Shown here: piece by piece, positions 1 through 64,000 of the stretch
Layout: every line of letters begins with the position of its first letter
Position numbering within the stretch: position 1 is the stretch's first letter
Source: Conchocele bisecta
Lineage: Eukaryota > Mollusca > Bivalvia > Lucinida > Thyasiridae
DNA: 64,000 bases
Direction: 5' to 3'
Assembly (NCBI GenBank): GCA_029237695.1
Contig: CM055267.1
Coordinates: 12,489,043-12,553,042 of the forward strand
Made by a program: the position numbers and the translations under genes
Notes under the pieces: generated by a model
The model's database searches: none
Told to the model about the DNA's origin: nothing
The model's input: the letters and a program-made list of their open reading frames with translations, nothing else

Positions 1-584
1 GTTTCCACAAAAATGTGATGGTAAAAAAGCTCAAGGTCATGTTAATGGCGGCATGAGTGTGTTCCAAATGCACTACGCGCACACGATTGAAACATTTTCA
101 AAGATGGCAGCTAATATTTATTGATAATTAGGAAGTGAATATTTACAGTGGAAAAGTTTGTTTTATTGGCGTTTAACGGCCTATCAACAGCTAAGGTCAT
201 GTAAGGCCGGGCAAACAGGTTTGATCCTGTTTTAACCTGCTACATTGGGGGAAAATCCCAAAATCAGAACAGAATGTTTACATCGAGAAAAAATATATTC
301 AGCCCTGAAATTAGAATAACCCGACCTGGTGCCAGGTCCATACCACACCAAAGTCACTTGCCAAAAAAAGACGTACATTGTATGTGAAAGCCAAACCATA
401 TTTCCAGTCGGAATTCCGGTAAGGATGAACCCCGATCGTTAATTTACACATCGCATGCTCCCACCCAGTGTAAAAGAAAATATAAACAAATCAATGTAAA
501 TAACTAGAAATGGACGCTTGTCGACAAGCGCATGTGTATCCCCCTCCCCAGATACACAAGTAGTTTGAAAAAAGGGTGTTCGAG
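1..584. other. No gene or clear repeat recognised
   Basis: AT-rich sequence with no convincing reading frame. I see no feature here that I can support. Confidence 0.4.
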
Positions 585-830
585 TTATGCTCCGGAGACA
601 AAATCAGTGACAGAAAAACAAAGAAAGATAATTAAAAAATTAGTGATGCAAGAGTTGTCATTCTTGCGTGACACACCTTTAGGGTCGTGGTCTGTGCATG
701 TGTGAAGTTTCATGAAAATATTCCAAAGGGTGTTCGAGTTATGCTCCGGACACGAAATCAGTGCACGAAACAACAAAGGGAGATAACTAAGAAATTAACG
801 ACGGATGTCCCACATATCGCTTTGATAATA
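585..830 (+). repeat. Partial units of the 150-157 bp satellite (family R0)
   Basis: Carries the same blocks as the array at 2100-2802: GTGTGAAGTTTCATGAAAAT, then a TTCGAGTTATGCTCCGG-type block, then an AAAGGGAGATAACT-type block. About one and a half units, followed directly by family R1 sequence. Confidence 0.75.
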
Positions 831-1430
831 AATGAGGCCAAATTGCAAGTCAAAATTTTCTTTTACCTGAGCATTAAAGTTTTTGAAGCACCAAGTATGT
901 GACCTTGACCCTGGGCTTGGCGGGGGCAGGACGAACGTGCATTTGGCACAGGGCGGTAGAGGACCATTAGAGCAATGCATATGTGAAATATGAAGCTGAT
1001 CCGTGAAAGAAAACAGAAATTATAAGATATTTACCTGAGCGTTAAAGTTTTTGAAGCACTAAGTATGTGATCTTAACCCTGGGCTTGGCGGGGGCAGGAC
1101 GAACGTGGATTTGGCACAGGGCGGTAGAGGACCATTAGAGCAATGTGTATATGAAATATGAAGGAGATCGGTCGAAGGATGAAGAAATTATGAGACATTT
1201 ACCCCAGAGTGTTAAAGTTTTGTGACGGACGGACGGGACGCACGTTCCTACGAATGAATACTTGTTGGGTTTTTACTCTATAAAAATACCCAACAAGAGT
1301 ACCCAACACTATCCTAACCCTACCCAATAAGATCCCCGTACGCTTACAACAAGTACCCATTCGTGTGTGCGGACGGACGGACAAGGGTAACACTAAATGC
1401 CCCCTCCACTATCGTGGTGGGGCATACAAA
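830..1430 (+). repeat. Family R1 tandem units with ACGG microsatellite and hairpin end
   Basis: About two full units of roughly 165 bp, each with a TGACCTTGACCCTGGGCTTGG-like block (here 901 and 1070), a GGACCATTAGAGCAATG block and an AGCGTTAAAGTTTT block. The array closes with GACGGACGG repeats and a hairpin-forming ATGCCCC...GGGGCAT end near 1398-1429. About 130 bp containing an inverted repeat (TGTTGGG/CCCAACA) is inserted between two ACGG stretches. This layout (tandem core, ACGG, hairpin) is that of bivalve pearl/Helentron-like non-autonomous elements. Confidence 0.75.
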
Positions 1431-1531
1431 TATTCCAAAGGGTGTTCGACGAAACAACAAAGGGAGATAAGAAAACAATAATTCCACGGAATCAAATGCC
1501 TCGCCTTGTCCAGCCTTGACCTCGAGCCTGG

Positions 1532-2010
1532 GCCAGAATGTTTTTTAATAGTCCTATATTTATCTACATATCATATATACACAAGTCCACATATTGTCAC
1601 AATATTTTCAACACAGTTTACGGAAATGTAATATAATCATTTACCTGTATAAATTACCTGTAAGTGGTCAGTTGCACATGCTAGCACATGCACAGGTGAA
1701 TAGTCTGTATATAGCACTTACGACCTTATGCTACTAGACAAAAATTGAAAAAGAATTTGAAAAAAAAAAAAAATTAAAAATAATAATGCTTGCTACTGGA
1801 GCCCACAATTTTTTTTTAATAGTCCTATATTTATCTACATATATCTGCACAGGTCCACATAATGCCACAATATTTTCAACACAGTTTACAGAAATGTAAT
1901 ATGCAATGTAGTAATTTACCTGTATAAATTACCTGTGGTCAGATATAGTGGTCAAGACTGGACATTTGCACATGCTAGCACATGCTTGCACATGCACAGG
2001 TGAATGGTTC
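1532..2010. repeat. Direct duplication of about 200 bp
   Basis: Two copies, about 1532-1740 and 1808-2010, share blocks such as ATAGTCCTATATTTATCTAC, a run with CAATATTTTCAACACAGTTTAC, and a CACATGCTAGCACATGC motif. An A-rich stretch separates them. No coding content seen. Confidence 0.7.
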
Positions 2011-2099
2011 TCCCAGTCTCTATTGTTCTCTCTACAGGTAAGGTGTACAGAGCACACGAGAAAAGGTGTACAGAGCACACGAGAAAACGGGTCTTCATG

Positions 2100-2802
2100 C
2101 ATTATTGTCCAGTTTGTAGAGCGCGAAAAACAAAAAAGGGAGATAACTAAAAAATTAGCTACGCAAGAGTTGTCATTCTTGTGCGCGACACACCTCCGGG
2201 TCGTGGTCTATGCATGTGTGAAGTTTCATGAAAATATTCCAAAGGGTGGTCGAGTTAAGCTCCGGACAGGAAATCAGTGCGAGAAAACAAAAAAGGGAGA
2301 TAACTAAAAAATTAGCTATGCAAGAGTTGTCATTCTTGTGCATGACACACCTTCGGTTCGTGGTCTAATTGAATGTGTGAAGTTTCATAAAAATATTCCA
2401 AAGGGTGGTCGAGTTATGGTCAATCAGTGCGCGAAACAAAAAAGGGAGATAACTCAAAAATTAGCTATGCAAGAGTTGTCATTATTGTGTGCGACACACC
2501 TTCGGGTCGTGGTCTATGCATGTGTGAAGTTTCATGAAAATATTCCAAAAGGGTGGTGGAGTTATGCTCCGGACACGAAATCAGTGCGAGAAACAAAAAA
2601 GGGAGATAACTCAAAAATTACCTATGCAAGAGTTGTCATTATTGTGCGCGACACACCTTCGGGTCGCGGTCTATGCATGTGTGAAGTTTCATGAAAATAT
2701 TCCAAAGGGTGTTCGAGTTATGCTCCGGACAAGAAGTGTCTGCGGCGGACGCGGACCGCTGTCAAATCCATAGTATCCCCCGACGGAGTCCGGGGGATAC
2801 AA
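2100..2802 (+). repeat. Family R0 tandem array (four units) ending in a hairpin
   Basis: GAGTTGTCATTNTTGTG recurs at 2168, 2323, 2473 and 2630, giving a period of 150-157 bp. The array ends with a GGCGGACGCGGAC stretch and a perfect hairpin, TATCCCCC...GGGGGATA, near 2773-2800. Because the period is close to a multiple of three, long meaningless reading frames run through the units. Confidence 0.85.
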
Positions 2803-2969
2803 TTAGACTACCATGGATTTACATCATCCAGCCCATACCGCGAAAATTCACAGTAACCAGGTAACCGGTTTTCGAGCCTAGAGTAGGACCAGTGCTTATG
2901 GTATTTTTCAATAGTTTCACAAAATAAAACATGAACACAAGTAATATGTTGCCAAATTGCTGTCAAATT

Positions 2970-3266
2970 GACAGTCATGCTCAAAGACCACCAGGGATCG
3001 AGAAAATAATAACACCACTGGAGACTTTCTACAGACACAACTGCAATGACCTTCGCTGATTAGTTTAAAATTACAAGACATACATGTAGTCAAGCGATCC
3101 GTGATAATTGCCAAACACGACTACCAGAAAAGAAGTATACATTGCAAGCGTGGTTCTAGTGCACCCGTTGTTGTAGTCCAGGATACAAACACCCCCACCC
3201 CTGACACAGCACCAGGTTAAGCAAAATGTAAAACTTGACACAGGGTAATTAATACCAACAAGAAAT
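2970..3266 (+). repeat. Dispersed repeat with a single 42-bp unit
   Basis: Matches the sequences flanking the minisatellite at 18340-19450: a left block with GCTCAAAGACCACCAGGGAT and a right block with AGTCAAGCGATCCGTGATAA. Here only one degenerate copy of the 42-bp unit (GAGACTTTCTACAGACAC onward) lies between them. It is the unexpanded form of that locus and directly abuts the pearl-like element that follows. Confidence 0.8.
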
Positions 3267-3405
3267 GCGTCTGTCGAACGCGGATATCTCCTGCAGCATA
3301 TTTGAGAAACTGTGACAAATTGGTTAACCGAAAAGTGTGACGGACGGACAGACAGACGGACCAAACACTATATGCCATCCGTTTCTTCGAAACCCTGTGG
3401 CATAA
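3266..3405 (+). repeat. Short pearl-like element (family R4)
   Basis: Begins AAATGCGTCTGTCGAACGCG, continues to TTGGTTAACCGAAAAGTGTG, then GACGGACGGACAGACAG, then a hairpin with GCCATCCG...GGTGGCAT ends. Nearly identical to 10795-10945. The reverse complement of both ends flanks the expanded array at 51690-52925. Confidence 0.8.
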
Positions 3406-4775
3406 TTATAAGCCATTTACCCGAGCGTTAAGGTTTCGAACGCACCAAGTCTGTGACCTTGACCCTGGGCTTGGCGGGGGCGGCACGAATGTGGATTTGT
3501 CACAGGGTGGCAGAGGACCATTGGAGCAATGCGTGTGTGAAATATGAAGCAGATCCGAGCAAGGAAACAGAAATTATAAGGCATTTACCCAGCGTTAAGG
3601 TTTCAAACGCACCAAGTCTGTGACCTTGACCCTGGGCTTAGCGGGTGCGGCACGAATGTGGATTTGTCGCAGGGTGGCAGAGGACCATTGGAGCAATGCG
3701 TGTGTGAAATGTGAAGCAGATCCGAGCAAGGAAACAGAAATTATAAGGCATTTACCCAGTGTTAAGGTTTCGAACGCACCAAGTCTGTGACCTTGACCCT
3801 GGGCTTAGCGGGGGCGGCACGAATGTGGATTTGGATTTGTCACAGGGTGGCAGAGGACCATTGGAGCAATGCATGTGTGAAATGTGAAGCAGATCCGAGC
3901 AAGAAAACAGAAATTATAAGGCATTTACCCAGCGTTAAGGTTTCGAACGCACCACGTCTGTGACCTTGACCCTGGGCTTAGCGGGGGCGGCACGATTGTG
4001 AATTTGTCACAGGGTGGCAGAGGACCATTGGAGCAATGCGTGTGTGAAATGTGAAGCAGATTCGAGCAAGGAAACAGAAATTATACCCAGCGTTAAGGTT
4101 TCGAACGCACCAAGTCTGTGACCTTGATCCTCGGCTTAGCGGGGGCGGGACGAATGTGGATTTATCACAGGGCGGTAGAGGACCATTGGAGCAATGTGTG
4201 TGTGAAATGTCAAGCAGATCCGAGCAAGGAAACAGAAATTATAAGCCATTTACCCGAGTGTTAAGGTTTTGTACGTACGTACGGACGCCGGTAACACTAT
4301 ATGCCCCCCTCACCATTCGGTGGCGGGGGCATAATAAGCCATTTACTCGAGCGTTAAAGTTTCGAACGAACTAAGTCTGTGACCTTGGGCTTAGCGGGGG
4401 CGGGATGAATGTGGATTTGTCACAGGGCAGTAGAGGACCATTGGAGCAATGCATGTGTGAAATGTGAAGCAGATCCGAGCAAGGAAACAGAAATTATAAG
4501 CCATTTACCCAGAGCGTTAAGGTTTCGAACGCACCAAGTCTGTGACCTTGACCCTGGGCTTGGCGGGGGTGGGACGAATGTGGATTTGTCACATGGCGGT
4601 AGAGGAGCATTGGAGCAATGCGTTTGTGAAATGTGAAGCAGATCGGAGCAAGGGAACAGAAATTATAAGCCATTTACCCGAGCGTTAAGGTTTCGGGACG
4701 TACGTGCGTTACGTACGTACGGACGCCAGTAACACTATATGCCCCCCTCATCATTCGGTGGCGGGGGCATAATAA
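3405..4775 (+). repeat. Family R1b tandem array with two terminal modules
   Basis: About seven units of 160-172 bp; the CTGTGACCTTGACCCTGGGC block recurs near 3449, 3616, 3783, 3957, 4117 (variant), 4375 (shortened) and 4541. The terminal module (ACGTACGGACG plus ATGCCCCCCTCACCATTCGG hairpin) occurs twice, near 4266-4335 and 4695-4775, so two elements sit head to tail. Confidence 0.85.
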
Positions 4776-5329
4776 AATGGTGTTTGTGTTGTTGATTTTT
4801 ATTCTGGACAGATCGCAATCGTTGTAGAATCTGCCCCAAATGGAAATGGATGGGTCTGGTGAATTTTGAGAGTGTGTTTCGTTGAAAAGAAGCTGTAATT
4901 TCACATTGTCGGTGACAAAATATAAAGTATCAACAGAATATTTATCAGTTGAACCTGCCTGAAGTACACGTTTTATTGGTTAATTCGGGATGGATGGTTG
5001 CCATTCTAAATAGGATTAAATCGTAAAGCTGCCATCTTGTTTTTTTTCATTTCCTTGATTCACGAACGGTGAAAAGAACAGAAACAAAATCGTTGTAACA
5101 TTTTAAGATTATTCGTGAAATATTTCGATGTGTAAAGTTCCTAAAGTCTAAAACAATTATTGATCAATTTACTGGCATGACTGTTGATTAACGGACTTTA
5201 CAGCCATACTTTATCGAACTATGTTCTGTGCGCCAATGAGTGTTTGATGTAATTCGGTTCTAACTTATCTCGCATTTGAAGGCTAATAGTAGGATAGTGC
5301 CGTGCATGGGGAACTATAAAATGTGTTCA
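4776..5329. other. Unassigned sequence
   Basis: AT-rich, no coding signal. It separates two satellite arrays of the same superfamily. Nothing further seen. Confidence 0.4.
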
Positions 5330-7047
5330 TAGAACACGGATGCCCCACATATCGCTTTGATAATAAATGAGGCCAAATTTTTTTTTTTACCCGAGCGTTA
5401 AAGTTTTTGAAGCACCAAGTATGTGACCTTGACCCTGGGCTTGGCGGGGGCAGGACGAACGTGAATTTAGCACAGGGCGGTAGAGGATCATTAGAGCAAT
5501 GCGTATATGAAGTATGAAGTTGATCCGTGAAAGGGAATAGAAACTAGAAAATGTGTTCATAGAACACGGATGCCCCACATATCGCTTTGATAATAAATGA
5601 GGCCAAATTCCAAGTGAATTTTTTTTTTACCTGAGCGTTAAAAGTTTTTGAAGCACCAAGTATGTGACCTTGACCCTGGGCTTGGCAGGGGCAGGACAAA
5701 CGTGGATTTGGCACAGGACAGTAGAGGACCATTAGAGCAATGCGTATATGAAGTATGAAGCTGATCCGTGAAAGGGAACAGAAATTATAAGATATTTACC
5801 TGAGCGTTAAAGTTTTTGAAGCACCAAGTATGTGACCTTGACCCTGGGCTTGGCGGGGGCAGGACGAACGTGGATTTGGCACAGGGCGGTAGAGGACCAT
5901 TAGAGCAATGCGTATATGAAGTATGAAGCTGATCCGTGAAAGGGAACAGAAATTATAAGTATTTACCTGAGCGTTTAAAGTTTTTGAAGCACCAAGTATG
6001 TGACCTTGACCCTGGGCTTGGCGGGGGCAGGACGAACGTGGATTTGGCACATGACAGTAGAGGACCATTAGAGCAATGTGTATATGAAGTATGAAGCTGA
6101 TCCGTGAAAGGAAACAGAAATTATAAGATATTTACCCGAGCGTTAAAGTTTTTGAAACACCAAGTATGTGACCATGACCCTGGCCTTGGCGGGGGCAGGA
6201 CAAACGTGGATTTGGCACAGGACAGTTGAGGACCATTAGAGCAATGCGTATATGAAGCTGATCCGTGAAAGAAAACAGAAAATATAAGATATTTACCTGA
6301 GCGTTAAAGTTTTTGAAGCACTAAGTATGTGACCTTGACCCTGGACTTGGCGGGGGCAGGACGAACGTGGATTTGGCACAGGACAGTTGAGGACCATTAG
6401 AGCAATGCGTATATGAAGTATGAAGCTGATCCGTGAAAGAAAACAGAAAATATAAGATATTTACCTGAGCGTTAAAGTTTTTGAAGCACTAAGTATGTGA
6501 CCTTGACCCTGGGCTTGGCGGGGGCAGGACGAAGGTGGATTTGGCACAGGACAGTAGAGGACAATTAGAGCAATGCGTATATGAAGTATGAAGCTGATCC
6601 GTGAAAGGAAACAGAAATTATAAGATATTTACCCGAGCATTAAAGTTTTTGAAGCACCAAGTATGTGACCTTGACCATGGGCTTGGCAGGGGCAGGACGA
6701 ACGTGGATTTGGCACAGGGCGGTAGAGGACCATTAGAGCAATGTGTATATGAAATATGAAGGTGATCCGTGAAAGAAAACAGAAATTATAAGATATTTAC
6801 CGGAGCGTTAAAGTTTTTGAAGCACTAAGTATGTGACCTTGACCCTGGGCTTGGCGGGGGCAGGACGAACGTGGATTTGGCACAGGACGGTAGAGGACCA
6901 TTAGAGCAATGTGTATATGAAATATGAAGCAGATCGGTCGAAGGATGAAGAAATTATGAGACATTTACCCTGGTGTTAAAGTTTTGTGACGGAACGGACG
7001 GACAAGGGTAACACTAAATGCCCCCTCCACTATCGTGGTGGGGCATA
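5330..7047 (+). repeat. Family R1a tandem array, about nine units
   Basis: Units of about 165-170 bp, each with ATGTGACCTTGACCCTGGGC (near 5420, 5665, 5829, 5999, 6167, 6329, 6498, 6665 and 6833), a GCACAGG-CGGTAGAGGA block and a GAGCGTTAAAGTTTTTGAAG block. The first two units carry a duplicated lead segment containing TGCCCCACATATCGCTTTG. It closes with GACGGACGGACAAGG and the ATGCCCC...GGGGCAT hairpin at 6985-7047. The same family occupies 830-1430. Confidence 0.88.
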
Positions 7048-7389
7048 AAAATATATGGCTCGGCACAGAAACCGGATACGCTCGGCAGAGCCTCACCCAT
7101 CCAGTTTCCTAAGCCTCGCCAGATATTTTTTCCCATTCACGGCACTAACCTACTATTCTCTATATCACTGGAGATGCTTAGCTTTGTTATTTTTTCTTAA
7201 AATGACGTTGTAAATGTACTAGTACAGTTTTTATAATATATCAAAAGGAAAAACATGGATTGTATCACTGGTTCAAATAAGCTTTGTCGGTGACACGCAA
7301 ACGTGTAGCCCAAACAGGGGTTTGACTATCTGGAAAATAGATCGAAGAGAATTGCATGTAAAAACATTTAACACAAATTTCAGTCATTT

Positions 7390-7907
7390 GACCTTGGGCA
7401 TATGGACCACATGGGCAGGCTATGGAATCAAAATATGGATGATGAAAAGGAAGTAAATTGGAGTAACAATTGTGGAGATATAAGTTATGTAAAAACTTTT
7501 AACGCAGATTTTATAATAACGCAAACTTCTGAAGTAAATTGGAGTAACAATTGTGGAGATATAAGGTATGTAAAAACTTTAACGCAGATTTTATAATAAC
7601 GCAAACTTCTAAGTCATTTGGCCTTGACCTTGGGGCACAGGGGTCGCATTAGTGGGACACAGAATGAATATATTGATGATGCTCAATAAGCCTACAAAGC
7701 AAATCTGAAATACGGTTACAGAGATAGGTATGTGAAAACTTTAACGCAAATTTTGACAGAAACTTTAACACAAACTTCTAAGTCATTTGACATTTGGGCA
7801 CAGGGGCCGCATGAGTGCAACACAGAATGAATATATGTATGATGTCAGAACAATAAGCATACAAAGTTTCAAGCAAATCCGACATGCGGTTACAGAGATA
7901 GTAGGTA
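7390..7907 (+). repeat. Family R2 satellite, left part (interrupted)
   Basis: About three units with blocks CTAAGTCATTTG-CCTTG, GGGGCCGCATGAGTG, CAAATCCGACATGCGGTTAC and GTATGTGAAAACTTTAACGC. The array stops at 7907 and resumes in register at 13534, so the sequence between is a later insertion. Confidence 0.85.
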
Positions 7908-8199
7908 CAGTACAGCCACTGCGAAACCCGCACTTTTTTTGCTTTGCAGAGTTTTTCACAAGCGCGGAATTTCCTACCAATTGCGGCAAATTGCTGGTTT
8001 GCCGCGAAATGCCGCAAAGCATCGCAAAGTTCTTGCGGTATTGCCGCAATTGTCAAAATAAATTGCCGCAATCGTGACCCAAGTCAATTCCGGCAAAACG
8101 CGGCGAAATCATAAAACGGATCACCGGCACATTTGCCACAATTTGCGGCGTTTTGATGGACAGAAAATGCGGCATTTTGCCATGTTTTGCTTTATTATT

Positions 8200-9150
8200 T
8201 TATGCTTTATCAATTGCAAATCTAGGTTCCAATGATGTTTGTTAAATGCAAAATATGTGTTTTGATTGACAAAAGGCACAAACAGATGCACATGTATGTT
8301 TAACTTGATTTTGCACGACATATCATCGTAGAATAATAAAAATGGTTTCCTTAATTGGAGGTCGTTGTCGAATTAGGTTGTTAGTAAATAATTAACGTCA
8401 GGTGCATCCAATTATTGAATGCACATGTATGCCAATTAATAATCCGTTAAATTCAGGTGCGCAAACTACAACACTTATGGCCAACCCTCTGATATTGTAT
8501 TTACTCGATCCTATACTCATTGGCGACAATTCCTTGTGATTAGCCGAGTAATTGTTTAATTAGCATGCAATGTGTCAATTTTATTATGTTGAGTCAGATA
8601 CCAAAGGCGAAAACAATCAAGCCAGGTGCATAGAACAAACAAATGAAAATTAAATGCAGCAACTCATTTTCGTAATCGAGTACCGTTTTTTTCTTACATG
8701 CACATGCTTTAGTTTTTATTTACATTTACGGTAACCGATTCTTCGTCAAAACGACAGAATTATGAGATTAATGTCGCCGATACAATAAAAGGCGGCGTGT
8801 ATATATTTCATAAAAATATGTCATTCTATTAGATAGATGTTAAAGGAAATCTACTGTAAACACATCTAAAAAAACATGACGTCACGTCGTTCGGAAACAC
8901 GTGATCCCACACCTTGCGTTCCATCTGTCCAAGATTTGCATTATGTTCGCCGAAGATAGTCTCAGGTACACATTCGCCACACAGTTTGTCAATATGTCCA
9001 TCCTCGTGTCTGTCCGTGCGAGAAAACGCGAGAATGTAACTGGCCCTAACAGGACACTGTAGTATCATAATCGCCTTAGGAAACGATAATCATGTGCTGT
9101 AAAACATTATTTTAATTAAGAAATAGAAGAAATGTGGATATTGGGGAATA
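8200..9150. other. Interior of the TIR element, no gene seen
   Basis: AT-rich sequence without a supportable reading frame or recognised repeat. Confidence 0.4.
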
Positions 9151-9224
9151 TGTCAGATAAATATGAAAGGGTTTTCGCGATCTCGTGTAGAGGTCGAAAT
9201 CGAGTAAATGCGAGTTACACGACA

Positions 9225-9375
9225 CTAACAGAACACCATTATAATTCTCGTGTTTTAGGAGGCAATTCTCATGTATTGTCAAAAAAAAAAAAAAAAAAAA
9301 ATTTTTTTTCTAATAAACATATTTTGGCAGCATATGAGAATCGTCTCCTAAAACGATTTACGTGTCCTGTTAGGG
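9225..9375. mobile_element. Hairpin MITE (AGACGATTCTCAT family)
   Basis: Inverted arms carrying TTTTAGGAGGCAATTCTCATG and TGAGAATCGTCTCCTAAAAC around an A-run/T-run centre. The same arm motif occurs at about 9990-10335 and 12655-12860. No protein coding capacity. Confidence 0.6.
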
Positions 9376-9526
9376 ACATGTTACGATCTACTAATGGTGA
9401 ACACTGTTGGTCTTCGCTAGTCACATATTCAATAAGCCCGGTTTTGTCCGATCACGTCATACATCATCATATGCACGTGCGGTGACCTACTGGGACGTGT
9501 GTCGGCGTTGGAAAGTGAGATATCAG

Positions 9527-9588
9527 CAGGGGAGGGGGGGGGGGGGGGGGGGGGGGGGGAGAGAGAGGGGGGAGGGGGGGGGGGGGGT
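9527..9588 (+). repeat. Poly-G tract
   Basis: About 60 bases almost purely G, broken by AGAGAGA and single A residues. It could form G-quadruplexes and is a likely site of assembly error. Reading frames here encode only glycine/arginine runs. Confidence 0.9.
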
Positions 9589-9599
9589 CCTAGGCCCCC

Positions 9600-9960
9600 C
9601 AATAATTCTGTAAATTTTGGATTTTTTATTCTAATATATTTGTGTAATCATGAGTACTGGGAACTTTGCCGAGAACTTTGCTGAGAATGCAGGAAATGGC
9701 GTTTCACACCACTTGGCCCCCGGACCTCCCTAGCGCTATCGGCCCTCAACATTGGGCCCCCCCCCCCCCAATAATGTTCGGCTTCCGCCGCCTATGATCA
9801 AAGGTTACAACATGACATCTAAAGGTTAAGGTGTGGAATCTCAAAAAAAAGGTAACGGAATCCTTATTTACTCAATAAATATGTACTGGCATGGCAGCAC
9901 ATCAGAATCGTCTCATGTTTTGTCAAACCATGTTTTTATTGTCAGAAATATTGATGTTTG
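9600..9960. other. Unassigned sequence with C-rich patches
   Basis: Contains a C-run near 9758-9770 and fragments that look like a decayed repeat. No gene seen. Confidence 0.35.
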
Positions 9961-9964
9961 TCCA

Positions 9965-10345
9965 CATTTGTTCTATTTCTTAATAAAAAGATGTTTTGGC
10001 AGCACATGAGAATCGTCTCCTAAGACGATTTGTACATATGTTACAATTTCGCGAAACGAAAATGAAACATATTCTCAACAAAACATGTTTCGCGTTTTCG
10101 CGATCTTGCGCATAGGCCGAGATCGCGAAAACGCGAAGCTGATGGATCGCGAAATGAAAATTTAACATATTCACAACAAAACATGTTTTGACAGTACTGT
10201 GCATATGAGAATCGTCTCCTTTCGCGATCTTGCGCGTCGATCGAGATAGTGAAAACGCGAATGTGATCGCGAGAGCTGAAACGAATATGTAACGTATTCT
10301 CAACAAAACATGTCTTGACAGTACTGTGCATATGAGACGATTTTC
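9965..10345. mobile_element. Two diverged hairpin MITE copies
   Basis: Repeated blocks TGAGAATCGTCTCC, AACAAAACATGTTT and GCGATCTTGCGC in alternating orientation. Related to 9225-9375 and 12655-12860. The reading frames through it are by-products of these repeats. Confidence 0.55.
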
Positions 10346-10671
10346 AAATTTGTCAGCCATATATGCACTCCTCTCTGACCACATTACCTGTACGCTGGCA
10401 CAGTGATGCGCCGTGGGCTAATACTGTGGGTCACGGGGGTGGTTGGCGGTTCTTGAGAAGAAGAGTTTTGAAGAATTTGTGCTATTTTTAGACGGCGGCC
10501 ATTTTGGATTACGTAATGACGTCATTTTAACAATTTTGTAATCCCCCTACCTAAGGACCATGACGTTTGGTGACTATAGGCTCAATGGTTACCGAGGAGA
10601 AGACGTTTGAAAATGTTCACGGACGACGACGGACACATTGCGGTAACAATAGCTTCGCTCAGGTGAGCTAA

Positions 10672-10985
10672 AAAATATACCGCCGTACCCACCCATCCAC
10701 AACTACAGTGCATAATGTCTAGTATTAATGTTGGTACAAAAGCTAATTTATTAAAGGTATTAATACATATACATGTACTTACATTTTAAACAAGAAATGC
10801 GTCTGTCGAACGCGGATGCCACCTGCAGCATATTTGAGAAACTGTGACAAATTGGTTAACCGAAAAGTGTGACGGACGGACAGACAGACAGACGAACGGT
10901 CCAAACACTATATGCCACCCGTTTCTTCGAAACCCGGTGGCATAAAAAATATACCGCCGTACCCACCCATCCACAACTACAGTGC
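10672..10985. repeat. 41-bp direct repeats bracketing a pearl-like element
   Basis: A block beginning ATATACCGCCGTACCCACCC and ending ACAACTACAGTGCA occurs at about 10674-10713 and 10947-10985. Between them lies a short R4 element (10795-10945) almost identical to 3266-3405. Either a local tandem duplication or an insertion-linked duplication; I cannot decide which. Confidence 0.7.
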
Positions 10986-12314
10986 AACCTCTCTAAACCG
11001 GACACCCTGTGGCCAGGAAATACCGGGGGCGGGAATTCCCGGCGGGAAATACCGGTATTTCCCGTCCCGGGAAATACTCCCCAAAGTGGGAAATACCGGG
11101 AAATATGAATTTTGATGTTATTATTTGATAATTAAAGTTATTTAAATTAAGTTTTAAGCTCAGTAATAGTTAATTAAACAATCAACAACTTAATAATTAG
11201 ATATGGGGGTTAATTACAATGTATAGATCTGTTTCAATTCCCAACTAGGGGTACTCATCAGGTGGAATATTTGGCAACCATGACATTTATATTTTGGTTG
11301 TATTATTTTTTTGTAAATTACTTTTTCATTTTTTAGGAAGCATCTGAGTGTCTCCTAATTACAATTCACAAGGATAACGTCATCATGATCAGACTATGTT
11401 TAGACAACAGGCTGTTAATTGTCAACCTTCTCCCACACTAATATTCAGTATCAAGAAATGAGAATAAATAATCTTAGCATGCATGATGTGCATACACATA
11501 GTCTCTTACAAGTCTTATATGACTGACAATGTACTGTTGTTTTATGCTTTGCATTTGTATTACTTATTTGCATTATTATTATGACATTTATTTAACGTGA
11601 AGACTATGGGCCACGATGGTACGTATGAGATACAGTACCTAAAATCGTTACAATTAGCCAAAAGCCTACTCAATTGTCTACTTATTTGCATGTACATTGA
11701 TGAGACTTTAATATACTTTAATAAACCATATCAGACTATGACAACAGGCTGTTAATTGTCAGCCTTCTCTCACACCTTTTGTGTCATACTGTATAATAAG
11801 AACCCAGGTGGTCTGTATATGGTCATGTCAAGTTGTAAAACAATTACACTTACACTGTACATGGATTATCCCTGTTATCAACAGGGCTTTTCTCAAAATT
11901 CCAAAGCAGCTTTTATTAGTGGCAGGTTACTATAGTAATGAGGGGTGTTCTCATATACAATAAAATAGACATTTGGCAAATACTACATAGACTTGTATAT
12001 AGGAACGAAAATTGTCTAGAAAATAATTATGTTTTTTTTCTCTAAATAAACTTATTATTTCTTTTTTTATTGCAGAATGTTTTACCTATAGGCTTATCAG
12101 TCTACACAGATATAAACCATAGTTGATATAGGGGAATATAGAGACTCATCTTGACATTTTGGAATGAAAAATACCACCAAGATTCATATTTCCCGGTATT
12201 TCCCAGTATTTCCCGGTATTTCCCGCCGTCTTGGGAAATACTCTTATTTCCCGGGAAATTGCCAACCCTGCCTGTGGCACATCCCAGGGCGTCCGGTTTA
12301 GAGAGGCTCCACTG
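10980..12314. mobile_element. Tigger/mariner-like MITE, split by a hAT element
   Basis: Left end CAGTGCAACCTCTCTAAACC preceded by TA; right end GGTTTAGAGAGGCTCCACTG. Without the insert it would be only about 70-80 bp. Ends of the form CAGTNNAACCTCTCTAAACCGGAC are typical of Tigger-type elements. A third end of the same kind lies at about 12437-12463. Confidence 0.75.
11014..12270. mobile_element. hAT-like element with 8-bp target duplication
   Basis: Flanked by identical 8-bp CCTGTGGC (11006-11013 and 12271-12278). The right end reads, inverted, CAGGGTTGGCAATTTCCCGG, a classic hAT terminus; the left end keeps CAGG and the subterminal TACCGGGAAATA-like repeats but has lost part of the terminal repeat. 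Subterminal zones contain many GGAAATACC/TATTTCCC motifs. No transposase frame; non-autonomous. Confidence 0.82.
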
Positions 12315-12639
12315 TGAACCATGTATATAACTACTTCAAGACACGCGTGGGTGCTTTGTGTTCATGAACAGAAATTATAATCGGAGATAAATGGACACGA
12401 ACTATGTCAAAATTAAGCACAACTAACTTGTCTCTGTGTTCGGTTTAGAGAGGTTCGACTGTAGCACATTTGCGACATATCATTTTCGGTCTAGCTGCAC
12501 ACCTGATGGTGTTTACAATCATCAGTCGGTAATCCATTTTCACGTGCAAAGTGTAACTGACCTTTAGAACTCGGCGGAAACGAACATACCAAAACCACGC
12601 TATGTAGTCGCTCACGTCATTGAATTGACGCATGCAGCT

Positions 12640-12870
12640 TGTGCATTTCACATTTGTTTGATTTCTTGATAAAAGCAAGATTTTGCAGCACATGAGAAAT
12701 CGTCTCCTAAGTAAGACGATTCTCATATTTTGTCAAAATATGTTTTTGTAAAGAAATACCAATATATTCAGGTTTTCTTTTCACATTTGTCTGATGACTT
12801 AATAAAACATGTTTTGGCAACACATAAGAATCGTCTCATTTGTTTGATTTCTTAGACTGTGCAAACAATT
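12640..12870. mobile_element. Hairpin MITE copy
   Basis: Carries AGCACATGAGAAATCGTCTC, GTAAGACGATTCTCAT and AACACATAAGAATCGTCTCA, the inverted arms of the family seen at 9225-9375. Confidence 0.55.
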
Positions 12871-12960
12871 GACAAATTCAGAAATAACAAATTAATTTGT
12901 GTTTCGAGTCGGGTTTTATATGGTGGCAAGGAAATACGATCGATTACACACCGTGAAAAT

Positions 12961-13136
12961 CTGAATATGCCTGTTTGATATCTACATCTTACATGATCAA
13001 TATTCTGAATATGCCTGTTTGATATCTACATCTTACATGATCAATATTCTGAATATGCCTGTTTGATATCTACATCTTACATGATCAATATTCTGAATAT
13101 GCCTGTTTGATATCTACATCTTACATGATCAATATC
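12961..13136 (+). repeat. 44-bp minisatellite, four copies
   Basis: Four essentially identical copies (starts 12961, 13005, 13049 and 13093) of a unit with GAATATGCCTGTTTGATATC and ACATGATCAATATT. Only the last base of copy four differs, so the expansion is recent. Confidence 0.95.
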
Positions 13137-13533
13137 GGTATGGCTATGGATGTTCGAACATGATTTATTGACAGATATACCAAATCAATCCATGCGAAAT
13201 GCATGTCTACAAGAGTAAAACTGACTTCATTCAATCAAACAATGTACACATTTTCGGAGTGAATTGCCGACTTTTGCCGCATTTTACTGTGTCCATTTTG
13301 CCGCAAAACGCGGCGGTAAATGTGCGATAACATGTACATTGTACACACTGGAAAGTTTTGCCGAGTTTTGCCGAGGATCGCCGCGAAACGACCGCGTAAA
13401 ATTTGCGGAGTTTCTCGTTATGCCGCAAACGGCCACGGGACGTTTTGCGAGAGATTGCGGCAATATTCCGCGCTAAAGCTAAATTGGTTGCCGCATTTAC
13501 AAAAAATGTGCGGGTTTCGCGGTGGCTGTACTG

Positions 13534-13800
13534 TATGTGAAAACTTTAACGCAAATTTTGACAGCAACTTTAACGCAAACTTCTAAGTCATTTTACCTTG
13601 ACCGTGTGCACAGGGGCCGCATGAGTGGGACACAGCCTTAATATATGGATGATTACTAATAAGCATATGAAGTTTCAAGTCAATGTGACTGCAGAGATAT
13701 AAGGTATTTAAAAACTTTAACGCAGATTTCGGACGGACGGACACCCGGATGTCATTGTGATCACTATGTCTCGCTTTCCGCAAGCGGGCTCGACACAAAT
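13534..13800 (+). repeat. Family R2 satellite, right part, with ACGG/hairpin end
   Basis: Continuation of the array at 7390-7907 after the 5.6-kb insertion. Ends in ATTTCGGACGGACGGACACC and a stretch with GTCTCGCTTTCCGCAAGCGG that can fold into a hairpin. Confidence 0.8.
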
Positions 13801-13885
13801 CACCTAAACAAAACAGGTATAAAATTGGATATACACAGCGCCGGCACATAATCTTTTTATTAAAATATGTGAATCACATATGGAA

Positions 13886-13998
13886 GTAAGAAACAAGACT
13901 AATTTTCAGGAATTTCTGTTTTATTTCATATGTAATTTATATTCAAAGCACTAAGAAACAAGACTAATTTTCAGGAATTTCTGTTTTATTTCAAAGCA
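13886..13998 (+). repeat. 43-bp direct repeat pair
   Basis: The block AAGAAACAAGACTAATTTTC followed by AGGAATTTCTGTTTTATTTC occurs twice (about 13890 and 13952). Confidence 0.85.
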
Positions 13999-14022
13999 CT
14001 AGTACCGTGGGTATAGCCTTAA

Positions 14023-15649
14023 AGGCCCAACTGGGATATAAAAGCCACCAGATGGCGCTGGGCAGGCTTTTTGATAATTTTATGCATGCTTCACTTCGGA
14101 GACACATTTTAAGATATTTTAGAAATACCATTGAACAAATAATTACACTATTTCACACAGGCATAGATAATACAACTATGAAAGGTTTAGAAAAATTCGG
14201 ATTGAAGAAAACAAATGTAAATGTGCTTTTGAAGTAATACAATGTACTCAACTGACAACTGATTCAAACTTGCCGGGCGGGAGGAGCGTAGCTGTTACAT
14301 ATGTAATTCATTCATAGAGCCGAGTTCATGACCCGACATTGTAAACAATACCACGTGTTTAGAGATAACGCTAACAGCTGTAACTGCCTGTATGGTGTTT
14401 AGTCAACATCAGACAGTGTGCCAGCCGCACAACTTTGATTTTGGACAGTAATATCAAATTAAATATGTGTCTGGTATGCACATAACAAAGTGAATGAAAC
14501 CGAACCATGGTTTAATAGACCAGCAAGAGAAATATGTCGCCTAGCAACTTGATACAGTGGCTGTGAAAATGCAGTGTACATACTAATTATAAACAGTATA
14601 AACTCAGGTTAATATGCACATTCACAAAACAGCATGGATGTGCAGTCTGTTCTGGAATTCACATAACTACTTGAATTCACGTTTGCTAGCAGCTTTATTT
14701 CCCGTAGTATCCCAACACATACCAGTATGGCTATTTCAACACTGGTCTCTAATTAGCTGTCAGCATAATTATAGTATACAGTATATCTGCAGAAATGCAG
14801 TCTAACTGGGACGGTTATCGGTGGAATGACATGACACAGTTACACATTTTTATCAAATACCGACTTATTACAAACACATATTCTGAAATATTGGTTACTA
14901 CATGTACTTACAAAATACATCGGAGATAGGAACCTTGGTCAGGTCCAGAAGTACAACATAGGTTTCACTATATGTATGTGACACACTTTAAGTAAATGGA
15001 CACGTGGACACGTTACGACATGCATATCCCCGGATCAGCTGGTGCATCCTCGCAAACTCATCAGGACCTACACTGTTTAGTTTGGTAGTCATTCATGATG
15101 GCTCTAATTAATGATGTAAACTGCATCATGATGTAGTCATGTGCTATCTGAATGCGAGTTAAACTGGTCAACAACTCAATAAGCCTCCATTTTGTCATTG
15201 TGTGACACATGGAAAGCAGTTTCATTCAATTTTATTTCCTTCTATTTCTATAATAGCATGAAAATAATCATTGCTTTGATAGTTAGCAGCAAAATACTAT
15301 ATAATTTTTAACACTGAGTAAATGCTCAATCATTTTCATGCACAAATAAAACATACAAATACTATTAGAGGGACTGGTATACATTGTATCATTTGTGTGT
15401 TTTATGGGACACAAACTTGATAACAAACCTACATACCATATATCTAGATACTGGTCAGTACAGAAACACCTACACTGGCTATCCAGCAGCCCCCTCACTG
15501 TTCTACATTGGAGCAGACGACAAACATGTGCCGCTGTTTATGTGTTCTATTTATAAAGCCAGTGTACAACTGACAGGCTAGGGACGCTATCAGTAATTGG
15601 ATATGCCCCTCCTTCTAAATTCGGTACCAGGGCATCGATTGTTGGGCCT
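14023..15649. mobile_element. 1.6-kb TTAA-flanked TIR element
   Basis: Left end TTAA + AGGCCCAAC, right end GTTGGGCCT + TTAA; TTAA at 14019-14022 and 15650-15653. No transposase; the longest frame inside (14007-14237) has no recognisable domain. TTAA duplication suggests a piggyBac-like mobiliser, although the terminal bases are not the usual CCC. Confidence 0.6.
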
Positions 15650-15907
15650 TTAAGAACCCGTTCACCGGTGCATTAATAATTAAATCGGTACACACAAGCC
15701 TAACAATAAACAATTCCAAATGAATTACACACTACATTCACGTACATCTTATTTTCTTTAAAAATATGAGATATAGTGTGCGTGTGTGGTTCCCACATCG
15801 TAAATATTGCCCGCCATCTTGTATTGACCTACATAGCTGACTTCGATGACGCAATACCATTCACCGATGTAATGACAAAAAAATCCCCAGCTAAAATGTT
15901 AACTTAA

Positions 15908-16263
15908 GGTGACTCCAGAGCTGGATGTGGTTTCATGCAGATGTTTCACTCTATCTTTGTAATACTAACAAATGTTGGTTTTAACATTGTTTTTTTTTTA
16001 AATGATAATAAATGTAATTGGTTCCTGTTATTATTGAGTGGTAACTGAAAATAGAAAAGGAGGTATCATTAACACATTTATATGTGCATATATGTACATT
16101 TGTAATCCTCTCTGCAGCTGATCAATGTATACAATTGATTAAGATAGTAAACACTACTGACAAATAGTACACGTCATAATTAGTTCATTAATATAATCCT
16201 GGGGTGATTTACAGCCTTATTTAGAACATGGTATTAGAAAATTAAAAATACACCTAAGTCACC
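15908..16263. mobile_element. 356-bp TTAA-flanked MITE
   Basis: TTAA + GGTGACT at 15904 and AGTCACC + TTAA ending 16267. AT-rich interior, no coding capacity. Confidence 0.6.
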
Positions 16264-16267
16264 TTAA

Positions 16268-18219
16268 TGGATACATTTATAGAGGATATTGCAGGTGCGT
16301 GCACCGGAAAATTACCATATTTGGCAATAACGTGACCTCTGATACGTGGAAAAGCATGAGAGATGTAACTCTTGTGTAACTTGGCTGATGATAACAATTC
16401 AAAGTATGCAAAGACATAGTTGGGATTGGACTTGTTGGATCTATGTTATGACCTGGCTAGGAAGCTGGTTCATGAAGTTAGAAATTATAATAATTATGAT
16501 CATTTATCCGTAAGTAGCTCATTCTAGTAGATTATTCAACTTCAACAGGTGGCAGTAGTTCTATGTGATAGAACGGCTGCAAATCTATTTTTGTAATCTG
16601 TTGTTCTCTTTATTTGCACACCGTTCTATCCCTAAAGGCCAAAACCTGTTAGCAAAGTTCCGCCATGAATCGAGGGCGGAACGTATTCATCAAGTTTTTT
16701 TTAACTATTTTAGCCACAAATTGTTAAACCCATTTGTAATCCTGTTCTGGAAACCTTATTTAACAATATTACTGCTTACCGTGGCAAAATCGGCATGTAT
16801 TTTGATCTTAAAACGTGGATTATAACAGCAAGGTACAAGAAATACAAATCTAGGTCACCCATTTACGAGCTATTTACATATTTTGATCACGTGAAGATAA
16901 GGTCATGTGTATTTTGCGAATTATTTAAACGAAATGAATATTACCGTAATTTGAAAATAGGCACTGCCTATCAACGGGCAAAATATGTGATAACTGTTCA
17001 TTGTATTACTGTAGATTGCAAACATACCACATTTTATTCGGATTTATTGGTTGCTTGTTGGTTCTTTCAACAAACACAGCACATGCTGTGGCGCTCCAGA
17101 TAAGGAATTGGAAATAGTTGCATTTGATTATTAAAATACATATTTTGTAAATTCCGCTTACATGGTCAATTTGATTATTTCAATAAATAATTTATTTTTT
17201 ATTACTTACCACGATCTCTGATGCATATCTGAATGTTCACAATTGTCAATAGTTTATGATTGTCATCTTCATACACCAGGAAACTTGTTCAGTTAGTCAT
17301 AATTCACAATAGTTTTTTGACATTTACTGTACGTTTTGAATGCAGCCACCATATTTGCTGCTTCTGCTTGTTTTGGCTCGTGTCTGGTCGGAGCTTTCCT
17401 TCTACATAATCTAGCCAATCACTGGCAAAACCTATAAATAGGAGTGAAAACTTGTAAGGCCCTAACAATGTTATTCTATTACTCACCGACGATATTACTC
17501 GTGGTCCGTTAATCGTTAGATGTGATGATTTGAATGTGATTCTGGCATTACTGAATATTAATATTGGGTGTAAATATGACAATGCCAATATCCCATTACC
17601 CTACCCACTTTTTCCCCATTGCGATGTGATTCCCGACCAAAGCTTCGCCCTAACTTCGTGCCCCCCCTACCACCCCCGTTAGCTGATCCCCATCCCATCG
17701 TCATGAGTCCTAGCTGTTGTGTGTACTCCGTCCCACTCCTGCTGTGTGATTCCCGATCCCCGATTCGTGCACCCCTGTTGTGTGACTCCCCGCCCTAGCT
17801 TTGTGTCATTGAGTGAAATATGCTGACAGTATGGGTACCTATGCACATCTATTAGTTGCTCAAAATGTTACCCTGATTTACATGTACTCTCCATCATCGG
17901 TAGTAGAGCTATAGTGCGGTCCATAGCATTCTCCTGCACAGTTGTCTGGAGTATGATCAGTGTTCAGTTCCCACAACTATATCAGAGGGTGATGGTGTAA
18001 ATAGGCACACGCGCATAATGAACGGAGCTAATTGTGACCATAGATATTCAGGAAAATGGAGAGAACTGTAACTTTCATATTCCGTAGATTAGCCAATTTA
18101 CACCATCAGCAATTATATGTACATTCGTTCAACTAATTGGAAAACAAACATATTCCAATTAACACTGAACATTTACGTTCACCACAGGCACCTTTGTTTG
18201 TGAATTTGTGATTTTGTTT
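16268..18219. other. Unassigned intergenic sequence
   Basis: No supportable gene. The frames at 16565-17103 show no domain, no codon pattern and no splice context. 17600-17820 is a C-rich patch of imperfect CCC/GTGTGATTCCC repeats. Confidence 0.4.
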
Positions 18220-19455
18220 ACAATACATAGTCAAGCGATCCATGATAATCAGTGGACATGACTAACAGAAACAAGAACATATTGCAAGTGCGGTTTTATC
18301 GCATCTGTTCAGTTGTGTCACGGCTGTGCTATATTCACAGTCAAAATGTGCTCAAAGACCATCAGGGATGGAGAAAATAATAGCATCACTGGAAGCATCA
18401 CCTTGAGACTTTCTAGCCACCATGTTGCACTGAACTGCGCTGATGTGAGACTTTCTAGCCACCACACTGCACTGAACTGCGCTGATGTGAGACTTTCTAG
18501 CCACCACACTGCACTGAACTGCGCTGATGTGAGACTTTCTAGCCACCACACTGCACTGAACTGCACTGATGTGAGACTTTTATAGCCACCACACTGCACT
18601 GAACTGCGCTGATGTGAGACTTTCTATAGCCACCACACTGACTGAAACTGCACTGATGTGAGACTAGCACCACACTGCACTGAACTGCGTGATGTGGACT
18701 TTTAGCCACCACACTGCACTGAACTGCACTGATGTGAGACTTTCTAGCCACCACACTGCACTGAACTGCACTGATGTGAGACTTTCTAGCCACCACACTG
18801 CACTGAACTGCACTGATGTGAGACTTTCTAGCCACCACACTGCACTGAACTGCGCGGATGTGAGGACTTTCTAGCACCACACTGCATGAACTGCACTGAT
18901 GTGAGACTTTCTAGCTACACACTGCACTGAACCACTTGCACTGATGTGTGACTTTCTAGCCAGCCACAACTGCAATGCTGAACTGCCGGAACTGATGTGA
19001 GACTTTCTATAGCCACCACGCTGCACTGAACTGCGCTGATGTGAGACTTTCTTATAGCACCACGCTGCACTGAATGCGCTGAAGTTGAGCTTTTCTATTG
19101 CCACCACGCTGCACTGAATCTGCGCTGATTGTGGACTTTCTATAGCCACCACGCTGCACTGAACTGCGCTGATGTGAGACTTTCTATAGCCACCACGCTG
19201 CACTGAACTGCGCTGATGTGAGACTTTCTATAGCCACCACGCTGCACTGAACTGCGTTCATGTGAGTTTAAATTACAAGACATAGTCAAGCGATCCGTGA
19301 TAATTACCGAACACGACTACCGGAAAAAAGTATATATTCCAAGTGTGGGTCTAGTGCACCTGTTGCTGTAGTACAGAATACAAACAACTCTGACACAGCA
19401 CCGGATTAATCAAAATTAAATGTAAAACTTAACACAATTGATACCAACAATGGGC
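18220..19455 (+). repeat. Dispersed repeat with expanded 42-bp minisatellite
   Basis: Flanks match 2970-3266 (AGTCAAGCGATCC, GCTCAAAGACCATCAGGGAT on the left; AAATTACAAGACATAGTCAA and ACACAGCACCGGATTAATCA on the right). Between about 18403 and 19262 there are about 20 copies of a 42-bp unit with GAGACTTTCTAGCCACCACA and CTGAACTGCGCTGATGT. The left copies are clean, the middle ones (18850-19130) carry many 1-3 bp indels. Because 42 is a multiple of three, open frames run on both strands; I do not consider them genes. Confidence 0.92.
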
Positions 19456-20384
19456 AAAATGTGTATAACTTTCGAAGAGTGACAGTCGTGTGCATACAAT
19501 GACGACCGAGATTGTGAAAATTGGAAATAAATCACTGAAGATGCTTAGCCTTCTTATTTTTTCTTAAAATGATCGTAAATGTACTAATACAGTTTCTATA
19601 ATGCCTAGGTTATTACTGTACTATATATGAAAAGGAAATATCTAAAGTGTGTCACTGGTGAACTCAAAACAGAGAAGTACGCCAATGACACTATTTAATT
19701 ATAATGGAGAAGCTGTAACACCAACTTAAATATATAAATACCGGTTGCGGTTACATTGTGGTGTATGGTGTACGAATGGGGTCAAAACTAAGCTATAGAA
19801 GCGCTGTTCGTGCTAATGTACCAGGTCCAGCTTATTGCAGACTAATACAGTGATCACATCACTTCAGATCTCTTGCTCACTCGCTCGTACCCGGTAGATT
19901 TCGTCCCCAAACTCGCTACTTATTCGGTCGCAAAATACATTTTCCACATAATATATTCATTTTTCTCACTCGAGTTACTTGCCCTAACGCATTATATTTC
20001 GTGTTGTCTTCTTGTGTATTCAAATAAATTGCTATTGAGCTAAACTATCGACAATTTATATATACGAACGCTTACCGCTTACGGTTTCGTGAAATTATTC
20101 TTCCAGAAACGTGTTTATTACGTTTCTGGGTGGATTTTTTCATCCTACTGACTTATCAATAAACCGTCAGCCTTTTCCATCAGCCTTTACGAACCTTACG
20201 ATTGCTGCCTATGGTAGGTCCCTAAAAGCGGCTTTGAACAACTGACTCGTTCCCCCCACCACGCGGACCTACTACAGTAACATTCATACATGTAGCATAA
20301 CATCATGATAAAGCTATAAATTGGTAAATTTAGTTTCATACACCAACGTCGCCCGCTATACATGTATATAGTGCCTGTTTCATT
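19456..20384. other. Unassigned intergenic sequence
   Basis: No gene seen. A small inverted repeat (AGAAACGTGTTTATTACGTTTCT) lies near 20105-20128. Confidence 0.4.
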
Positions 20385-21520
20385 ATTAGCCGATCTATTT
20401 ATAGATCGGCTAATATGTTGGTTATCCATCGAATTCTGAAAAAGTTTGTAGCAACCCTTTTCTCCGCTATTCGGTAATCTACGAACGCGAATTTTTCTGT
20501 ATCACTTCCAAATTGCATCAACCGATAAAGTTTGCATTTTTGGCAATTATCTCCGTTTAAAACTTTACTTATAGCCAAATAACACAATTTTGAATACTTA
20601 ATGAGCTGAACGCCTGAAGAGATTTAACCCGGAAGTTATTGTTGTTGAAGTCCATAGTTGGCTCTAATGGCCATATACGCCAGCATACGCCGATTATTGG
20701 GCTAATTTAAAGCTTTTATTTATTAAACAGAACAAGTTTCAGCCACGTATAATCGCGTAATATGTGTTTATTCGGCTAATTTATAATCGACCTCTGCTCA
20801 AAATCTCCTTACTAGTAACCCCAGCATTTTCGGGTTTATCCCATTGGATCGTGTATGCTAGTTAATATTCACAAAATTTTCCACCAATCAAAACGAAGAA
20901 TTGCCCTTCATAGCCAACTTTGATTTGTTTACGTATCATGCAGGGATGGCAGGGATGCATCCAGCACGCGCGATTGCGGCAATCCCCCTTAATTATTGTC
21001 AATGCCGCAAATTATTGATTGTCTTGCGCCCGACATCGCGCAAAAAATCACGGATGGGGCACATTAGGCCAATCTGGGCATGTGCCTGAATACGCAGGAG
21101 CTTGCGTCTATTTTTAGATGACACTGTAACCGCTAGATATATATGCCCTGGTAGCTCCGCCCACTCGCATGCTGCCACAGAATTCGGACAAAACACACAC
21201 ACAGTGACTACAACTTTGTGTATTGCGGAGTGTAATTTGTAGATAAATAGAGCATACAGTACAGGTGTTACGCTGGAATATTTCGCAACATAATGGTGAC
21301 AACAAAACATTGCTGCTATGGCATTGCTGCTATTGGATGGATTTGGGAACGGGTTTCCAAAACCTGCACAAAATCGAGAAAAATGTCAACGCTGGGTACA
21401 GAACTGTGGTCGAAAATAGTTTACCATTGACAATGTTACCAGAGACACCTACATATATTCGATGCACTTTACCCTGATTTGATCGGCTAATAACATCATG
21501 CTCTGCATGACTTTTCATAT
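20385..21520 (-). mobile_element. Hairpin-ended element, copy A
   Basis: Inverted copy of 57842-59008, highly similar throughout. One end is a near-perfect palindrome, TTAGCCGATCTA...TAGATCGGCTAA (20385-20412); the other end carries GATCGGCTAATAACATCATG followed by a small hairpin (CATCATGCTCTGCATGA). GTTATTAGCCGATC-type ends face each other, so it behaves as a TIR element. Frames of about 62 residues conserved between the copies reflect DNA similarity, not a known protein. Confidence 0.8.
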
Positions 21521-23282
21521 TATTGTTTTTGTTATCTTACTAGTAGCCTTACACGCACTTTCATTTAAAATCTAAATTAATTCGTTTCGTTAAAATTTTG
21601 ATTTTTCTTTTTGTATTTATCCAAGATGGCAGGAGCTGGAAGTTTTGAAGACACCGGTTTCAATTTAAATCATTTATTCCATTAAGATCTACATCTACCA
21701 GGAAAGGATACTTGCATTAACACTTCAGATTTATGGTTTTATGAAATAGAGTACGTTTTGGAGGTGGCAGTGGCATATTTTGAAATGGCAAAAATGCTAA
21801 TGGGATTTCATACCGATGAACAAAACTCAGCAACAACAACACACACACAGTTGCTGAGATTTTGTCACACAGAACTACAGGTGGCAGATGCATGTGTAAA
21901 AACATACGCGTGACAATCCCGGATGTAAACAATACCATGAGACTTATATTCAGATATTTCGGATTGCACCGGTGAATGGTATACACCCTTGAACGGGTTA
22001 CCCACCCTACGGACCTGCTGTCTAAATGGTGATAAGAATATGTTTTAATGACCGTTTAACATTATAAATATAAATGTGATTTAGTGATTGGAATTTAATT
22101 GTTTTGAAGCGTTCAAAAATGATTAAATTATATAGGAAAAGGGTCGGATTTCCCCCTCCACTCCTCGAGAGGGGAGATGATAAGGTGCAGGTGCGCGAAA
22201 TGGACGAAATCAGACTTCCAGAATAAACAGCTATTTGTTTGGCCTAATTAAAATCAAAACCTGATGTATAGACAATAATTATACAGGAAAAAACAAAATG
22301 ACATTTAAATAAACAACCAGTTCTATCTAAATACTATTACCGTTAAAACGGCTGCTAAAATGATTGCTTTTCTCTCGTCGAGGTCATTTTCAGCCAAAAA
22401 ATTAAATATGGCGTCACCGGAAGTAAATCTGCTTGGGTGTACCTAAAACACGTAAAGTGGCGAAAAGTGCCGTAAAGTGGAGAATAGGCAGCGGAAATGG
22501 CGAAACGCGTGAAAAGTGCTATGAGGTATAGTAACTTAATGCTGATTTTTGTTAGGCAAAGATTTTTATAACTTTGATTTTGCATCAGTTTGAATGCATG
22601 AATGGCGAAAAGAGACGAAAAGTGGCATAAAGTAGGATGACTTAGAACAGTTTTCGTCTGGCGAAGGTGTAGCTTTTATGTTGCATCAGTTTGAATGTAT
22701 GAATGATGTTTTACTTCACATCCATGTGGCGTACAGTGGCACACAGTATGATGACTTAGGCTGTTTTTGTCCGGCAGAGGTGTGAAGAGAAAAATAAATA
22801 CGTTTGGGGATGATTATATTATTTTTACATTTAGTGCTACAGTGGGTTAAAAGGGTTAATATAATCTCTGGCCATAAATGGCATACATGTTCATACAACA
22901 ACACATACAGCAATTGACATACTTTTATTGCAAGTGTTAAAATATTGTACCTTTTTAATATTAATTATTTTTAAATTCAATATGTCATGTGACAGAAAAA
23001 AAAAGAAATTGCCTACCGACCGACCACTTCTAAAATTCTGGGTCGGGTTATAGGAAACAAACACTTTTTTAAGGACGGCCTCAGGCATATATTTGTTGGA
23101 AAATCGCATTTCTCCAGTCTAAGTATCACAAATCAATGACAACATAATAAAGCACAACCTGGTTAATTAAAAGGACCATTGACTGACAAAATCATCTTCC
23201 GACGTTTGTGACCAGCGTATTTTCAGATCAGTTTGCACATTCGCTGTGCACGAATTCTCTGATTCGGAGGAATGTGTTTAGT
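21521..23282. other. Unassigned sequence with decayed repeats
   Basis: No supportable gene. At 22430-22760 a motif like AAAGTGGCGAAAAGTG and GCATCAGTTTGAATG(C/T)ATGAATG recurs two to three times, a decayed repeat also glimpsed near 47005-47050. Confidence 0.4.
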
Positions 23283-24072
23283 CCCCATGTAATGTGTCCG
23301 CCCAGTCTATAGCCTGTAATTCTGATGTTCCGGTAGCTAGTACCAATGGCCACGTTTCCCGGAAATACAACAAACCACAACATCCTCCTCTACTCATGAA
23401 TGATGCCTCACTCGATCCTGTCAAAGAACACAAACATCTTGGACTTACATTATCTGACGACGGAAAGTGGAGCTCTCATATTTTGACAGTGTATCAACAA
23501 AGCATGGCAACGTATATGCATTTTGAGATCTCTAAAATTTCGTCTTGAAAGATCCTCGCTTGAACGTATGTATTTCTCGTTTATTCGTTCTCTCCTTGAA
23601 TATGGCGATGTTGTCTGGGATATTTGCTCGAACCAGATGAAAGATGACATGGAGGCTGTGCAAACTGAAGCTGCCAGAATAGTGTCGGGTGCGACCAAAC
23701 TTTGCAACATAGCCAGACTCTATCAGGAACTCAAGTGGGAAACATTGACCGATATGCGTAAGAAACACAGACTTGTCCTTTTATATAAGATGTTAAACAA
23801 TCTTACACTATCTTATCTTGCAAATTTAATCCCAGTTCAAAGGCAGCCTCGCTACAATCTTAGAAATGCTGACGACATACCTCACATACATTGTCGCACA
23901 CAACAGTACAACCAATCATACTTACCATCCACCATTCGTGACTGGAATGCACGGAATCGGAACATAAAGGACTCTCAATCTCTGTCTTCTTTCAAAGCAA
24001 ACCTAAACGCCAATTCTGTCAAATCATCACCCCTTTTTAACGTCGGAAACAGGACAGGACAAGTTCTTCGTA
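23283..24072 (+). pseudogene. LINE reverse transcriptase, C-terminal part (5'-truncated)
   Basis: Two overlapping frames (23294-23548 and 23523-24077) encode the segment downstream of the catalytic motifs of a non-LTR reverse transcriptase, with the family-typical stretches EHKHLGLTLS, FSFIRSLLEYGDVVWD and EAARIVSGATKL, and a region like RYNLRN. A frameshift lies near 23520. The catalytic YADD region is missing, so the copy is 5'-truncated, as usual for LINEs. The frame is interrupted at TTCGTA (24067-24072), where the Polinton begins; it resumes after 45035. Confidence 0.85.
24067..24072 (+). repeat. Polinton target-site duplication, left (TTCGTA)
   Basis: TTCGTA immediately precedes the terminal AGTAGTAATGGGTGGC and recurs at 45036-45041 immediately after the inverted end. 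Six bases is the diagnostic duplication length of Mavericks/Polintons. Confidence 0.95.
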
Positions 24073-24082
24073 AGTAGTAATG

Positions 24083-24200
24083 GGTGGCACTATGGTACGG
24101 TTTTTAACATGTGTTTTTTTACATAGACGGATTTTACCCTTGCACCGGTTGTCTATGTAAAAACCACATGTTAAAAAACCGTACCATAGGTGCCACCCCT
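24083..24200. repeat. Terminal palindrome within the left TIR
   Basis: Arms of about 47 bp, GGGTGGCACTATGGTACGG...ACATAGAC and GTCTATGT...CCGTACCATAGGTGCCACCC, around a 22-base centre containing TTTTACCCTTGCACCGG. It can extrude as a long hairpin. The mirror copy lies at 44910-45028. Confidence 0.9.
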
Positions 24201-24685
24201 TATTACTCCCATTATTGGGGCTGGAAACTTCTTGTATTACACTATAGTGGCTAAAAACCGTACCATAGTGCCACCCCTGAACCATTTTGATGGAGATTCG
24301 TGAATTTTATCCGGGGTGGAAACTTCTGGTATTACGTTATAGTGGCTAAAAACCGTACCATAGTGCCACCCCTGAACCATTTTGATGGAGATTCGTGAAT
24401 TTTATCCGGGGTGGAAACTTCTGGTATTACACTATAGTGGCTAAAAACCGTACCATAGTGTCACCCTGAACATTTAGGGGGTGTACTGTTCCCCCATATA
24501 ATTTTCAAATATTTTTGACAACTCCAATATTATCAAATACATATGAAAATTTCTTAGAAATAGTTTTCATCCACTTCTGACAACTCTAATATTGACATAA
24601 GTTGATGAAAATAAATATTGATTGTAAATCAATATATTGGTATTTTTCATTTTATGATCAAATTGAATACGAGATATGTAAAGTT

Positions 24686-24722
24686 GTAATAATATTTTAT
24701 TGAACAACAACATATTTACAAC
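24686..24722 (-). terminator. Polyadenylation cassette (protease gene)
   Basis: On the minus strand this reads ATGTTGTAAATATG, TTGTTGTTCAATAAAATATT. The same cassette follows the zinc-knuckle gene (37222-37262, minus), the polymerase (41958-41998, plus) and the gene at 43552 (44064-44095, plus). It contains the AATAAA signal. Confidence 0.8.
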
Positions 24723-24781
24723 ATGGAATTATAGACCAGATATGATATTCATATTTGATTTTTACAAAAGTACATGCAATA

Positions 24782-25366
24782 TTATGTTAACATATTTGCA
24801 ACATGAAGTAATTTTGGAAAATGCAAAGACATGGCATGATGATATTGTTGTGGTTTACAACATTGACACCCGACATATGTTGAACTTTGTTGAGGTCCTT
24901 CGTAGAATGTTCCGAAGTGATGTTTGAACCAGATCGTTATAGTCCTATCATTCTTGAAGTAATCTGATGAACTGAATGTTTGTTGAATACAGAGACGCAG
25001 AGTATTTCCTCTTGCAATGGCAATCAACACAAATACACAGTATTTTCCACATGTTGTACTGAATACACTTTGTAGTCTCTGTTTGTTAAATGTCCATTTC
25101 GTAGAATTGTTTGTCAAGAAAGACAATATTTCTTCATGTAGTGGTGGTAATCCATAGGAGTCAAAGTAGGTTGCTTCATTCTTCTGGTCGAATACAATGG
25201 CTATCCAATGTTTTCCAGGTTGATCAGAATTATCCGTGTTGATTATGTACGCTTGGACGTCTAATGGTCTGTGATTTGGTAGCTTGTCTTTTGGACATAC
25301 TATTCCGTTTAGTCTCTTCAGCCATATTTATCGATCCAGTATGTGTTGTAATTCGATGGTTTCCAT
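24782..25366 (-). pseudogene. Adenain-like cysteine protease (PRO)
   Basis: About 195 codons, the usual length of the adenovirus-type maturation protease found in Polintons, where it cleaves capsid precursors. One frame runs from an ATG at 25366 to the stop at 24782, broken only by a TAA at 25328-25330 near residue 13. Visible catalytic neighbourhood in the family order: His in GKHWIAIVF, the acidic residue in YFDSYGLPP, Gln in LQSVFS, and Cys in STTCGKYCVF. The N-terminal GIVCPKDKLP block is also typical. It follows the major capsid gene, whose stop is 27 bp upstream. The single early stop may be a real lesion or a base error; a downstream start would lose the N-terminal part. Confidence 0.88.
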
Positions 25367-25392
25367 CTTTGGATGTTGAATTCACCAATACG

Positions 25393-26393
25393 TTACTTTC
25401 CGGCTTGGTTTTGTTCATAATTGACCAATATTAAATAGTCGGTGATCACTTCACGAAGACTATTTATTTCAATCTGGTTATCAAACTCTGAGAACACTAT
25501 GACATTGATGACTTTTTCAAGTGCCTTGGCAAACTGAAGTTCAAGTCGTGAAAAAGATGATCTTCTATTTTTGAGCGCATTCCAGTTGCAATTGTGAATG
25601 TTTTGACTTCTACTCTACGTATAGGAATTTTCATATTCTTTTGAGCTATGAGTCTGTTCATGTCATTGGACACAGCAGGTAATAGCTCGACAGTTCTTAC
25701 ATTGAAACTAACATTTTCAAAATCTATTTTTGCATCTGGTGCGTCAGTGCCGCCTATTAAACAAAACTTTGACGATGCTCTATTGAGTCTTATTCTAATT
25801 TCAATTCCATTGGTAAATATTTTTCTTGTAAAAATAAATCCAAATGCAAGCGTGCTTGAAGTTCGATTACTTTACTCCCAGAAATAAATGAATTCCTCTT
25901 ATTAAGACCTGAATTTTCACCAGTAATGTCAATAGTCTCATATTTACCGGCGGTATCTTTCAACCACATTTCACTAGCAACTAATTGTGTTGATTTACAT
26001 TCAGCGTTATATGACAAAAGATTTTCTAAATATGCCCTAAAAGGATATGTATCAGAATTATTTGTTATCAGTTTATTGTTTGTTTAGATATAAATCAATG
26101 TTACTGAAGATACTATGAAAGAAATTGTTAACTGGAGCAATATTATCATCTGCGTCTAACACAGTATTATCTATTTTTAAAATTTTCAATTTCAAATACA
26201 TGTAAGATTGAGATAAATCTGTCCATTTATCTGTTTGTGGTGGAATTACAAATTCTATTGGAGCATTATTGTTGAGAGAGGAAATCGGAAAATGTTCAAC
26301 CCACTGACTTTCGTGCATAGTAGTCATGGTTGGAGGTACTGATTGAACATCCAACTCCGTCTTACTACATTCACAAGAACCGTTTTGCATCAT
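25393..26393 (-). pseudogene. Major capsid protein, double jelly-roll type
   Basis: Recognised from family-typical stretches: APIEFVIPPQTDKWTDLSQS, NNFFHSIFSNIDLYLN, TAGKYETIDITGENSGLNKR and VIELQARLHLDLF. This is the Polinton capsid protein often labelled F54H12.2-like in animal genomes. It assembles the icosahedral shell. Length about 330 codons fits the family's conserved part. The frame is broken at least three times, near 26085, 25795 and 25545, each by a small indel; in-frame conservation between breaks argues for recent decay or sequencing error. The first ATG at 26393 starts MMQNGSCECSK. It lies directly upstream of the protease in the usual capsid-protease block. Confidence 0.9.
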
Positions 26394-26401
26394 TTTTTAT
26401 T

Positions 26402-26815
26402 TTAGTCAAAAATATCTAAATTTCTGTTAGATATTTTTCTCCTTTTTCTACCAAGACCTTTTTGATTGTTACTTGATTTATGGATATTAACTCTTCGATG
26501 TATTGAACGCGACTGATGTTTCCTTTTATTTTTCTTTGTTTTTATACCTAATTTCTTCAAAAACGATTTTCCTATTGAATTCATTGTTTGTTTACCTCGT
26601 GAAATAATTACATCCTTTGCATTTTTGTGTTGAAGAAAAATATCTTGAGCTAAGCCTATTCCTTGTTTCATTCCTTCATTTTTAAAAGAATTTACCCCAG
26701 TTTTTATTATTGGTTTTATAAATGGTGAAACGGTTATAATTGTAGATTTGAACAAGGATCCTAATCCTGCCCCATACTCACGTGTAACTCCTCGATATAC
26801 AGGATGCATTTTCAA
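26402..26815 (-). CDS. Basic Polinton virion-type protein
   Basis: Intact, 137 residues. N-terminal YRGVTREYGAGLGSLFKS, a hydrophobic/amphipathic stretch near residues 25-45, then a lysine/arginine-rich tail with KKNKRKHQSR and GRKRRKISNR. This architecture (GLG-type start, basic tail) matches a small conserved Polinton protein of unproven function; a DNA-condensing core or minor virion role is plausible from charge alone. Its ATG overlaps the stop of the minor capsid gene by four bases and the major capsid gene starts 8 bp downstream, which indicates a tightly packed capsid block. Confidence 0.78.
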   Translation of the reverse strand: MKMHPVYRGVTREYGAGLGSLFKSTIITVSPFIKPIIKTGVNSFKNEGMKQGIGLAQDIFLQHKNAKDVIISRGKQTMNSIGKSFLKKLGIKTKKNKRKHQSRSIHRRVNIHKSSNNQKGLGRKRRKISNRNLDIFD

Positions 26816-27702
26816 TCTATTTTTCTTTTCCTAAAATGTAACTTCACCATAGACTTTCCAAGAACAAAATGAACAGGATTGCCAGAATCTCCTCTTATAT
26901 TTATATGAATTGTATCAAATTCAGATTTTGATATAGGCATATAATGTAAGTTTAAAAATTCATGGTTAATATGTTGACTACCACTATCATTTTCAATTGA
27001 ATTTGATGTTTTGAATGGTACAACTCTTAAAATCGGATCTTGAATATGTCCTACAATCGAATATTCAACAATATCAGAGTAAACAAACAAATGCCCTCAT
27101 TTAAATTTGACAAATGTGGAAAAAAATCATTTGCATCACTGCTTGGAAAAAATGTATTGGATAATAGCTTTGGATTTCCACCTAACTTTAAAAACAATGT
27201 ATGGTTAAAGTTAATTCCTGTTTTTAGAATTTTCTGGAAAATAAATTTTGGACGTTTCATACCATGAGAATATGAAACGTGAATCGCTTGCTTGTTTTTT
27301 TTTTAAAATATCACTAAAAGAATCTTGAATAAGATTATCAATTGTTTCCAATACATGAGCTATTGATGAATAGGATCCAGTTTGAAAATTAAATTTGATA
27401 CTCCATTTAGTCGGGGTACCATCTTCACTAAAGCCTATCTCATTTGTATCAAATTTTCTAGTTTTTATTTCTGAAACATTCGCGTAGAAAGATAAATCTT
27501 TTGTTATAATATTAAATTCTGTTTCGTCTTTGGTGATATTTAAAAACTGTGAAGGAATAATTAATTCCGCTAATGCTATTTCCCAGTTTTCTTTATCGAC
27601 GCGAACTGTTCGAGGTAATTTAACTTTGAAACAACATTGTATATTTGATGGATAAATATCCATAGAACTATCACTCAGTAAGGTTACGTAAAATGAATTC
27701 AT
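26812..27702 (-). pseudogene. Minor capsid (penton-like) protein
   Basis: Family-typical N-terminus MNSFYVTLLSDSSMDIYPSN and WEIALAELIIPSQF, and C-terminus with VYSDIVEYSIVGHIQDPILR and INIRGDSGNPVHF...KLHFRKR. In Polintons this gene encodes the single jelly-roll vertex protein. Total about 297 codons. The reading frame changes twice, near 27220 and near 27085, through small indels; the middle part (27075-27260) is in a third frame and carries FFPHLSNLNEGICLF. Start at 27702 overlaps the stop of the membrane-protein gene by four bases. Confidence 0.87.
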
Positions 27703-27976
27703 TTTTTACCGTCTGTAAAATCGAAGCCTGCCTGTGGTTTTTTGGTAAATTTTAAACCTGGACTTGGTAAAAGGTATCCAAGAGAACTACTTAAAAGAAC
27801 GAGCCACAATTCACGATTAGGACTTTGGATACTTAAATGAATGATGGCTGTTGTAACAATTGCATGTATTATAATTACTTGAGAAATATATTGAAATTGA
27901 TTTTTTGATATTCGTTTACCACAAAATGAAAACTCTTGTTTTTCTATTTTTCCGTTTTCAATTATATCTTGTTCAT
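27699..27976 (-). CDS. Small two-helix membrane protein of Polintons
   Basis: Intact, 91 residues from the ATG at 27976, which directly follows the integrase stop (TGAATG). Two hydrophobic stretches: ISQVIIIHAIVTTAIIHLSI and LWLVLLSSSLGYLLPSPGLK. The LLSSSLGYLLPSPxLK pattern recurs in animal Polintons. Location suggests co-transcription with integrase and capsid genes. Function unknown; membrane insertion during virion formation or exit is only a guess. Confidence 0.75.
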
Positions 27977-29363
27977 TCATATTATGTTTGATGTTGAAAT
28001 CCAACTTTCAAACTTTGACGGATAACCCATCCAACGAACTTTAGTTTCCTTGATTGTTTTATTACCTACACGTCTTATACGTCGAGCAAGAACTGATTCA
28101 ATTTCATATATTTCATCATCTTTTATACCTTGAATTTCCTTTCCATAAAATGTACCCATTATTTTTTCACCATCAAGATCTTCAATTTTATAAGTTGCTG
28201 GTAAACTTTTATTAATATGAAATATTTTAAATAATTCTTTCGTCCAGTTTGGTAGATAACCCTTTTCAAATGTGCGTTTTGTTTTATTAATACGAACTAA
28301 ATCACCGACATGTAATTTGTTTTTGGTTGGAATAGCTTGTTTCATTCCATACAATGCATGTGTAACCTCAATTTCATTTGAGGTATTGACAGAAATTGGG
28401 GCCCTCTTAATACTACGATGGTATGTCCGGTTGTATCCATCAACACTATTTTGTAAAATATCAATATATTTTCTAGTTTGATGATATGTGAAATATTTCC
28501 ACATACGTGTTTTTAAAGTTCTTTGAAATCGTTCAACTATACTTGCTTTAGTTTCAGGGTTTTCGGTTGTGAAAAAATGAATGTGCTTAGATTTCAAGAA
28601 ATGTTGAAATTCTTTATTTTTAAATTCCGTTCCTTTATCGCTTTGTAAAGACCGTGGCTTGCGTTTTGATGTTTTCATTATCAAATCAAACGCGTTAATC
28701 AATGTTTTCCCCGTTTTGTTAGGAAGGGGTTGTTGTATTATCACTATTGTGGATGAATACAATTAATTGAACGACTAGTTGTGTTCTATCTTTTAATTGG
28801 TACTATCTTCTCTGAGTGCTATTACTAGACTGACTCTGCACATGTGTAACATGGGGAGGGCGGGACTTAATAAGCATGATAAGGGGCTGCTGTGATTGGC
28901 AGGTGCCATGCTACAAGGAGCATGGTCAGGGGTCAGGGTGACTGGTCACTGCAACCTGAGTGGTTGCATAACGACATTGATGGACATAATGTAACAGGGG
29001 TATGACCCAGGCATATTTTGAAAATACATCTATTACACACAATATATATCTTTGATTCTCATTTTCACCTGAGAATTGTTGCATGTCTGCCAAATCAGCC
29101 TGCCATTGTTGATCGATACCTCCTACTATTGTCTTACGACGTGTAAAACGTCTTTGAATTTGTTTATGAAGTGTATATGTTTTTTGTCTACTCAACCATT
29201 ATTGTATATGTTTTAATCTAACATCTGAAAATGTGTTTATTCGTTTAATTGAATCATACAAGTGTTTTGCACTTGTGTAGGCAATTGAACTTTTTGGATC
29301 ATAATATATTTTCTTTAGTAATGAATTAAGTTTCTTCTCTTTATGCTTTAATAAGGCTCCCAT
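27977..29363 (-). pseudogene. Retroviral-type integrase with chromodomain (INT)
   Basis: DDE integrase that would insert the element with a 6-bp duplication. N-terminal part from ATG 29361-29363, then the first catalytic Asp in QWQADLADMQQF and a typical CVIDVFSKYAWVIPL; the second Asp in SLQSDKGTEFKN; the Glu in KASIVERFQRTL; C-terminal SH3-like NKLHVGDLVRINK and a chromodomain-like VRWMGYPSKFESWI. Two lesions: an in-frame TAA near 29202 and an insertion of about 280 bp (28728-29008) right after VIPL. The start overlaps the upstream gene by 16 bp. Non-functional as read. Confidence 0.92.
28728..29008. mobile_element. MITE-like insertion in the integrase gene
   Basis: Splits the integrase codons following VIPL. 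On the minus strand the ends read GTTACATTAT and (inverted) GTTGTATTAT, a terminal inverted repeat, with ACCCCT on both sides as a candidate 6-bp target duplication. No coding content. Boundaries are accurate to a few bases. Confidence 0.65.
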
Positions 29364-30080
29364 CTGTTAAGATATGTTGAATCCGACTTTCTTTTTATAC
29401 CAGTTGGTGTGACTGAAATCTTTGATTTTGGTGTTTTACGATGTTTCATTACTGTTTTAGGTGTACTAAATATTGAATCCGACTCAATGTCAGATGTATC
29501 AGTTTGATATTTATGCATCCAGTTCCATCGTTGTCTATTACCAACTACGTCTTGTGGTATATTGAGTTCCTGTAAAGCTGTACTGAATGTTTCCCAACCT
29601 CTGGGGTTAAATCCTTTTCTTTGACGTAAAGTGTCATTAACTAAATCAATAATATTTGATCCCTTTATAAGTTTTCCTTTATATGTTACTAAACCATTTT
29701 CATCCCAACTGATTTTTTGATTATCTTTCAGCATGCTTAAAAGAAGTTCTGCCTTTCTTTGCATTGTTTTTGGTATACTTTGTAAAATCCTATCATTAAG
29801 TGGTCTTTTTGTACTTTCATTTACTGTAACATGTTGAGGTTCTAAAACTTTGTTAAATGATTCCTGGAATTTATGTAATGTTTCTCCGTGTTGCTTTACC
29901 TTTTCACTTTCCGATAAATCTGTTCTTTCTAAAAGGTTAGATAATTTTTTTTTGAAGTTTAGCTGTATTTGCAATTTGTGGATCCGGTGGGAGCTGAGGT
30001 TTTTGACTTTGTTCTATTTTCCATTTATTCATTTCTTCCAGTAAATGAAAAGGAACAAGTGCCATTTTCCTGACCGACAT
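29348..30080 (-). pseudogene. Conserved Polinton protein, about 240 residues (one frameshift)
   Basis: Starts at the ATG 30078-30080, whose A is the last base of the upstream stop (TAATG). Begins MSVRKMALVPFHLLEEMNKW; a frameshift in an A-run near 29960-29975 moves it into a 208-codon frame with RPLNDRILQSIPKTMQRKAE, KGSNIIDLVNDTLRQRKGF, GWETFSTALQELNIP and a basic C-terminal tail (KTVMKHRKTPKSK). It is a conserved Polinton accessory protein of unknown function; the RILQSIP...LL and 'G...I..LV.D.LR' blocks are recurrent in the family. The coding sequence otherwise looks intact. Confidence 0.72.
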
Positions 30081-30481
30081 TATTTAACTAGAGCTCGAAT
30101 ACCTGCTCTGGCACCAACACCAAGTGCACTACCTAGAACAGCTTTACCTATTAATGGTAATAATGGAAGTAAAAATGGTAAAAGACCTCCTGTTTGATTT
30201 ATAATATTTTTCTTTTTCTTAATTGAAATTGATTTTGATACAAGTTGTCTGAGATGTTTACGCTTTGGATACAATTTATGTTTCTGATCAGATGTAAGTG
30301 TAACATTGCCTTTTAAGAGATTGTAACAACATTCACAAATACACTTAATTATATGATTTGGTGCATTTTTTATTAATTTTTCACGATATTTTTTAAGTTC
30401 ATTAGCTATAGCCAAAAGCATAGCACCATGTTTTTTAATTAATGGTTTCTTTTTACTGGTTTTATTCTTGACCTTACCCAT
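30080..30481 (-). CDS. Core-like protein with GG-hydrophobic C-terminus
   Basis: Intact, 133 residues. A helical N-terminal domain (LLAIANELKKYREKLIKNAP, CICECCYNLLKGNVTLTSDQ), a basic linker with ISIKKKKNIINQ, then TGGLLPFLLPLLPLIGKAVL and a glycine/alanine-rich end. The GG + long hydrophobic + GKA pattern resembles the adenovirus protein X (mu) domain seen in other Polinton proteins. Gene 33018-33937 has the same order of domains, so the two look like paralogues. Stop overlaps the next start by one base. Confidence 0.72.
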   Translation of the reverse strand: MGKVKNKTSKKKPLIKKHGAMLLAIANELKKYREKLIKNAPNHIIKCICECCYNLLKGNVTLTSDQKHKLYPKRKHLRQLVSKSISIKKKKNIINQTGGLLPFLLPLLPLIGKAVLGSALGVGARAGIRALVK

Positions 30482-30537
30482 CTTTATACTAACAATACTT
30501 TATATTGAATGATACAAAATTAATTAATAACTGTATT

Positions 30538-30642
30538 TTATACACCTAAGTACCTTTTAATGTTTGCTGTTAATTCAGGATTTTTAAACGCAAAATCTTT
30601 GTCACGAATCGTAGCCGACTATATTCTTTATCATCCATTAAT
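30538..30642 (-). pseudogene. C-terminal fragment of a Polinton gene cut by a 2.4-kb insertion
   Basis: The minus frame ends at the TAA 30538-30540 and contains KDFAFKNPELTANIKRYLGV, a typical conserved C-terminus of a Polinton protein. A one-base shift lies near 30605. The upstream part of the same gene is at 33018-33937, separated by the insertion 30643-33017. Confidence 0.7.
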
Positions 30643-33017
30643 TGTAACACGGGTCACATAGTCTAGAGCAGTAATCGAATATTCTAGTACAAGACGGTCG
30701 AATAGGTATTGGTGTGTGAAATATCGCCCGTGGAGTACACCGCTGGAGAGAATAGCGCTTTATCCGAAACCGCGCACGGACTACCAGTATTGGATTTTGC
30801 ACTGGTCGTATCTGGGTGATCTACACTGTATATGCAGACTTAGATGCTAGCCTAATTACCTAGTAAGTCATACCTATTTATGACTGAAGTATTTCAGACT
30901 AATTCACCAGATATCTCATGAGCTAGACTGACTGTCAGATCATTAGTCCACTTACGTAAAATTGTGAGCCAAATGTTGGCACATAAGTTTTACATTGACA
31001 AGCAGACTACATGGGATAGTCATGCACTAGGGTGGGGTATATATTCGTTGTAGCACCATATATTATCAGTCGGACATTCAATTTCATTCTTGTGGCATTG
31101 GAGCGCAAGTTTTTCACTGGGAATTGGTGAGTACATATGTTGTTGTTACTTTCTAATGCTGCCATTTAAGTCTGAATCTTGCCAAGACCGGCAATTCTAC
31201 GCAGTGTTATCGTATCCTCGATAATACTGCACTATTTAATTTACCTGAGTTATTTGGCCCCGTTTCGACCAAACGCTTGGTCAATAAAAGCCGTATGGCA
31301 TGTCTCCGATGATGTAGATTATCTCCCTTAATCAAATATTATTGATTCATTAATTCGTCGTGCTTACGTGTAAATAATAACGATTACAGGACTGGCATGT
31401 GGGAGCATTCCGTGAGTATTGTAATGGCATATTATTCTCATGTGTTTTGTTGCATGTCACTCTGACTAATTGCATTAGCAATTTATTGTATTTGTAAAAC
31501 GAAGGGCGAACTCGATTGAAATGTTTAATAACAGTAGCCATGCATTTTATGTTACGATTCAATCGAATATCAGTCTGCGCCCTGTACAATACATGAGAAT
31601 ATTGCCAATTTTAACATGTCACAATTGTAACGTGAATTTTCTGGACGACTTTCATTACTCTATGGGGAAATACATGTTAACTCCTAACCCAGTCGTCTGT
31701 ACATTCATTTTAGTAAGTCCTATTACGTTCGCAGTGTGTTGTAAATATTGTAAATGCTATTGCGACCAGGATGGCCAGATCAGACAGTTCTGCTCTAAGT
31801 GCACTGATTTATACATCGGCAATCTGCAATAAGGACATGATGTGAAGTATAATGTGGTTCAATCACTGATGCTTTGGGTCAGCCTGTGGAATCCTACAGT
31901 CTGATTAGAGTATACAGTGTTTATGATTAGTAATGTAATGTAATGTACTACTGTGAATCTGCACAGGAGAATACTTGGCACAGTTGCTCTTTATTAAGTT
32001 AGCGCAGTTGGCCACGGGCAGTCTGGTCAAAGTAAGGCCTGTCGCAATCAAATGTTTGTTTACTAATGGTAAATAACTGTGAATGACGTCTGTATTCACA
32101 TGTACGGCTGTGAAGAGGTATATCGTTGGGTACACTAGATATAGTGGCTGTTCAGTAATGTGTTATATCGCATTTTCCGACTTATGAATTCCATCAGCCC
32201 CCTTCTTCCAATTAGGGAAAATATCTTTGTGTACATTGCATTGTATCATGTTTTATCATTGTAATATATGATGATGTTTAGTATTGCCATGCAATCAGGA
32301 TATTGATTTCATGTGCACTACTGTGACTATTATTGAGACTATAATCATGTTACATTCTGGTAACAACACCGTTGGTGTTTTGTAGTCCCAGCCAGTACAC
32401 CAGCCAGGCAACCAGCCAGTCAGCAACGAGCGACGGCACGTCCCTACTTTGTGTCTGCGTAATTCAGTACGCAACACAGAGTTATTTACTTATTCTGGAG
32501 TCCACGACACGACACCGTGTGTTAGCGGGGACTCTGCTCCGCGTGGACCAAGGGCGTAATCGAGTGGGGCATATTCAGGTGACGTCATTTCGTCAAAGGA
32601 CGTGAAGAATCGATAGGGACGTTCACCTATGCGTTATGGACCCCATCCGCCCAAGTAGGCTCAGTATCTCCTAAGAACCAGTAACTTTACGACGTTATTA
32701 TAACGTCACTCCCATCATGGCGGAAGCCGGAGTTGTTTAGATGATCTCTAACATTGGATATTTATCCAGATTATGATGACGTTTACTTTTGACTTTACCT
32801 ACCTGTTCCAGAATCGAGGATGTGCCATGGTTGTGAAAGGGCCTGTGGCGGTGGCTGCTAGGGGACGTTGTCCGTACTGACATATTCACTATTGTTTGTG
32901 TTTATCATTTATGTAAATATATCATACTTGTAAAAATATACCTTGTTGTCTCTGTCCACAACGTGCTTGGTGTTCCGTCCCTTCAGTAGACTAGCTCGGT
33001 GTCACCCTGGTGTGACA
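30643..33017. mobile_element. 2.4-kb insertion, unclassified (solo-LTR-like)
   Basis: Interrupts a Polinton gene. Ends TGTAACACGGGTCACA and TGGTGTGACA; read inward they form an imperfect inverted repeat (TGTAACAC/TGTCACAC), and TG...CA is the LTR pattern. A TATA box (31026-31036, GGGGTATATATTC) and an AATAAA (about 31284) lie in an LTR-like order. No convincing protein frame and no clean target duplication, so a long solo LTR or a non-autonomous DNA element are both possible. Confidence 0.6.
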
Positions 33018-33937
33018 ATCTTTTAGATGTTTTATTTCCTTTTCTTTTTGAATAAGTTTGTTTCTGACAGCTTCTTTGGTCTTAGATCTCAAAGATGTTC
33101 TTAACGGTGAAAACCTAGCTATTGGATGTTCATCCAATGCATTATATTCCTGTAACAGTTGTTCATGTTCTTTTGTTGCTTTATTAACAAGTCTAAACCA
33201 ATTTTCAATTTCAGGGCTATACTTGTACTTCTTTTTTTTTGGAGTTTGTAGCTCAAATGAACCAGAATTACTGGGTAAAGATGTATTGTATGATGATCCA
33301 GATTTGTTAGAAGTTGATGTAAATGGTAATTGCGGAGATCTTAAGGAAATTGGTGTCGATGTGAACTGAGGTTTTCTACCCGATAAGGGTGTATGAAACG
33401 ATGATATAGAATTAACGATGAATTAATAGGACTAGGATTTGTAGACATACTAGACATGGAAGAAAATCTTGAAGATTCGTTTTGCTTTTTAGTTGTTTTC
33501 TTTTTAGTTGTTTTCTTTTGAGATTTTTTATTTTGTTTTTTCTTTTGTTTTTTAATTGTTTTCTTTTTAGTTTGTTTTTTGGTTAGTTTTCTATTTTTCA
33601 CGTTTTTTGTACCTGTCCAACGAAGTAAACTTCTAATAATTACACCACCTAAAAATCCGCCACCACCAGGTTTCAATATTATTTTTTTCTTTGTATCATC
33701 ATCAATTGTAGGATCCGCTAATTATTTAACATCTTTTTTATTTTTTTCTATGAAACGCACTGTTTGTTTTGGTAATTTTATTTTATTTTCAACTATATTT
33801 TGCGCAGCTACTGAAAACCATTTCAATATCTCTTTTAATCCAGATTTCAATATTATTTCTCTTGTAAGTTTATGTTGTTCATTACTAAAATTTCTTAAAG
33901 CATGAATAATATTGCCTGATGTGTATGAGAAAGCCAT
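33018..33937 (-). pseudogene. Core-like protein, main part (paralogue of 30080-30481)
   Basis: From the ATG at 33937: helical domain with NIIHALRNFSNEQHKLTREI and FSVAAQNIVENKIKLPKQTV, an in-frame TAA at 33722-33724, then KKKIILKPGGGGFLGGVIIR, a very lysine/threonine-rich repeat (KKKTTKKQ-like), a serine/threonine-rich part, a frameshift near 33413, and a charged C-terminal region with EYNALDEHPIARFSPLRT. It ends abruptly at the insertion (33017) and finishes at 30538-30642. The order of helical domain, basic linker and GG-hydrophobic block is that of 30080-30481. Function unknown; DNA-binding core protein is an inference from charge. Confidence 0.68.
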
Positions 33938-33979
33938 GTCACCATCTTGGTAGAAAGTACAATACTGATATCTATATTA

Positions 33980-34647
33980 CTATATTGGAGAATAAATAGT
34001 AGGTCCTCTAACATCCTTATCTGTAATCCATCGATGAAAAATGTCACTTCTTAAACGAAATTGTTTTTTAATTCGTGATTGAAAATCAATTAACAAATAA
34101 CCATGTTCCTGAGAAGTAGCATCATTGTAGGCTGAAATTAAGTGTGGACTTTGCATTTGACGTGATAATGTTTTAATTTGTAACCCATCACGTTCATTTC
34201 TAAATAAATCATGTAACGAGAATTAAGACTTATAGTTCTACTCGATTTATTTTGTTGAAACATATTTTGTGTAATATATATTACACTTGAATTTCTATGA
34301 TGACCTTTTCTTGTAAACCTTAATTTTATTTTTTCTTCATCTTTTTCTCCTAACATATCATCAAATACTACAAGATATGGAATTGATACATCGGATACAA
34401 TTTCATTTTCATCATCTGGGATACCTTCAATAAATTTGAGGAAATTTAACTTTTCTTGCCTAATAGTATAGCTGGGTTGCCATTCTTTGTAACACCATAT
34501 TATTTTGTCGGGTATAATATTAAATAAATCTTTACGATAATCAATAATCTTTTGTACAATTTCAGTTTTTCCACATCCACTTGGACCTGCTATATAAATG
34601 TTACAAGGATGTTGAAATAACAAACACAATAGGTCTTCGTTCTCCAT
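33980..34647 (-). pseudogene. FtsK/HerA-type genome-packaging ATPase (ATP)
   Basis: Would translocate element DNA into capsids. Walker A GPSGCGKT at residues 21-28, Walker B LVVFDDML near residue 92, and a sensor-like SVIYITQNMF, the order found in Polinton and adenovirus-like packaging ATPases. A one-base shift near 34215, after SLNSRYM, moves the C-terminal part (with DATSQEHGYLLIDF) into another frame that ends at 33980-33982. Total about 222 codons, near the usual length. It is the first gene of the left-arm minus-strand block after the accessory genes. Confidence 0.9.
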
Positions 34648-34742
34648 TGTTTACAGTACAAGGTCCACATGTATTATGATATACTATCATGTGTATAGCA
34701 ATATTTTATTTGAAAAGGAATTCTGTTCGAATAGTTTGGGAT

Positions 34743-34758
34743 GGCCCTGAAAAGGGCC
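34743..34758 (-). terminator. Histone-type 3' stem-loop SL1
   Basis: Minus strand GGCCCTTTTCAGGGCC: 6-bp stem (GGCCCT/AGGGCC) and TTTC loop, the replication-dependent histone mRNA 3' signal. It lies about 200 bp past the stop of the 34956-35508 gene, but most of that gap is an expanded poly-T duplication. Confidence 0.8.
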
Positions 34759-34779
34759 GTTTGGGTAAAGGTGCGAGTA

Positions 34780-34955
34780 CTGTTATTTTTATTTTTAAAA
34801 AAGACACGAGTACTGGTACAATTTTTTTTTATTATTGTTTTTTTTTTTTTTTTTTTTTTTTTTTTATTGTTGTTTTTTTTTTTTGTTGTTGTTTTCTTTA
34901 AAAAAAAGACACGAGTACTGGTACAATTTTTTTGGTAAAAATCATTTGTCATATT
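34780..34955. repeat. Poly-T tract with duplicated flanks
   Basis: Two copies of AAGACACGAGTACTGGTACA (about 34801 and 34907) bracket long T runs broken by GTTGTTG. Frames here encode phenylalanine or lysine runs and are not genes. The expansion separates SL1 from its gene. Confidence 0.9.
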
Positions 34956-35508
34956 TTATTTTCGTGGAATCAAATGATTTTCTTTTTCTGGACGAATGTA
35001 TTTACGATGTGCGCCAGTCCCACTTTTATGTGGATGTATTTTTTCGTCAACTGTATCACACAGAGCCCTTTCGGCATGTTGGCTGATCTGTGCCACTGTT
35101 TTCTTGTCCAATTCAAACTTGATAGGTACTTTCAATGGCTTTGTGTTAAATGTCAAGTCCCGATTTTCCGATGGTTTCTCTAGTTTACTTGATAATGTGG
35201 CTGTCATACGATGCGATGTTCTCTAGTTTCTGTAATATTCTTTCTGTATTGTTGTTCAGTTTCTGTAGTTCTTTCAATATCATCACGTCTTCTTTCTTTC
35301 TTCCTTGGATCTGATGTTGTAATGATTGGTATGATGTAGAATCTTCTATCTTCTGTGCTGGGATGTATACAGGAACAGTTGGCTGCTGCTGCTGCTGTTG
35401 TTGTTGTTGTTGTGGTGGTTTTAAGGTTGGTTGATATATATCATTCATCGCCTCTGCTAATATATGAAAATCTTGACCGGCAAAATCGTAACTTCTGTTG
35501 TCAACCAT
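34956..35508 (-). pseudogene. Glutamine-rich coiled-coil accessory protein (one frameshift)
   Basis: A 107-residue frame (35185-35508) starts MVDNRSYDFAGQDFHILAEA, contains a run of about ten Gln and a predicted coiled coil (ILKELQKLNNNTERILQKLE), and overlaps by 23 bp a second frame (34956-35207) with KPLKVPIKFELDKKTVAQIS and a charged end. The overlap suggests a single protein split by a one-base indel; programmed frameshifting cannot be excluded. The promoter cassette at 35545-35640 lies 37 bp upstream of the ATG, and SL1 downstream marks the 3' end. No family recognised. Confidence 0.6.
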
Positions 35509-35544
35509 CGTATCGAATGTAAATTAATGATTTCATGATCGTCT

Positions 35545-35640
35545 TGTATACCCATCAAAAGGATTGACCTACTTAGAAATTGATAAAAATCAAGTGACCA
35601 ATCACAGTGTGTCTTACAAAACGACACACTTTATATTAAA
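35545..35640 (-). promoter_or_regulatory. Accessory-gene promoter cassette P1
   Basis: Minus strand: inverted CCAAT (35598-35602), extended half-site TAAGTAGGTCA (35565-35575), then a weak TATA (GTATACA, about 35545-35551). Nearly identical to P2 at 35990-36062 and built like the cassettes at 36631, 42500 and 44340. Confidence 0.7.
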
Positions 35641-35738
35641 CCAGAAAAAGGTTTTGTTGTGTTTATCAACTAACGACACATATACAAAGTTATTAGGATA
35701 TAAATTGTAAAAGTAATCTTTTCGTAATAATGTGTGGT

Positions 35739-35754
35739 GGCACTGAAAAGGGCC
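35739..35754 (-). terminator. Histone-type 3' stem-loop SL2 (one mismatch)
   Basis: Minus strand GGCCCTTTTCAGTGCC; one stem pair is broken. Followed by the same ACCACACATTATTAC sequence as SL3, so SL2 and SL3 with their 3' flanks are duplicates. Confidence 0.65.
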
Positions 35755-35989
35755 GTTTTTTTATCGTGGGTTTATTATTTGAGGATATCGTTCATCAAAT
35801 CATCAAACTTGTTCCAGTTATATACGAAGCTATTCGAGGCTTCTCTTGCTTCAAATTTCAAATTATATTAAGGAAATAAATTCCTAGCCACGTACTCGTG
35901 AAATAAATATATTAAAGTTAACATCCTAGATGTGTAGAGTTAGGGTTGTACTCTGACAATGTAATGCTTTGATTTATGATCGTCTTTTC
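35755..35989 (-). pseudogene. Decayed accessory transcription unit
   Basis: Lies between promoter cassette P2 and stem-loop SL2 but keeps no full frame; a short frame ends in KFDDLMNDILK just before SL2. On the plus strand 35766-35806 matches the 5' coding part of the polymerase gene at 38289-38330 in about 36 of 39 positions, so part of the unit was replaced by a polymerase fragment. Low certainty about any protein. Confidence 0.4.
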
Positions 35990-36062
35990 TACCCATCAAA
36001 AGGATTGACCTACTTAGACATTGATAAAAATCAAGTGAACAATCACAGTGTGTCTTACAAAA
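35990..36062 (-). promoter_or_regulatory. Promoter cassette P2 (TATA lost)
   Basis: Minus strand copy of P1 with TAAGTAGGTCAATCC and a diverged CCAAT position (GAACAATCAC). The TATA position reads TAGAAAAG, so the unit is probably inactive. Confidence 0.6.
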
Positions 36063-36261
36063 CGGTGCTTTGTTAAAGTTATTTCATTTTTACTTATTTT
36101 TAGCAATGTAAATTAGAGCTGATCAGAGATTATGTGCATACTAAAATGTTTAAATTACATCTGAAGATAGTACATGCTTTGAAATGTATTTTGTGTTTTA
36201 ACAACTAACGATAAATATACAAAGTTATTAGGATATAAATTGAAAAGTAATAATGTGTGGT

Positions 36262-36277
36262 GGCCCTGAAAAGGGCC
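36262..36277 (-). terminator. Histone-type 3' stem-loop SL3
   Basis: Minus strand GGCCCTTTTCAGGGCC, perfect 6-bp stem with TTTC loop, preceded by AAAAAC and followed by ACCACACA. It starts 31 bp after the stop of the 36309-36581 gene, the distance seen in histone genes. Confidence 0.85.
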
Positions 36278-36308
36278 GTTTTTTGTTTAGAGTGTACACC
36301 TGTACAAA

Positions 36309-36581
36309 CTAATATTCAGTGTAAGTGCGTCGCCATTTGTTGTTTGATTCTCGAGTTTTAACTCTGACAAAGCCCGTAGTATCAGGTTTTGTTTCTGTAG
36401 TAAAACTCTTTTGATCGTCCATTTCAAATTCTTTGTAAGCAGGTTTTGGTTGTTTCGTCATTCTCCTCAACAGGTCAGCCGTAACCATTTGCAACGCTTC
36501 TATGTCTTCCCTCATCGTCCCTACTACTTCAATCAATTCTGAGATCCTCCTTGCCACCATATCGCTTCGATCAGTATCCAT
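36309..36581 (-). CDS. Small helical accessory protein
   Basis: 90 residues from the ATG at 36579-36581 (MDTDRSDMVARRISELIEVV). An upstream in-frame ATG at 36629 lies only a few bases from the TATA box, before any likely transcription start, so I reject it. An amphipathic heptad-like segment (ISELIEVVGTMREDIEALQM) suggests a coiled coil; the C-terminal half is charged and polar, ending NNKWRRTYTEY. Intact. Promoter cassette P3 precedes it and SL3 follows it. It may be a distant relative of the coiled-coil protein at 34956-35508, as the flanking regulatory sequences are duplicates. No family recognised. Confidence 0.72.
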   Translation of the reverse strand: MDTDRSDMVARRISELIEVVGTMREDIEALQMVTADLLRRMTKQPKPAYKEFEMDDQKSFTTETKPDTTGFVRVKTRESNNKWRRTYTEY

Positions 36582-36630
36582 TTTTGAGTGTTCGGATGAA
36601 ACATGTGAAGTATGTGTTAAAAAACACATG

Positions 36631-36720
36631 CTTTTATACCCATCAAACGGATTGACCTACTTTTGGTAGTTTCACCAATTTTCCGATTTTCGTCCAATCA
36701 GAAAGCGTGTTGTAAACACG
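36631..36720 (-). promoter_or_regulatory. Promoter cassette P3
   Basis: Minus strand: CTGATTGGACGAAAATC with an inverted CCAAT (36694-36698), AAAGTAGGTCA (36653-36663, a full match to the ROR-type extended half-site), then TATAAAAG (36631-36638) 14 bases on. Nearly the same string precedes the genes at 42608 and 44477. Confidence 0.8.
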
Positions 36721-36832
36721 TTTTTACAGTCAGGAGTTTGACTGTAAAAACGGATTGAAATTCATCCAATGAGAGGGACAGAATCCTTAACCAATCAAAT
36801 CCTCTAAATTTTTAGCCAATGAAATGATGGAT
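36721..36832 (+). promoter_or_regulatory. CCAAT-rich divergent promoter
   Basis: Three plus-strand CCAAT boxes (ATCCAATGAG, AACCAATCAA, AGCCAATGAA) stand before the small plus-strand gene at 36833-37083, and an inverted repeat TTTTTACAGTC/GACTGTAAAAA lies at about 36722-36752. With P3 this forms a divergent promoter. Arrays of CCAAT boxes are also typical of histone promoters. Confidence 0.6.
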
Positions 36833-37083
36833 GAAATCATTTCAGGATCTAAAGCGTACAGTATTCATTCTTACATACCAGAATGCAGATCAAGAAATTC
36901 TTCCACAGTTTGCGAAAAATTGTATTCTCCAGGAAACATTATGTTATTGAAGAAAAGAAGAGAAATAAAGAATTATTACAACAATTCTTTGCAAGACGTG
37001 GATATCATTGGCCTTCCAAACAAAAGATTGTTTGGAAAGTTACAATGAATAACTTGTACCCCGATCTGTCTGAATTCTATTAG
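36833..37083 (+). pseudogene. Small basic accessory gene (likely one frameshift)
   Basis: A frame from ATG 36833 (MKSFQDLKRTVFILTYQNAD) is open for 39 codons; another, from ATG 36883, is open to the stop at 37081-37083 and ends with ARRGYHWPSKQKIVWK and NNLYPDLSEFY. One indel near 36945 would join them; alternatively the 66-residue frame alone is the gene. Basic, aromatic-rich, no family recognised. SL4 follows 13 bp after the stop. Confidence 0.55.
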
Positions 37084-37096
37084 ACAGTAATTAAAC

Positions 37097-37112
37097 GGTC
37101 CTTTTCAGGACC
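37097..37112 (+). terminator. Histone-type 3' stem-loop SL4 with purine element
   Basis: GGTCCTTTTCAGGACC: a perfect 6-bp stem whose bases differ from SL1/SL3/SL5 by a compensated pair (T-A for C-G), which argues for selection on structure. CAGGAAGAAAC begins about 11 bases downstream, where the U7-binding purine element sits in histone genes. Confidence 0.85.
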
Positions 37113-37221
37113 ACAGTATTTTCCAGGAAGAAACACTTGCATTTTATAAATCATATGAATTAACCATACAAATTATAAAATGATAATTAACAAACAAGAA
37201 AATACATTTCAACTTGTATTA

Positions 37222-37262
37222 ATTTAACAATATTTTATTGAACAACAATATATTTACAACAT
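37222..37262 (-). terminator. Polyadenylation cassette (zinc-knuckle gene)
   Basis: Minus strand CATGTTGTAAATATATTGTT and TTCAATAAAATATTGTTA, almost identical to that following the polymerase gene (41958-41998). Confidence 0.8.
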
Positions 37263-37290
37263 GTAATACATAGTGTCTATTCAATCAAAT

Positions 37291-37983
37291 CTAAAAGTCA
37301 ATTTTCCTCTTCTTGACTGTAACACTCGATTTACCCTGGTATTTACGTTTACGACTGTTCACTGGTTTCTCTGTGGGGTTAACATCCACTGTGTTAGGCG
37401 TGGGTTTCTGGTCATAATCACAAGCCCAATGTGATTTCGATTTACAGATGAAACATCCAGCGTACATAACATTTCTTGGTAGCTTCAGATGACTCTCTTC
37501 GTTGTAATAAGACATGAATTTTCCAACACACAGGTCTTGGGTGATACTAGGAGAATCCGAAAATTGAACTTCATGAGAATATGGATTCACAAACACATCC
37601 ATGTACTTTCCTTGTAGCTTCTGGCTACATTTATTAGCCCAATGCTCCGTTGATTGGCAGATGTAACATCTGTTAGGTGATATTTCGTCACCTCCATATT
37701 TCTCATCGATGCTGAATTTTGTAAACCTCTTTCGTGTCGAAATCAGGTACTCAGAGTCGCCCAAATAATTGTAAGATGTAAACGATCCAACAAAGTTTCC
37801 AATATGTTTTATCGGATAGGTTTTCGGTATGTTGCTGAATTCAACTTCATGAGTAAACGGATTTACATATAAATTCATTTCACATCCTTTGTGCCAATAT
37901 TTCATACTTTCGAAATAGTCAACAAAATGTTCCTCGTGTTTTTGTAGTTGAATTGAAGAACGTTCTATCGCTTGAGAGTCCAT
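37291..37983 (-). CDS. Duplicated-module protein with CCHC zinc knuckles
   Basis: Intact, 230 residues. Two tandem modules: VNPFTHEVEFSNIPK ... CYICQSTEHWANKC (residues about 40-118) and VNPYSHEVQFSDSP ... CFICKSKSHWACDY (about 130-192). The first knuckle is a full CX2CX4HX4C; the second keeps C, C and H but has Tyr at the last position. The C-terminus is basic (NSRKRKYQGK, TVKKRKIDF), probably a nuclear localisation signal. A nucleic-acid-binding role is inferred. A minus-strand TATA (38036-38044) lies about 55 bp upstream, divergent to the polymerase promoter. I know no standard Polinton gene with this layout. Confidence 0.8.
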   Translation of the reverse strand: MDSQAIERSSIQLQKHEEHFVDYFESMKYWHKGCEMNLYVNPFTHEVEFSNIPKTYPIKHIGNFVGSFTSYNYLGDSEYLISTRKRFTKFSIDEKYGGDEISPNRCYICQSTEHWANKCSQKLQGKYMDVFVNPYSHEVQFSDSPSITQDLCVGKFMSYYNEESHLKLPRNVMYAGCFICKSKSHWACDYDQKPTPNTVDVNPTEKPVNSRKRKYQGKSSVTVKKRKIDF

Positions 37984-38029
37984 GTCGCTTCAGAGTTCAG
38001 TAGACTAATGATGACCATATGGAATTTGT

Positions 38030-38110
38030 GGCTTCTTTTATAGCCGTCACGGTGTAACGATAGTATATAAGCTGCTGTAAATTGATTAATACTTTATTAT
38101 GAAATTCAAC
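38030..38110. promoter_or_regulatory. Divergent promoter between zinc-knuckle gene and polymerase
   Basis: Minus-strand TATA (CTATAAAAG, 38036-38044) and plus-strand TATATAAG (38064-38071), the latter 40 bp before the polymerase ATG. No ROR-type half-site here. Confidence 0.6.
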
Positions 38111-41100
38111 ATGCCACTTGTACCATAATCGGACACCGAGAGTGAAAACGAAGAGTCATCAGATGTTAGAAGATTTTATGATCTTATACAAGAAAAAAGT
38201 CGAAGATCAAGAACATTCAGAACTGAATCATCAGTTTTTAAAACAACATTCAAGAAATTTGATGTAGACGAACACCCTCAAAATTTCGTTGGTGTATTAT
38301 TTGATGATATCGTTCATCAAATCATCGAACAAATTGATGGCGATCCACACGACAAAATCAGTGTAACATTAAATCATCCTGCATTAAAGATGGGGATACC
38401 GATTCCATTCTTGAATGTTGAAGATTTGAATGGGAACATATTGTTACAAGAAATAGAAAAAGTTATACAATCGAATATGGATTTTAATTTGAACGATGAC
38501 AATCGAAACAACGTTTACCAAAATGCCAACAGGTTCTGGAAGAAAGAAGACGACCTCTAAAATTGATTCTCGAGTTTTCACGAAAAAAAAAAAGAAAACT
38601 GTTGTGAAAATTGAAAATTCAAAAGACAATATGTGTTTAGCCCGGGCTATTGTTGTTGGAAAATGTCATGCTGATGGAGAAGTTTCTTCAACCTGGAATA
38701 GACGGTGGAATGTAATTCGACAGACATCACGTCCTTTACAACGTCTTGAAGCAGAGAAATTATTGAATGAAGTTGGAATTTCACCACAAAAAGCTTGTGG
38801 ATTTGAAGAATATAAGAACATACAACAATATATGTATCCAGAATATGTGATCAAGATTCATCAACAACATGTGAAAACAGAATTGTTGTTTGATTATCCA
38901 GAAATTCAGTCATACACCAAAATAATACATGTATTCTATAATCAAGATCACTATGATTGTATTACAAACATTGTTGGATTTCTTGGATGTTCTTACTATT
39001 GTGAGATGTGCGATATTGCTTACCAAAATCGTGAAACACATATATGCCCTACTTCGTGTAAGGCATGTCGTTCCAAAACAAAATGTCATGTGATAGATTG
39101 TATCAAGTGTAACGATTGTCTCAGGAGATTTTATAGTGGAACGTGTTTTGCAAATCATAAGCAGATTGAAGGGCGAAAAAAGAAATCAATTTGTCAACTC
39201 ATAAAATGTTGTGGCAAATGTGGAGGTCAGTTTGCCGACTCCAAGAAGAATCATACATGTAAAGGAAAGAAGAAATGCATATTTTGTAAAGAGATTGTTA
39301 GTTTTTACCATAAATGTCATATTCAACAGTATAAAAGCAAAACTGAAGAAGATGATCATGAACCGTTTTTTATATTTTATGATTTCGAATGTCAACAAGA
39401 CACGGGTGTACACACCCCTAACTATTGTATTGCACACAGAGCTTGTGATGACTGTATCAATGAACCAATAGAATTCAATTGTGAATGTTGTAGTCGGTTT
39501 CCTGAAGGAAGAGAAGTAGTATTTGAAGGAAAAAATACTTTATCAGAATTTTGTAATTGGTTGTTTTCAAAACAACATAAAGGTGTCACAGCTATTGCAC
39601 ATAATTTCAAAGCGTATGATGGTCAATTCATTCTTCACCATCTCATTGAAAAGGGAATGTTTAAACCAAAGGTAATAATGAATGGTAATAACATTATGGT
39701 TATGGAAGCTGGAGGTATACGATTGATTGATTCATATAATTTCATAAATTCAGGATTGGCAAAATTTCCAGAAACCTTTGAATTGAAAGAAATGGCTAAG
39801 GGATATTTTCCACATTGGGCAAATATTGATAAATTCGCCGCTTATGTTGGTCCATACGTTGATGTCTCTTATTACAAACCAGATTCATGAGGATAACTGC
39901 TAGGGAAAAGTTTTTATCTTGGTATAACGAACGTGTGGAAAACAACGATTGTTTCAATTTCAAACAAGAAATGGAAAAATATTGTCGATCGGATGTAGAT
40001 ATTTTGAGACGTGGTTGTGGAGAATTCAGGAAGGTATTCATGGAATATGGAGGTATAGATCCGTTTCTAGAAGCCAGTACAATCGCTGATGCATGTAACA
40101 AAGTTTGGCGTAACAAATATATGCCAAGTAATCAGATCGGAATTATTTCAAGCAGAGATCCGATTAAACGCAAATTTTCAATGAAAGGTATTCGATGGAT
40201 ACAAAGTATTGCACACGAAAACAATATTGTTATCCAACATGCAAAAAATGGTGGTGAATATCAAATTGGTCCTTATACTGTAGATGGGTTTCACAAAGAA
40301 TCAAATACTATCTATGAGTTTCTCGGTGACCTATGGCATGGTTGTCCTAAATGTTACCCAAATCGTAATATAAAAAACCCGATAAATGGTGAAACAATGC
40401 AAAATTTATATTCACAAATATTTGAAAGATAGGAATATTTCAGTGTAATTGGTTACAAAATTCACACTATGTGGGAGCATGAGTTTGATTTGAAAATGAA
40501 AACTGATAAAGAATACAAAAAGATGATCGAACAATTCTCTTTCCAAACTGTGATCCGATTGAACCTAGGGAAGGATTGTTTGGTGGACGTTGTAATGCTA
40601 TAAAAATTAAATATGATATTGAAGAAATTTCAGATGATGAAATCAAATATATTGATATTTGTTCATTGTATCCATTTGTATGTAAACACAAAGAATATCC
40701 GATAGGACACCCCGATATTTTGACAAAAGAAAATATTGATGTAGAAAACATCCGACAGTATGAGGGCTTGATAAAATGTAAAGTTATCCCCCCGACCAAT
40801 CTATTTCATCCTGTGTTACCAACACATTGTAATAATAAACTCATGTTTTTGCTATGTAGAACATGTGGAGAAGAAAGTTCTACAAAGTGTGCACATACAA
40901 TTGAAGAAAGAACTTTGGTTGGTACATGGGTGTCAATAGAATTGTTTAAAGCATTGGACTGTGGCTATACGTTGTTAGACGTATATGAAGTATGGCATTT
41001 TTCGGAAAAATCTAATGATATTTTCTCTGGGTATGTGGACAATTTTCTTAAAATCAAACAAGAAGCAAGTGGCTACCCAGGATGGTGTATAACAGAAAAA

Positions 41101-41966
41101 GACAAAGAAACATTTGTTAAGGACTATGAAGAAGCTGAAGGTATTTGTCTTGATCCATCAAACATACAAACAAATACTGGTCGTAGAGCATTTGCCAAGA
41201 TTATGTTAAATTGCTTATGGGGTAAATTGGCACAACGTGAAATCATGACACAAACGGAATACATCAATAATCCTTCAAAATATTTTGATTTGATTTCAAA
41301 TCCATGTATAATGGTAAAACACGTAGAAATATTTGATAATGAATGTCCATTCATATTGGTTAACTATGAAACTAGGCTTGAACACATTGAATCCCATGCA
41401 ACATAAAACGTTGTAGTGTGATCATATGTAACAGCATATGCAAGACTTGAACTATACAGTGTTTTGGAAAAGTTAAATGAACGTGTCTTGTATTTCGATA
41501 CAGACAGTTGTATGTACATACATAAGCAGAATTCATGGAACCCACCCCCCCCCCCCCCCTAATCAATAGTAGGCTTGGTAAATGGACTGATGAAGAACCC
41601 GGAAATAAAATAATAAGTTTTATGGGTTTAGGACCAAAGAGTTATGCTTACAAGTTGATAACAAAAGCTGGGGAAATAAAATCCAAATGCAAAGTTAAAG
41701 GACTGACACTCGATTACAACACAAGTCCAGTAGTGAACTTTGATACGTATGTTCAATGTGCAGAGGACCGAAGTACAGAAGTGAAGGTTGTGTATGCATG
41801 TAAAATCCGGAGACATGCAAACAGAACAGTAACGAGTGAATGTCAAAGCAAGACATTTAGATCTGTGTACACAAAACGTGTCATTGTTGACAATTTCAAT
41901 ACTGTACCATACGGTTACAACACATTGATTGATTTATATGTCTTGTTAAATGAATACATGTTGTAA
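38111..41966 (+). pseudogene. Protein-primed family B DNA polymerase (pPolB)
   Basis: The replication enzyme of Polintons, about 1280 codons. N-terminal domain, then a cysteine-rich zone (about 39000-39330), exonuclease motifs FYDFECQ (about 39376), AHNFKAYDGQF (about 39598) and YCRSDVDILRR (about 39982); polymerase motif A DICSLYP (about 40654), motif B ending NCLWGKLAQRE (about 41208) and motif C YFDTDS (41492-41509), then KSYAYK. Lesions: in-frame stops at 38126-38128, 40430-40432, 41404-41406 and about 41416; frame changes near 38500, 39885, 40545 and in a C-run at 41545-41560. All catalytic motifs remain visible but no single frame spans them. The C-run and some shifts could be assembly errors; the stops look real. 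Confidence 0.95.
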
Positions 41967-41998
41967 ATATATTGTTGTTCAATAAAAATATTGTTAAA
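41958..41998 (+). terminator. Polyadenylation cassette (polymerase gene)
   Basis: The polymerase stop lies within this block, ATGTTGTAAATATATTGTTG then TTCAATAAAAATATTG. Confidence 0.8.
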
Positions 41999-42037
41999 TA
42001 AAACAAGCTTAACTGTAAAAACTTTTTTGAAAATAAA

Positions 42038-42478
42038 ATGGATCAACTAAGAAAACATTGTGAACAGCATCTGAAAGCCGAAGAATGTAATTGTTTTGAT
42101 TTCCTCATAAATTGTTCTATAGGCATATTAAACGGAGAATACGCTATTAATAATGTGAAAATTTATAAATCACCCAAATATCAATATTATCCTTTCATAG
42201 GATACATAACAAACAATTCTAGATTTATACCTTTTGGTATTTGTCCAAAGATAACTGTGATAGAAAAAAATAAGATTTATAGGTTAGTAAGTTCTAGAAC
42301 ATACGGGGAGGATAGTCAGATTTATTTCGATAAGGATCTTAAACCTTTGCTTCATCTATACAGTCATAAAATTCCTTTTTCAGGGGATGTGAACATAGAA
42401 ACTAAAATTATTAAAAGTTATCCCAGTATCCCTCAATTAAATGTGAGAAAAGAGTACTGTAAATGGAATATTGGATAA
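42038..42478 (+). CDS. Right-arm accessory protein, unknown
   Basis: Intact, 146 residues, begins MDQLRKHCEQHLKAEECNCF. A compact, Tyr/Ile-rich sequence (YQYYPFIGYITNNSRFIPFG) with no domain I recognise and no membrane segment. It starts 72 bp after the polymerase stop, downstream of TTTTTTGAAAATAAA; AATAAA follows its stop at once (42481). It ends just before promoter cassette P4, so it is probably polyadenylated, unlike the next gene. Confidence 0.7.
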   Translation: MDQLRKHCEQHLKAEECNCFDFLINCSIGILNGEYAINNVKIYKSPKYQYYPFIGYITNNSRFIPFGICPKITVIEKNKIYRLVSSRTYGEDSQIYFDKDLKPLLHLYSHKIPFSGDVNIETKIIKSYPSIPQLNVRKEYCKWNIG

Positions 42479-42499
42479 AAAATAAAACTTTTTTGTAAC

Positions 42500-42580
42500 A
42501 CGCTTTCTGATTGGACGAAAATCTGAAAAAATGACTAAACTACCAAAAGTAGGTAAATCCGTTTGATTGAGTATAAAAGC
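42500..42580 (+). promoter_or_regulatory. Promoter cassette P4
   Basis: CTGATTGGACGAAAATC (inverted CCAAT 42510-42514), AAAGTAGGTAA (42546-42556, half-site with one change from AGGTCA), TATAAAAG (42572-42579). The spacing is that of P3 and P5. Confidence 0.8.
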
Positions 42581-42607
42581 ATGTGTTTTTTATACCCATC
42601 AAACACG

Positions 42608-42847
42608 ATGTCGAAGCCTACAGAAAACTGGGGTGATGATGAGAGAGCGAATGTACAATCACAGCAAGAATACTGGGATGAGGAGATCCGACGAGCTCCA
42701 GCACCATCATTTGTGATTCCTGGAAAACCCAGCAAAAAGTCTACACACAGATTTCTCTTAACATGTAGAAGCTGTGGATCACGGGACTGTGGTGATCATA
42801 AAAACTACATTGAAAGAGTGATCAAGTATGATCAACAACAAAGTTAA
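42608..42847 (+). CDS. Small CXXC accessory protein with histone-type 3' end
   Basis: Intact, 79 residues, MSKPTENWGDDERANVQSQQ onward. The ATG at 42608 is about 29 bp past the TATA box; the in-frame upstream ATG at 42563 precedes the TATA and is rejected. The C-terminal half has LTCRSCGSRDCGDHKNY, a possible single zinc site (C, C, C, H). SL5 starts 21 bp after the stop. No family recognised. Confidence 0.75.
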   Translation: MSKPTENWGDDERANVQSQQEYWDEEIRRAPAPSFVIPGKPSKKSTHRFLLTCRSCGSRDCGDHKNYIERVIKYDQQQS

Positions 42848-42867
42848 ATCACATAATCAAGACAAAA

Positions 42868-42883
42868 GGCCCTTTTCAGGGCC
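42868..42883 (+). terminator. Histone-type 3' stem-loop SL5
   Basis: GACAAAA then GGCCCTTTTCAGGGCC then AATAC. Both stem-loop and the A-rich 5' flank match the metazoan histone 3' signal. The downstream purine element is weak (TTTAGAATAGATAAA). Confidence 0.85.
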
Positions 42884-43028
42884 AATACAAATATTTAGAA
42901 TAGATAAACATTATAATCAGTTGTACCTATATAAACGTTTTGCATTTTGTCATAAGCCATTATCGTCAAGGTATTTGCTCTAGAAACAACAAATATTATA
43001 CAGTACTTTTAGATAATAAACAATAAAA

Positions 43029-43514
43029 ATGATGGGACATAATTATGAGTTGTGGTTACAAAACGATGTTTGTCTGGTAAAGAAATCCCGAGAAGCACCC
43101 CGACAAAGAAAGACAATACATGACACATTCAATAGATGTATGGTTGAACAACTTCAATCATTAATTTAAAAAGAAGTAAATGACAATTGTTATGGATGTC
43201 AGGTTGAACATCCAAGTCAATTACGGCATCAACTGTGCTTATTCACAGATCAAGATGAACAAACAGATTTATTCATATTGACAGCTCTACGGAAATTAGA
43301 TCCCTATAAAATTATGGAAGAATGGTATCCAATTCTCAAAGATATGGCATTGGACGATCAAGAGAAATTGGAAGCATACAGACTATGGATACAAATTAAA
43401 AACAAAATCCGTTTTAGATCCAATGAATCGTGGTTGGAACAGTTGAAAAAACAAGTCAAACAATCGTGGAAAGAGATTGATATTAAAGACTATAAAAGTA
43501 GGAACGGATTATAA
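43029..43514 (+). pseudogene. Right-arm protein with CYGC...HPSQ...H zinc-like motif (one stop)
   Basis: One frame from MMGHNYELWLQNDVCLVKKS to the stop at 43512-43514, broken only by TAA at 43167-43169. After it comes NCYGCQVEHPSQLRHQLC, a Cys/His cluster I have seen as a recurrent block in invertebrate Polinton-type proteins, then a helical region with YKIMEEWYPILKDMALDDQE and a basic C-terminus. Length about 161 codons. The stop is a one-base change from Glu or Gln. Confidence 0.65.
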
Positions 43515-43551
43515 CTGAATCATTCTATGAATAGACACAGTTGAAGAAACA

Positions 43552-44139
43552 ATGAATCCTCTGACAGATCTATTCAATCGTATAGCAATCAGGAAACCAA
43601 TAACAATGAATCCTCTGACAGATCTATTAAATCACATAGCATACAGGAAAGCATTGATACTTGCTTTCAAACTAAAAGTATCAAATGAACAATATCTTAC
43701 AACCGGGATCATCAAGGATGAATTAGAGAAAATAGAGATGTTTGAAGAGTTCAAGAAAGCCCTATTAGCAACAACGGGGTTCTTCAAAGATTCAAGGATT
43801 AAAGTAGAACAATTAACATTTGAACAATGGAGAAAAGAAGTTGTTGAAAATGACAATATTGTGAATTTCTTATTTAAGCGATGTAAACCGAACTTACGGA
43901 ATAGTGTAAATACTGAAACAATGCCTGGACTAAGGCTCCCATTGCTCACGTTTCATGGACAGAGAGAGATTGTACCAATGGAAATAGTACAGATTAGTGA
44001 GACTGAATCAATGTGTGTGTGCCCCCATTGTTCACGCTTCATGGACAGTGATCATGATACATGTTGTAAAATATGTTATTGTTCAATAAAATATTATTAC
44101 AACTTTACATATCTCGTATTCAATTTTACCATAAATTGA
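43552..44139 (+). CDS. Right-arm protein with in-frame 54-bp duplication, C-terminal Cys cluster
   Basis: Starts MNPLTDLFNRIAIRKPIT, and a second copy MNPLTDLLNHIAYRK follows at once: a 54-bp tandem duplication (43552-43605 and 43606-43659) that also duplicates the start codon. The middle part is helical (KKALLATTGFFKDSRIKVEQ), the end has CVCPHCSRFMDSDHDTCCKI, a likely zinc site. The frame runs on through the polyadenylation cassette at 44064-44095, so the true stop was probably just before it and has been lost by a shift. Its helical part may be related to that of 43029-43514. Confidence 0.65.
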   Translation: MNPLTDLFNRIAIRKPITMNPLTDLLNHIAYRKALILAFKLKVSNEQYLTTGIIKDELEKIEMFEEFKKALLATTGFFKDSRIKVEQLTFEQWRKEVVENDNIVNFLFKRCKPNLRNSVNTETMPGLRLPLLTFHGQREIVPMEIVQISETESMCVCPHCSRFMDSDHDTCCKICYCSIKYYYNFTYLVFNFTIN

Positions 44140-44310
44140 AAAATACCAATATATTGATTTACAATCAATATTTATTTTCATTTAACTTTTGTCAATATTA
44201 GAGTTGTCAGAAGTGGATGAAAATTATTTCTAGGACATTTTCATATGTATTTGATAATATTGGAGTTGTCAAAAATATTTGAAAATTATATATAGGAACA
44301 GTACACATCA
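44064..44310 (-). repeat. Right TIR, inner part
   Basis: Complement of 24480-24722, including ATTTACAATCAATATTTATT and GACAACTCTAATATTGAC. Separated from the outer part (44791-45035) by a complete small gene. Confidence 0.9.
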
Positions 44311-44339
44311 CTAGGATATCACAAAATGCGTTTACAACA

Positions 44340-44420
44340 CGCTTTCTGATTGGACGAAAATCTGAAATTTTAATAAACTACCAAAAGTAGGTCAATCCTT
44401 CTGATGTGTATAAAAAGTAA
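44340..44420 (+). promoter_or_regulatory. Promoter cassette P5
   Basis: CTGATTGGACGAAAATC (inverted CCAAT 44349-44353), AAAGTAGGTCA (44384-44394, full match to the ROR extended half-site consensus), TATAAAAA (44409-44416). Confidence 0.82.
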
Positions 44421-44476
44421 AAACACAAAGCTATATCTCATTAGTCTCATTAAACTGTTCAACCAACTACATAAGA

Positions 44477-44689
44477 ATGCATAAGAACGGTGAATGCTCT
44501 ATGTGCGATGAACACTGTTACATACAGTGTAGGAAATGCTATGCAGTACTACACACTCACGGGGAAGAACACAATTGTCCAGAGTTCGACGAAGGCTTTT
44601 TCGAAGAAGAGGATATTAAAGACCTCGAAATTTGTGAGGCGTGTGAGTTAGTCGTCGACTATATGTGGGATAACCTGCACACTGCATAG
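44477..44689 (+). CDS. Small acidic zinc-binding-type protein inside the TIR
   Basis: Intact, 70 residues, MHKNGECSMCDEHCYIQCRK onward. Cysteines and histidines in pairs (CSMC, CYIQCRKC, HTHGEEHNC, CEAC) suggest two small zinc sites; the middle is acidic (EFDEGFFEEEDIKDLE). Promoter P5 lies 61 bp upstream and SL6 17 bp downstream. The whole unit lies between the inner and outer halves of the right TIR and has no counterpart in the left TIR. Confidence 0.78.
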   Translation: MHKNGECSMCDEHCYIQCRKCYAVLHTHGEEHNCPEFDEGFFEEEDIKDLEICEACELVVDYMWDNLHTA

Positions 44690-44706
44690 TTTACTAAAAG
44701 ACAACA

Positions 44707-44720
44707 GCCCTTTTCAGGGC
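44707..44720 (+). terminator. Histone-type 3' stem-loop SL6 with CAAGAAA element
   Basis: GCCCTTTTCAGGGC, a 5-bp stem (the outer pair is A-A) with TTTC loop. CAAGAAA begins 12 bases downstream (44733-44739), matching the sea-urchin U7-binding element core and its usual spacing. Confidence 0.82.
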
Positions 44721-44790
44721 AATACACTTTCTCAAGAAATGAATACCTTACATACTGCTCATGTTGAATACAAAAACGATTTGTTTGTTA

Positions 44791-45035
44791 ACCACTATAA
44801 CGTAATACAAGAAGTTTCCACCCCCCGGATAAAATTCACGAATCTCCATCAAAATAGCCACTATAGTGTAATACAAGAAGTTTCCAGCCCCAATAATGGG
44901 AGTAATAAGGGGTGGCACATATGGTACGGTTTTTTAACATGTGTTTTTTACATAGACAAACGGTGCAAGGGTAAAATCCGTCTATGTAAAAAACACATGT
45001 TAAAAAACCGTACCATAGTGCCACCCATTACTACT
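44791..45035 (-). repeat. Right TIR, outer part with terminal palindrome
   Basis: Complement of the outer left TIR; palindrome at 44910-45028. Ends CCATTACTACT at 45035. Confidence 0.93.
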
Positions 45036-45780
45036 TTCGTACACGCCTTCGTCTTTCATGTAGCGCTCTCAACTTCGACCTTCACAGGAGATATATTGTT
45101 GACATCCCACTCTGCACATGCGGATCCATAGAAACAGTCAGCCATTTTCTTTTGTATTGCAACAAATATACACTTCAGCGAAACACATATATTAACAACC
45201 TTCCATGTCCTCCCACAGCAGACACACTGCTCCGCGGCAATGAACATTTGACATTCCAGGAAAACAGCTTCGTATTTCAGCAGGTCCAGAAGTTCATCGT
45301 GGCTACAAGGCGTTTCGGCAATTGAGGAGACAAGTGGGCAGATGTCTAGTACGAGCCACCATGCCAGCAATGAGTGCATCCCTTTACACCCCCCCCCCCC
45401 CCACCATACAATAGTTATAATTTCGATTACATTGATATCATTTTATGTGTGTACTCCCTTCTTTAGTACAGAAATACTGAACTTATAGTTTTATAAATAA
45501 TGCTTTAAAATACATATTCCACCATCAATCTACACATATTACCATATATTTAGAATATAAATGATCAATTGTTATTTCAGTCACCATTGATAATTAACTA
45601 GTCATAACCTGCCTGACAGTGATGCCATGTATATTGCACTCACGCTGATAGTGGAGAAGAATTCATATAAGCTTTCTCAAGCTTGTTTTCCAATCCACAC
45701 ACTATTTAATGTTTGTATCATACCATGTGTTGTTCCTTTGCATGACTTATAACTTAATAAATATTGTTTAAACTAATGGT
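45036..45780 (+). pseudogene. LINE 3' part, continuing after the Polinton
   Basis: TTCGTA (45036-45041) is the right copy of the target duplication. The LINE frame continues across it with ARLRLSC-type and DIPLCTCGSIETVSHF...YCNKY, the usual C-terminal CCHC block of many LINEs, to a TGA at 45323-45325. The rest is 3' untranslated, with a C-run at 45390-45403 and AATAAA near 45757. Together with 23283-24072 it is one truncated LINE. Confidence 0.85.
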
Positions 45781-45851
45781 CACGTTTCATTTCAATCCAG
45801 TGATTCCGAAACCCCTGAGTTAGGCTCCCCAAATGCACAATAATTAAATTA

Positions 45852-46376
45852 CAATGCAGAAAGTAAAAACAAACTGAATGGTAAATTTCTGACAATAGAT
45901 AGGTTAATTGAAATTTTAACAACTGAAACTACTACAATTACAGAACTACCGACACAACAAAAAGAAGACGTATATTTTCTAATGGGTAATTCAAAAAATA
46001 TAGATCGTCAAAGTAGCTCAAAACGAATGGAATTTTATGATAATTGTGGAACTTGGGATACAAAATCAACATCTACTAAAACTACTTTTTTTTTGTAAAA
46101 ACAGCAGACGGCAATTTAATGTCATGTGTTAAGAAACAAAATTTCTTCTGCAAGGAAATTCGTAAACAATTTGAACCATTAAATCCACAGCCAGATGAGA
46201 CAAATGTATTTGTATTAAAACGATGTTACGCAACACTAAAATGAGAACAAAATTACCAAAAAAAATTAGTTGGTTCGATAAAATGCCAGGTTGTTACGAT
46301 GTAGCCACAAAACCAGCAGTCGCTGAATATTTAGGTTAATTTCCTTTGGATACTTCGTCAATTCATGACAATGCTA
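45852..46376 (+). pseudogene. Orphan coding remnant, family not recognised
   Basis: A long coherent frame with EDVYFLMGNSKNIDRQSSSK, RMEFYDNCGTWDTKSTS, then a one-base shift in a T-run (46086-46095), then FCKEIRKQFEPLNPQPDETN, FVLKRCYATLK, a TGA, ISWFDKMPGCYDV and AVAEYLG. The blocks look like a conserved protein domain that I have the impression recurs in invertebrate mobile elements, but I cannot name it. Starts soon after the LINE 3' end. Two in-frame stops and one shift: dead. Confidence 0.6.
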
Positions 46377-46422
46377 AGAAAACAGAAAATGAGTATATTC
46401 GAACATCATCCCAAACTACACA

Positions 46423-46560
46423 TATTGCATGGAACTTGTTGACGCTTTTTCTATATACATGTATCCTGGAACGTCTTGACGCTTTTTCTGTACACATATT
46501 GCATGGAACTTCTTGACGCTTTTTCTATATACATGTATCCTAGAACATGGATCCTCCTTG
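46423..46560 (+). repeat. Short tandem repeat
   Basis: CTTGACGCTTTTTCT occurs three times with ATATACATGTATCCT between (46438-46545). Confidence 0.8.
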
Positions 46561-46699
46561 CCCCTCTCCGTCTCCTTTTTGTCCCATGTTAAATTTATAT
46601 ATGAACATTGTTTTAATCACAATTAAATCAATATTTAATATCAAACTAGAGAACGTGCGGAGGGGCTTACGTATCCCCCCGGCCGCCGCCTGGACCGAC

Positions 46700-46960
46700 A
46701 AATAAAAACAACTTTAACGCAAATATTTAAAAAAAAAATATAAAAAAAAACATTAACGAAAATGTCTAAGTAATTTGACCGTGACCTTGGCCATGAAGGC
46801 CGCATGAGTGTGGTATGGAATGAAAATATGGATGATGATAATGAAGTATATGAAATTTGAGGTCAATCCGACTCACCGTTACAGAGATAATGGGAACCCA
46901 ACAACTTTAACATGGACGGACGGACGGACAAACGAACGGATACGACATAATACATGAGTC
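46700..46960 (+). repeat. Family R2 unit with ACGG end
   Basis: Blocks AACTTTAACGCAAATATTT, GGCCGCATGAGTGTGG and CAATCCGACTCACCGTTACA, closed by ATGGACGGACGGACGGACAA. Confidence 0.75.
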
Positions 46961-47125
46961 ATGCGTGCCAGAAGGTATCAATTCTAAGTTACACACGAGC
47001 ATCTTTTTGCCACTTTACGCCAAAAAATCCTCTTTTCGCCACTTTTTCACTTCTGTATATGTATCTGTATTATTACAAAGCAGCACCAATTAATAGAGTT
47101 ATATATACTTAGGTAAACCGTATCA

Positions 47126-47360
47126 GGGTCCCGTTCACTAAACTTCGTAGGACTAAGAAGTTCGTAAGTGCAAACTTTAAATATCCAATAACCTCTGAAC
47201 TGGCATTCGATGCTGTCAAACCTTTCGTGGATGTGTTCACAGTTAATGATGTGTACATGTAGTTAGAAAATGGAGCATTAGTTAACCACTTTAATATGAG
47301 AAGAAAATTCATAAAACTCTTCTTACGAACTTATTTACGCAATTTAGTGAAACGGACCCT
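47126..47360. mobile_element. MITE, GGGTCC(C)GTT-CACTAAAC family, copy 1
   Basis: Left end GGGTCCCGTTCACTAAACTT and right end AGTGAAACGGACCCT form an inverted repeat. A second family member is at 56046-56266. Both have inner AAG(A/T)(A/T)GTTCGTAAGTGCAAA blocks. Confidence 0.65.
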
Positions 47361-48279
47361 TGCCTCCTAAGTTACGCAAAGTTAAAATTGACACAAATCT
47401 GGAGAGAACAAAATAACGATAAAAAAGGAAATAAAATCTCCAAGTAGACAGCAAGTACTTATACACACGGTACTAACGCGTCGTACAGCAATTATACATG
47501 AAATAAAACACAAATCCTGAAAACTTGTTTTTTTTTTCTTGCTTCCAGATGTGATTCCTATAGTTTAATCAAATGGTCGTGAACACACAGTACACAACTT
47601 GTTGGAACCTTATATCCTCCGTATAAGCTACCTCTCAATACTTGTAGTCATCAGTGGGGTATTGACACAGGGCATTAAAACTGAAAACATGTAAATGTGT
47701 TTTTCATATCACTTGTTACTGGCAGGCATCGCATCCTTAGAAGAAGTTTTAGTTCGTGATAGTGTGCGACAAAGCTATGTTGTCAATCTTTTGAAGTGTT
47801 GTATGTGTATAAAAATACCTTCTACTAGTATCCAAACGCTGTCTAGTATAATAAGTGCATTGCTAGCAATTTTACACTTCATGAGGTTAGAGTCCATACA
47901 GTTTTGCCGCACAGCTTGATATTGAATAAGGATGAATTGTGTTTTTGTCTTGCGCTGGACATCTATAGTGATTACGTGAATAATGTCCTCATATACAATA
48001 TGGCACAGTTGGCATGTGATTTCTACGGCACTGTTACTGAATTAATGTTTATTTACTTATATGTAGTATTTCCCGATCACTGACACCAGGGCAACACGTG
48101 GATGTAAACAATATTATATTTCAATTATTTCCAGTGGTGCTCTCTTTTAGATATATAGTCATTTCATCCCTCTTCTGTCCGAGACTGGAACTCTCTGCCA
48201 GAAACACTCAAGATGCTCCGTCACTTAGTTGTTTTAAAGCCAAAATAACTAGATGGTCGGTAAATCCTACAAATACTCC
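47361..48279. other. Unassigned sequence
   Basis: No gene supported; the frame at 47695-47919 has no domain or splice context. Confidence 0.35.
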
Positions 48280-49150
48280 CCGATGACGCCCGGATTGAAA
48301 TTCAAAGTCCATGGTGATCAATGTGTATATATGATGTTTCAAGCTGATATCGCAAGCGGTCACAGAGATATAGCAATTTGAAAAACTTTAACGTAAGCTT
48401 TAGCAAAAATTCTAAGTCATTTGACCTTGGGCTCCTGGGCAGCATGGACATGGGAGACCATAAAATATGGATGGTGATCAATGTGTATATGCAGTTTCAA
48501 GTTGCTATCGCAAGCGGTCACAGATATATAGCAATTTGAAAAACTTGAACGTAACCTTTAACAAACAAAACAAAAGTCATTTGACCTTGACCTTGGGCTC
48601 CTGGACAGCATGGTATACGATGAAAATATGGATGGTGATCAATATGTATATGAAGTTACAAGTTGATATCGCAAGCGGTCACAGAGATATAGCAATTTGA
48701 AAAACTTTAACGTAAAACTTGGACGGCGGACGCCGGACAAAGCGGTAACTATATATTCCCCCGATATGTGGTATGGAATGGAAATATGAATGATAACAAA
48801 GTAGTATATGACGTTTGAAGTCAATCCGACTTACCGTTGCAGAGATAATGGGTACCCGAAAACATTTACGCAATATTTAAACAAAAACATTTCTAAGTAA
48901 TTTGACCTTGGCATTGAATTTGAAAACCACGTGGGTGGGGTATGGAATGGATGATGGTAAGTGATGGTAAGGGAGTATGTGAAGTTTTAAGTCAATCCAA
49001 CTGACCGTTGCAGGGATAATGGGTACCCGAAAACTTTAACGCAAATCTTACGGATGGATGGATGGATGGACAGACGGACGGACGAACAGACGGACGAAAT
49101 GACGAAAACTATATACCCGTCTACAGACTTCGTATCTTCGTATGCCGGGG
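48280..49150 (+). repeat. Two R2-like arrays (three and two units) with ACGG/GATG ends
   Basis: 48280-48770: units with GATATCGCAAGCGGTCACAG and CAATTTGAAAAACTTTAACG, period about 140-170 bp, ending GGACGGCGGACGCCGGAC. 48770-49150: two units with GTCAATCC(G/A)ACT(T/G)ACCGTTGCAG, ending in GATGGATGGATGGACAGACG and a hairpin stretch (CTTCGTATCTTCGTATGCCGG). Confidence 0.75.
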
Positions 49151-51187
49151 ATGTAATCACAGCGAAGGTTCCAACTTATTATTGCAATGGTCAACGGCAT
49201 ATCCAAGTAATATATGTATACACGTTTCCGAACAAAATGTAGTGCCCTTAACGATGACATTATATTGTAAAAAGATATTGCTGAGTCACCCAATTATATC
49301 TGTTACTTAGAACTGAAAGTTCTGAATTAGGTTTTGTACATCTCAACCATGTCTCGCCCGCCACCCAAACACACCTTTGCATATTCGTTACGTTCTGATC
49401 ACCTATGTACACCGGAAATGAAATGCTTGCGGGTGAGGCATATGAACAGAGGTGATCAGTACGGATACATATGGATTGGATTTGAATGGTTATTTTTTTT
49501 GTTTAACTGGGCCCTTACGAGATCCCCATCCCTCACACCACCACCATTTTGTTTACTGATTTCGGCGGCCATCTTTGATTTATGGAAATGAAACATGTTT
49601 CCACTAGGTTTTACATATTACTATGCTCACATACCCAATCCATACTGTTATGTAACATCTAACGACATGTTATATGTAACATCCAATGACAATACAATGT
49701 TGCTGGCCATGCATGTATATTCTTTTTGTTCCGCTATAGGCAAAATCTGAGATGGATTCACATCTGAAAATATGTATTACAACTCAACCAAATGCCATGT
49801 TTTCTTCAGTGGGAAATATTGAAAAGTTTTGTTAGTATCTGAAAATTCTGTTTGTATTGGTCATCATATATATATATCTAAGCCATAATTGAGACAGATC
49901 TATATTACCGATTAGTAAACAATAATGTAATCTAGTAGATTTGTATTGACCTCTAAACAAAAGTTTGCCCATGTATCGCATGAAAATTATTGTTGAGTGG
50001 GAAATAAAACAATTTTAATATTGGTAATATAGCTAGCGTTGCGAACACTATATTTTATGCAATCATTGTATATCAATTTAATTTTATTTAAATTAAGTCA
50101 TATCTTGACGGGAATGGAAACCCAAGTATATAGGTGGTAATTAAACTATTATCATGTCATAACTAAACGGCATAATGTTTCACAAATATTACTTCCCGAT
50201 AGAGTACAAGTTGAAATGTTACCAAATTGTCTCCCATGTGTACCATGTTTATCACCGGCGTTGTAAAATACTTTAATAGCTGAATACAAACATAGTCATT
50301 GTAATTGTATCAAATAAAAGTGTGCGTTTCATATATTGATATAGGTCATTTGCAATTCATAAAGTTCAAAAGCACATATACGACTATCATCATCATGCGA
50401 GACACAAAGCCTTTATGCCAGAAGTGGAACATTTTTGTGTTTGGTGTATTTTTCTCTCAACAATTACAGGTCTTTTTTTTATTTAGCCAAATTCCGCGTC
50501 CGATACAAAGTTTGTCCTTCTCCACTTCATTTCATACGTTAGTCTTCGCAACTAACAGTTATCCTGTCATGTGTAGTGCGAAATCCGACCCGTATTAATA
50601 TCGTATAACTCAGGGTATATATATACGTATAATTATAATATACAACAATGGGCTGGTTGTACTACGATTGACTTTGAAATACACGTGTTGTGTATATATA
50701 ATAGTTAATTCCCACACGGGAGTGTCCCGGTATTATGTCAGATCACGTCGTGCATGACGAAAGTTGGTAGAACGACGCGATAGATGTGTCTATCTTGTCA
50801 ATGGCAATGTTATTAGTTTATACACACCTGTACACTAGAGATGGTTCAACAACATTGCTATCATGGACTTGGTCAGATCAAAGGATCTTGATCCTGTGAT
50901 CGTACCGCTAGACTACTATTGATACAGGTGGACTTGTCCCGATTAGTGTATAGTGGAACGTGTGCCATGGATTGAATTATTTAATACTTTCTATATCATA
51001 GACTTCGTCGTGGATAATCATGTTATGTAGTTGTGTACAAACGTAGTAAACAGCGACTGTGTTGTGTATTAACATTTCCCCTGTGGACATTTTGACAGAC
51101 GCGCGGGAATCTGGAACACAGCTGACAGTGGACGTCAATTGTTTATATCGGGCTGCATGTCCCGACATTAATTAGGCCTGAACCCAC
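49151..51187. other. Unassigned; possible upstream region of the LIM exon
   Basis: No coding region supported. GTATATATAATAG at about 50692-50704 could be a promoter TATA for the exon at 51188, but nothing confirms this. Confidence 0.35.
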
Positions 51188-51242
51188 ATGGACAAGAAAG
51201 AGAATAACGTTTGTTCCAAGTGTGGTAAACCTGTTTATTTTG
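51188..51242 (+). CDS. Candidate first coding exon of a CRIP/CRP-like LIM protein
   Basis: ATG at 51188 opens 18 codons, MDKKENNVCSKCGKPVYF, then one G and a strong splice donor (GTAAGT at 51243). CSKCGKPVYF is the start of a LIM domain of the cysteine-rich intestinal protein type (pattern CxxCxxxVYFAE). The exon ends in phase 1 with a G, which would begin an Ala codon, the residue usual after VYF in the family. Other exons should lie downstream on the plus strand; I could not find them before the window end. This is the only host gene candidate here. Confidence 0.55.
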
Positions 51243-51689
51243 GTAAGTAACCGCGCATGTATGCACATGTAACAAATTCCTGATGTCTCAATTCAGTTGG
51301 GCAAGATCGGTGTGTTTGGTTCAGAAAACGCCACATATAATTTTGTTTTGTTTTCGACGCTAGCGAAGAATTACACAACCAACATCCAAATTTGAGGTCT
51401 TCCAGCTTTTATGCAAATGAGCTAATGTCGGTCGCAGCACATATTTTGTGGGTTGAACTTTTTATTTAAAAGCACTGGTCTTACGCCACAAAGAAGTAGT
51501 TCTAACAACTTGATCGCCTTTTCAGTGTGATAAATGTTTTATTCGCTTTTTTTTGTGCTACATTTATGTTATTGCAAATGTTTCCATAGTCTAAGGGTGA
51601 GATGATTAACCGCCATACTCGATTATTCGCGATTCGAAACTCCCTGGTTCGGTGCACAAATACAATTATGCCGCTTTCCAAAAAATCTT
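51243..51689 (+). other. Start of the putative LIM gene intron 1
   Basis: Begins GTAAGTAACC; no recognisable elements before the R4 array. Confidence 0.35.
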
Positions 51690-52925
51690 TTTATGCCACC
51701 TGTCTCGAAGAGCCGGGTGGCATATTGTTTTTGGACCGTCCGTCTGTCTGTCCGGGCCAACGTCCGGGGGTTTGAGAGCTTAGGGGCGTGGTTAGGAACA
51801 AAAGATTCCTTTGTAATATTACGTACGTAAGCTCATAAACTCTATTGTTGTTTAGGGGCTTTTTCATTGTTCTTCAAACAATGGAAATACCCCATAGACC
51901 TACAATGTTGGAACATCCGTCCGTCTGTCCGTCTGTCCGGCACACATTAGGGTACTTATGGGGTAGGGGGCGTGGCCTAAGACAATAGAAGACAATGGAA
52001 CTTATTCCGTACCCCGTAAGCCTATTGTGTCTTATGGGGTATTTCCTTTGATCTTTTATATAGCAAGTACCCCTAAGGTCCGAAATGTAAGTTCGTTTGT
52101 CCGTCTGTCTGTCTGTCTGTCTGTCCGTCCGTCCGTCCGTCCGTCACACTTTTCGGTTAACCACTTTGTCACAGTTTCTCAAACTGGCCATAGCATCTAC
52201 ATAAGTTGCTTAATCGCTTCAATACTTCAACACTTCATTCATTGGTATGTGTGCCACACCTGCCTTTTCATAATTTATAGACCTTCACCTTTGACCTTCA
52301 CCAGGTTACTTAAATCATCTTAACAATTTTTGGTTAACCAGTTTGTCACAGTTTCTCAAAATGGCCATATCATCTACATAAGTTGCTTAATCGCTTCAAT
52401 ACTTCAACACTTCATTCATTGGTATGTGTGCCACACCTGCCTTTTCATAATTTATATGACCTTCGCCTTTTGACCTTCACCAGGTTACTTAAATCACTTA
52501 ACAATTTTGGTTAACCAGTTCGTCACAGTTTCTCAAAATGGCCATATCATCTACATAAGTTGCTTAATCGCTTCAATACTTCAACACTTCATTCATTGGT
52601 ATGTGTGCCACACCTGCCTTTTCATAATTTATATGACCTTCGCCTTTTGACCTTCACCAGGTTACTTAAATCACTTAACAATTTTGGTTAACCAGTTCGT
52701 CACAGTTTTTCTCAAAATGGCCATATCATCTACATAAGTTGCTTAATCGCTTCAATACTTCAACACTTCATTCATTGGTATGTGTGCCACAACTGCCTTT
52801 TCATAATTTATATGACCTTCGCCTTTTGACCTTCACCAGGTTACTTAAATAACTTAACCACTTTGTCACAGTTTCTCAAATATGCTGCAGGTGGCATCCG
52901 CGTTCGACAGACGCAGTTCTTGTTT
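51690..52925 (-). repeat. Expanded R4 pearl-like element
   Basis: Reverse-complement ends of the short R4 element (3266-3405, 10795-10945): hairpin ATGCCACC...GGTGGCAT and GTCCGTCTGTCTGTCC at about 51693-51755, (GTCT)n(GTCC)n at 52098-52145, and TGCTGCAGGTGGCATCCGCG with CGACAGACGCAGTTCTTGTT at 52882-52925. Inside are four units of about 178 bp (starts about 52155, 52332, 52510, 52687) with CATCTACATAAGTTGCTTAA and TTCACCAGGTTACTTAAAT. Confidence 0.85.
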
Positions 52926-53384
52926 TAACTTGTTGGTGCTGTGAAATTCCCGTGCTTATTTTTCGCGAAATGCTTTCCACTCTAGATTAATTATTAGTCT
53001 ACTGTATGTGTCATCCGTCCACAAACGCATACTGCAGAGAATTTCAGGACGTTCAGTCCTTTGATTCTATATGACTCCAAATATAATACGGCCATTCTCG
53101 CCTACTTTCACTATTCGTATGTATACTGTGGAACATACTTTTACATGATCTGTAACCTGTCTGCACTGGAACTGCCCAATGTAAACAATAGGTTTCTTTA
53201 CTCCTAAGAAAGAAAAAATCAACGTTGTCGTTTTCCCCAAATATTCTTTACATTATTTGGCCACTGAAACAGTGTTTTATACCATAAAAATACCAGAACA
53301 TGTTTCTCAAATATAATTGGTCGATAATGGATCAGGATTTTCAAGCAAACTGTTTGTGGCCTCAAAACATCTGGATTAATTTTT
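52926..53384. other. Unassigned sequence
   Basis: No gene seen. Confidence 0.35.
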
Positions 53385-54830
53385 GTCCCGCCTGCTTTAG
53401 CAGAAGCGGGACATAGGCATAGCTTTTCCGTCGGCAGCGGCGTATGCGGCGGCGGCGTGGGCGGTGGCGTCAACATTTCACGTTAAGTTTTTGCCTGTAG
53501 CTCAGTTTCCAGAAAAATACCAGTCCTACCACGTCCATACTTGGTATACATCAACACTGTGGTGTAACCATCTCACACAGCGGGTGATCTTGACCTAGTT
53601 TTCATGGTTCATTGACCTACTTTTCACATGCATTTTGCGTTTAGCTCTGTTTCTAAAACTTAACACTCAGGTTAATTCATTGTAACTTCTGTTTCCCTCA
53701 ATGGAATGCTTTAATATTCCATACATGCATTTGTAACAACATCGCACATCATTCTACAGAAAGCCCATGGTGCCCGCTAGCCCCAAAGTTCAAGGTCACT
53801 TACTTAGAAATTTCCGGGTTTGGAAAACTTAACGCTCGGTTTAATTTATTACAACTTCTGTTTCCCTTGATGGAATGCTTTGGTATACATCAACACTGTG
53901 GTGTAACCATATCACACAGTGGGAGCCCATGTGACCTTGACCTATTTTTCATGGTTTATTTACCTACATTTCACATGCATTCAATGTTAAGTTTTGGCAT
54001 CAACACTGTGGTGTAACCATATCACACAGTGGGAGCCCATGTGACCTTGACCTATTTTTCATGGTTTATTTACCTACATTTCACATGCATTCAATGTTAA
54101 GTTTTGGCATTTAGCTCAGTTTCCGGAAAACTATAAGTCCTACGACCTCCAAACTTGGTATACATCAACACTGTGGTGTAACCATCTCACACAGAGGGAG
54201 CCCATGTGACCTTGACCTAGTTTTTGTGGTTCATTGACCTACTTTTCACATGCATTCAACGTTAAGTTTTTGCGTTTGGCTATGTTTCTAAAACTTAACG
54301 CTCAGGTTCATTCGTTGTAACTTCTGTCAAATCCCTCAATGGAATGATTTAATATTCCATACATGCATTTGAAACAACATCCCGCATCATTCTACAGAAA
54401 GCCCATGGTGCCCGCTAACCCCAAAGGTCAAGGTCACGGGCTTAGAAAATTCCGGGTTTGGAAAACTTAACGCTTGGTTTAATTTATTACAACATCTGTT
54501 TCCCTTGATGGAATGCTTTAATACTTCTTAGGTGTAAACTATAGGAACATCCGGCATGAAGCCCATGGTGCCCGCTAACCCCAAGGTCAAGGTCACAGGC
54601 TTAGAAAATGCTCAGTTTTGAAAACTTAACACTTGGGTTAATTTATTGTAACTTCTGTTTCCCTTGATGGAATGTTTTAATATTTCATACATGCATTTGT
54701 AAGAACATTCCGAATCATCTGCGGAAAGTTCATGGTGTCCGGTAGCCCCAAGGTCAAAAATGTCTAGTATAGAATTTTAGCATCGGTACCAGGAGATACA
54801 TGTCGTTGGCGGCATTCTTGTTTGTGTTTA
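53385..54830 (-). repeat. Family R3 satellite-like element
   Basis: Alternating blocks: ACATCAACACTGTGGTGTAA with GTGACCTTGACCTA, and CTGTTTCCCT(C/T)(A/G)ATGGAATG with CAGAAAGCCCATGGTGCCCG. An exact duplication of 114-117 bp lies at about 53883-54112. Starts with GTCCCGCCTGCTTTAGCAGA and GGCGGCGGCG. Orientation inferred from the ACGG-type end of related arrays. Confidence 0.75.
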
Positions 54831-54879
54831 GCTGTGTTTGTTGGAAAATAAGTGTTTTGGTTTCAGTTTATTATCCCCT

Positions 54880-55435
54880 CGTGTAGCGAAAAGGGGATAT
54901 AGGGATGCAAAAGTTGTCTGTTCGTCCGTCTGTTCATCACAAAAATTTGGGTTAATCTGCAATAACTTCTGTTTCCATTGATGGAATGCTTTAATATTTC
55001 ATAGGTGCATTTGTAGCATCATCCTGCATCATTCTACAGAAAGCGTATGGTGCCCGCTAACCCCAAGGTCAAGGACTTAGAAAATGTTTTGTTTCAAAAA
55101 CTTTACACTTCATTATAACTTCTCTGTCCCTCAATGGAATGCTTTAATATTTCATAGGTGTATTTTTAACAACATCTCACATCATTCTACAGAAAGCCCA
55201 TGGTGCTCAGTAACCCAAAGGTTATTACAAGCTTCTTATGTACTATCAAACTGCGCCAGGTGGGACATCTTGCTCCGCTTGTTATATACCAGACTACTTT
55301 TACCAGTCTCCATACAGATCTGTCTACAATATGTTCATTACCGGTATTCAACATTAAGTTCTATTCCCAGATACATGTATCTCTGAAATCAGATCACAAT
55401 GTCAAGGTTACATAGGTCTTCATTTCGTTCAAGTT
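54880..55435 (-). repeat. Second R3-related element
   Basis: Starts with a hairpin, TATCCCCTCGTGTAGCGAAAAGGGGATA, then TGTTCGTCCGTCTGTTC, then R3 blocks (TTGATGGAATGCTTTAATAT, GTGCCCGCTAACCCCAAGGT). Confidence 0.75.
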
Positions 55436-56045
55436 TCACATTTAGTATTTGAATTTTGGACTGGTTGTCAGTTAATTTTAACCCACTGTCCAATTTTGAT
55501 CATATTTGGCTACCATGTATGCCTATAAGCACTGAGGTCACTGAGGACATACGTTCGGTCTTTTCCATTTAATACCATGAATTTGTGTTTAGCTAGGTCT
55601 TTTGTCCTGTCAATAACATGTTAACTACTGTCTGTTCCACGTTTTAACATGGGGGGGGGGGGGGGGAAAGAGGTGGAAGACGTGGGGGTGTAGTAAAAAA
55701 ACAAAAAACATTTTGAAATTGACTAATTCCAAAATTATTTCAAAATTTATAATTCCTACTTCATTATAACTTCATACATGTGTATAAATGTGAAGTAGGA
55801 AAATATTTCATCAAATAATTTTGTTTATTATTGATTATTATTGATGGAATTAATGTGTTTAATGGCCAAATGTTCGTCCAAAATTTACAGCTACCCGTAC
55901 CTCAAATCCATCCGCAAGTTCACCAAAATATACGGTAGACCACATATATCATGGTTCTTTTCGGCTGACACATAATTCCACAAACTTATTGTTGTTTGTT
56001 CGTGCTGACAGAGGGATAACCCGATAGTCTAGTATGTAGAGCCCA
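55436..56045. other. Unassigned sequence with a G-run
   Basis: A run of about 18 G at 55651-55668; otherwise nothing recognised. Confidence 0.4.
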
Positions 56046-56266
56046 GGGGGCTGTTTCGTTAAACTTCGTACTACTAAGATGTTCGTAAGTGCAAATTTAG
56101 GATCGTCTGGGAATTTCAATTGATGGATTTACATTTATTGAGCATAGGCTGCATGTAAATCCAATAATTGTTTACAAGAAAACATTGCTAATGTGACATT
56201 TACTGACTATCATAATTTTCCACTTGCGAACATTATAGTCGTACGATGTTTAGTGAAACGGCCCCC
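56046..56266. mobile_element. MITE, GGGGGC-GTTTC family, copy 2
   Basis: Ends GGGGGCTGTTTCGTTAAACT and GTTTAGTGAAACGGCCCCC, inverted. See 47126-47360. Confidence 0.65.
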
Positions 56267-56351
56267 GGATTTCAATACCGACCGAATGATGTCGGGCAAG
56301 TTAGGCATGAACAAATATTTTTATGGTATTTTCATCCCAGCGCGAAGGTTG

Positions 56352-56638
56352 CAGGCGCGTAATCAGGACATAAAAGGGGGGGTGCGCATTGAGCGGCGAC
56401 AAATTGTCTAGGTGGGTCCGGGGACATGCCCCCCCCCTCATGAATTTTTCTTTGGATAAAGGACGCAAATCCTGGCTTCTAGAGCCCTCCAGACATCGAT
56501 ATATTATGCAAAATTTTATTTATTTTAGCAGAGAAATTTTCATTTTGCGAAATGTAGTTCTTATTTTATCTATGTGTACACACCTGGCCAAATTTTAGGG
56601 GGTGCGAACACACCCCCCCCCCCCTGATTACACGCCTG
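56352..56638. mobile_element. 287-bp MITE with 5-bp target duplication
   Basis: Ends CAGGCGCGTAATCAGG and CCTGATTACACGCCTG, flanked by GGTTG on both sides (56347-56351, 56639-56643). Inside the ends are G-run/C-run stretches. hAT-like termini. Confidence 0.75.
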
Positions 56639-56639
56639 G

Positions 56640-57455
56640 GTTGGGAGCATGTGAAGGGTAATTATTGAACGATAGGGGTTCATCCTTACTGGAATCCCGC
56701 TGTTTGACCCTCGGGTACAATTTTGTCTTTCTGGTAGGCGAGAGTTGGATCGAGTTATACCCATTATAAAGTAGTAAGTACACAATGAGACAAGTAAAGT
56801 TATGTGATTCTATAACTTAAGAACATGTGCCATTTTTCATGAAAAATATTTACAGAAACTGTGATACATGTAAAATGTATTTACAATTTTTTTTATAGCA
56901 AATGCGGAATTCTATTTGCCATGAACATTTTGTCAACTTTCAACGTAATTTATGGAAAATATCGTAAATTTTGTAAATATTTTTCAGGAAATATCTCACA
57001 TCTTCGTAGGCACAAAATCACATGGTTGGTCGCTTTCGTTACAATGCATAATGCTGTCTTGGTGTGAACACAAAGTGTAGATATTTTTAAGTACACATTG
57101 CCATCTCCGGTATCAGTATTAATAATCATCATATAGCTAGGCCTGTAATACCTCACACTTCAGCGAAACATCATACAGTTTCTATTTGCATAGCTCTCGA
57201 CATCCCCTCCTCAATCGTGTTAACTCTTTCACCCCTAAGTAACTGGAATGGATTGTGATATTTTGCAACCAATCCAATGGTCACAAAATGATTTTCGGAC
57301 TAGTCCATTTATGAAAAAGGGGGTGTTTTTGTTCTCAGAAATATGAAAATTACTTGCAAAAGTGCAGATCCAGATGAGACGGCTCGCGCTGTCTCATCTG
57401 GTTCTACACTCTTTGCCAATACCAATATACAGGCCTGTGGTGGTGAAAGGGTTAA
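56640..57455. other. Unassigned sequence
   Basis: No gene supported. A small palindrome, GATGAGACGGCTCGCGCTGTCTCATC, lies at about 57373-57398. Confidence 0.35.
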
Positions 57456-57625
57456 CCCTTACAATGCTGAATTAAATTTTGTTGTCTGCCGTTTATTTTT
57501 TTATTTTTATTAACAAAAACATAGTTTGGCAGCATTTTAGTGCTACCAATCCATGTTTTTATTGAGAATAAGGTAAACTATGAAACAACAGTAGACGGTA
57601 ATTTTTGTTTCCCGCATTCTAAGGG
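57456..57625. mobile_element. piggyBac-like MITE, copy 1
   Basis: TTAA + CCCTTACAATGCTGAATTAA at the left; TTCTAAGGG + TTAT at the right; inverted, with a nearly palindromic centre (AACATAGTTTGGCAGCA / TGCTACCAATCCATGTT). Confidence 0.7.
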
Positions 57626-57841
57626 TTATAAGTAAATAATGAAATTGGCAAACATGTGTGTCCTATTCAATATGCTCTGCGTTGTCAACTTGCAGGGATA
57701 CCAACAGGCAAAATAATCTGATCAACATGGAACATGTACTTGTACAGGTAATATATGGGATTTAGTACTAAACCCATTGACTCGGCCTTAAATGACCTTA
57801 GCTGTTGATAGGACATTAAACCCCAACAAACAAACAAACAA

Positions 57842-59008
57842 ATGAAAAGTCATGCAGAGCATGATGTTATTAGCCGATCAAATCAGGGTAAAGTGCATCG
57901 AACATATGTAGGTGTCTCTGGTAACATTATCAATGGTAAACTATTTTCGACCACAGTTCTGTACCCAGCGTTGACATTTTTCTCGATTTTGTGCAGGTTT
58001 TGGAAACCCGTTCCCAAATCCATCCAATAGCAGCAATGCCATATAGCAGCAATGTTTTGTTGTCACCATTATGTTGCGAAATATTCCAGCGTAACACCTG
58101 TACTGTATGCTCTATTTATCTACAAATTACACTCCGCAATACACAAAGTTGTAGTCACTGTGTGTTTGTCCGAATTCTGTGGCAGCACGCGAGTGGGCGG
58201 AGCTACCAGGGCTATATATATCTAGCGGTTACAGTGTCATCTAAAAATAGACGCAAGCTCCTGCGTATTTAGGCACATGCCCAGATTGGCCTAATGTGCC
58301 CCATCCGTGATTTTTGCGCGATGTCGGGCGCAAGACAATCAATAATTTGCAGCATTGACAATAATTAAGGGGGATTGCCGCAATCGCGCGTGCTGGATGC
58401 ATCCCTGCCATCCCTGCATGATACGTAAACAAATCAAAGTTGGTTATGAAGGGCAATTTTTCGTTTTGATTGGTGGAAAATTTTGTGAATATTAACTAGC
58501 GTCAAATGACGCGCATACGCGATCCAATGGGATAAACCCGAGATGCTGGGATAAACCCGAAAATGCTGGGGTTGCTAGTAAGGAGATTTTGAGCAGAGGT
58601 AGATTATAAATTAGCCGAATAAACACATTTTACGCGATTATACGTGGCTGAAACTTGTTCTGTTTAATAAATAAAAGCTTTAAATTAGCCCAATAATCGG
58701 CGTATGTTGGCGTATATGGCCATTAGAGCCAACTATGGACTTCAACAACAATAACTTCCGGGTTAAATCTCTTCAGGCGTTCAGCTCATTAAGTATTCAA
58801 AATTGTGTTATTTGGCTATAAGTAAAGTTTTAAACGGAGATAATTGCCAAAAATGCAAACTTTATCGGTTGATGCAATTTGGAAGTGATACAGAAAAATT
58901 CGCGTTTGTAGATTACCGAATAGCGGAGAAAAGGGTTGCTACAAACTTTTTCAGAATTCGATGGATAACCAATATATTAGCCGATCTATAAATAGATCGG
59001 CTAATAAC
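57842..59008 (+). mobile_element. Hairpin-ended element, copy B
   Basis: Inverted counterpart of 20385-21520. Starts with ATGAAAAGTCATGCAGAGCA and GTTATTAGCCGATC; ends with the TTAGCCGATCTATAAATAGA palindrome at about 58978-59006. One small internal duplication (GATGCTGGGATAAACCCGA, about 58540-58572) is not in copy A. Confidence 0.8.
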
Positions 59009-59339
59009 AAACTGATCAACATGGATGCAAATCATCCTGCACAGACAGTCAAATGTGGCTATGACTGGAGAAATGTGGCTATGACTGGAGAAATGTGGCC
59101 TATGGGATTTGTGTCAGTGTAGCTCGTGATCAAATATCACAGCCTAATAATAATCTGTATTGCTTGTTAGAAGCATGACGGGTGTTTCTTTGATGGAATG
59201 GCGAACAGAGCAGATCCGGATCAGACAGCATTTGCACAGGCTGATTTAGATCTACACTGGTCACAAAACTCATAAGCCCCATTTCTCCAGTCACAATGAT
59301 ACCCGTGTTTTAAATATTCTGTTTTTAGCGCGCTGTTCG
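59009..59339. other. Unassigned sequence
   Basis: A 20-bp tandem pair (ATGTGGCTATGACTGGAGAA) at about 59053-59093; nothing else. Confidence 0.4.
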
Positions 59340-59940
59340 AAGAAAGGAGTGCTTATGGCATACCCTCGGCATCGTAGTCAGCATCTGTCTGACCATCTGT
59401 CCGTCTGGTTGTCCGTACGTCTTCAAAAGTGCTAAAACTTAACGTTAGGGGAAATTTGTTGTAATTTCTGTGTCCTTTCACCAAACCTTTTGATATTTCA
59501 CACATGCCTTTCTCTAATGATTCTCTATCATGCTGTGACAAATCCATGACGCTCAGACCCCAAAGTCAAGGTCACAGTCTTAGTGCTTTCATAAACTTAA
59601 CGTTGGGGTAAATTTGTTTCCTCTCACCCCACTTCTTGATATTTCACACATGACTTTCTCTAATGATTCTCTATCAGGCTGTGACAAATCCACAACCCTC
59701 AGACACCTGCTAACCCCAAGGTCAAGGTCACAGTCTTAGTGCTTTCATAAACTTAATGTTCGGGGAAATTTGTTATAATTTCTGTTTCCTTTCACCCCAC
59801 TTCTTGATATTTCATACATGCATTCCTCTAATGGTTCTCTCACATGCCCTGTTTCCTTTCACACAGCTTCTTGATATTCGTTAAACTAAAGCACCACCAG
59901 GCGCGCTTCGTTGTATTCTGACAACTCTTGTTATACCCCT
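59340..59940 (-). repeat. R5 satellite-like element
   Basis: Starts with GTCTGACCATCTGTCCGTCT, then three units of about 175-185 bp with AAACTTAACGTT(A/G)GGG, TTGATATTTCACACATG and CCCCAAGGTCAAGGTCACAG. Confidence 0.75.
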
Positions 59941-61029
59941 GGCATACAAAGTATGTCGAGGGGTATATACAGGTAGTTTTCTTATATCCATCCGTTGATT
60001 AATCCATACCAACATATAGGGGACGTAGACAATTTTTAAGACGATTTTGAAAAATGTCTGCGTCCGTAAGATTTGCTTTAAAAAAGTTTTCAGTTATCAA
60101 TTTTCTTTGCAACCACAGGGTCCGATCTAGGGTGGGGGGGTTCCGGGGTTGCCACCAGTTGGAGTCTGAATTTAAACGCCGTAAAACACAGGAAAGTGCA
60201 TTTCTGAACATCTAGATCTAGAAAATTTGTCCTGGGGGGCATACCCCCGAACCCTCCTAGCATACTCGCTTCACTCCAAGGAGCTCAAATATAGGACAAC
60301 CCCCCCGTGCCCCAAATGCTGGATCCGCCCTTGAACCATGCATCAGATTATCTTGAATATTTCTTTATCATCATTCATATTTTCTTTCTATAGCCCACCC
60401 ATGCGGCTTTTATGCCTAAGGTCAAGGCCTAATGACTTAGAATATATTTGGTGGTTGGACCAGGTGGGGCCAGGGGTATCCATGAGCCCCTGCTCACTTG
60501 CTCTAGTTCTCTACAAAAACAGGTTTTGTCAGTCTATCAAACTACTATTTAGTAACACATACATTACTACAAGAAGTTTTCTGCACACTCGTGGGATGAA
60601 TTTTATGCACACTCGTGAAATAAATATATATTTTTATACTATATACATAAACAATATAAATAAAGCAAACAAAAGTTTATTGGATAATATAATAATAATT
60701 AAGAATTGTGATTTGCCCGCATATGAAAAGAAATATAATTCCTTCAAGATGAAACACGATGTATTAACTAAATACAGCCGCAGGTCAAAACGACCCTGTA
60801 CCAGTCTGAAACTGTTTTCATCAAAAGAGCATCAATGTTGGGAATTTTGACAACATACCGGTAGATGCTGTTTTGATTAATGATCGACAGCCGTGCCTCG
60901 GCATGATTGATGGGCGATTGTAAACAAACCATTTTAGATTTACTGAATTTTACAAACGTTGTCGTCCTGAAGACCCGGATCAGTGTGGACTTTCTGGGTC
61001 ATTCTGATCCATCTACAGAGTTGCTATAA
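59941..61029. other. Unassigned sequence with decayed repeat
   Basis: G-rich and C-rich stretches (60130-60330) may be a decayed MITE. The frame at 60338-60850 has no recognisable domain. Confidence 0.35.
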
Positions 61030-61235
61030 CCCTTACAATGCTGAATTAAATTTTGTCATCTGTTGGTTACTTTTTCATTTCCAATTTTATCAACAAAAAC
61101 ATAGTTTGGTAGCACTTTAGAATCATTTCCAATGGAAATGATTCTAAAGTGCTGCCAAATTATGTTGTTATTGAGAAAAATGACAAAATATGAAACAACA
61201 GCAGACAACAATTTTCGTTTCCCGCATTATAAGGG
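61030..61235. mobile_element. piggyBac-like MITE, copy 2
   Basis: CCCTTACAATGCTGAATTAA to GCATTATAAGGG + TTAA; centre AGAATCATTTCCAATGGAAATGATTCT is a perfect palindrome. Confidence 0.75.
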
Positions 61236-61738
61236 TTAATGTTTATATATAATATTGTCAACAACATCACTTACAAAGATTAATTAAGGAAATTATTGCA
61301 ATGTTCTGTCAATTCATGTTTGTATCGAGAAGGAAGACAAAATTGGAAACAACGTACAGTCTGAGAATATGGACTATGGTATATTCACAAGCACATAACC
61401 TAGTCAATCTGAAACACTGGTTAATCTGACACATTTGTCTTGTCACAAAGCATGTCGGATTAACCAACTGTATAAATAAAATATTTGCATATATGGTATT
61501 TAGAAAATATAAAACTTATCGCACTCAATAAATTGTATATAATTCCAGCACAAAAATATTTACACAATTCCCTAACATTTGATTGGCCCGTACCAAGTCT
61601 CTGTTCAAAATTTATATCCCAGTAATTAAACTCCCACGCCAAACTACTTTCCGTAACCGTGAGGCGCAGTTAAAATAATTCTTAAGAAAACGGAAAATAA
61701 ACACATTTTCTTGATTAATTTATTTCAAATGCTGGAAT

Positions 61739-61900
61739 TATAAGGAATGAATGGCCTTTTTGTGGAATTTATCGGGGATATAAACTTGGAAAAGTCGCGG
61801 GAATACTGGACGAGGCCTTCCAGCCTTCGTCCAGTATTCCCGCGACTTTTCCAAGTTTATGCCCCGATAAATTCCACAAAAAGGCCATTCATTCCTATAA
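61739..61900. repeat. Near-perfect 162-bp palindrome
   Basis: Arms of about 73 bp from TTATAAGGAATGAATGGCCT inward to AATACTGGACGA, repeated inverted from TCGTCCAGTATTCCCGCGAC outward to CCATTCATTCCTATAA, around GGCCTTCCAGCC. One or two mismatches. Frames on both strands are by-products of the palindrome. Confidence 0.92.
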
Positions 61901-61940
61901 TATTTTCTCAATAGCAAACTCGGCAAGTCTCCTTTGTTAA

Positions 61941-62163
61941 CCCTTAGACCGCTATCTTATTTTAGTTGTCGTCTGCTGTTTATTTTCTATTTTCCATTTT
62001 TATCATGAAGAACATGTTTTGACAGCATTTTAGAATAATTTACAACATCCTTGACAGCACTTCAGAATCATTTCCATTGGAAACAATTCTGAAGTGCTGT
62101 CAATCCATGTTTTTAATGAGAAATAATGCAAGACGACAATTGTTGTGAGTAGCGGTCTAAGGG
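61941..62163. mobile_element. piggyBac-like MITE, copy 3, intact TTAA duplication
   Basis: TTAA at 61937-61940 and 62164-62167; ends CCCTTAGACCGCTA and TAGCGGTCTAAGGG are exact complements. Subterminal GTCGTCTGCTGTTTATTTTC and a central palindrome TTCAGAATCATTTCCATTGG. Confidence 0.85.
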
Positions 62164-62267
62164 TTAACCCGAAAAAATGTATACACTTGTGCAACAAATT
62201 TTATATTTCTATCCCATTTTTCAATGAAATTATATTCCAAAGTCGCAGCTGTCAAACGATGTCTTTA

Positions 62268-62340
62268 TTGACAGAGAAGACAAATGTAAAACAAAAGCAG
62301 ATAACAATTTACTTTTTCCGCATTCTAAGAGTTATAAGTC
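62268..62340. mobile_element. piggyBac-like MITE fragment
   Basis: Only the right part (AAAGCAGATAACAATTTACT, CCGCATTCTAAGAGTTATAA). Confidence 0.5.
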
Positions 62341-62694
62341 TGTATCACATTGTCAGATACAATTGAATGGACGTACATATGAGACATGATTTTGTACATA
62401 TCTCATGAGTTATAATTCCGCATTTGCTATGAAAGTAAAAATCTCATATATATATTTGATAACCTATTTCCTTATCTGTACGTATAACAACATTGGTATT
62501 GACAAAGTATCATTAACAATGAACATTGTTACTCGATACAGTTTGGTTTTCCCTTCCTGGTCACTAATCACGTTTTCAAACATTTGTTTCACATTCTGAC
62601 ATACACAGGCTTATTTCCCCTCACCGATAGGCAGGAGTGATATACGAGAGTCCATGTATGTGTGTATGTATGTTAGTAAATGACACCTTCTTAA

Positions 62695-62910
62695 CCCTTA
62701 GACCACCGCTACACACAACAATTGTCGTCTGCTGTTGCTTTATATCTAGCCTTATTTCCATAAATTCATTCAAAACATGGTTTAGAATCAGTGCTGTCAA
62801 AGCATGTCGGAATTTATTCTAAAATGCTGTCAAAGAATTTTTTTGGTGATAAAAATGGAAAATAGAAAATAAACAGCAGACGACAAAAAATAATATAGCG
62901 GTATAATATT
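62695..62910. mobile_element. piggyBac-like MITE, copy 4
   Basis: TTAA (62691-62694) + CCCTTAGACCACCGCTA; subterminal GTCGTCTGCTGTT and its complement AACAGCAGACGAC. The right terminus is decayed. Confidence 0.6.
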
Positions 62911-62929
62911 TCTTAATAATTTATGAACC

Positions 62930-64000
62930 CTCCACCGATTTTAATATTATTTGGCCACAATGTGTGTCTGTGGATGGTGCTCTGCTTCACATACAGGTCA
63001 TGTCTGAAGACCCAGGCTCAAGGTCACTTAGGACTTATGCTCATTGTTCACCCACGATAGTGGAATGTGAGACAAAGTGGTCACAATTCCGGTGCCGGTG
63101 GCATCATCGTTGTCATCAGCATCGTCATCAGTGTCGTCAACAATTTGGAACGTAAATTTTGGACGTTGCCAAATTTCCCATATCTCTTGATCTGTTAGTT
63201 GGATCATTACCAAACTTTATCAATAGCTTCCTCGCATTGATAGCTATCCGTCCAGTGTCATTCGGTTGACCTTGGCCTTCACCTTGATGACCTTAACCTT
63301 TGTGGGACTTAAGTTCTTGATGTAGACAAATTTCCCATAGCTCTTGATTCGTTAGTCGGATCATTACCAAATTTCATCAATAGCTTTCTCACATTGATGG
63401 CTATCCACCCACTGTCATTTGGGTGACCTTAACCTTTGTGAAACGTACATTTTGGATGTAGCCAAATTTCCAATATCTCTTGACCGTTATTCAAATCATT
63501 ACTGAATTTCATCAATAGCTTCTTCACATTGATAGCTATCCATCCAGTGTCATTCGGGTGACATTGACCTTCACCTTGGTGACCTTAACGTTTGTGGGAC
63601 GTCATTTGGAACATAGCCAAATTTCCCATCTCTTAATCCGTTATTTGGATCATTACCAAATTTCATCAATAGCTTTCTCATATTGATGGCTATATACCCA
63701 CTGTCATTTTGGTGGCCTTCACCTTGGTGACCTTAACCTTCTTCGTGTCAATAGTTTTGTACATAAATTATGTCCAAATGTTGAATACCTCCTGATCCGT
63801 TAGTCGGATCCTTTACCAAACTTCACCAATAGCTTCCTCACATTGATGGCTATCCACCCAGTGTCTCATTCGGGTGACCATGACCATGGTGACCTTGACC
63901 GTCATGTCAATAATTTTGGACATCCAAACGTTGAATATCTCTTGATCCGTCATCTCCAAACTTCATCAATAGCTTCTTCACATTGATGGATATCTACCAG
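62930..64000 (-). repeat. R6 tandem array, runs off the window
   Basis: Units of about 140-160 bp with CATCAATAGCTT(C/T)(C/T)TCACATTG, GATGGCTATCCACCCA, GTGTCATTCGGGTGACC and GGTGACCTTAACCTT, at least six from 63170 to the end. Same TGACCTT-rich style as R1-R5. No end module is seen before 64000. Confidence 0.8.

Follow-up and report, generated by a model that had tools for sequence, protein, structure and literature searches.

A decayed Polinton in the genome of Conchocele bisecta carries six short hairpins (SL1-SL6) which, as judged from the DNA, are well supported as histone-type 3′-end signals of small Polinton genes. This reading follows from the fit to the Rfam model, the flanking A residues, the distance from stop codons, the strand, the common promoter box and the contrast with genes ending in an AATAAA module. 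All six loops lie on the coding strand, five of them in units with the shared box, and the corresponding mRNAs are predicted to be unpolyadenylated and bound by SLBP, with likely accumulation in S phase; we regard this set of predictions as probable. The window, i.e. the whole stretch of DNA analyzed, comprises 64,000 nt (GCA_029237695.1, CM055267.1, 12,489,043-12,553,042) and the analysis rests on the one decayed Polinton copy it contains.

Results

The Polinton and its insertion site

The Polinton (24073-45035, 20,963 bp, no strand assigned) has termini AGTAGTAATGGG..., TIRs and profile matches for PRO, PolB and ATPase, with weaker ones, below the cut-off, for INT. The TIRs and the 6-bp target site duplication, TTCGTA at 24067-24072 and 45036-45041, are those expected of Polinton/Maverick elements. 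It was inserted into a non-LTR-retrotransposon-like ORF, since joining both flanks restores one open frame. Family B DNA polymerase (PF03175, DNA_pol_B_2, cut-off 25.8 bits) was recognized at 38496-39890 (35.0 bits) and 40510-41406 (105.7 bits) in a broken frame; the pieces 39863-40432 and 41526-41966 had no Pfam match, and the latter, an end piece, was given to the polymerase region by its position. The adenovirus-type protease PRO matched PF00770 with 26.8 bits (cut-off 21.3) and the packaging ATPase matched PF04665 with 22.8 bits, equal to the cut-off of 22.8. The candidate integrase frame is also broken; its two pieces score 23.9 and 16.3 bits with rve (cut-off 32.6), and a Chromo domain reaches 24.9 bits, just under the cut-off of 25.1. 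No profile match to a major capsid protein was obtained among the Polinton pieces scanned. A set of 30 frames, covering part of the Polinton, likewise gave no match to a viral RNA polymerase profile. In this copy the PolB, INT, ATPase and SL1 genes are all broken.

The ATPase has 166 protein relatives. Of the 120 listed, a single one carries an organism name, that of Candidatus Thiodiazotropha taylori, a symbiont of lucinid clams; it derives from a metagenome bin and agrees with a bivalve origin.

Six histone-type stem-loops

A preliminary description of this DNA had proposed six hairpins with a TTTC loop and a 5-6 bp stem. All of them were recovered at the places and on the strands proposed, with TTTC in 6/6, six pairs in SL1, SL3, SL4 and SL5 and five pairs in the other two, SL2 having one internal mismatch and SL6 an open outermost pair. 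Three are on the minus strand: SL1 (GGCCCTTTTCAGGGCC, 34743-34758; RF00032 33.8 bits, E 1.8e-6; fold -11.4 kcal/mol, z -3.3), SL2 of a decayed unit (35739-35754; 29.7 bits, E 6e-5; fold -4.2, z -1.1) and SL3 (36262-36277; 32.0 bits, E 8.8e-6; z -4.0). On the plus strand are SL4 (GGTCCTTTTCAGGACC, with a compensated pair, 37097-37112; 32.2 bits, E 6.9e-6), SL5 (42868-42883; 33.0 bits, E 3.5e-6; z -4.3) and SL6 (44706-44721, 5-bp stem from 44707; 25.5 bits, E 2.3e-3; z -3.0), the weakest Rfam match among the six. The stem, loop and flanking A of RF00032 are present, and AA at -3/-2, A at +1, the closing U-A, the second G-C pair and UUUC are invariant in all six, with scores below the curated cut-off of 34 bits at every site (the best, 33.8, is short by 0.2). 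The compensated stem change noted previously for SL4 was confirmed (C-G to U-A in one of the six rows); it carries no statistical weight, because it is a single event and 85 of 500 shuffles reach it.

RF00032 matches in the 64-kb window number six, all inside the Polinton, and nothing was found even at E≤10 in 1-26000 or 46500-64000. Four copies of the 16-mer GGYYCTTTTCAGRRCC were counted in the Polinton as compared with none in the other 43 kb, and none appeared in 200 dinucleotide shuffles of the Polinton. Looser hairpins in the Polinton (at least five pairs, any of the six loops) were not enriched (24 against a shuffle mean of 16.8 and maximum of 28). For calibration we used viral contigs containing the bare 17-nt hairpin core, which is present once in each of seven contigs and within 30 nt past a stop in two of them. 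One of the six core-bearing contigs scanned reached E≤1 with RF00032, at 24.8 bits; SL1-SL5 score 29.7-33.8 bits against this chance core, and SL6 at 25.5 bits is barely above it.

Genes carrying the stem-loops

Each of the six hairpins belongs to a small non-histone gene, or the remnant of one, and lies on its coding strand. On the minus strand these are the frameshifted SL1 gene (34956-35508; open pieces 35185-35508 and 34956-35207), the SL2 gene remnant (35775-35867), a 30-codon open tail ending with TAATAA 20 nt before SL2, and the SL3 gene (36309-36581, 90 aa). The plus strand encodes the SL4 product (36883-37083, 66 aa), the Cys-rich SL5 product (42608-42847, 79 aa; one database relative, P0001, 53% identity) and the SL6 product (44477-44689, 70 aa, with CxxC pairs and an acidic stretch), for which a database relative was sought and none found. 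Loops had been placed 13-31 nt past a stop codon for four genes, and this proved correct (SL3 31, SL4 13, SL5 20 and SL6 16 nt). For SL1 the distance to the stop of its frameshifted gene is 197 nt; the position of SL2, 20 nt past the stop of the ORF remnant, is new to this work. Four of six loops at 13-31 nt correspond to P of about 1.6e-5 for ORFs of at least 60 codons, the 31-nt limit having been drawn from the tested sites themselves; with ORFs of 80+ codons two of six are near a stop (P 0.0055). Pfam histone profiles matched none of the SL1, SL3, SL4, SL5 and SL6 frames, and the genes do not encode histones, as replication-dependent histone genes do. Comparison of the SL proteins with one another (six pieces from five genes) gave no alignment longer than five residues.

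Promoters and cassette structure

The promoter box AGTAGGTMAATCC has five exact copies in 64 kb, each in a loop unit and on the correct strand. In the SL1 unit the box reads AGTAGGTCAATCC and is followed by TATACAA (35543-35573, minus); in SL3 the box is followed by TATAAAAG (36631-36661, minus), and in SL5 (42548-42578, plus) and SL6 (44386-44416, plus) by TATAAAA; the box-to-TATA distance, start to start, is 23-24 nt in all four. The SL2 unit (35984-36014, minus) has TAGA in place of TATA and ATTGT in place of ATTGG, and the SL4 unit has neither the box nor a TATA match. CTGATTGG is found in three exact copies in 64 kb, every one in an SL promoter (36694-36701 in SL3, 42507-42514 in SL5, 44346-44353 in SL6). 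The five SL promoters share 85-95% identity over 31-109 nt and the proteins are unalike, so the units are not mere copies of one gene. The dead SL2 unit is altered in CCAAT, TATA, ORF and stem.

The SL6 unit, comprising promoter, ORF and SL6 (44307-44784, plus), is read as a cassette because it lies in the right TIR and is absent from the left one: left 24725-24481 aligns with right 44060-44306, and the match resumes at right 44785. The promoter-ORF-hairpin unit is likely a heritable module that has been gained, duplicated and lost.

Genes ending in an AATAAA module

It had been claimed that the larger genes lack the hairpin; they do, and an AATAAA module is instead common to four genes. This poly(A) module, CATGTTGTAAATATGTTGTTGTTCAATAAAATA, is located behind PRO (24693-24725, minus, 0 mismatches), behind the zinc-knuckle gene 37291-37983 (37231-37263, minus, 0 mismatches), at the end of the DNA polymerase region (41957-41989, plus, 2 mismatches) and within the 3′ end of ORF 43552-44139 (44061-44093, plus; 8 mismatches in the long form, 1 in the 20-nt core). 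Since PRO, the polymerase region and two others share it, we distinguish two 3′-end classes in the Polinton. The AATAAA hexamer as such shows no clear difference: it occurs within 200 nt past the stop in two of five usable SL genes (SL1, 90 nt; SL5, 170 nt) and at 9 of 15 ends of other genes. In the SL2 remnant a further AATAAA overlaps the stop codon.

Candidate downstream U7-type element

The U7-type element reported previously after SL4 and SL6 stands as far as the purine runs themselves are concerned, both at +13: AGGAAGAAA (37125-37133, plus) and AAGAAA (44734-44739, plus) are candidate U7 sites. Over the six loops the picture is mixed, with 3/6 followed by a run (SL2 at +16; none after SL1, SL3 and SL5) against a background of 16.5%. 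Pairing with the human U7 5′ end, which may differ from that of the host, beat shuffles by 1.2-1.7 sd for SL4, SL5 and SL6, and was no better than shuffles for SL1, SL2 and SL3.

Discussion

The histone-type reading suggests the following course of expression. The CCAAT/box/TATA promoter would serve as a start site for host RNA polymerase II, the hairpin would be bound by host SLBP, and U7 snRNP would guide the cut to a position a few nucleotides downstream. Such an mRNA would be translated via SLBP and destroyed once DNA synthesis stops. Accessory proteins would then be made during host DNA replication, and the protease and polymerase genes would have ordinary poly(A) ends. We infer both the S-phase timing and the lack of poly(A) tails in the SL mRNAs.

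Four other explanations were weighed. The hairpins could descend from a single captured histone 3′ end, spread by segmental duplication in the Polinton, and be without function today. The local array SL1-SL3, the downstream sequence common to SL2 and SL3, the 95% identity of P1 and P2 over 96 nt and the disruption of PolB, INT, ATPase and the SL1 gene agree with such an origin, but the coding parts are unrelated and yet promoter and hairpin were kept, the SL4 stem survived a two-sided change (one event), the loops are placed tightly past stops and the worst stem is in the dead unit (SL2); we consider relics unlikely. Somewhat less probable still are generic 3′-end or termination hairpins followed by polyadenylation and independent of SLBP, like the mimivirus hairpin poly(A) signal, which is also used by Sputnik. 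These would account for AATAAA downstream of SL1 and SL5, but not for the fixation of the sequence itself (UUUC, closing U-A and flanking A in 6/6), and no enrichment was seen for hairpins with a different sequence; nor was a viral RNA polymerase profile seen in the 30 frames scanned from part of the Polinton.

Several SLBP-like sites within one Polinton could also act as RNA decoys which bind host SLBP and reduce histone supply without serving their own genes. The location 13-31 nt past stops on the coding strand, together with the promoter box common to the units, is more in keeping with gene 3′ ends, and we consider decoys very improbable. Hardly credible is the chance formation of hairpins in an AT-rich, repeat-laden Polinton: loose hairpins are indeed common there (24, shuffle mean 16.8) and the bare core appears once each in seven viral contigs, two of seven within 30 nt past a stop, but none of the seven stretches has more than one copy, the 16-mer is absent from 200 Polinton shuffles and RF00032 finds nothing in the window outside the Polinton.

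Returning to histone-type 3′ ends, we give roughly even chances to a broader proposal, that the Polinton runs a second, histone-style programme in which unrelated non-histone genes form a regulon and are carried in cassettes of about half a kilobase, each with an S-phase-type promoter, an ORF and an SLBP hairpin, giving the first metazoan non-histone mRNAs with a histone loop and no poly(A), and accessory proteins that track host DNA synthesis. If true, a histone-type ending on a mobile element's own genes would break with the rule set out in the literature, a DNA virus-like element would time its genes to S phase by host signals alone, and part of Polinton expression would be missed by poly(A)-selected RNA data.

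Comparison with known systems

Metazoan replication-dependent histone genes share with the SL units a stem-loop of 16 nt whose four-base loop is U-rich, the flanking residues (AA on the 5′ side of the stem, A on the 3′ side) and a short distance from stop to loop. Hydractinia histone genes have TATA promoters, as do four of the SL units, and 6-17 non-conserved bases between the stop and the conserved stem-loop block (PMC5011920). The invariant SL positions can be compared with the C. elegans histone ends AACGGCCCT...AGGGCCAC and AACGGCCCTCTTTAGGGCCACAT, the last with the same stem and flanks as in the Polinton (PMC1924863), and with the minimal site for SLBP binding (PMC10388802). Unlike metazoan histone genes, the SL genes match no Pfam histone family and sit in a mobile element, a candidate U7-type purine run follows three of six loops, and the RF00032 cut-off is missed by at least 0.2 bits.

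With Polinton/Maverick elements and adintoviruses this Polinton shares TIRs, a 6-bp TSD, family B polymerase, C5-type protease and A32-type ATPase, to which candidate rve-chromo integrase pieces may be added; among the literature matches listed for these elements there was no report of histone-type 3′ ends. Sputnik and mavirus are virophages related to Polintons, and their genes bear the promoter or 3′-end signals of the machinery on which they rely (PMC6723459). Their signals are borrowed from giant viruses, whereas those of the Polinton described here are of the animal histone-gene type.

Six histone-type stem-loops

The six hairpins that had been proposed as replication-dependent histone 3′ signals of a Polinton were all recovered, SL1 (34743-34758), SL2 (35739-35754) and SL3 (36262-36277) on the minus strand and SL4 (37097-37112), SL5 (42868-42883) and SL6 (44706-44721) on the plus strand; a strict scan of the window detected all but one of them, and a tolerant scan detected the full set. 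Scored against RF00032, the Rfam family of the histone 3′ stem-loop, they gave 33.8 (SL1), 33.0 (SL5), 32.2 (SL4), 32.0 (SL3), 29.7 (SL2) and 25.5 bits (SL6), none reaching the curated cut-off of 34 bits; the family had no match elsewhere in the window and, at E ≤ 10, none in 1-26000 or 46500-64000. Comparison with shuffled sequence favoured the sites: the 16-mer GGYYCTTTTCAGRRCC is found four times in the element, and is absent from the remaining 43 kb and from 200 dinucleotide shuffles. Counting complete 6-bp stems that close any of six T-rich loops gives six in the element and three in the rest of the window (shuffle mean 1.0, maximum 4); looser hairpins are not enriched in the element relative to dinucleotide shuffles.

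A perfect 6-bp hairpin folds in four of the six sites, at -9.3 to -11.4 kcal/mol. All six sites keep the same loop, the same second G-C and closing U-A pairs, AA at -3/-2 and A at +1. PMC10388802 defines the minimal SLBP site as the stem-loop flanked by two adenines upstream and one downstream. The C. elegans histone mRNA end given in PMC1924863, AACGGCCCT-CTTT-AGGGCC-ACAT, has the same stem and flanks as the SL sites but a different loop. The same source places histone mRNA ends 3-6 nt beyond the hairpin, and CA begins 2-7 nt past the stem in all six SL sites. Covariation was discarded as evidence for the stems, being a single event.

Position of the hairpins behind their genes

The hairpins had been described as lying close behind stop codons, and the distances from stop to hairpin start agree: 31 nt for SL3, 13 for SL4, 20 for SL5 and 16 for SL6. 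The probability that a random site in the element lies equally near a stop on the right strand, behind an ORF of at least 60 codons, is 0.0325, and for four of six sites 1.6e-5 (9.8e-6 with 66-codon ORFs; 0.0055 with 80-codon ORFs and two of six sites), values flattered by the 31-nt limit, which was drawn from the SL sites themselves. SL2 starts 20 nt past the stop of an open remnant of 30 codons, and SL1 stands 197 nt past a frameshifted gene, with an expanded A/T tract between them.

Bare hairpin cores in viral contigs served as a yardstick for chance. The bare hairpin 17-mer occurs in seven viral contigs, once in each, and at the Rfam cut-off, below which SL1-SL6 also fall, RF00032 recognised none of the seven. 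When six of them were rescanned by E-value (one, L004, was omitted for its length), one was matched at E ≤ 1, with 24.8 bits. Two of the seven cores follow the stop codon of a 60+ codon open frame by 10 and 30 nt, the other five have none within 200 nt, and three are inside a same-strand open frame; these cores were taken as chance occurrences. With the 24.8-bit core as reference, the flanks raise five of the six SL sites above it and SL6 hardly. SL6 on its own is weakened by this check; the overall reading, of histone-type ends on the small genes of the element, is unchanged.

Promoters of the SL units

Five of the units (small gene with its promoter and terminal hairpin) share a promoter element. 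In 64 kb the box AGTAGGTMAATCC is matched exactly five times, once in each of the SL1, SL2, SL3, SL5 and SL6 units and on the hairpin strand. Allowing up to two mismatches raises the total to 10 sites against 2.2 expected; none of 100 shuffles reaches 10, and the five added sites all lie outside the element. The box is followed by TATA at 23-24 nt, start to start, in SL1, SL3, SL5 and SL6 (SL2 has TAGA in its place), and preceded in these four units by ATTGG, the reverse CCAAT box, 29-38 nt upstream. Three copies of the 8-mer CTGATTGG, which we take to be the NF-Y consensus, are present in the window, one in each of the promoters of SL3, SL5 and SL6. Histone promoters commonly contain CCAAT boxes. 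The words CCAAT and NF-Y do not appear in the accessible part of a histone review (PMC5706932).

SL4 has neither box nor TATA, and CCAAT stands at four places upstream of it, one being the SL3 promoter on the opposite strand. Across the five promoters, identity is 85-95% over 31-109 nt, and the six protein pieces compared gave no alignment longer than five residues. By eye, the SL5 5′ leader (42548-42608) contains TTATACCCATCAAAC, the reverse complement of the stretch GTTTGATGGGTATAA in the SL3 promoter, which makes the SL5 start region a near inverted repeat.

Two classes of 3′ end

A different module, the AATAAA-containing CATGTTGTAAATATRTTGTTGTTCAATAAAATA, stands without mismatch behind the protease gene and behind a zinc-knuckle gene (37291-37983), with two mismatches where the polymerase region ends, and in diverged form (8 mismatches to the long form, 1 to the core) inside the end of the ORF 43552-44139. 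It was found behind no SL gene; a 5-mismatch core match lies at 34700-34719 behind SL1. The simple AATAAA count was discarded as evidence for the two classes, which it separates poorly: AATAAA lies within 200 nt past the stop in two of five SL genes versus nine of 15 other gene ends, SL2 not being counted. Measured from the stop, the first AATAAA comes after 535 nt in SL3, 170 in SL5 and 90 in SL1, with none within 600 nt in SL4 and SL6; one at 35771-35776 overlies the stop of the SL2 remnant. Those behind SL1 and SL5 are no contradiction, since PMC1924863 reports AATAAA 3′ of the hairpin in histone genes of human, Drosophila and C. elegans.

The Polinton and its state

The element, the single Polinton in the window, spans 24073-45035 (20,963 bp), has terminal inverted repeats (TIRs) at both ends and is bordered on both sides by the 6-bp duplication TTCGTA. 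Joining the flanks restores one open frame that, judged by eye, resembles the C-terminal portion of a protein from a non-LTR retrotransposon; its left piece had no informative Pfam match. Pfam scores for the adenovirus-type protease, A32-type ATPase and family B DNA polymerase reach or exceed the curated cut-offs; those for the integrase core and chromo domains fall short. Polymerase, integrase and ATPase are each split over several frames, which marks the copy as decayed. At E ≤ 1e-3 the ATPase has 166 protein relatives, the best 81% identical; of the 120 listed, one (P0045) bears an organism name, that of a bacterial symbiont metagenome bin, and this Polinton-type ATPase is likely host DNA inside that bin.

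Some further features of the element were noted. The gene at 37291-37983, which adjoins the polymerase gene, has by eye two similar halves with a zinc-knuckle-like motif in each (zf-CCHC 19.9 bits, cut-off 20.8). The ORF start at 43552-43660 is a short internal duplication with the repeated stretch MNPLTDLFNRIAIRKPIT / MNPLTDLLNHIAYRKAL. Between structural genes, no Polinton gene was recognised in 30500-32990, where one frame was scanned with profiles; the stretch is possibly a foreign insertion.

The left TIR (24725-24481) matches the right one at 44060-44306, and the match resumes at 44785-45039 on the right. The intervening 478 bp (44307-44784) contain the complete SL6 unit from promoter to hairpin; opposite this cassette the left TIR has ~95-bp tandem repeats of TIR sequence (24217-24447). 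As the unit is present in the right TIR only, it was either acquired there or deleted from the left TIR as one block. In the SL2 unit CCAAT, TATA, ORF and stem are all decayed. The right TIR also contains a 38-nt perfect inverted repeat with a 22-nt spacer (44920-45017), near-copied in the left TIR, whose miRNA-family matches are far under the Rfam cut-offs. Outside the element, hairpins at 61065-61203 and 61771-61868 gave sub-cut-off miRNA-family matches on both strands and look more like short inverted-repeat transposons.

Products of the SL genes

The intact SL proteins have 66-90 amino acids. The protein search returned a single relative for SL5 (53% identity), so this gene at least exists outside the present copy, and none for SL6. 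A likeness of the SL6 protein to E1A/E7 was rejected, as the protein shows just CxxC and an acidic stretch, with no LxCxE in the translation. Among viral contigs, the polymerase search gave no pattern match, the ATPase alone 24 stretches with none confirmed, an ATPase alignment built from 35 of the 120 listed relatives 63 stretches with none confirmed, and the promoter pattern no hit. In genome contigs the same alignment gave 31 stretches, none confirmed, and the extended hairpin none; the phage collection held no ATPase relative.

Proposed processing and comparison with known systems

Judged from these signals, host SLBP and U7 snRNP would process the SL transcripts, and expression of the SL genes may track S phase. 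The candidate U7 site is the weak link of this mechanism. The purine runs reported behind SL4 and SL6 are there, both at +13, and a further run follows SL2 (+16); SL1, SL3 and SL5 have none, the background is 16.5%, and the U7 site was discarded as evidence. A missing purine run is not decisive, because Drosophila histone U7 sites are, according to PMC7026596, AU-rich and pair poorly with mammalian U7.

Among the matches listed for the open-licence PMC literature, the titles and abstract beginnings report no Polinton or viral gene with a histone-type 3′ end; PMC11071296, in its accessible part, describes histone-like proteins of some animal viruses and does not mention such ends. Borrowing of a 3′-end signal is made plausible by the virophages, small viruses whose promoter and hairpin 3′ signal are, according to PMC6723459, those of the giant virus on which they depend. 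We therefore call the element known, the signal known and its use new.
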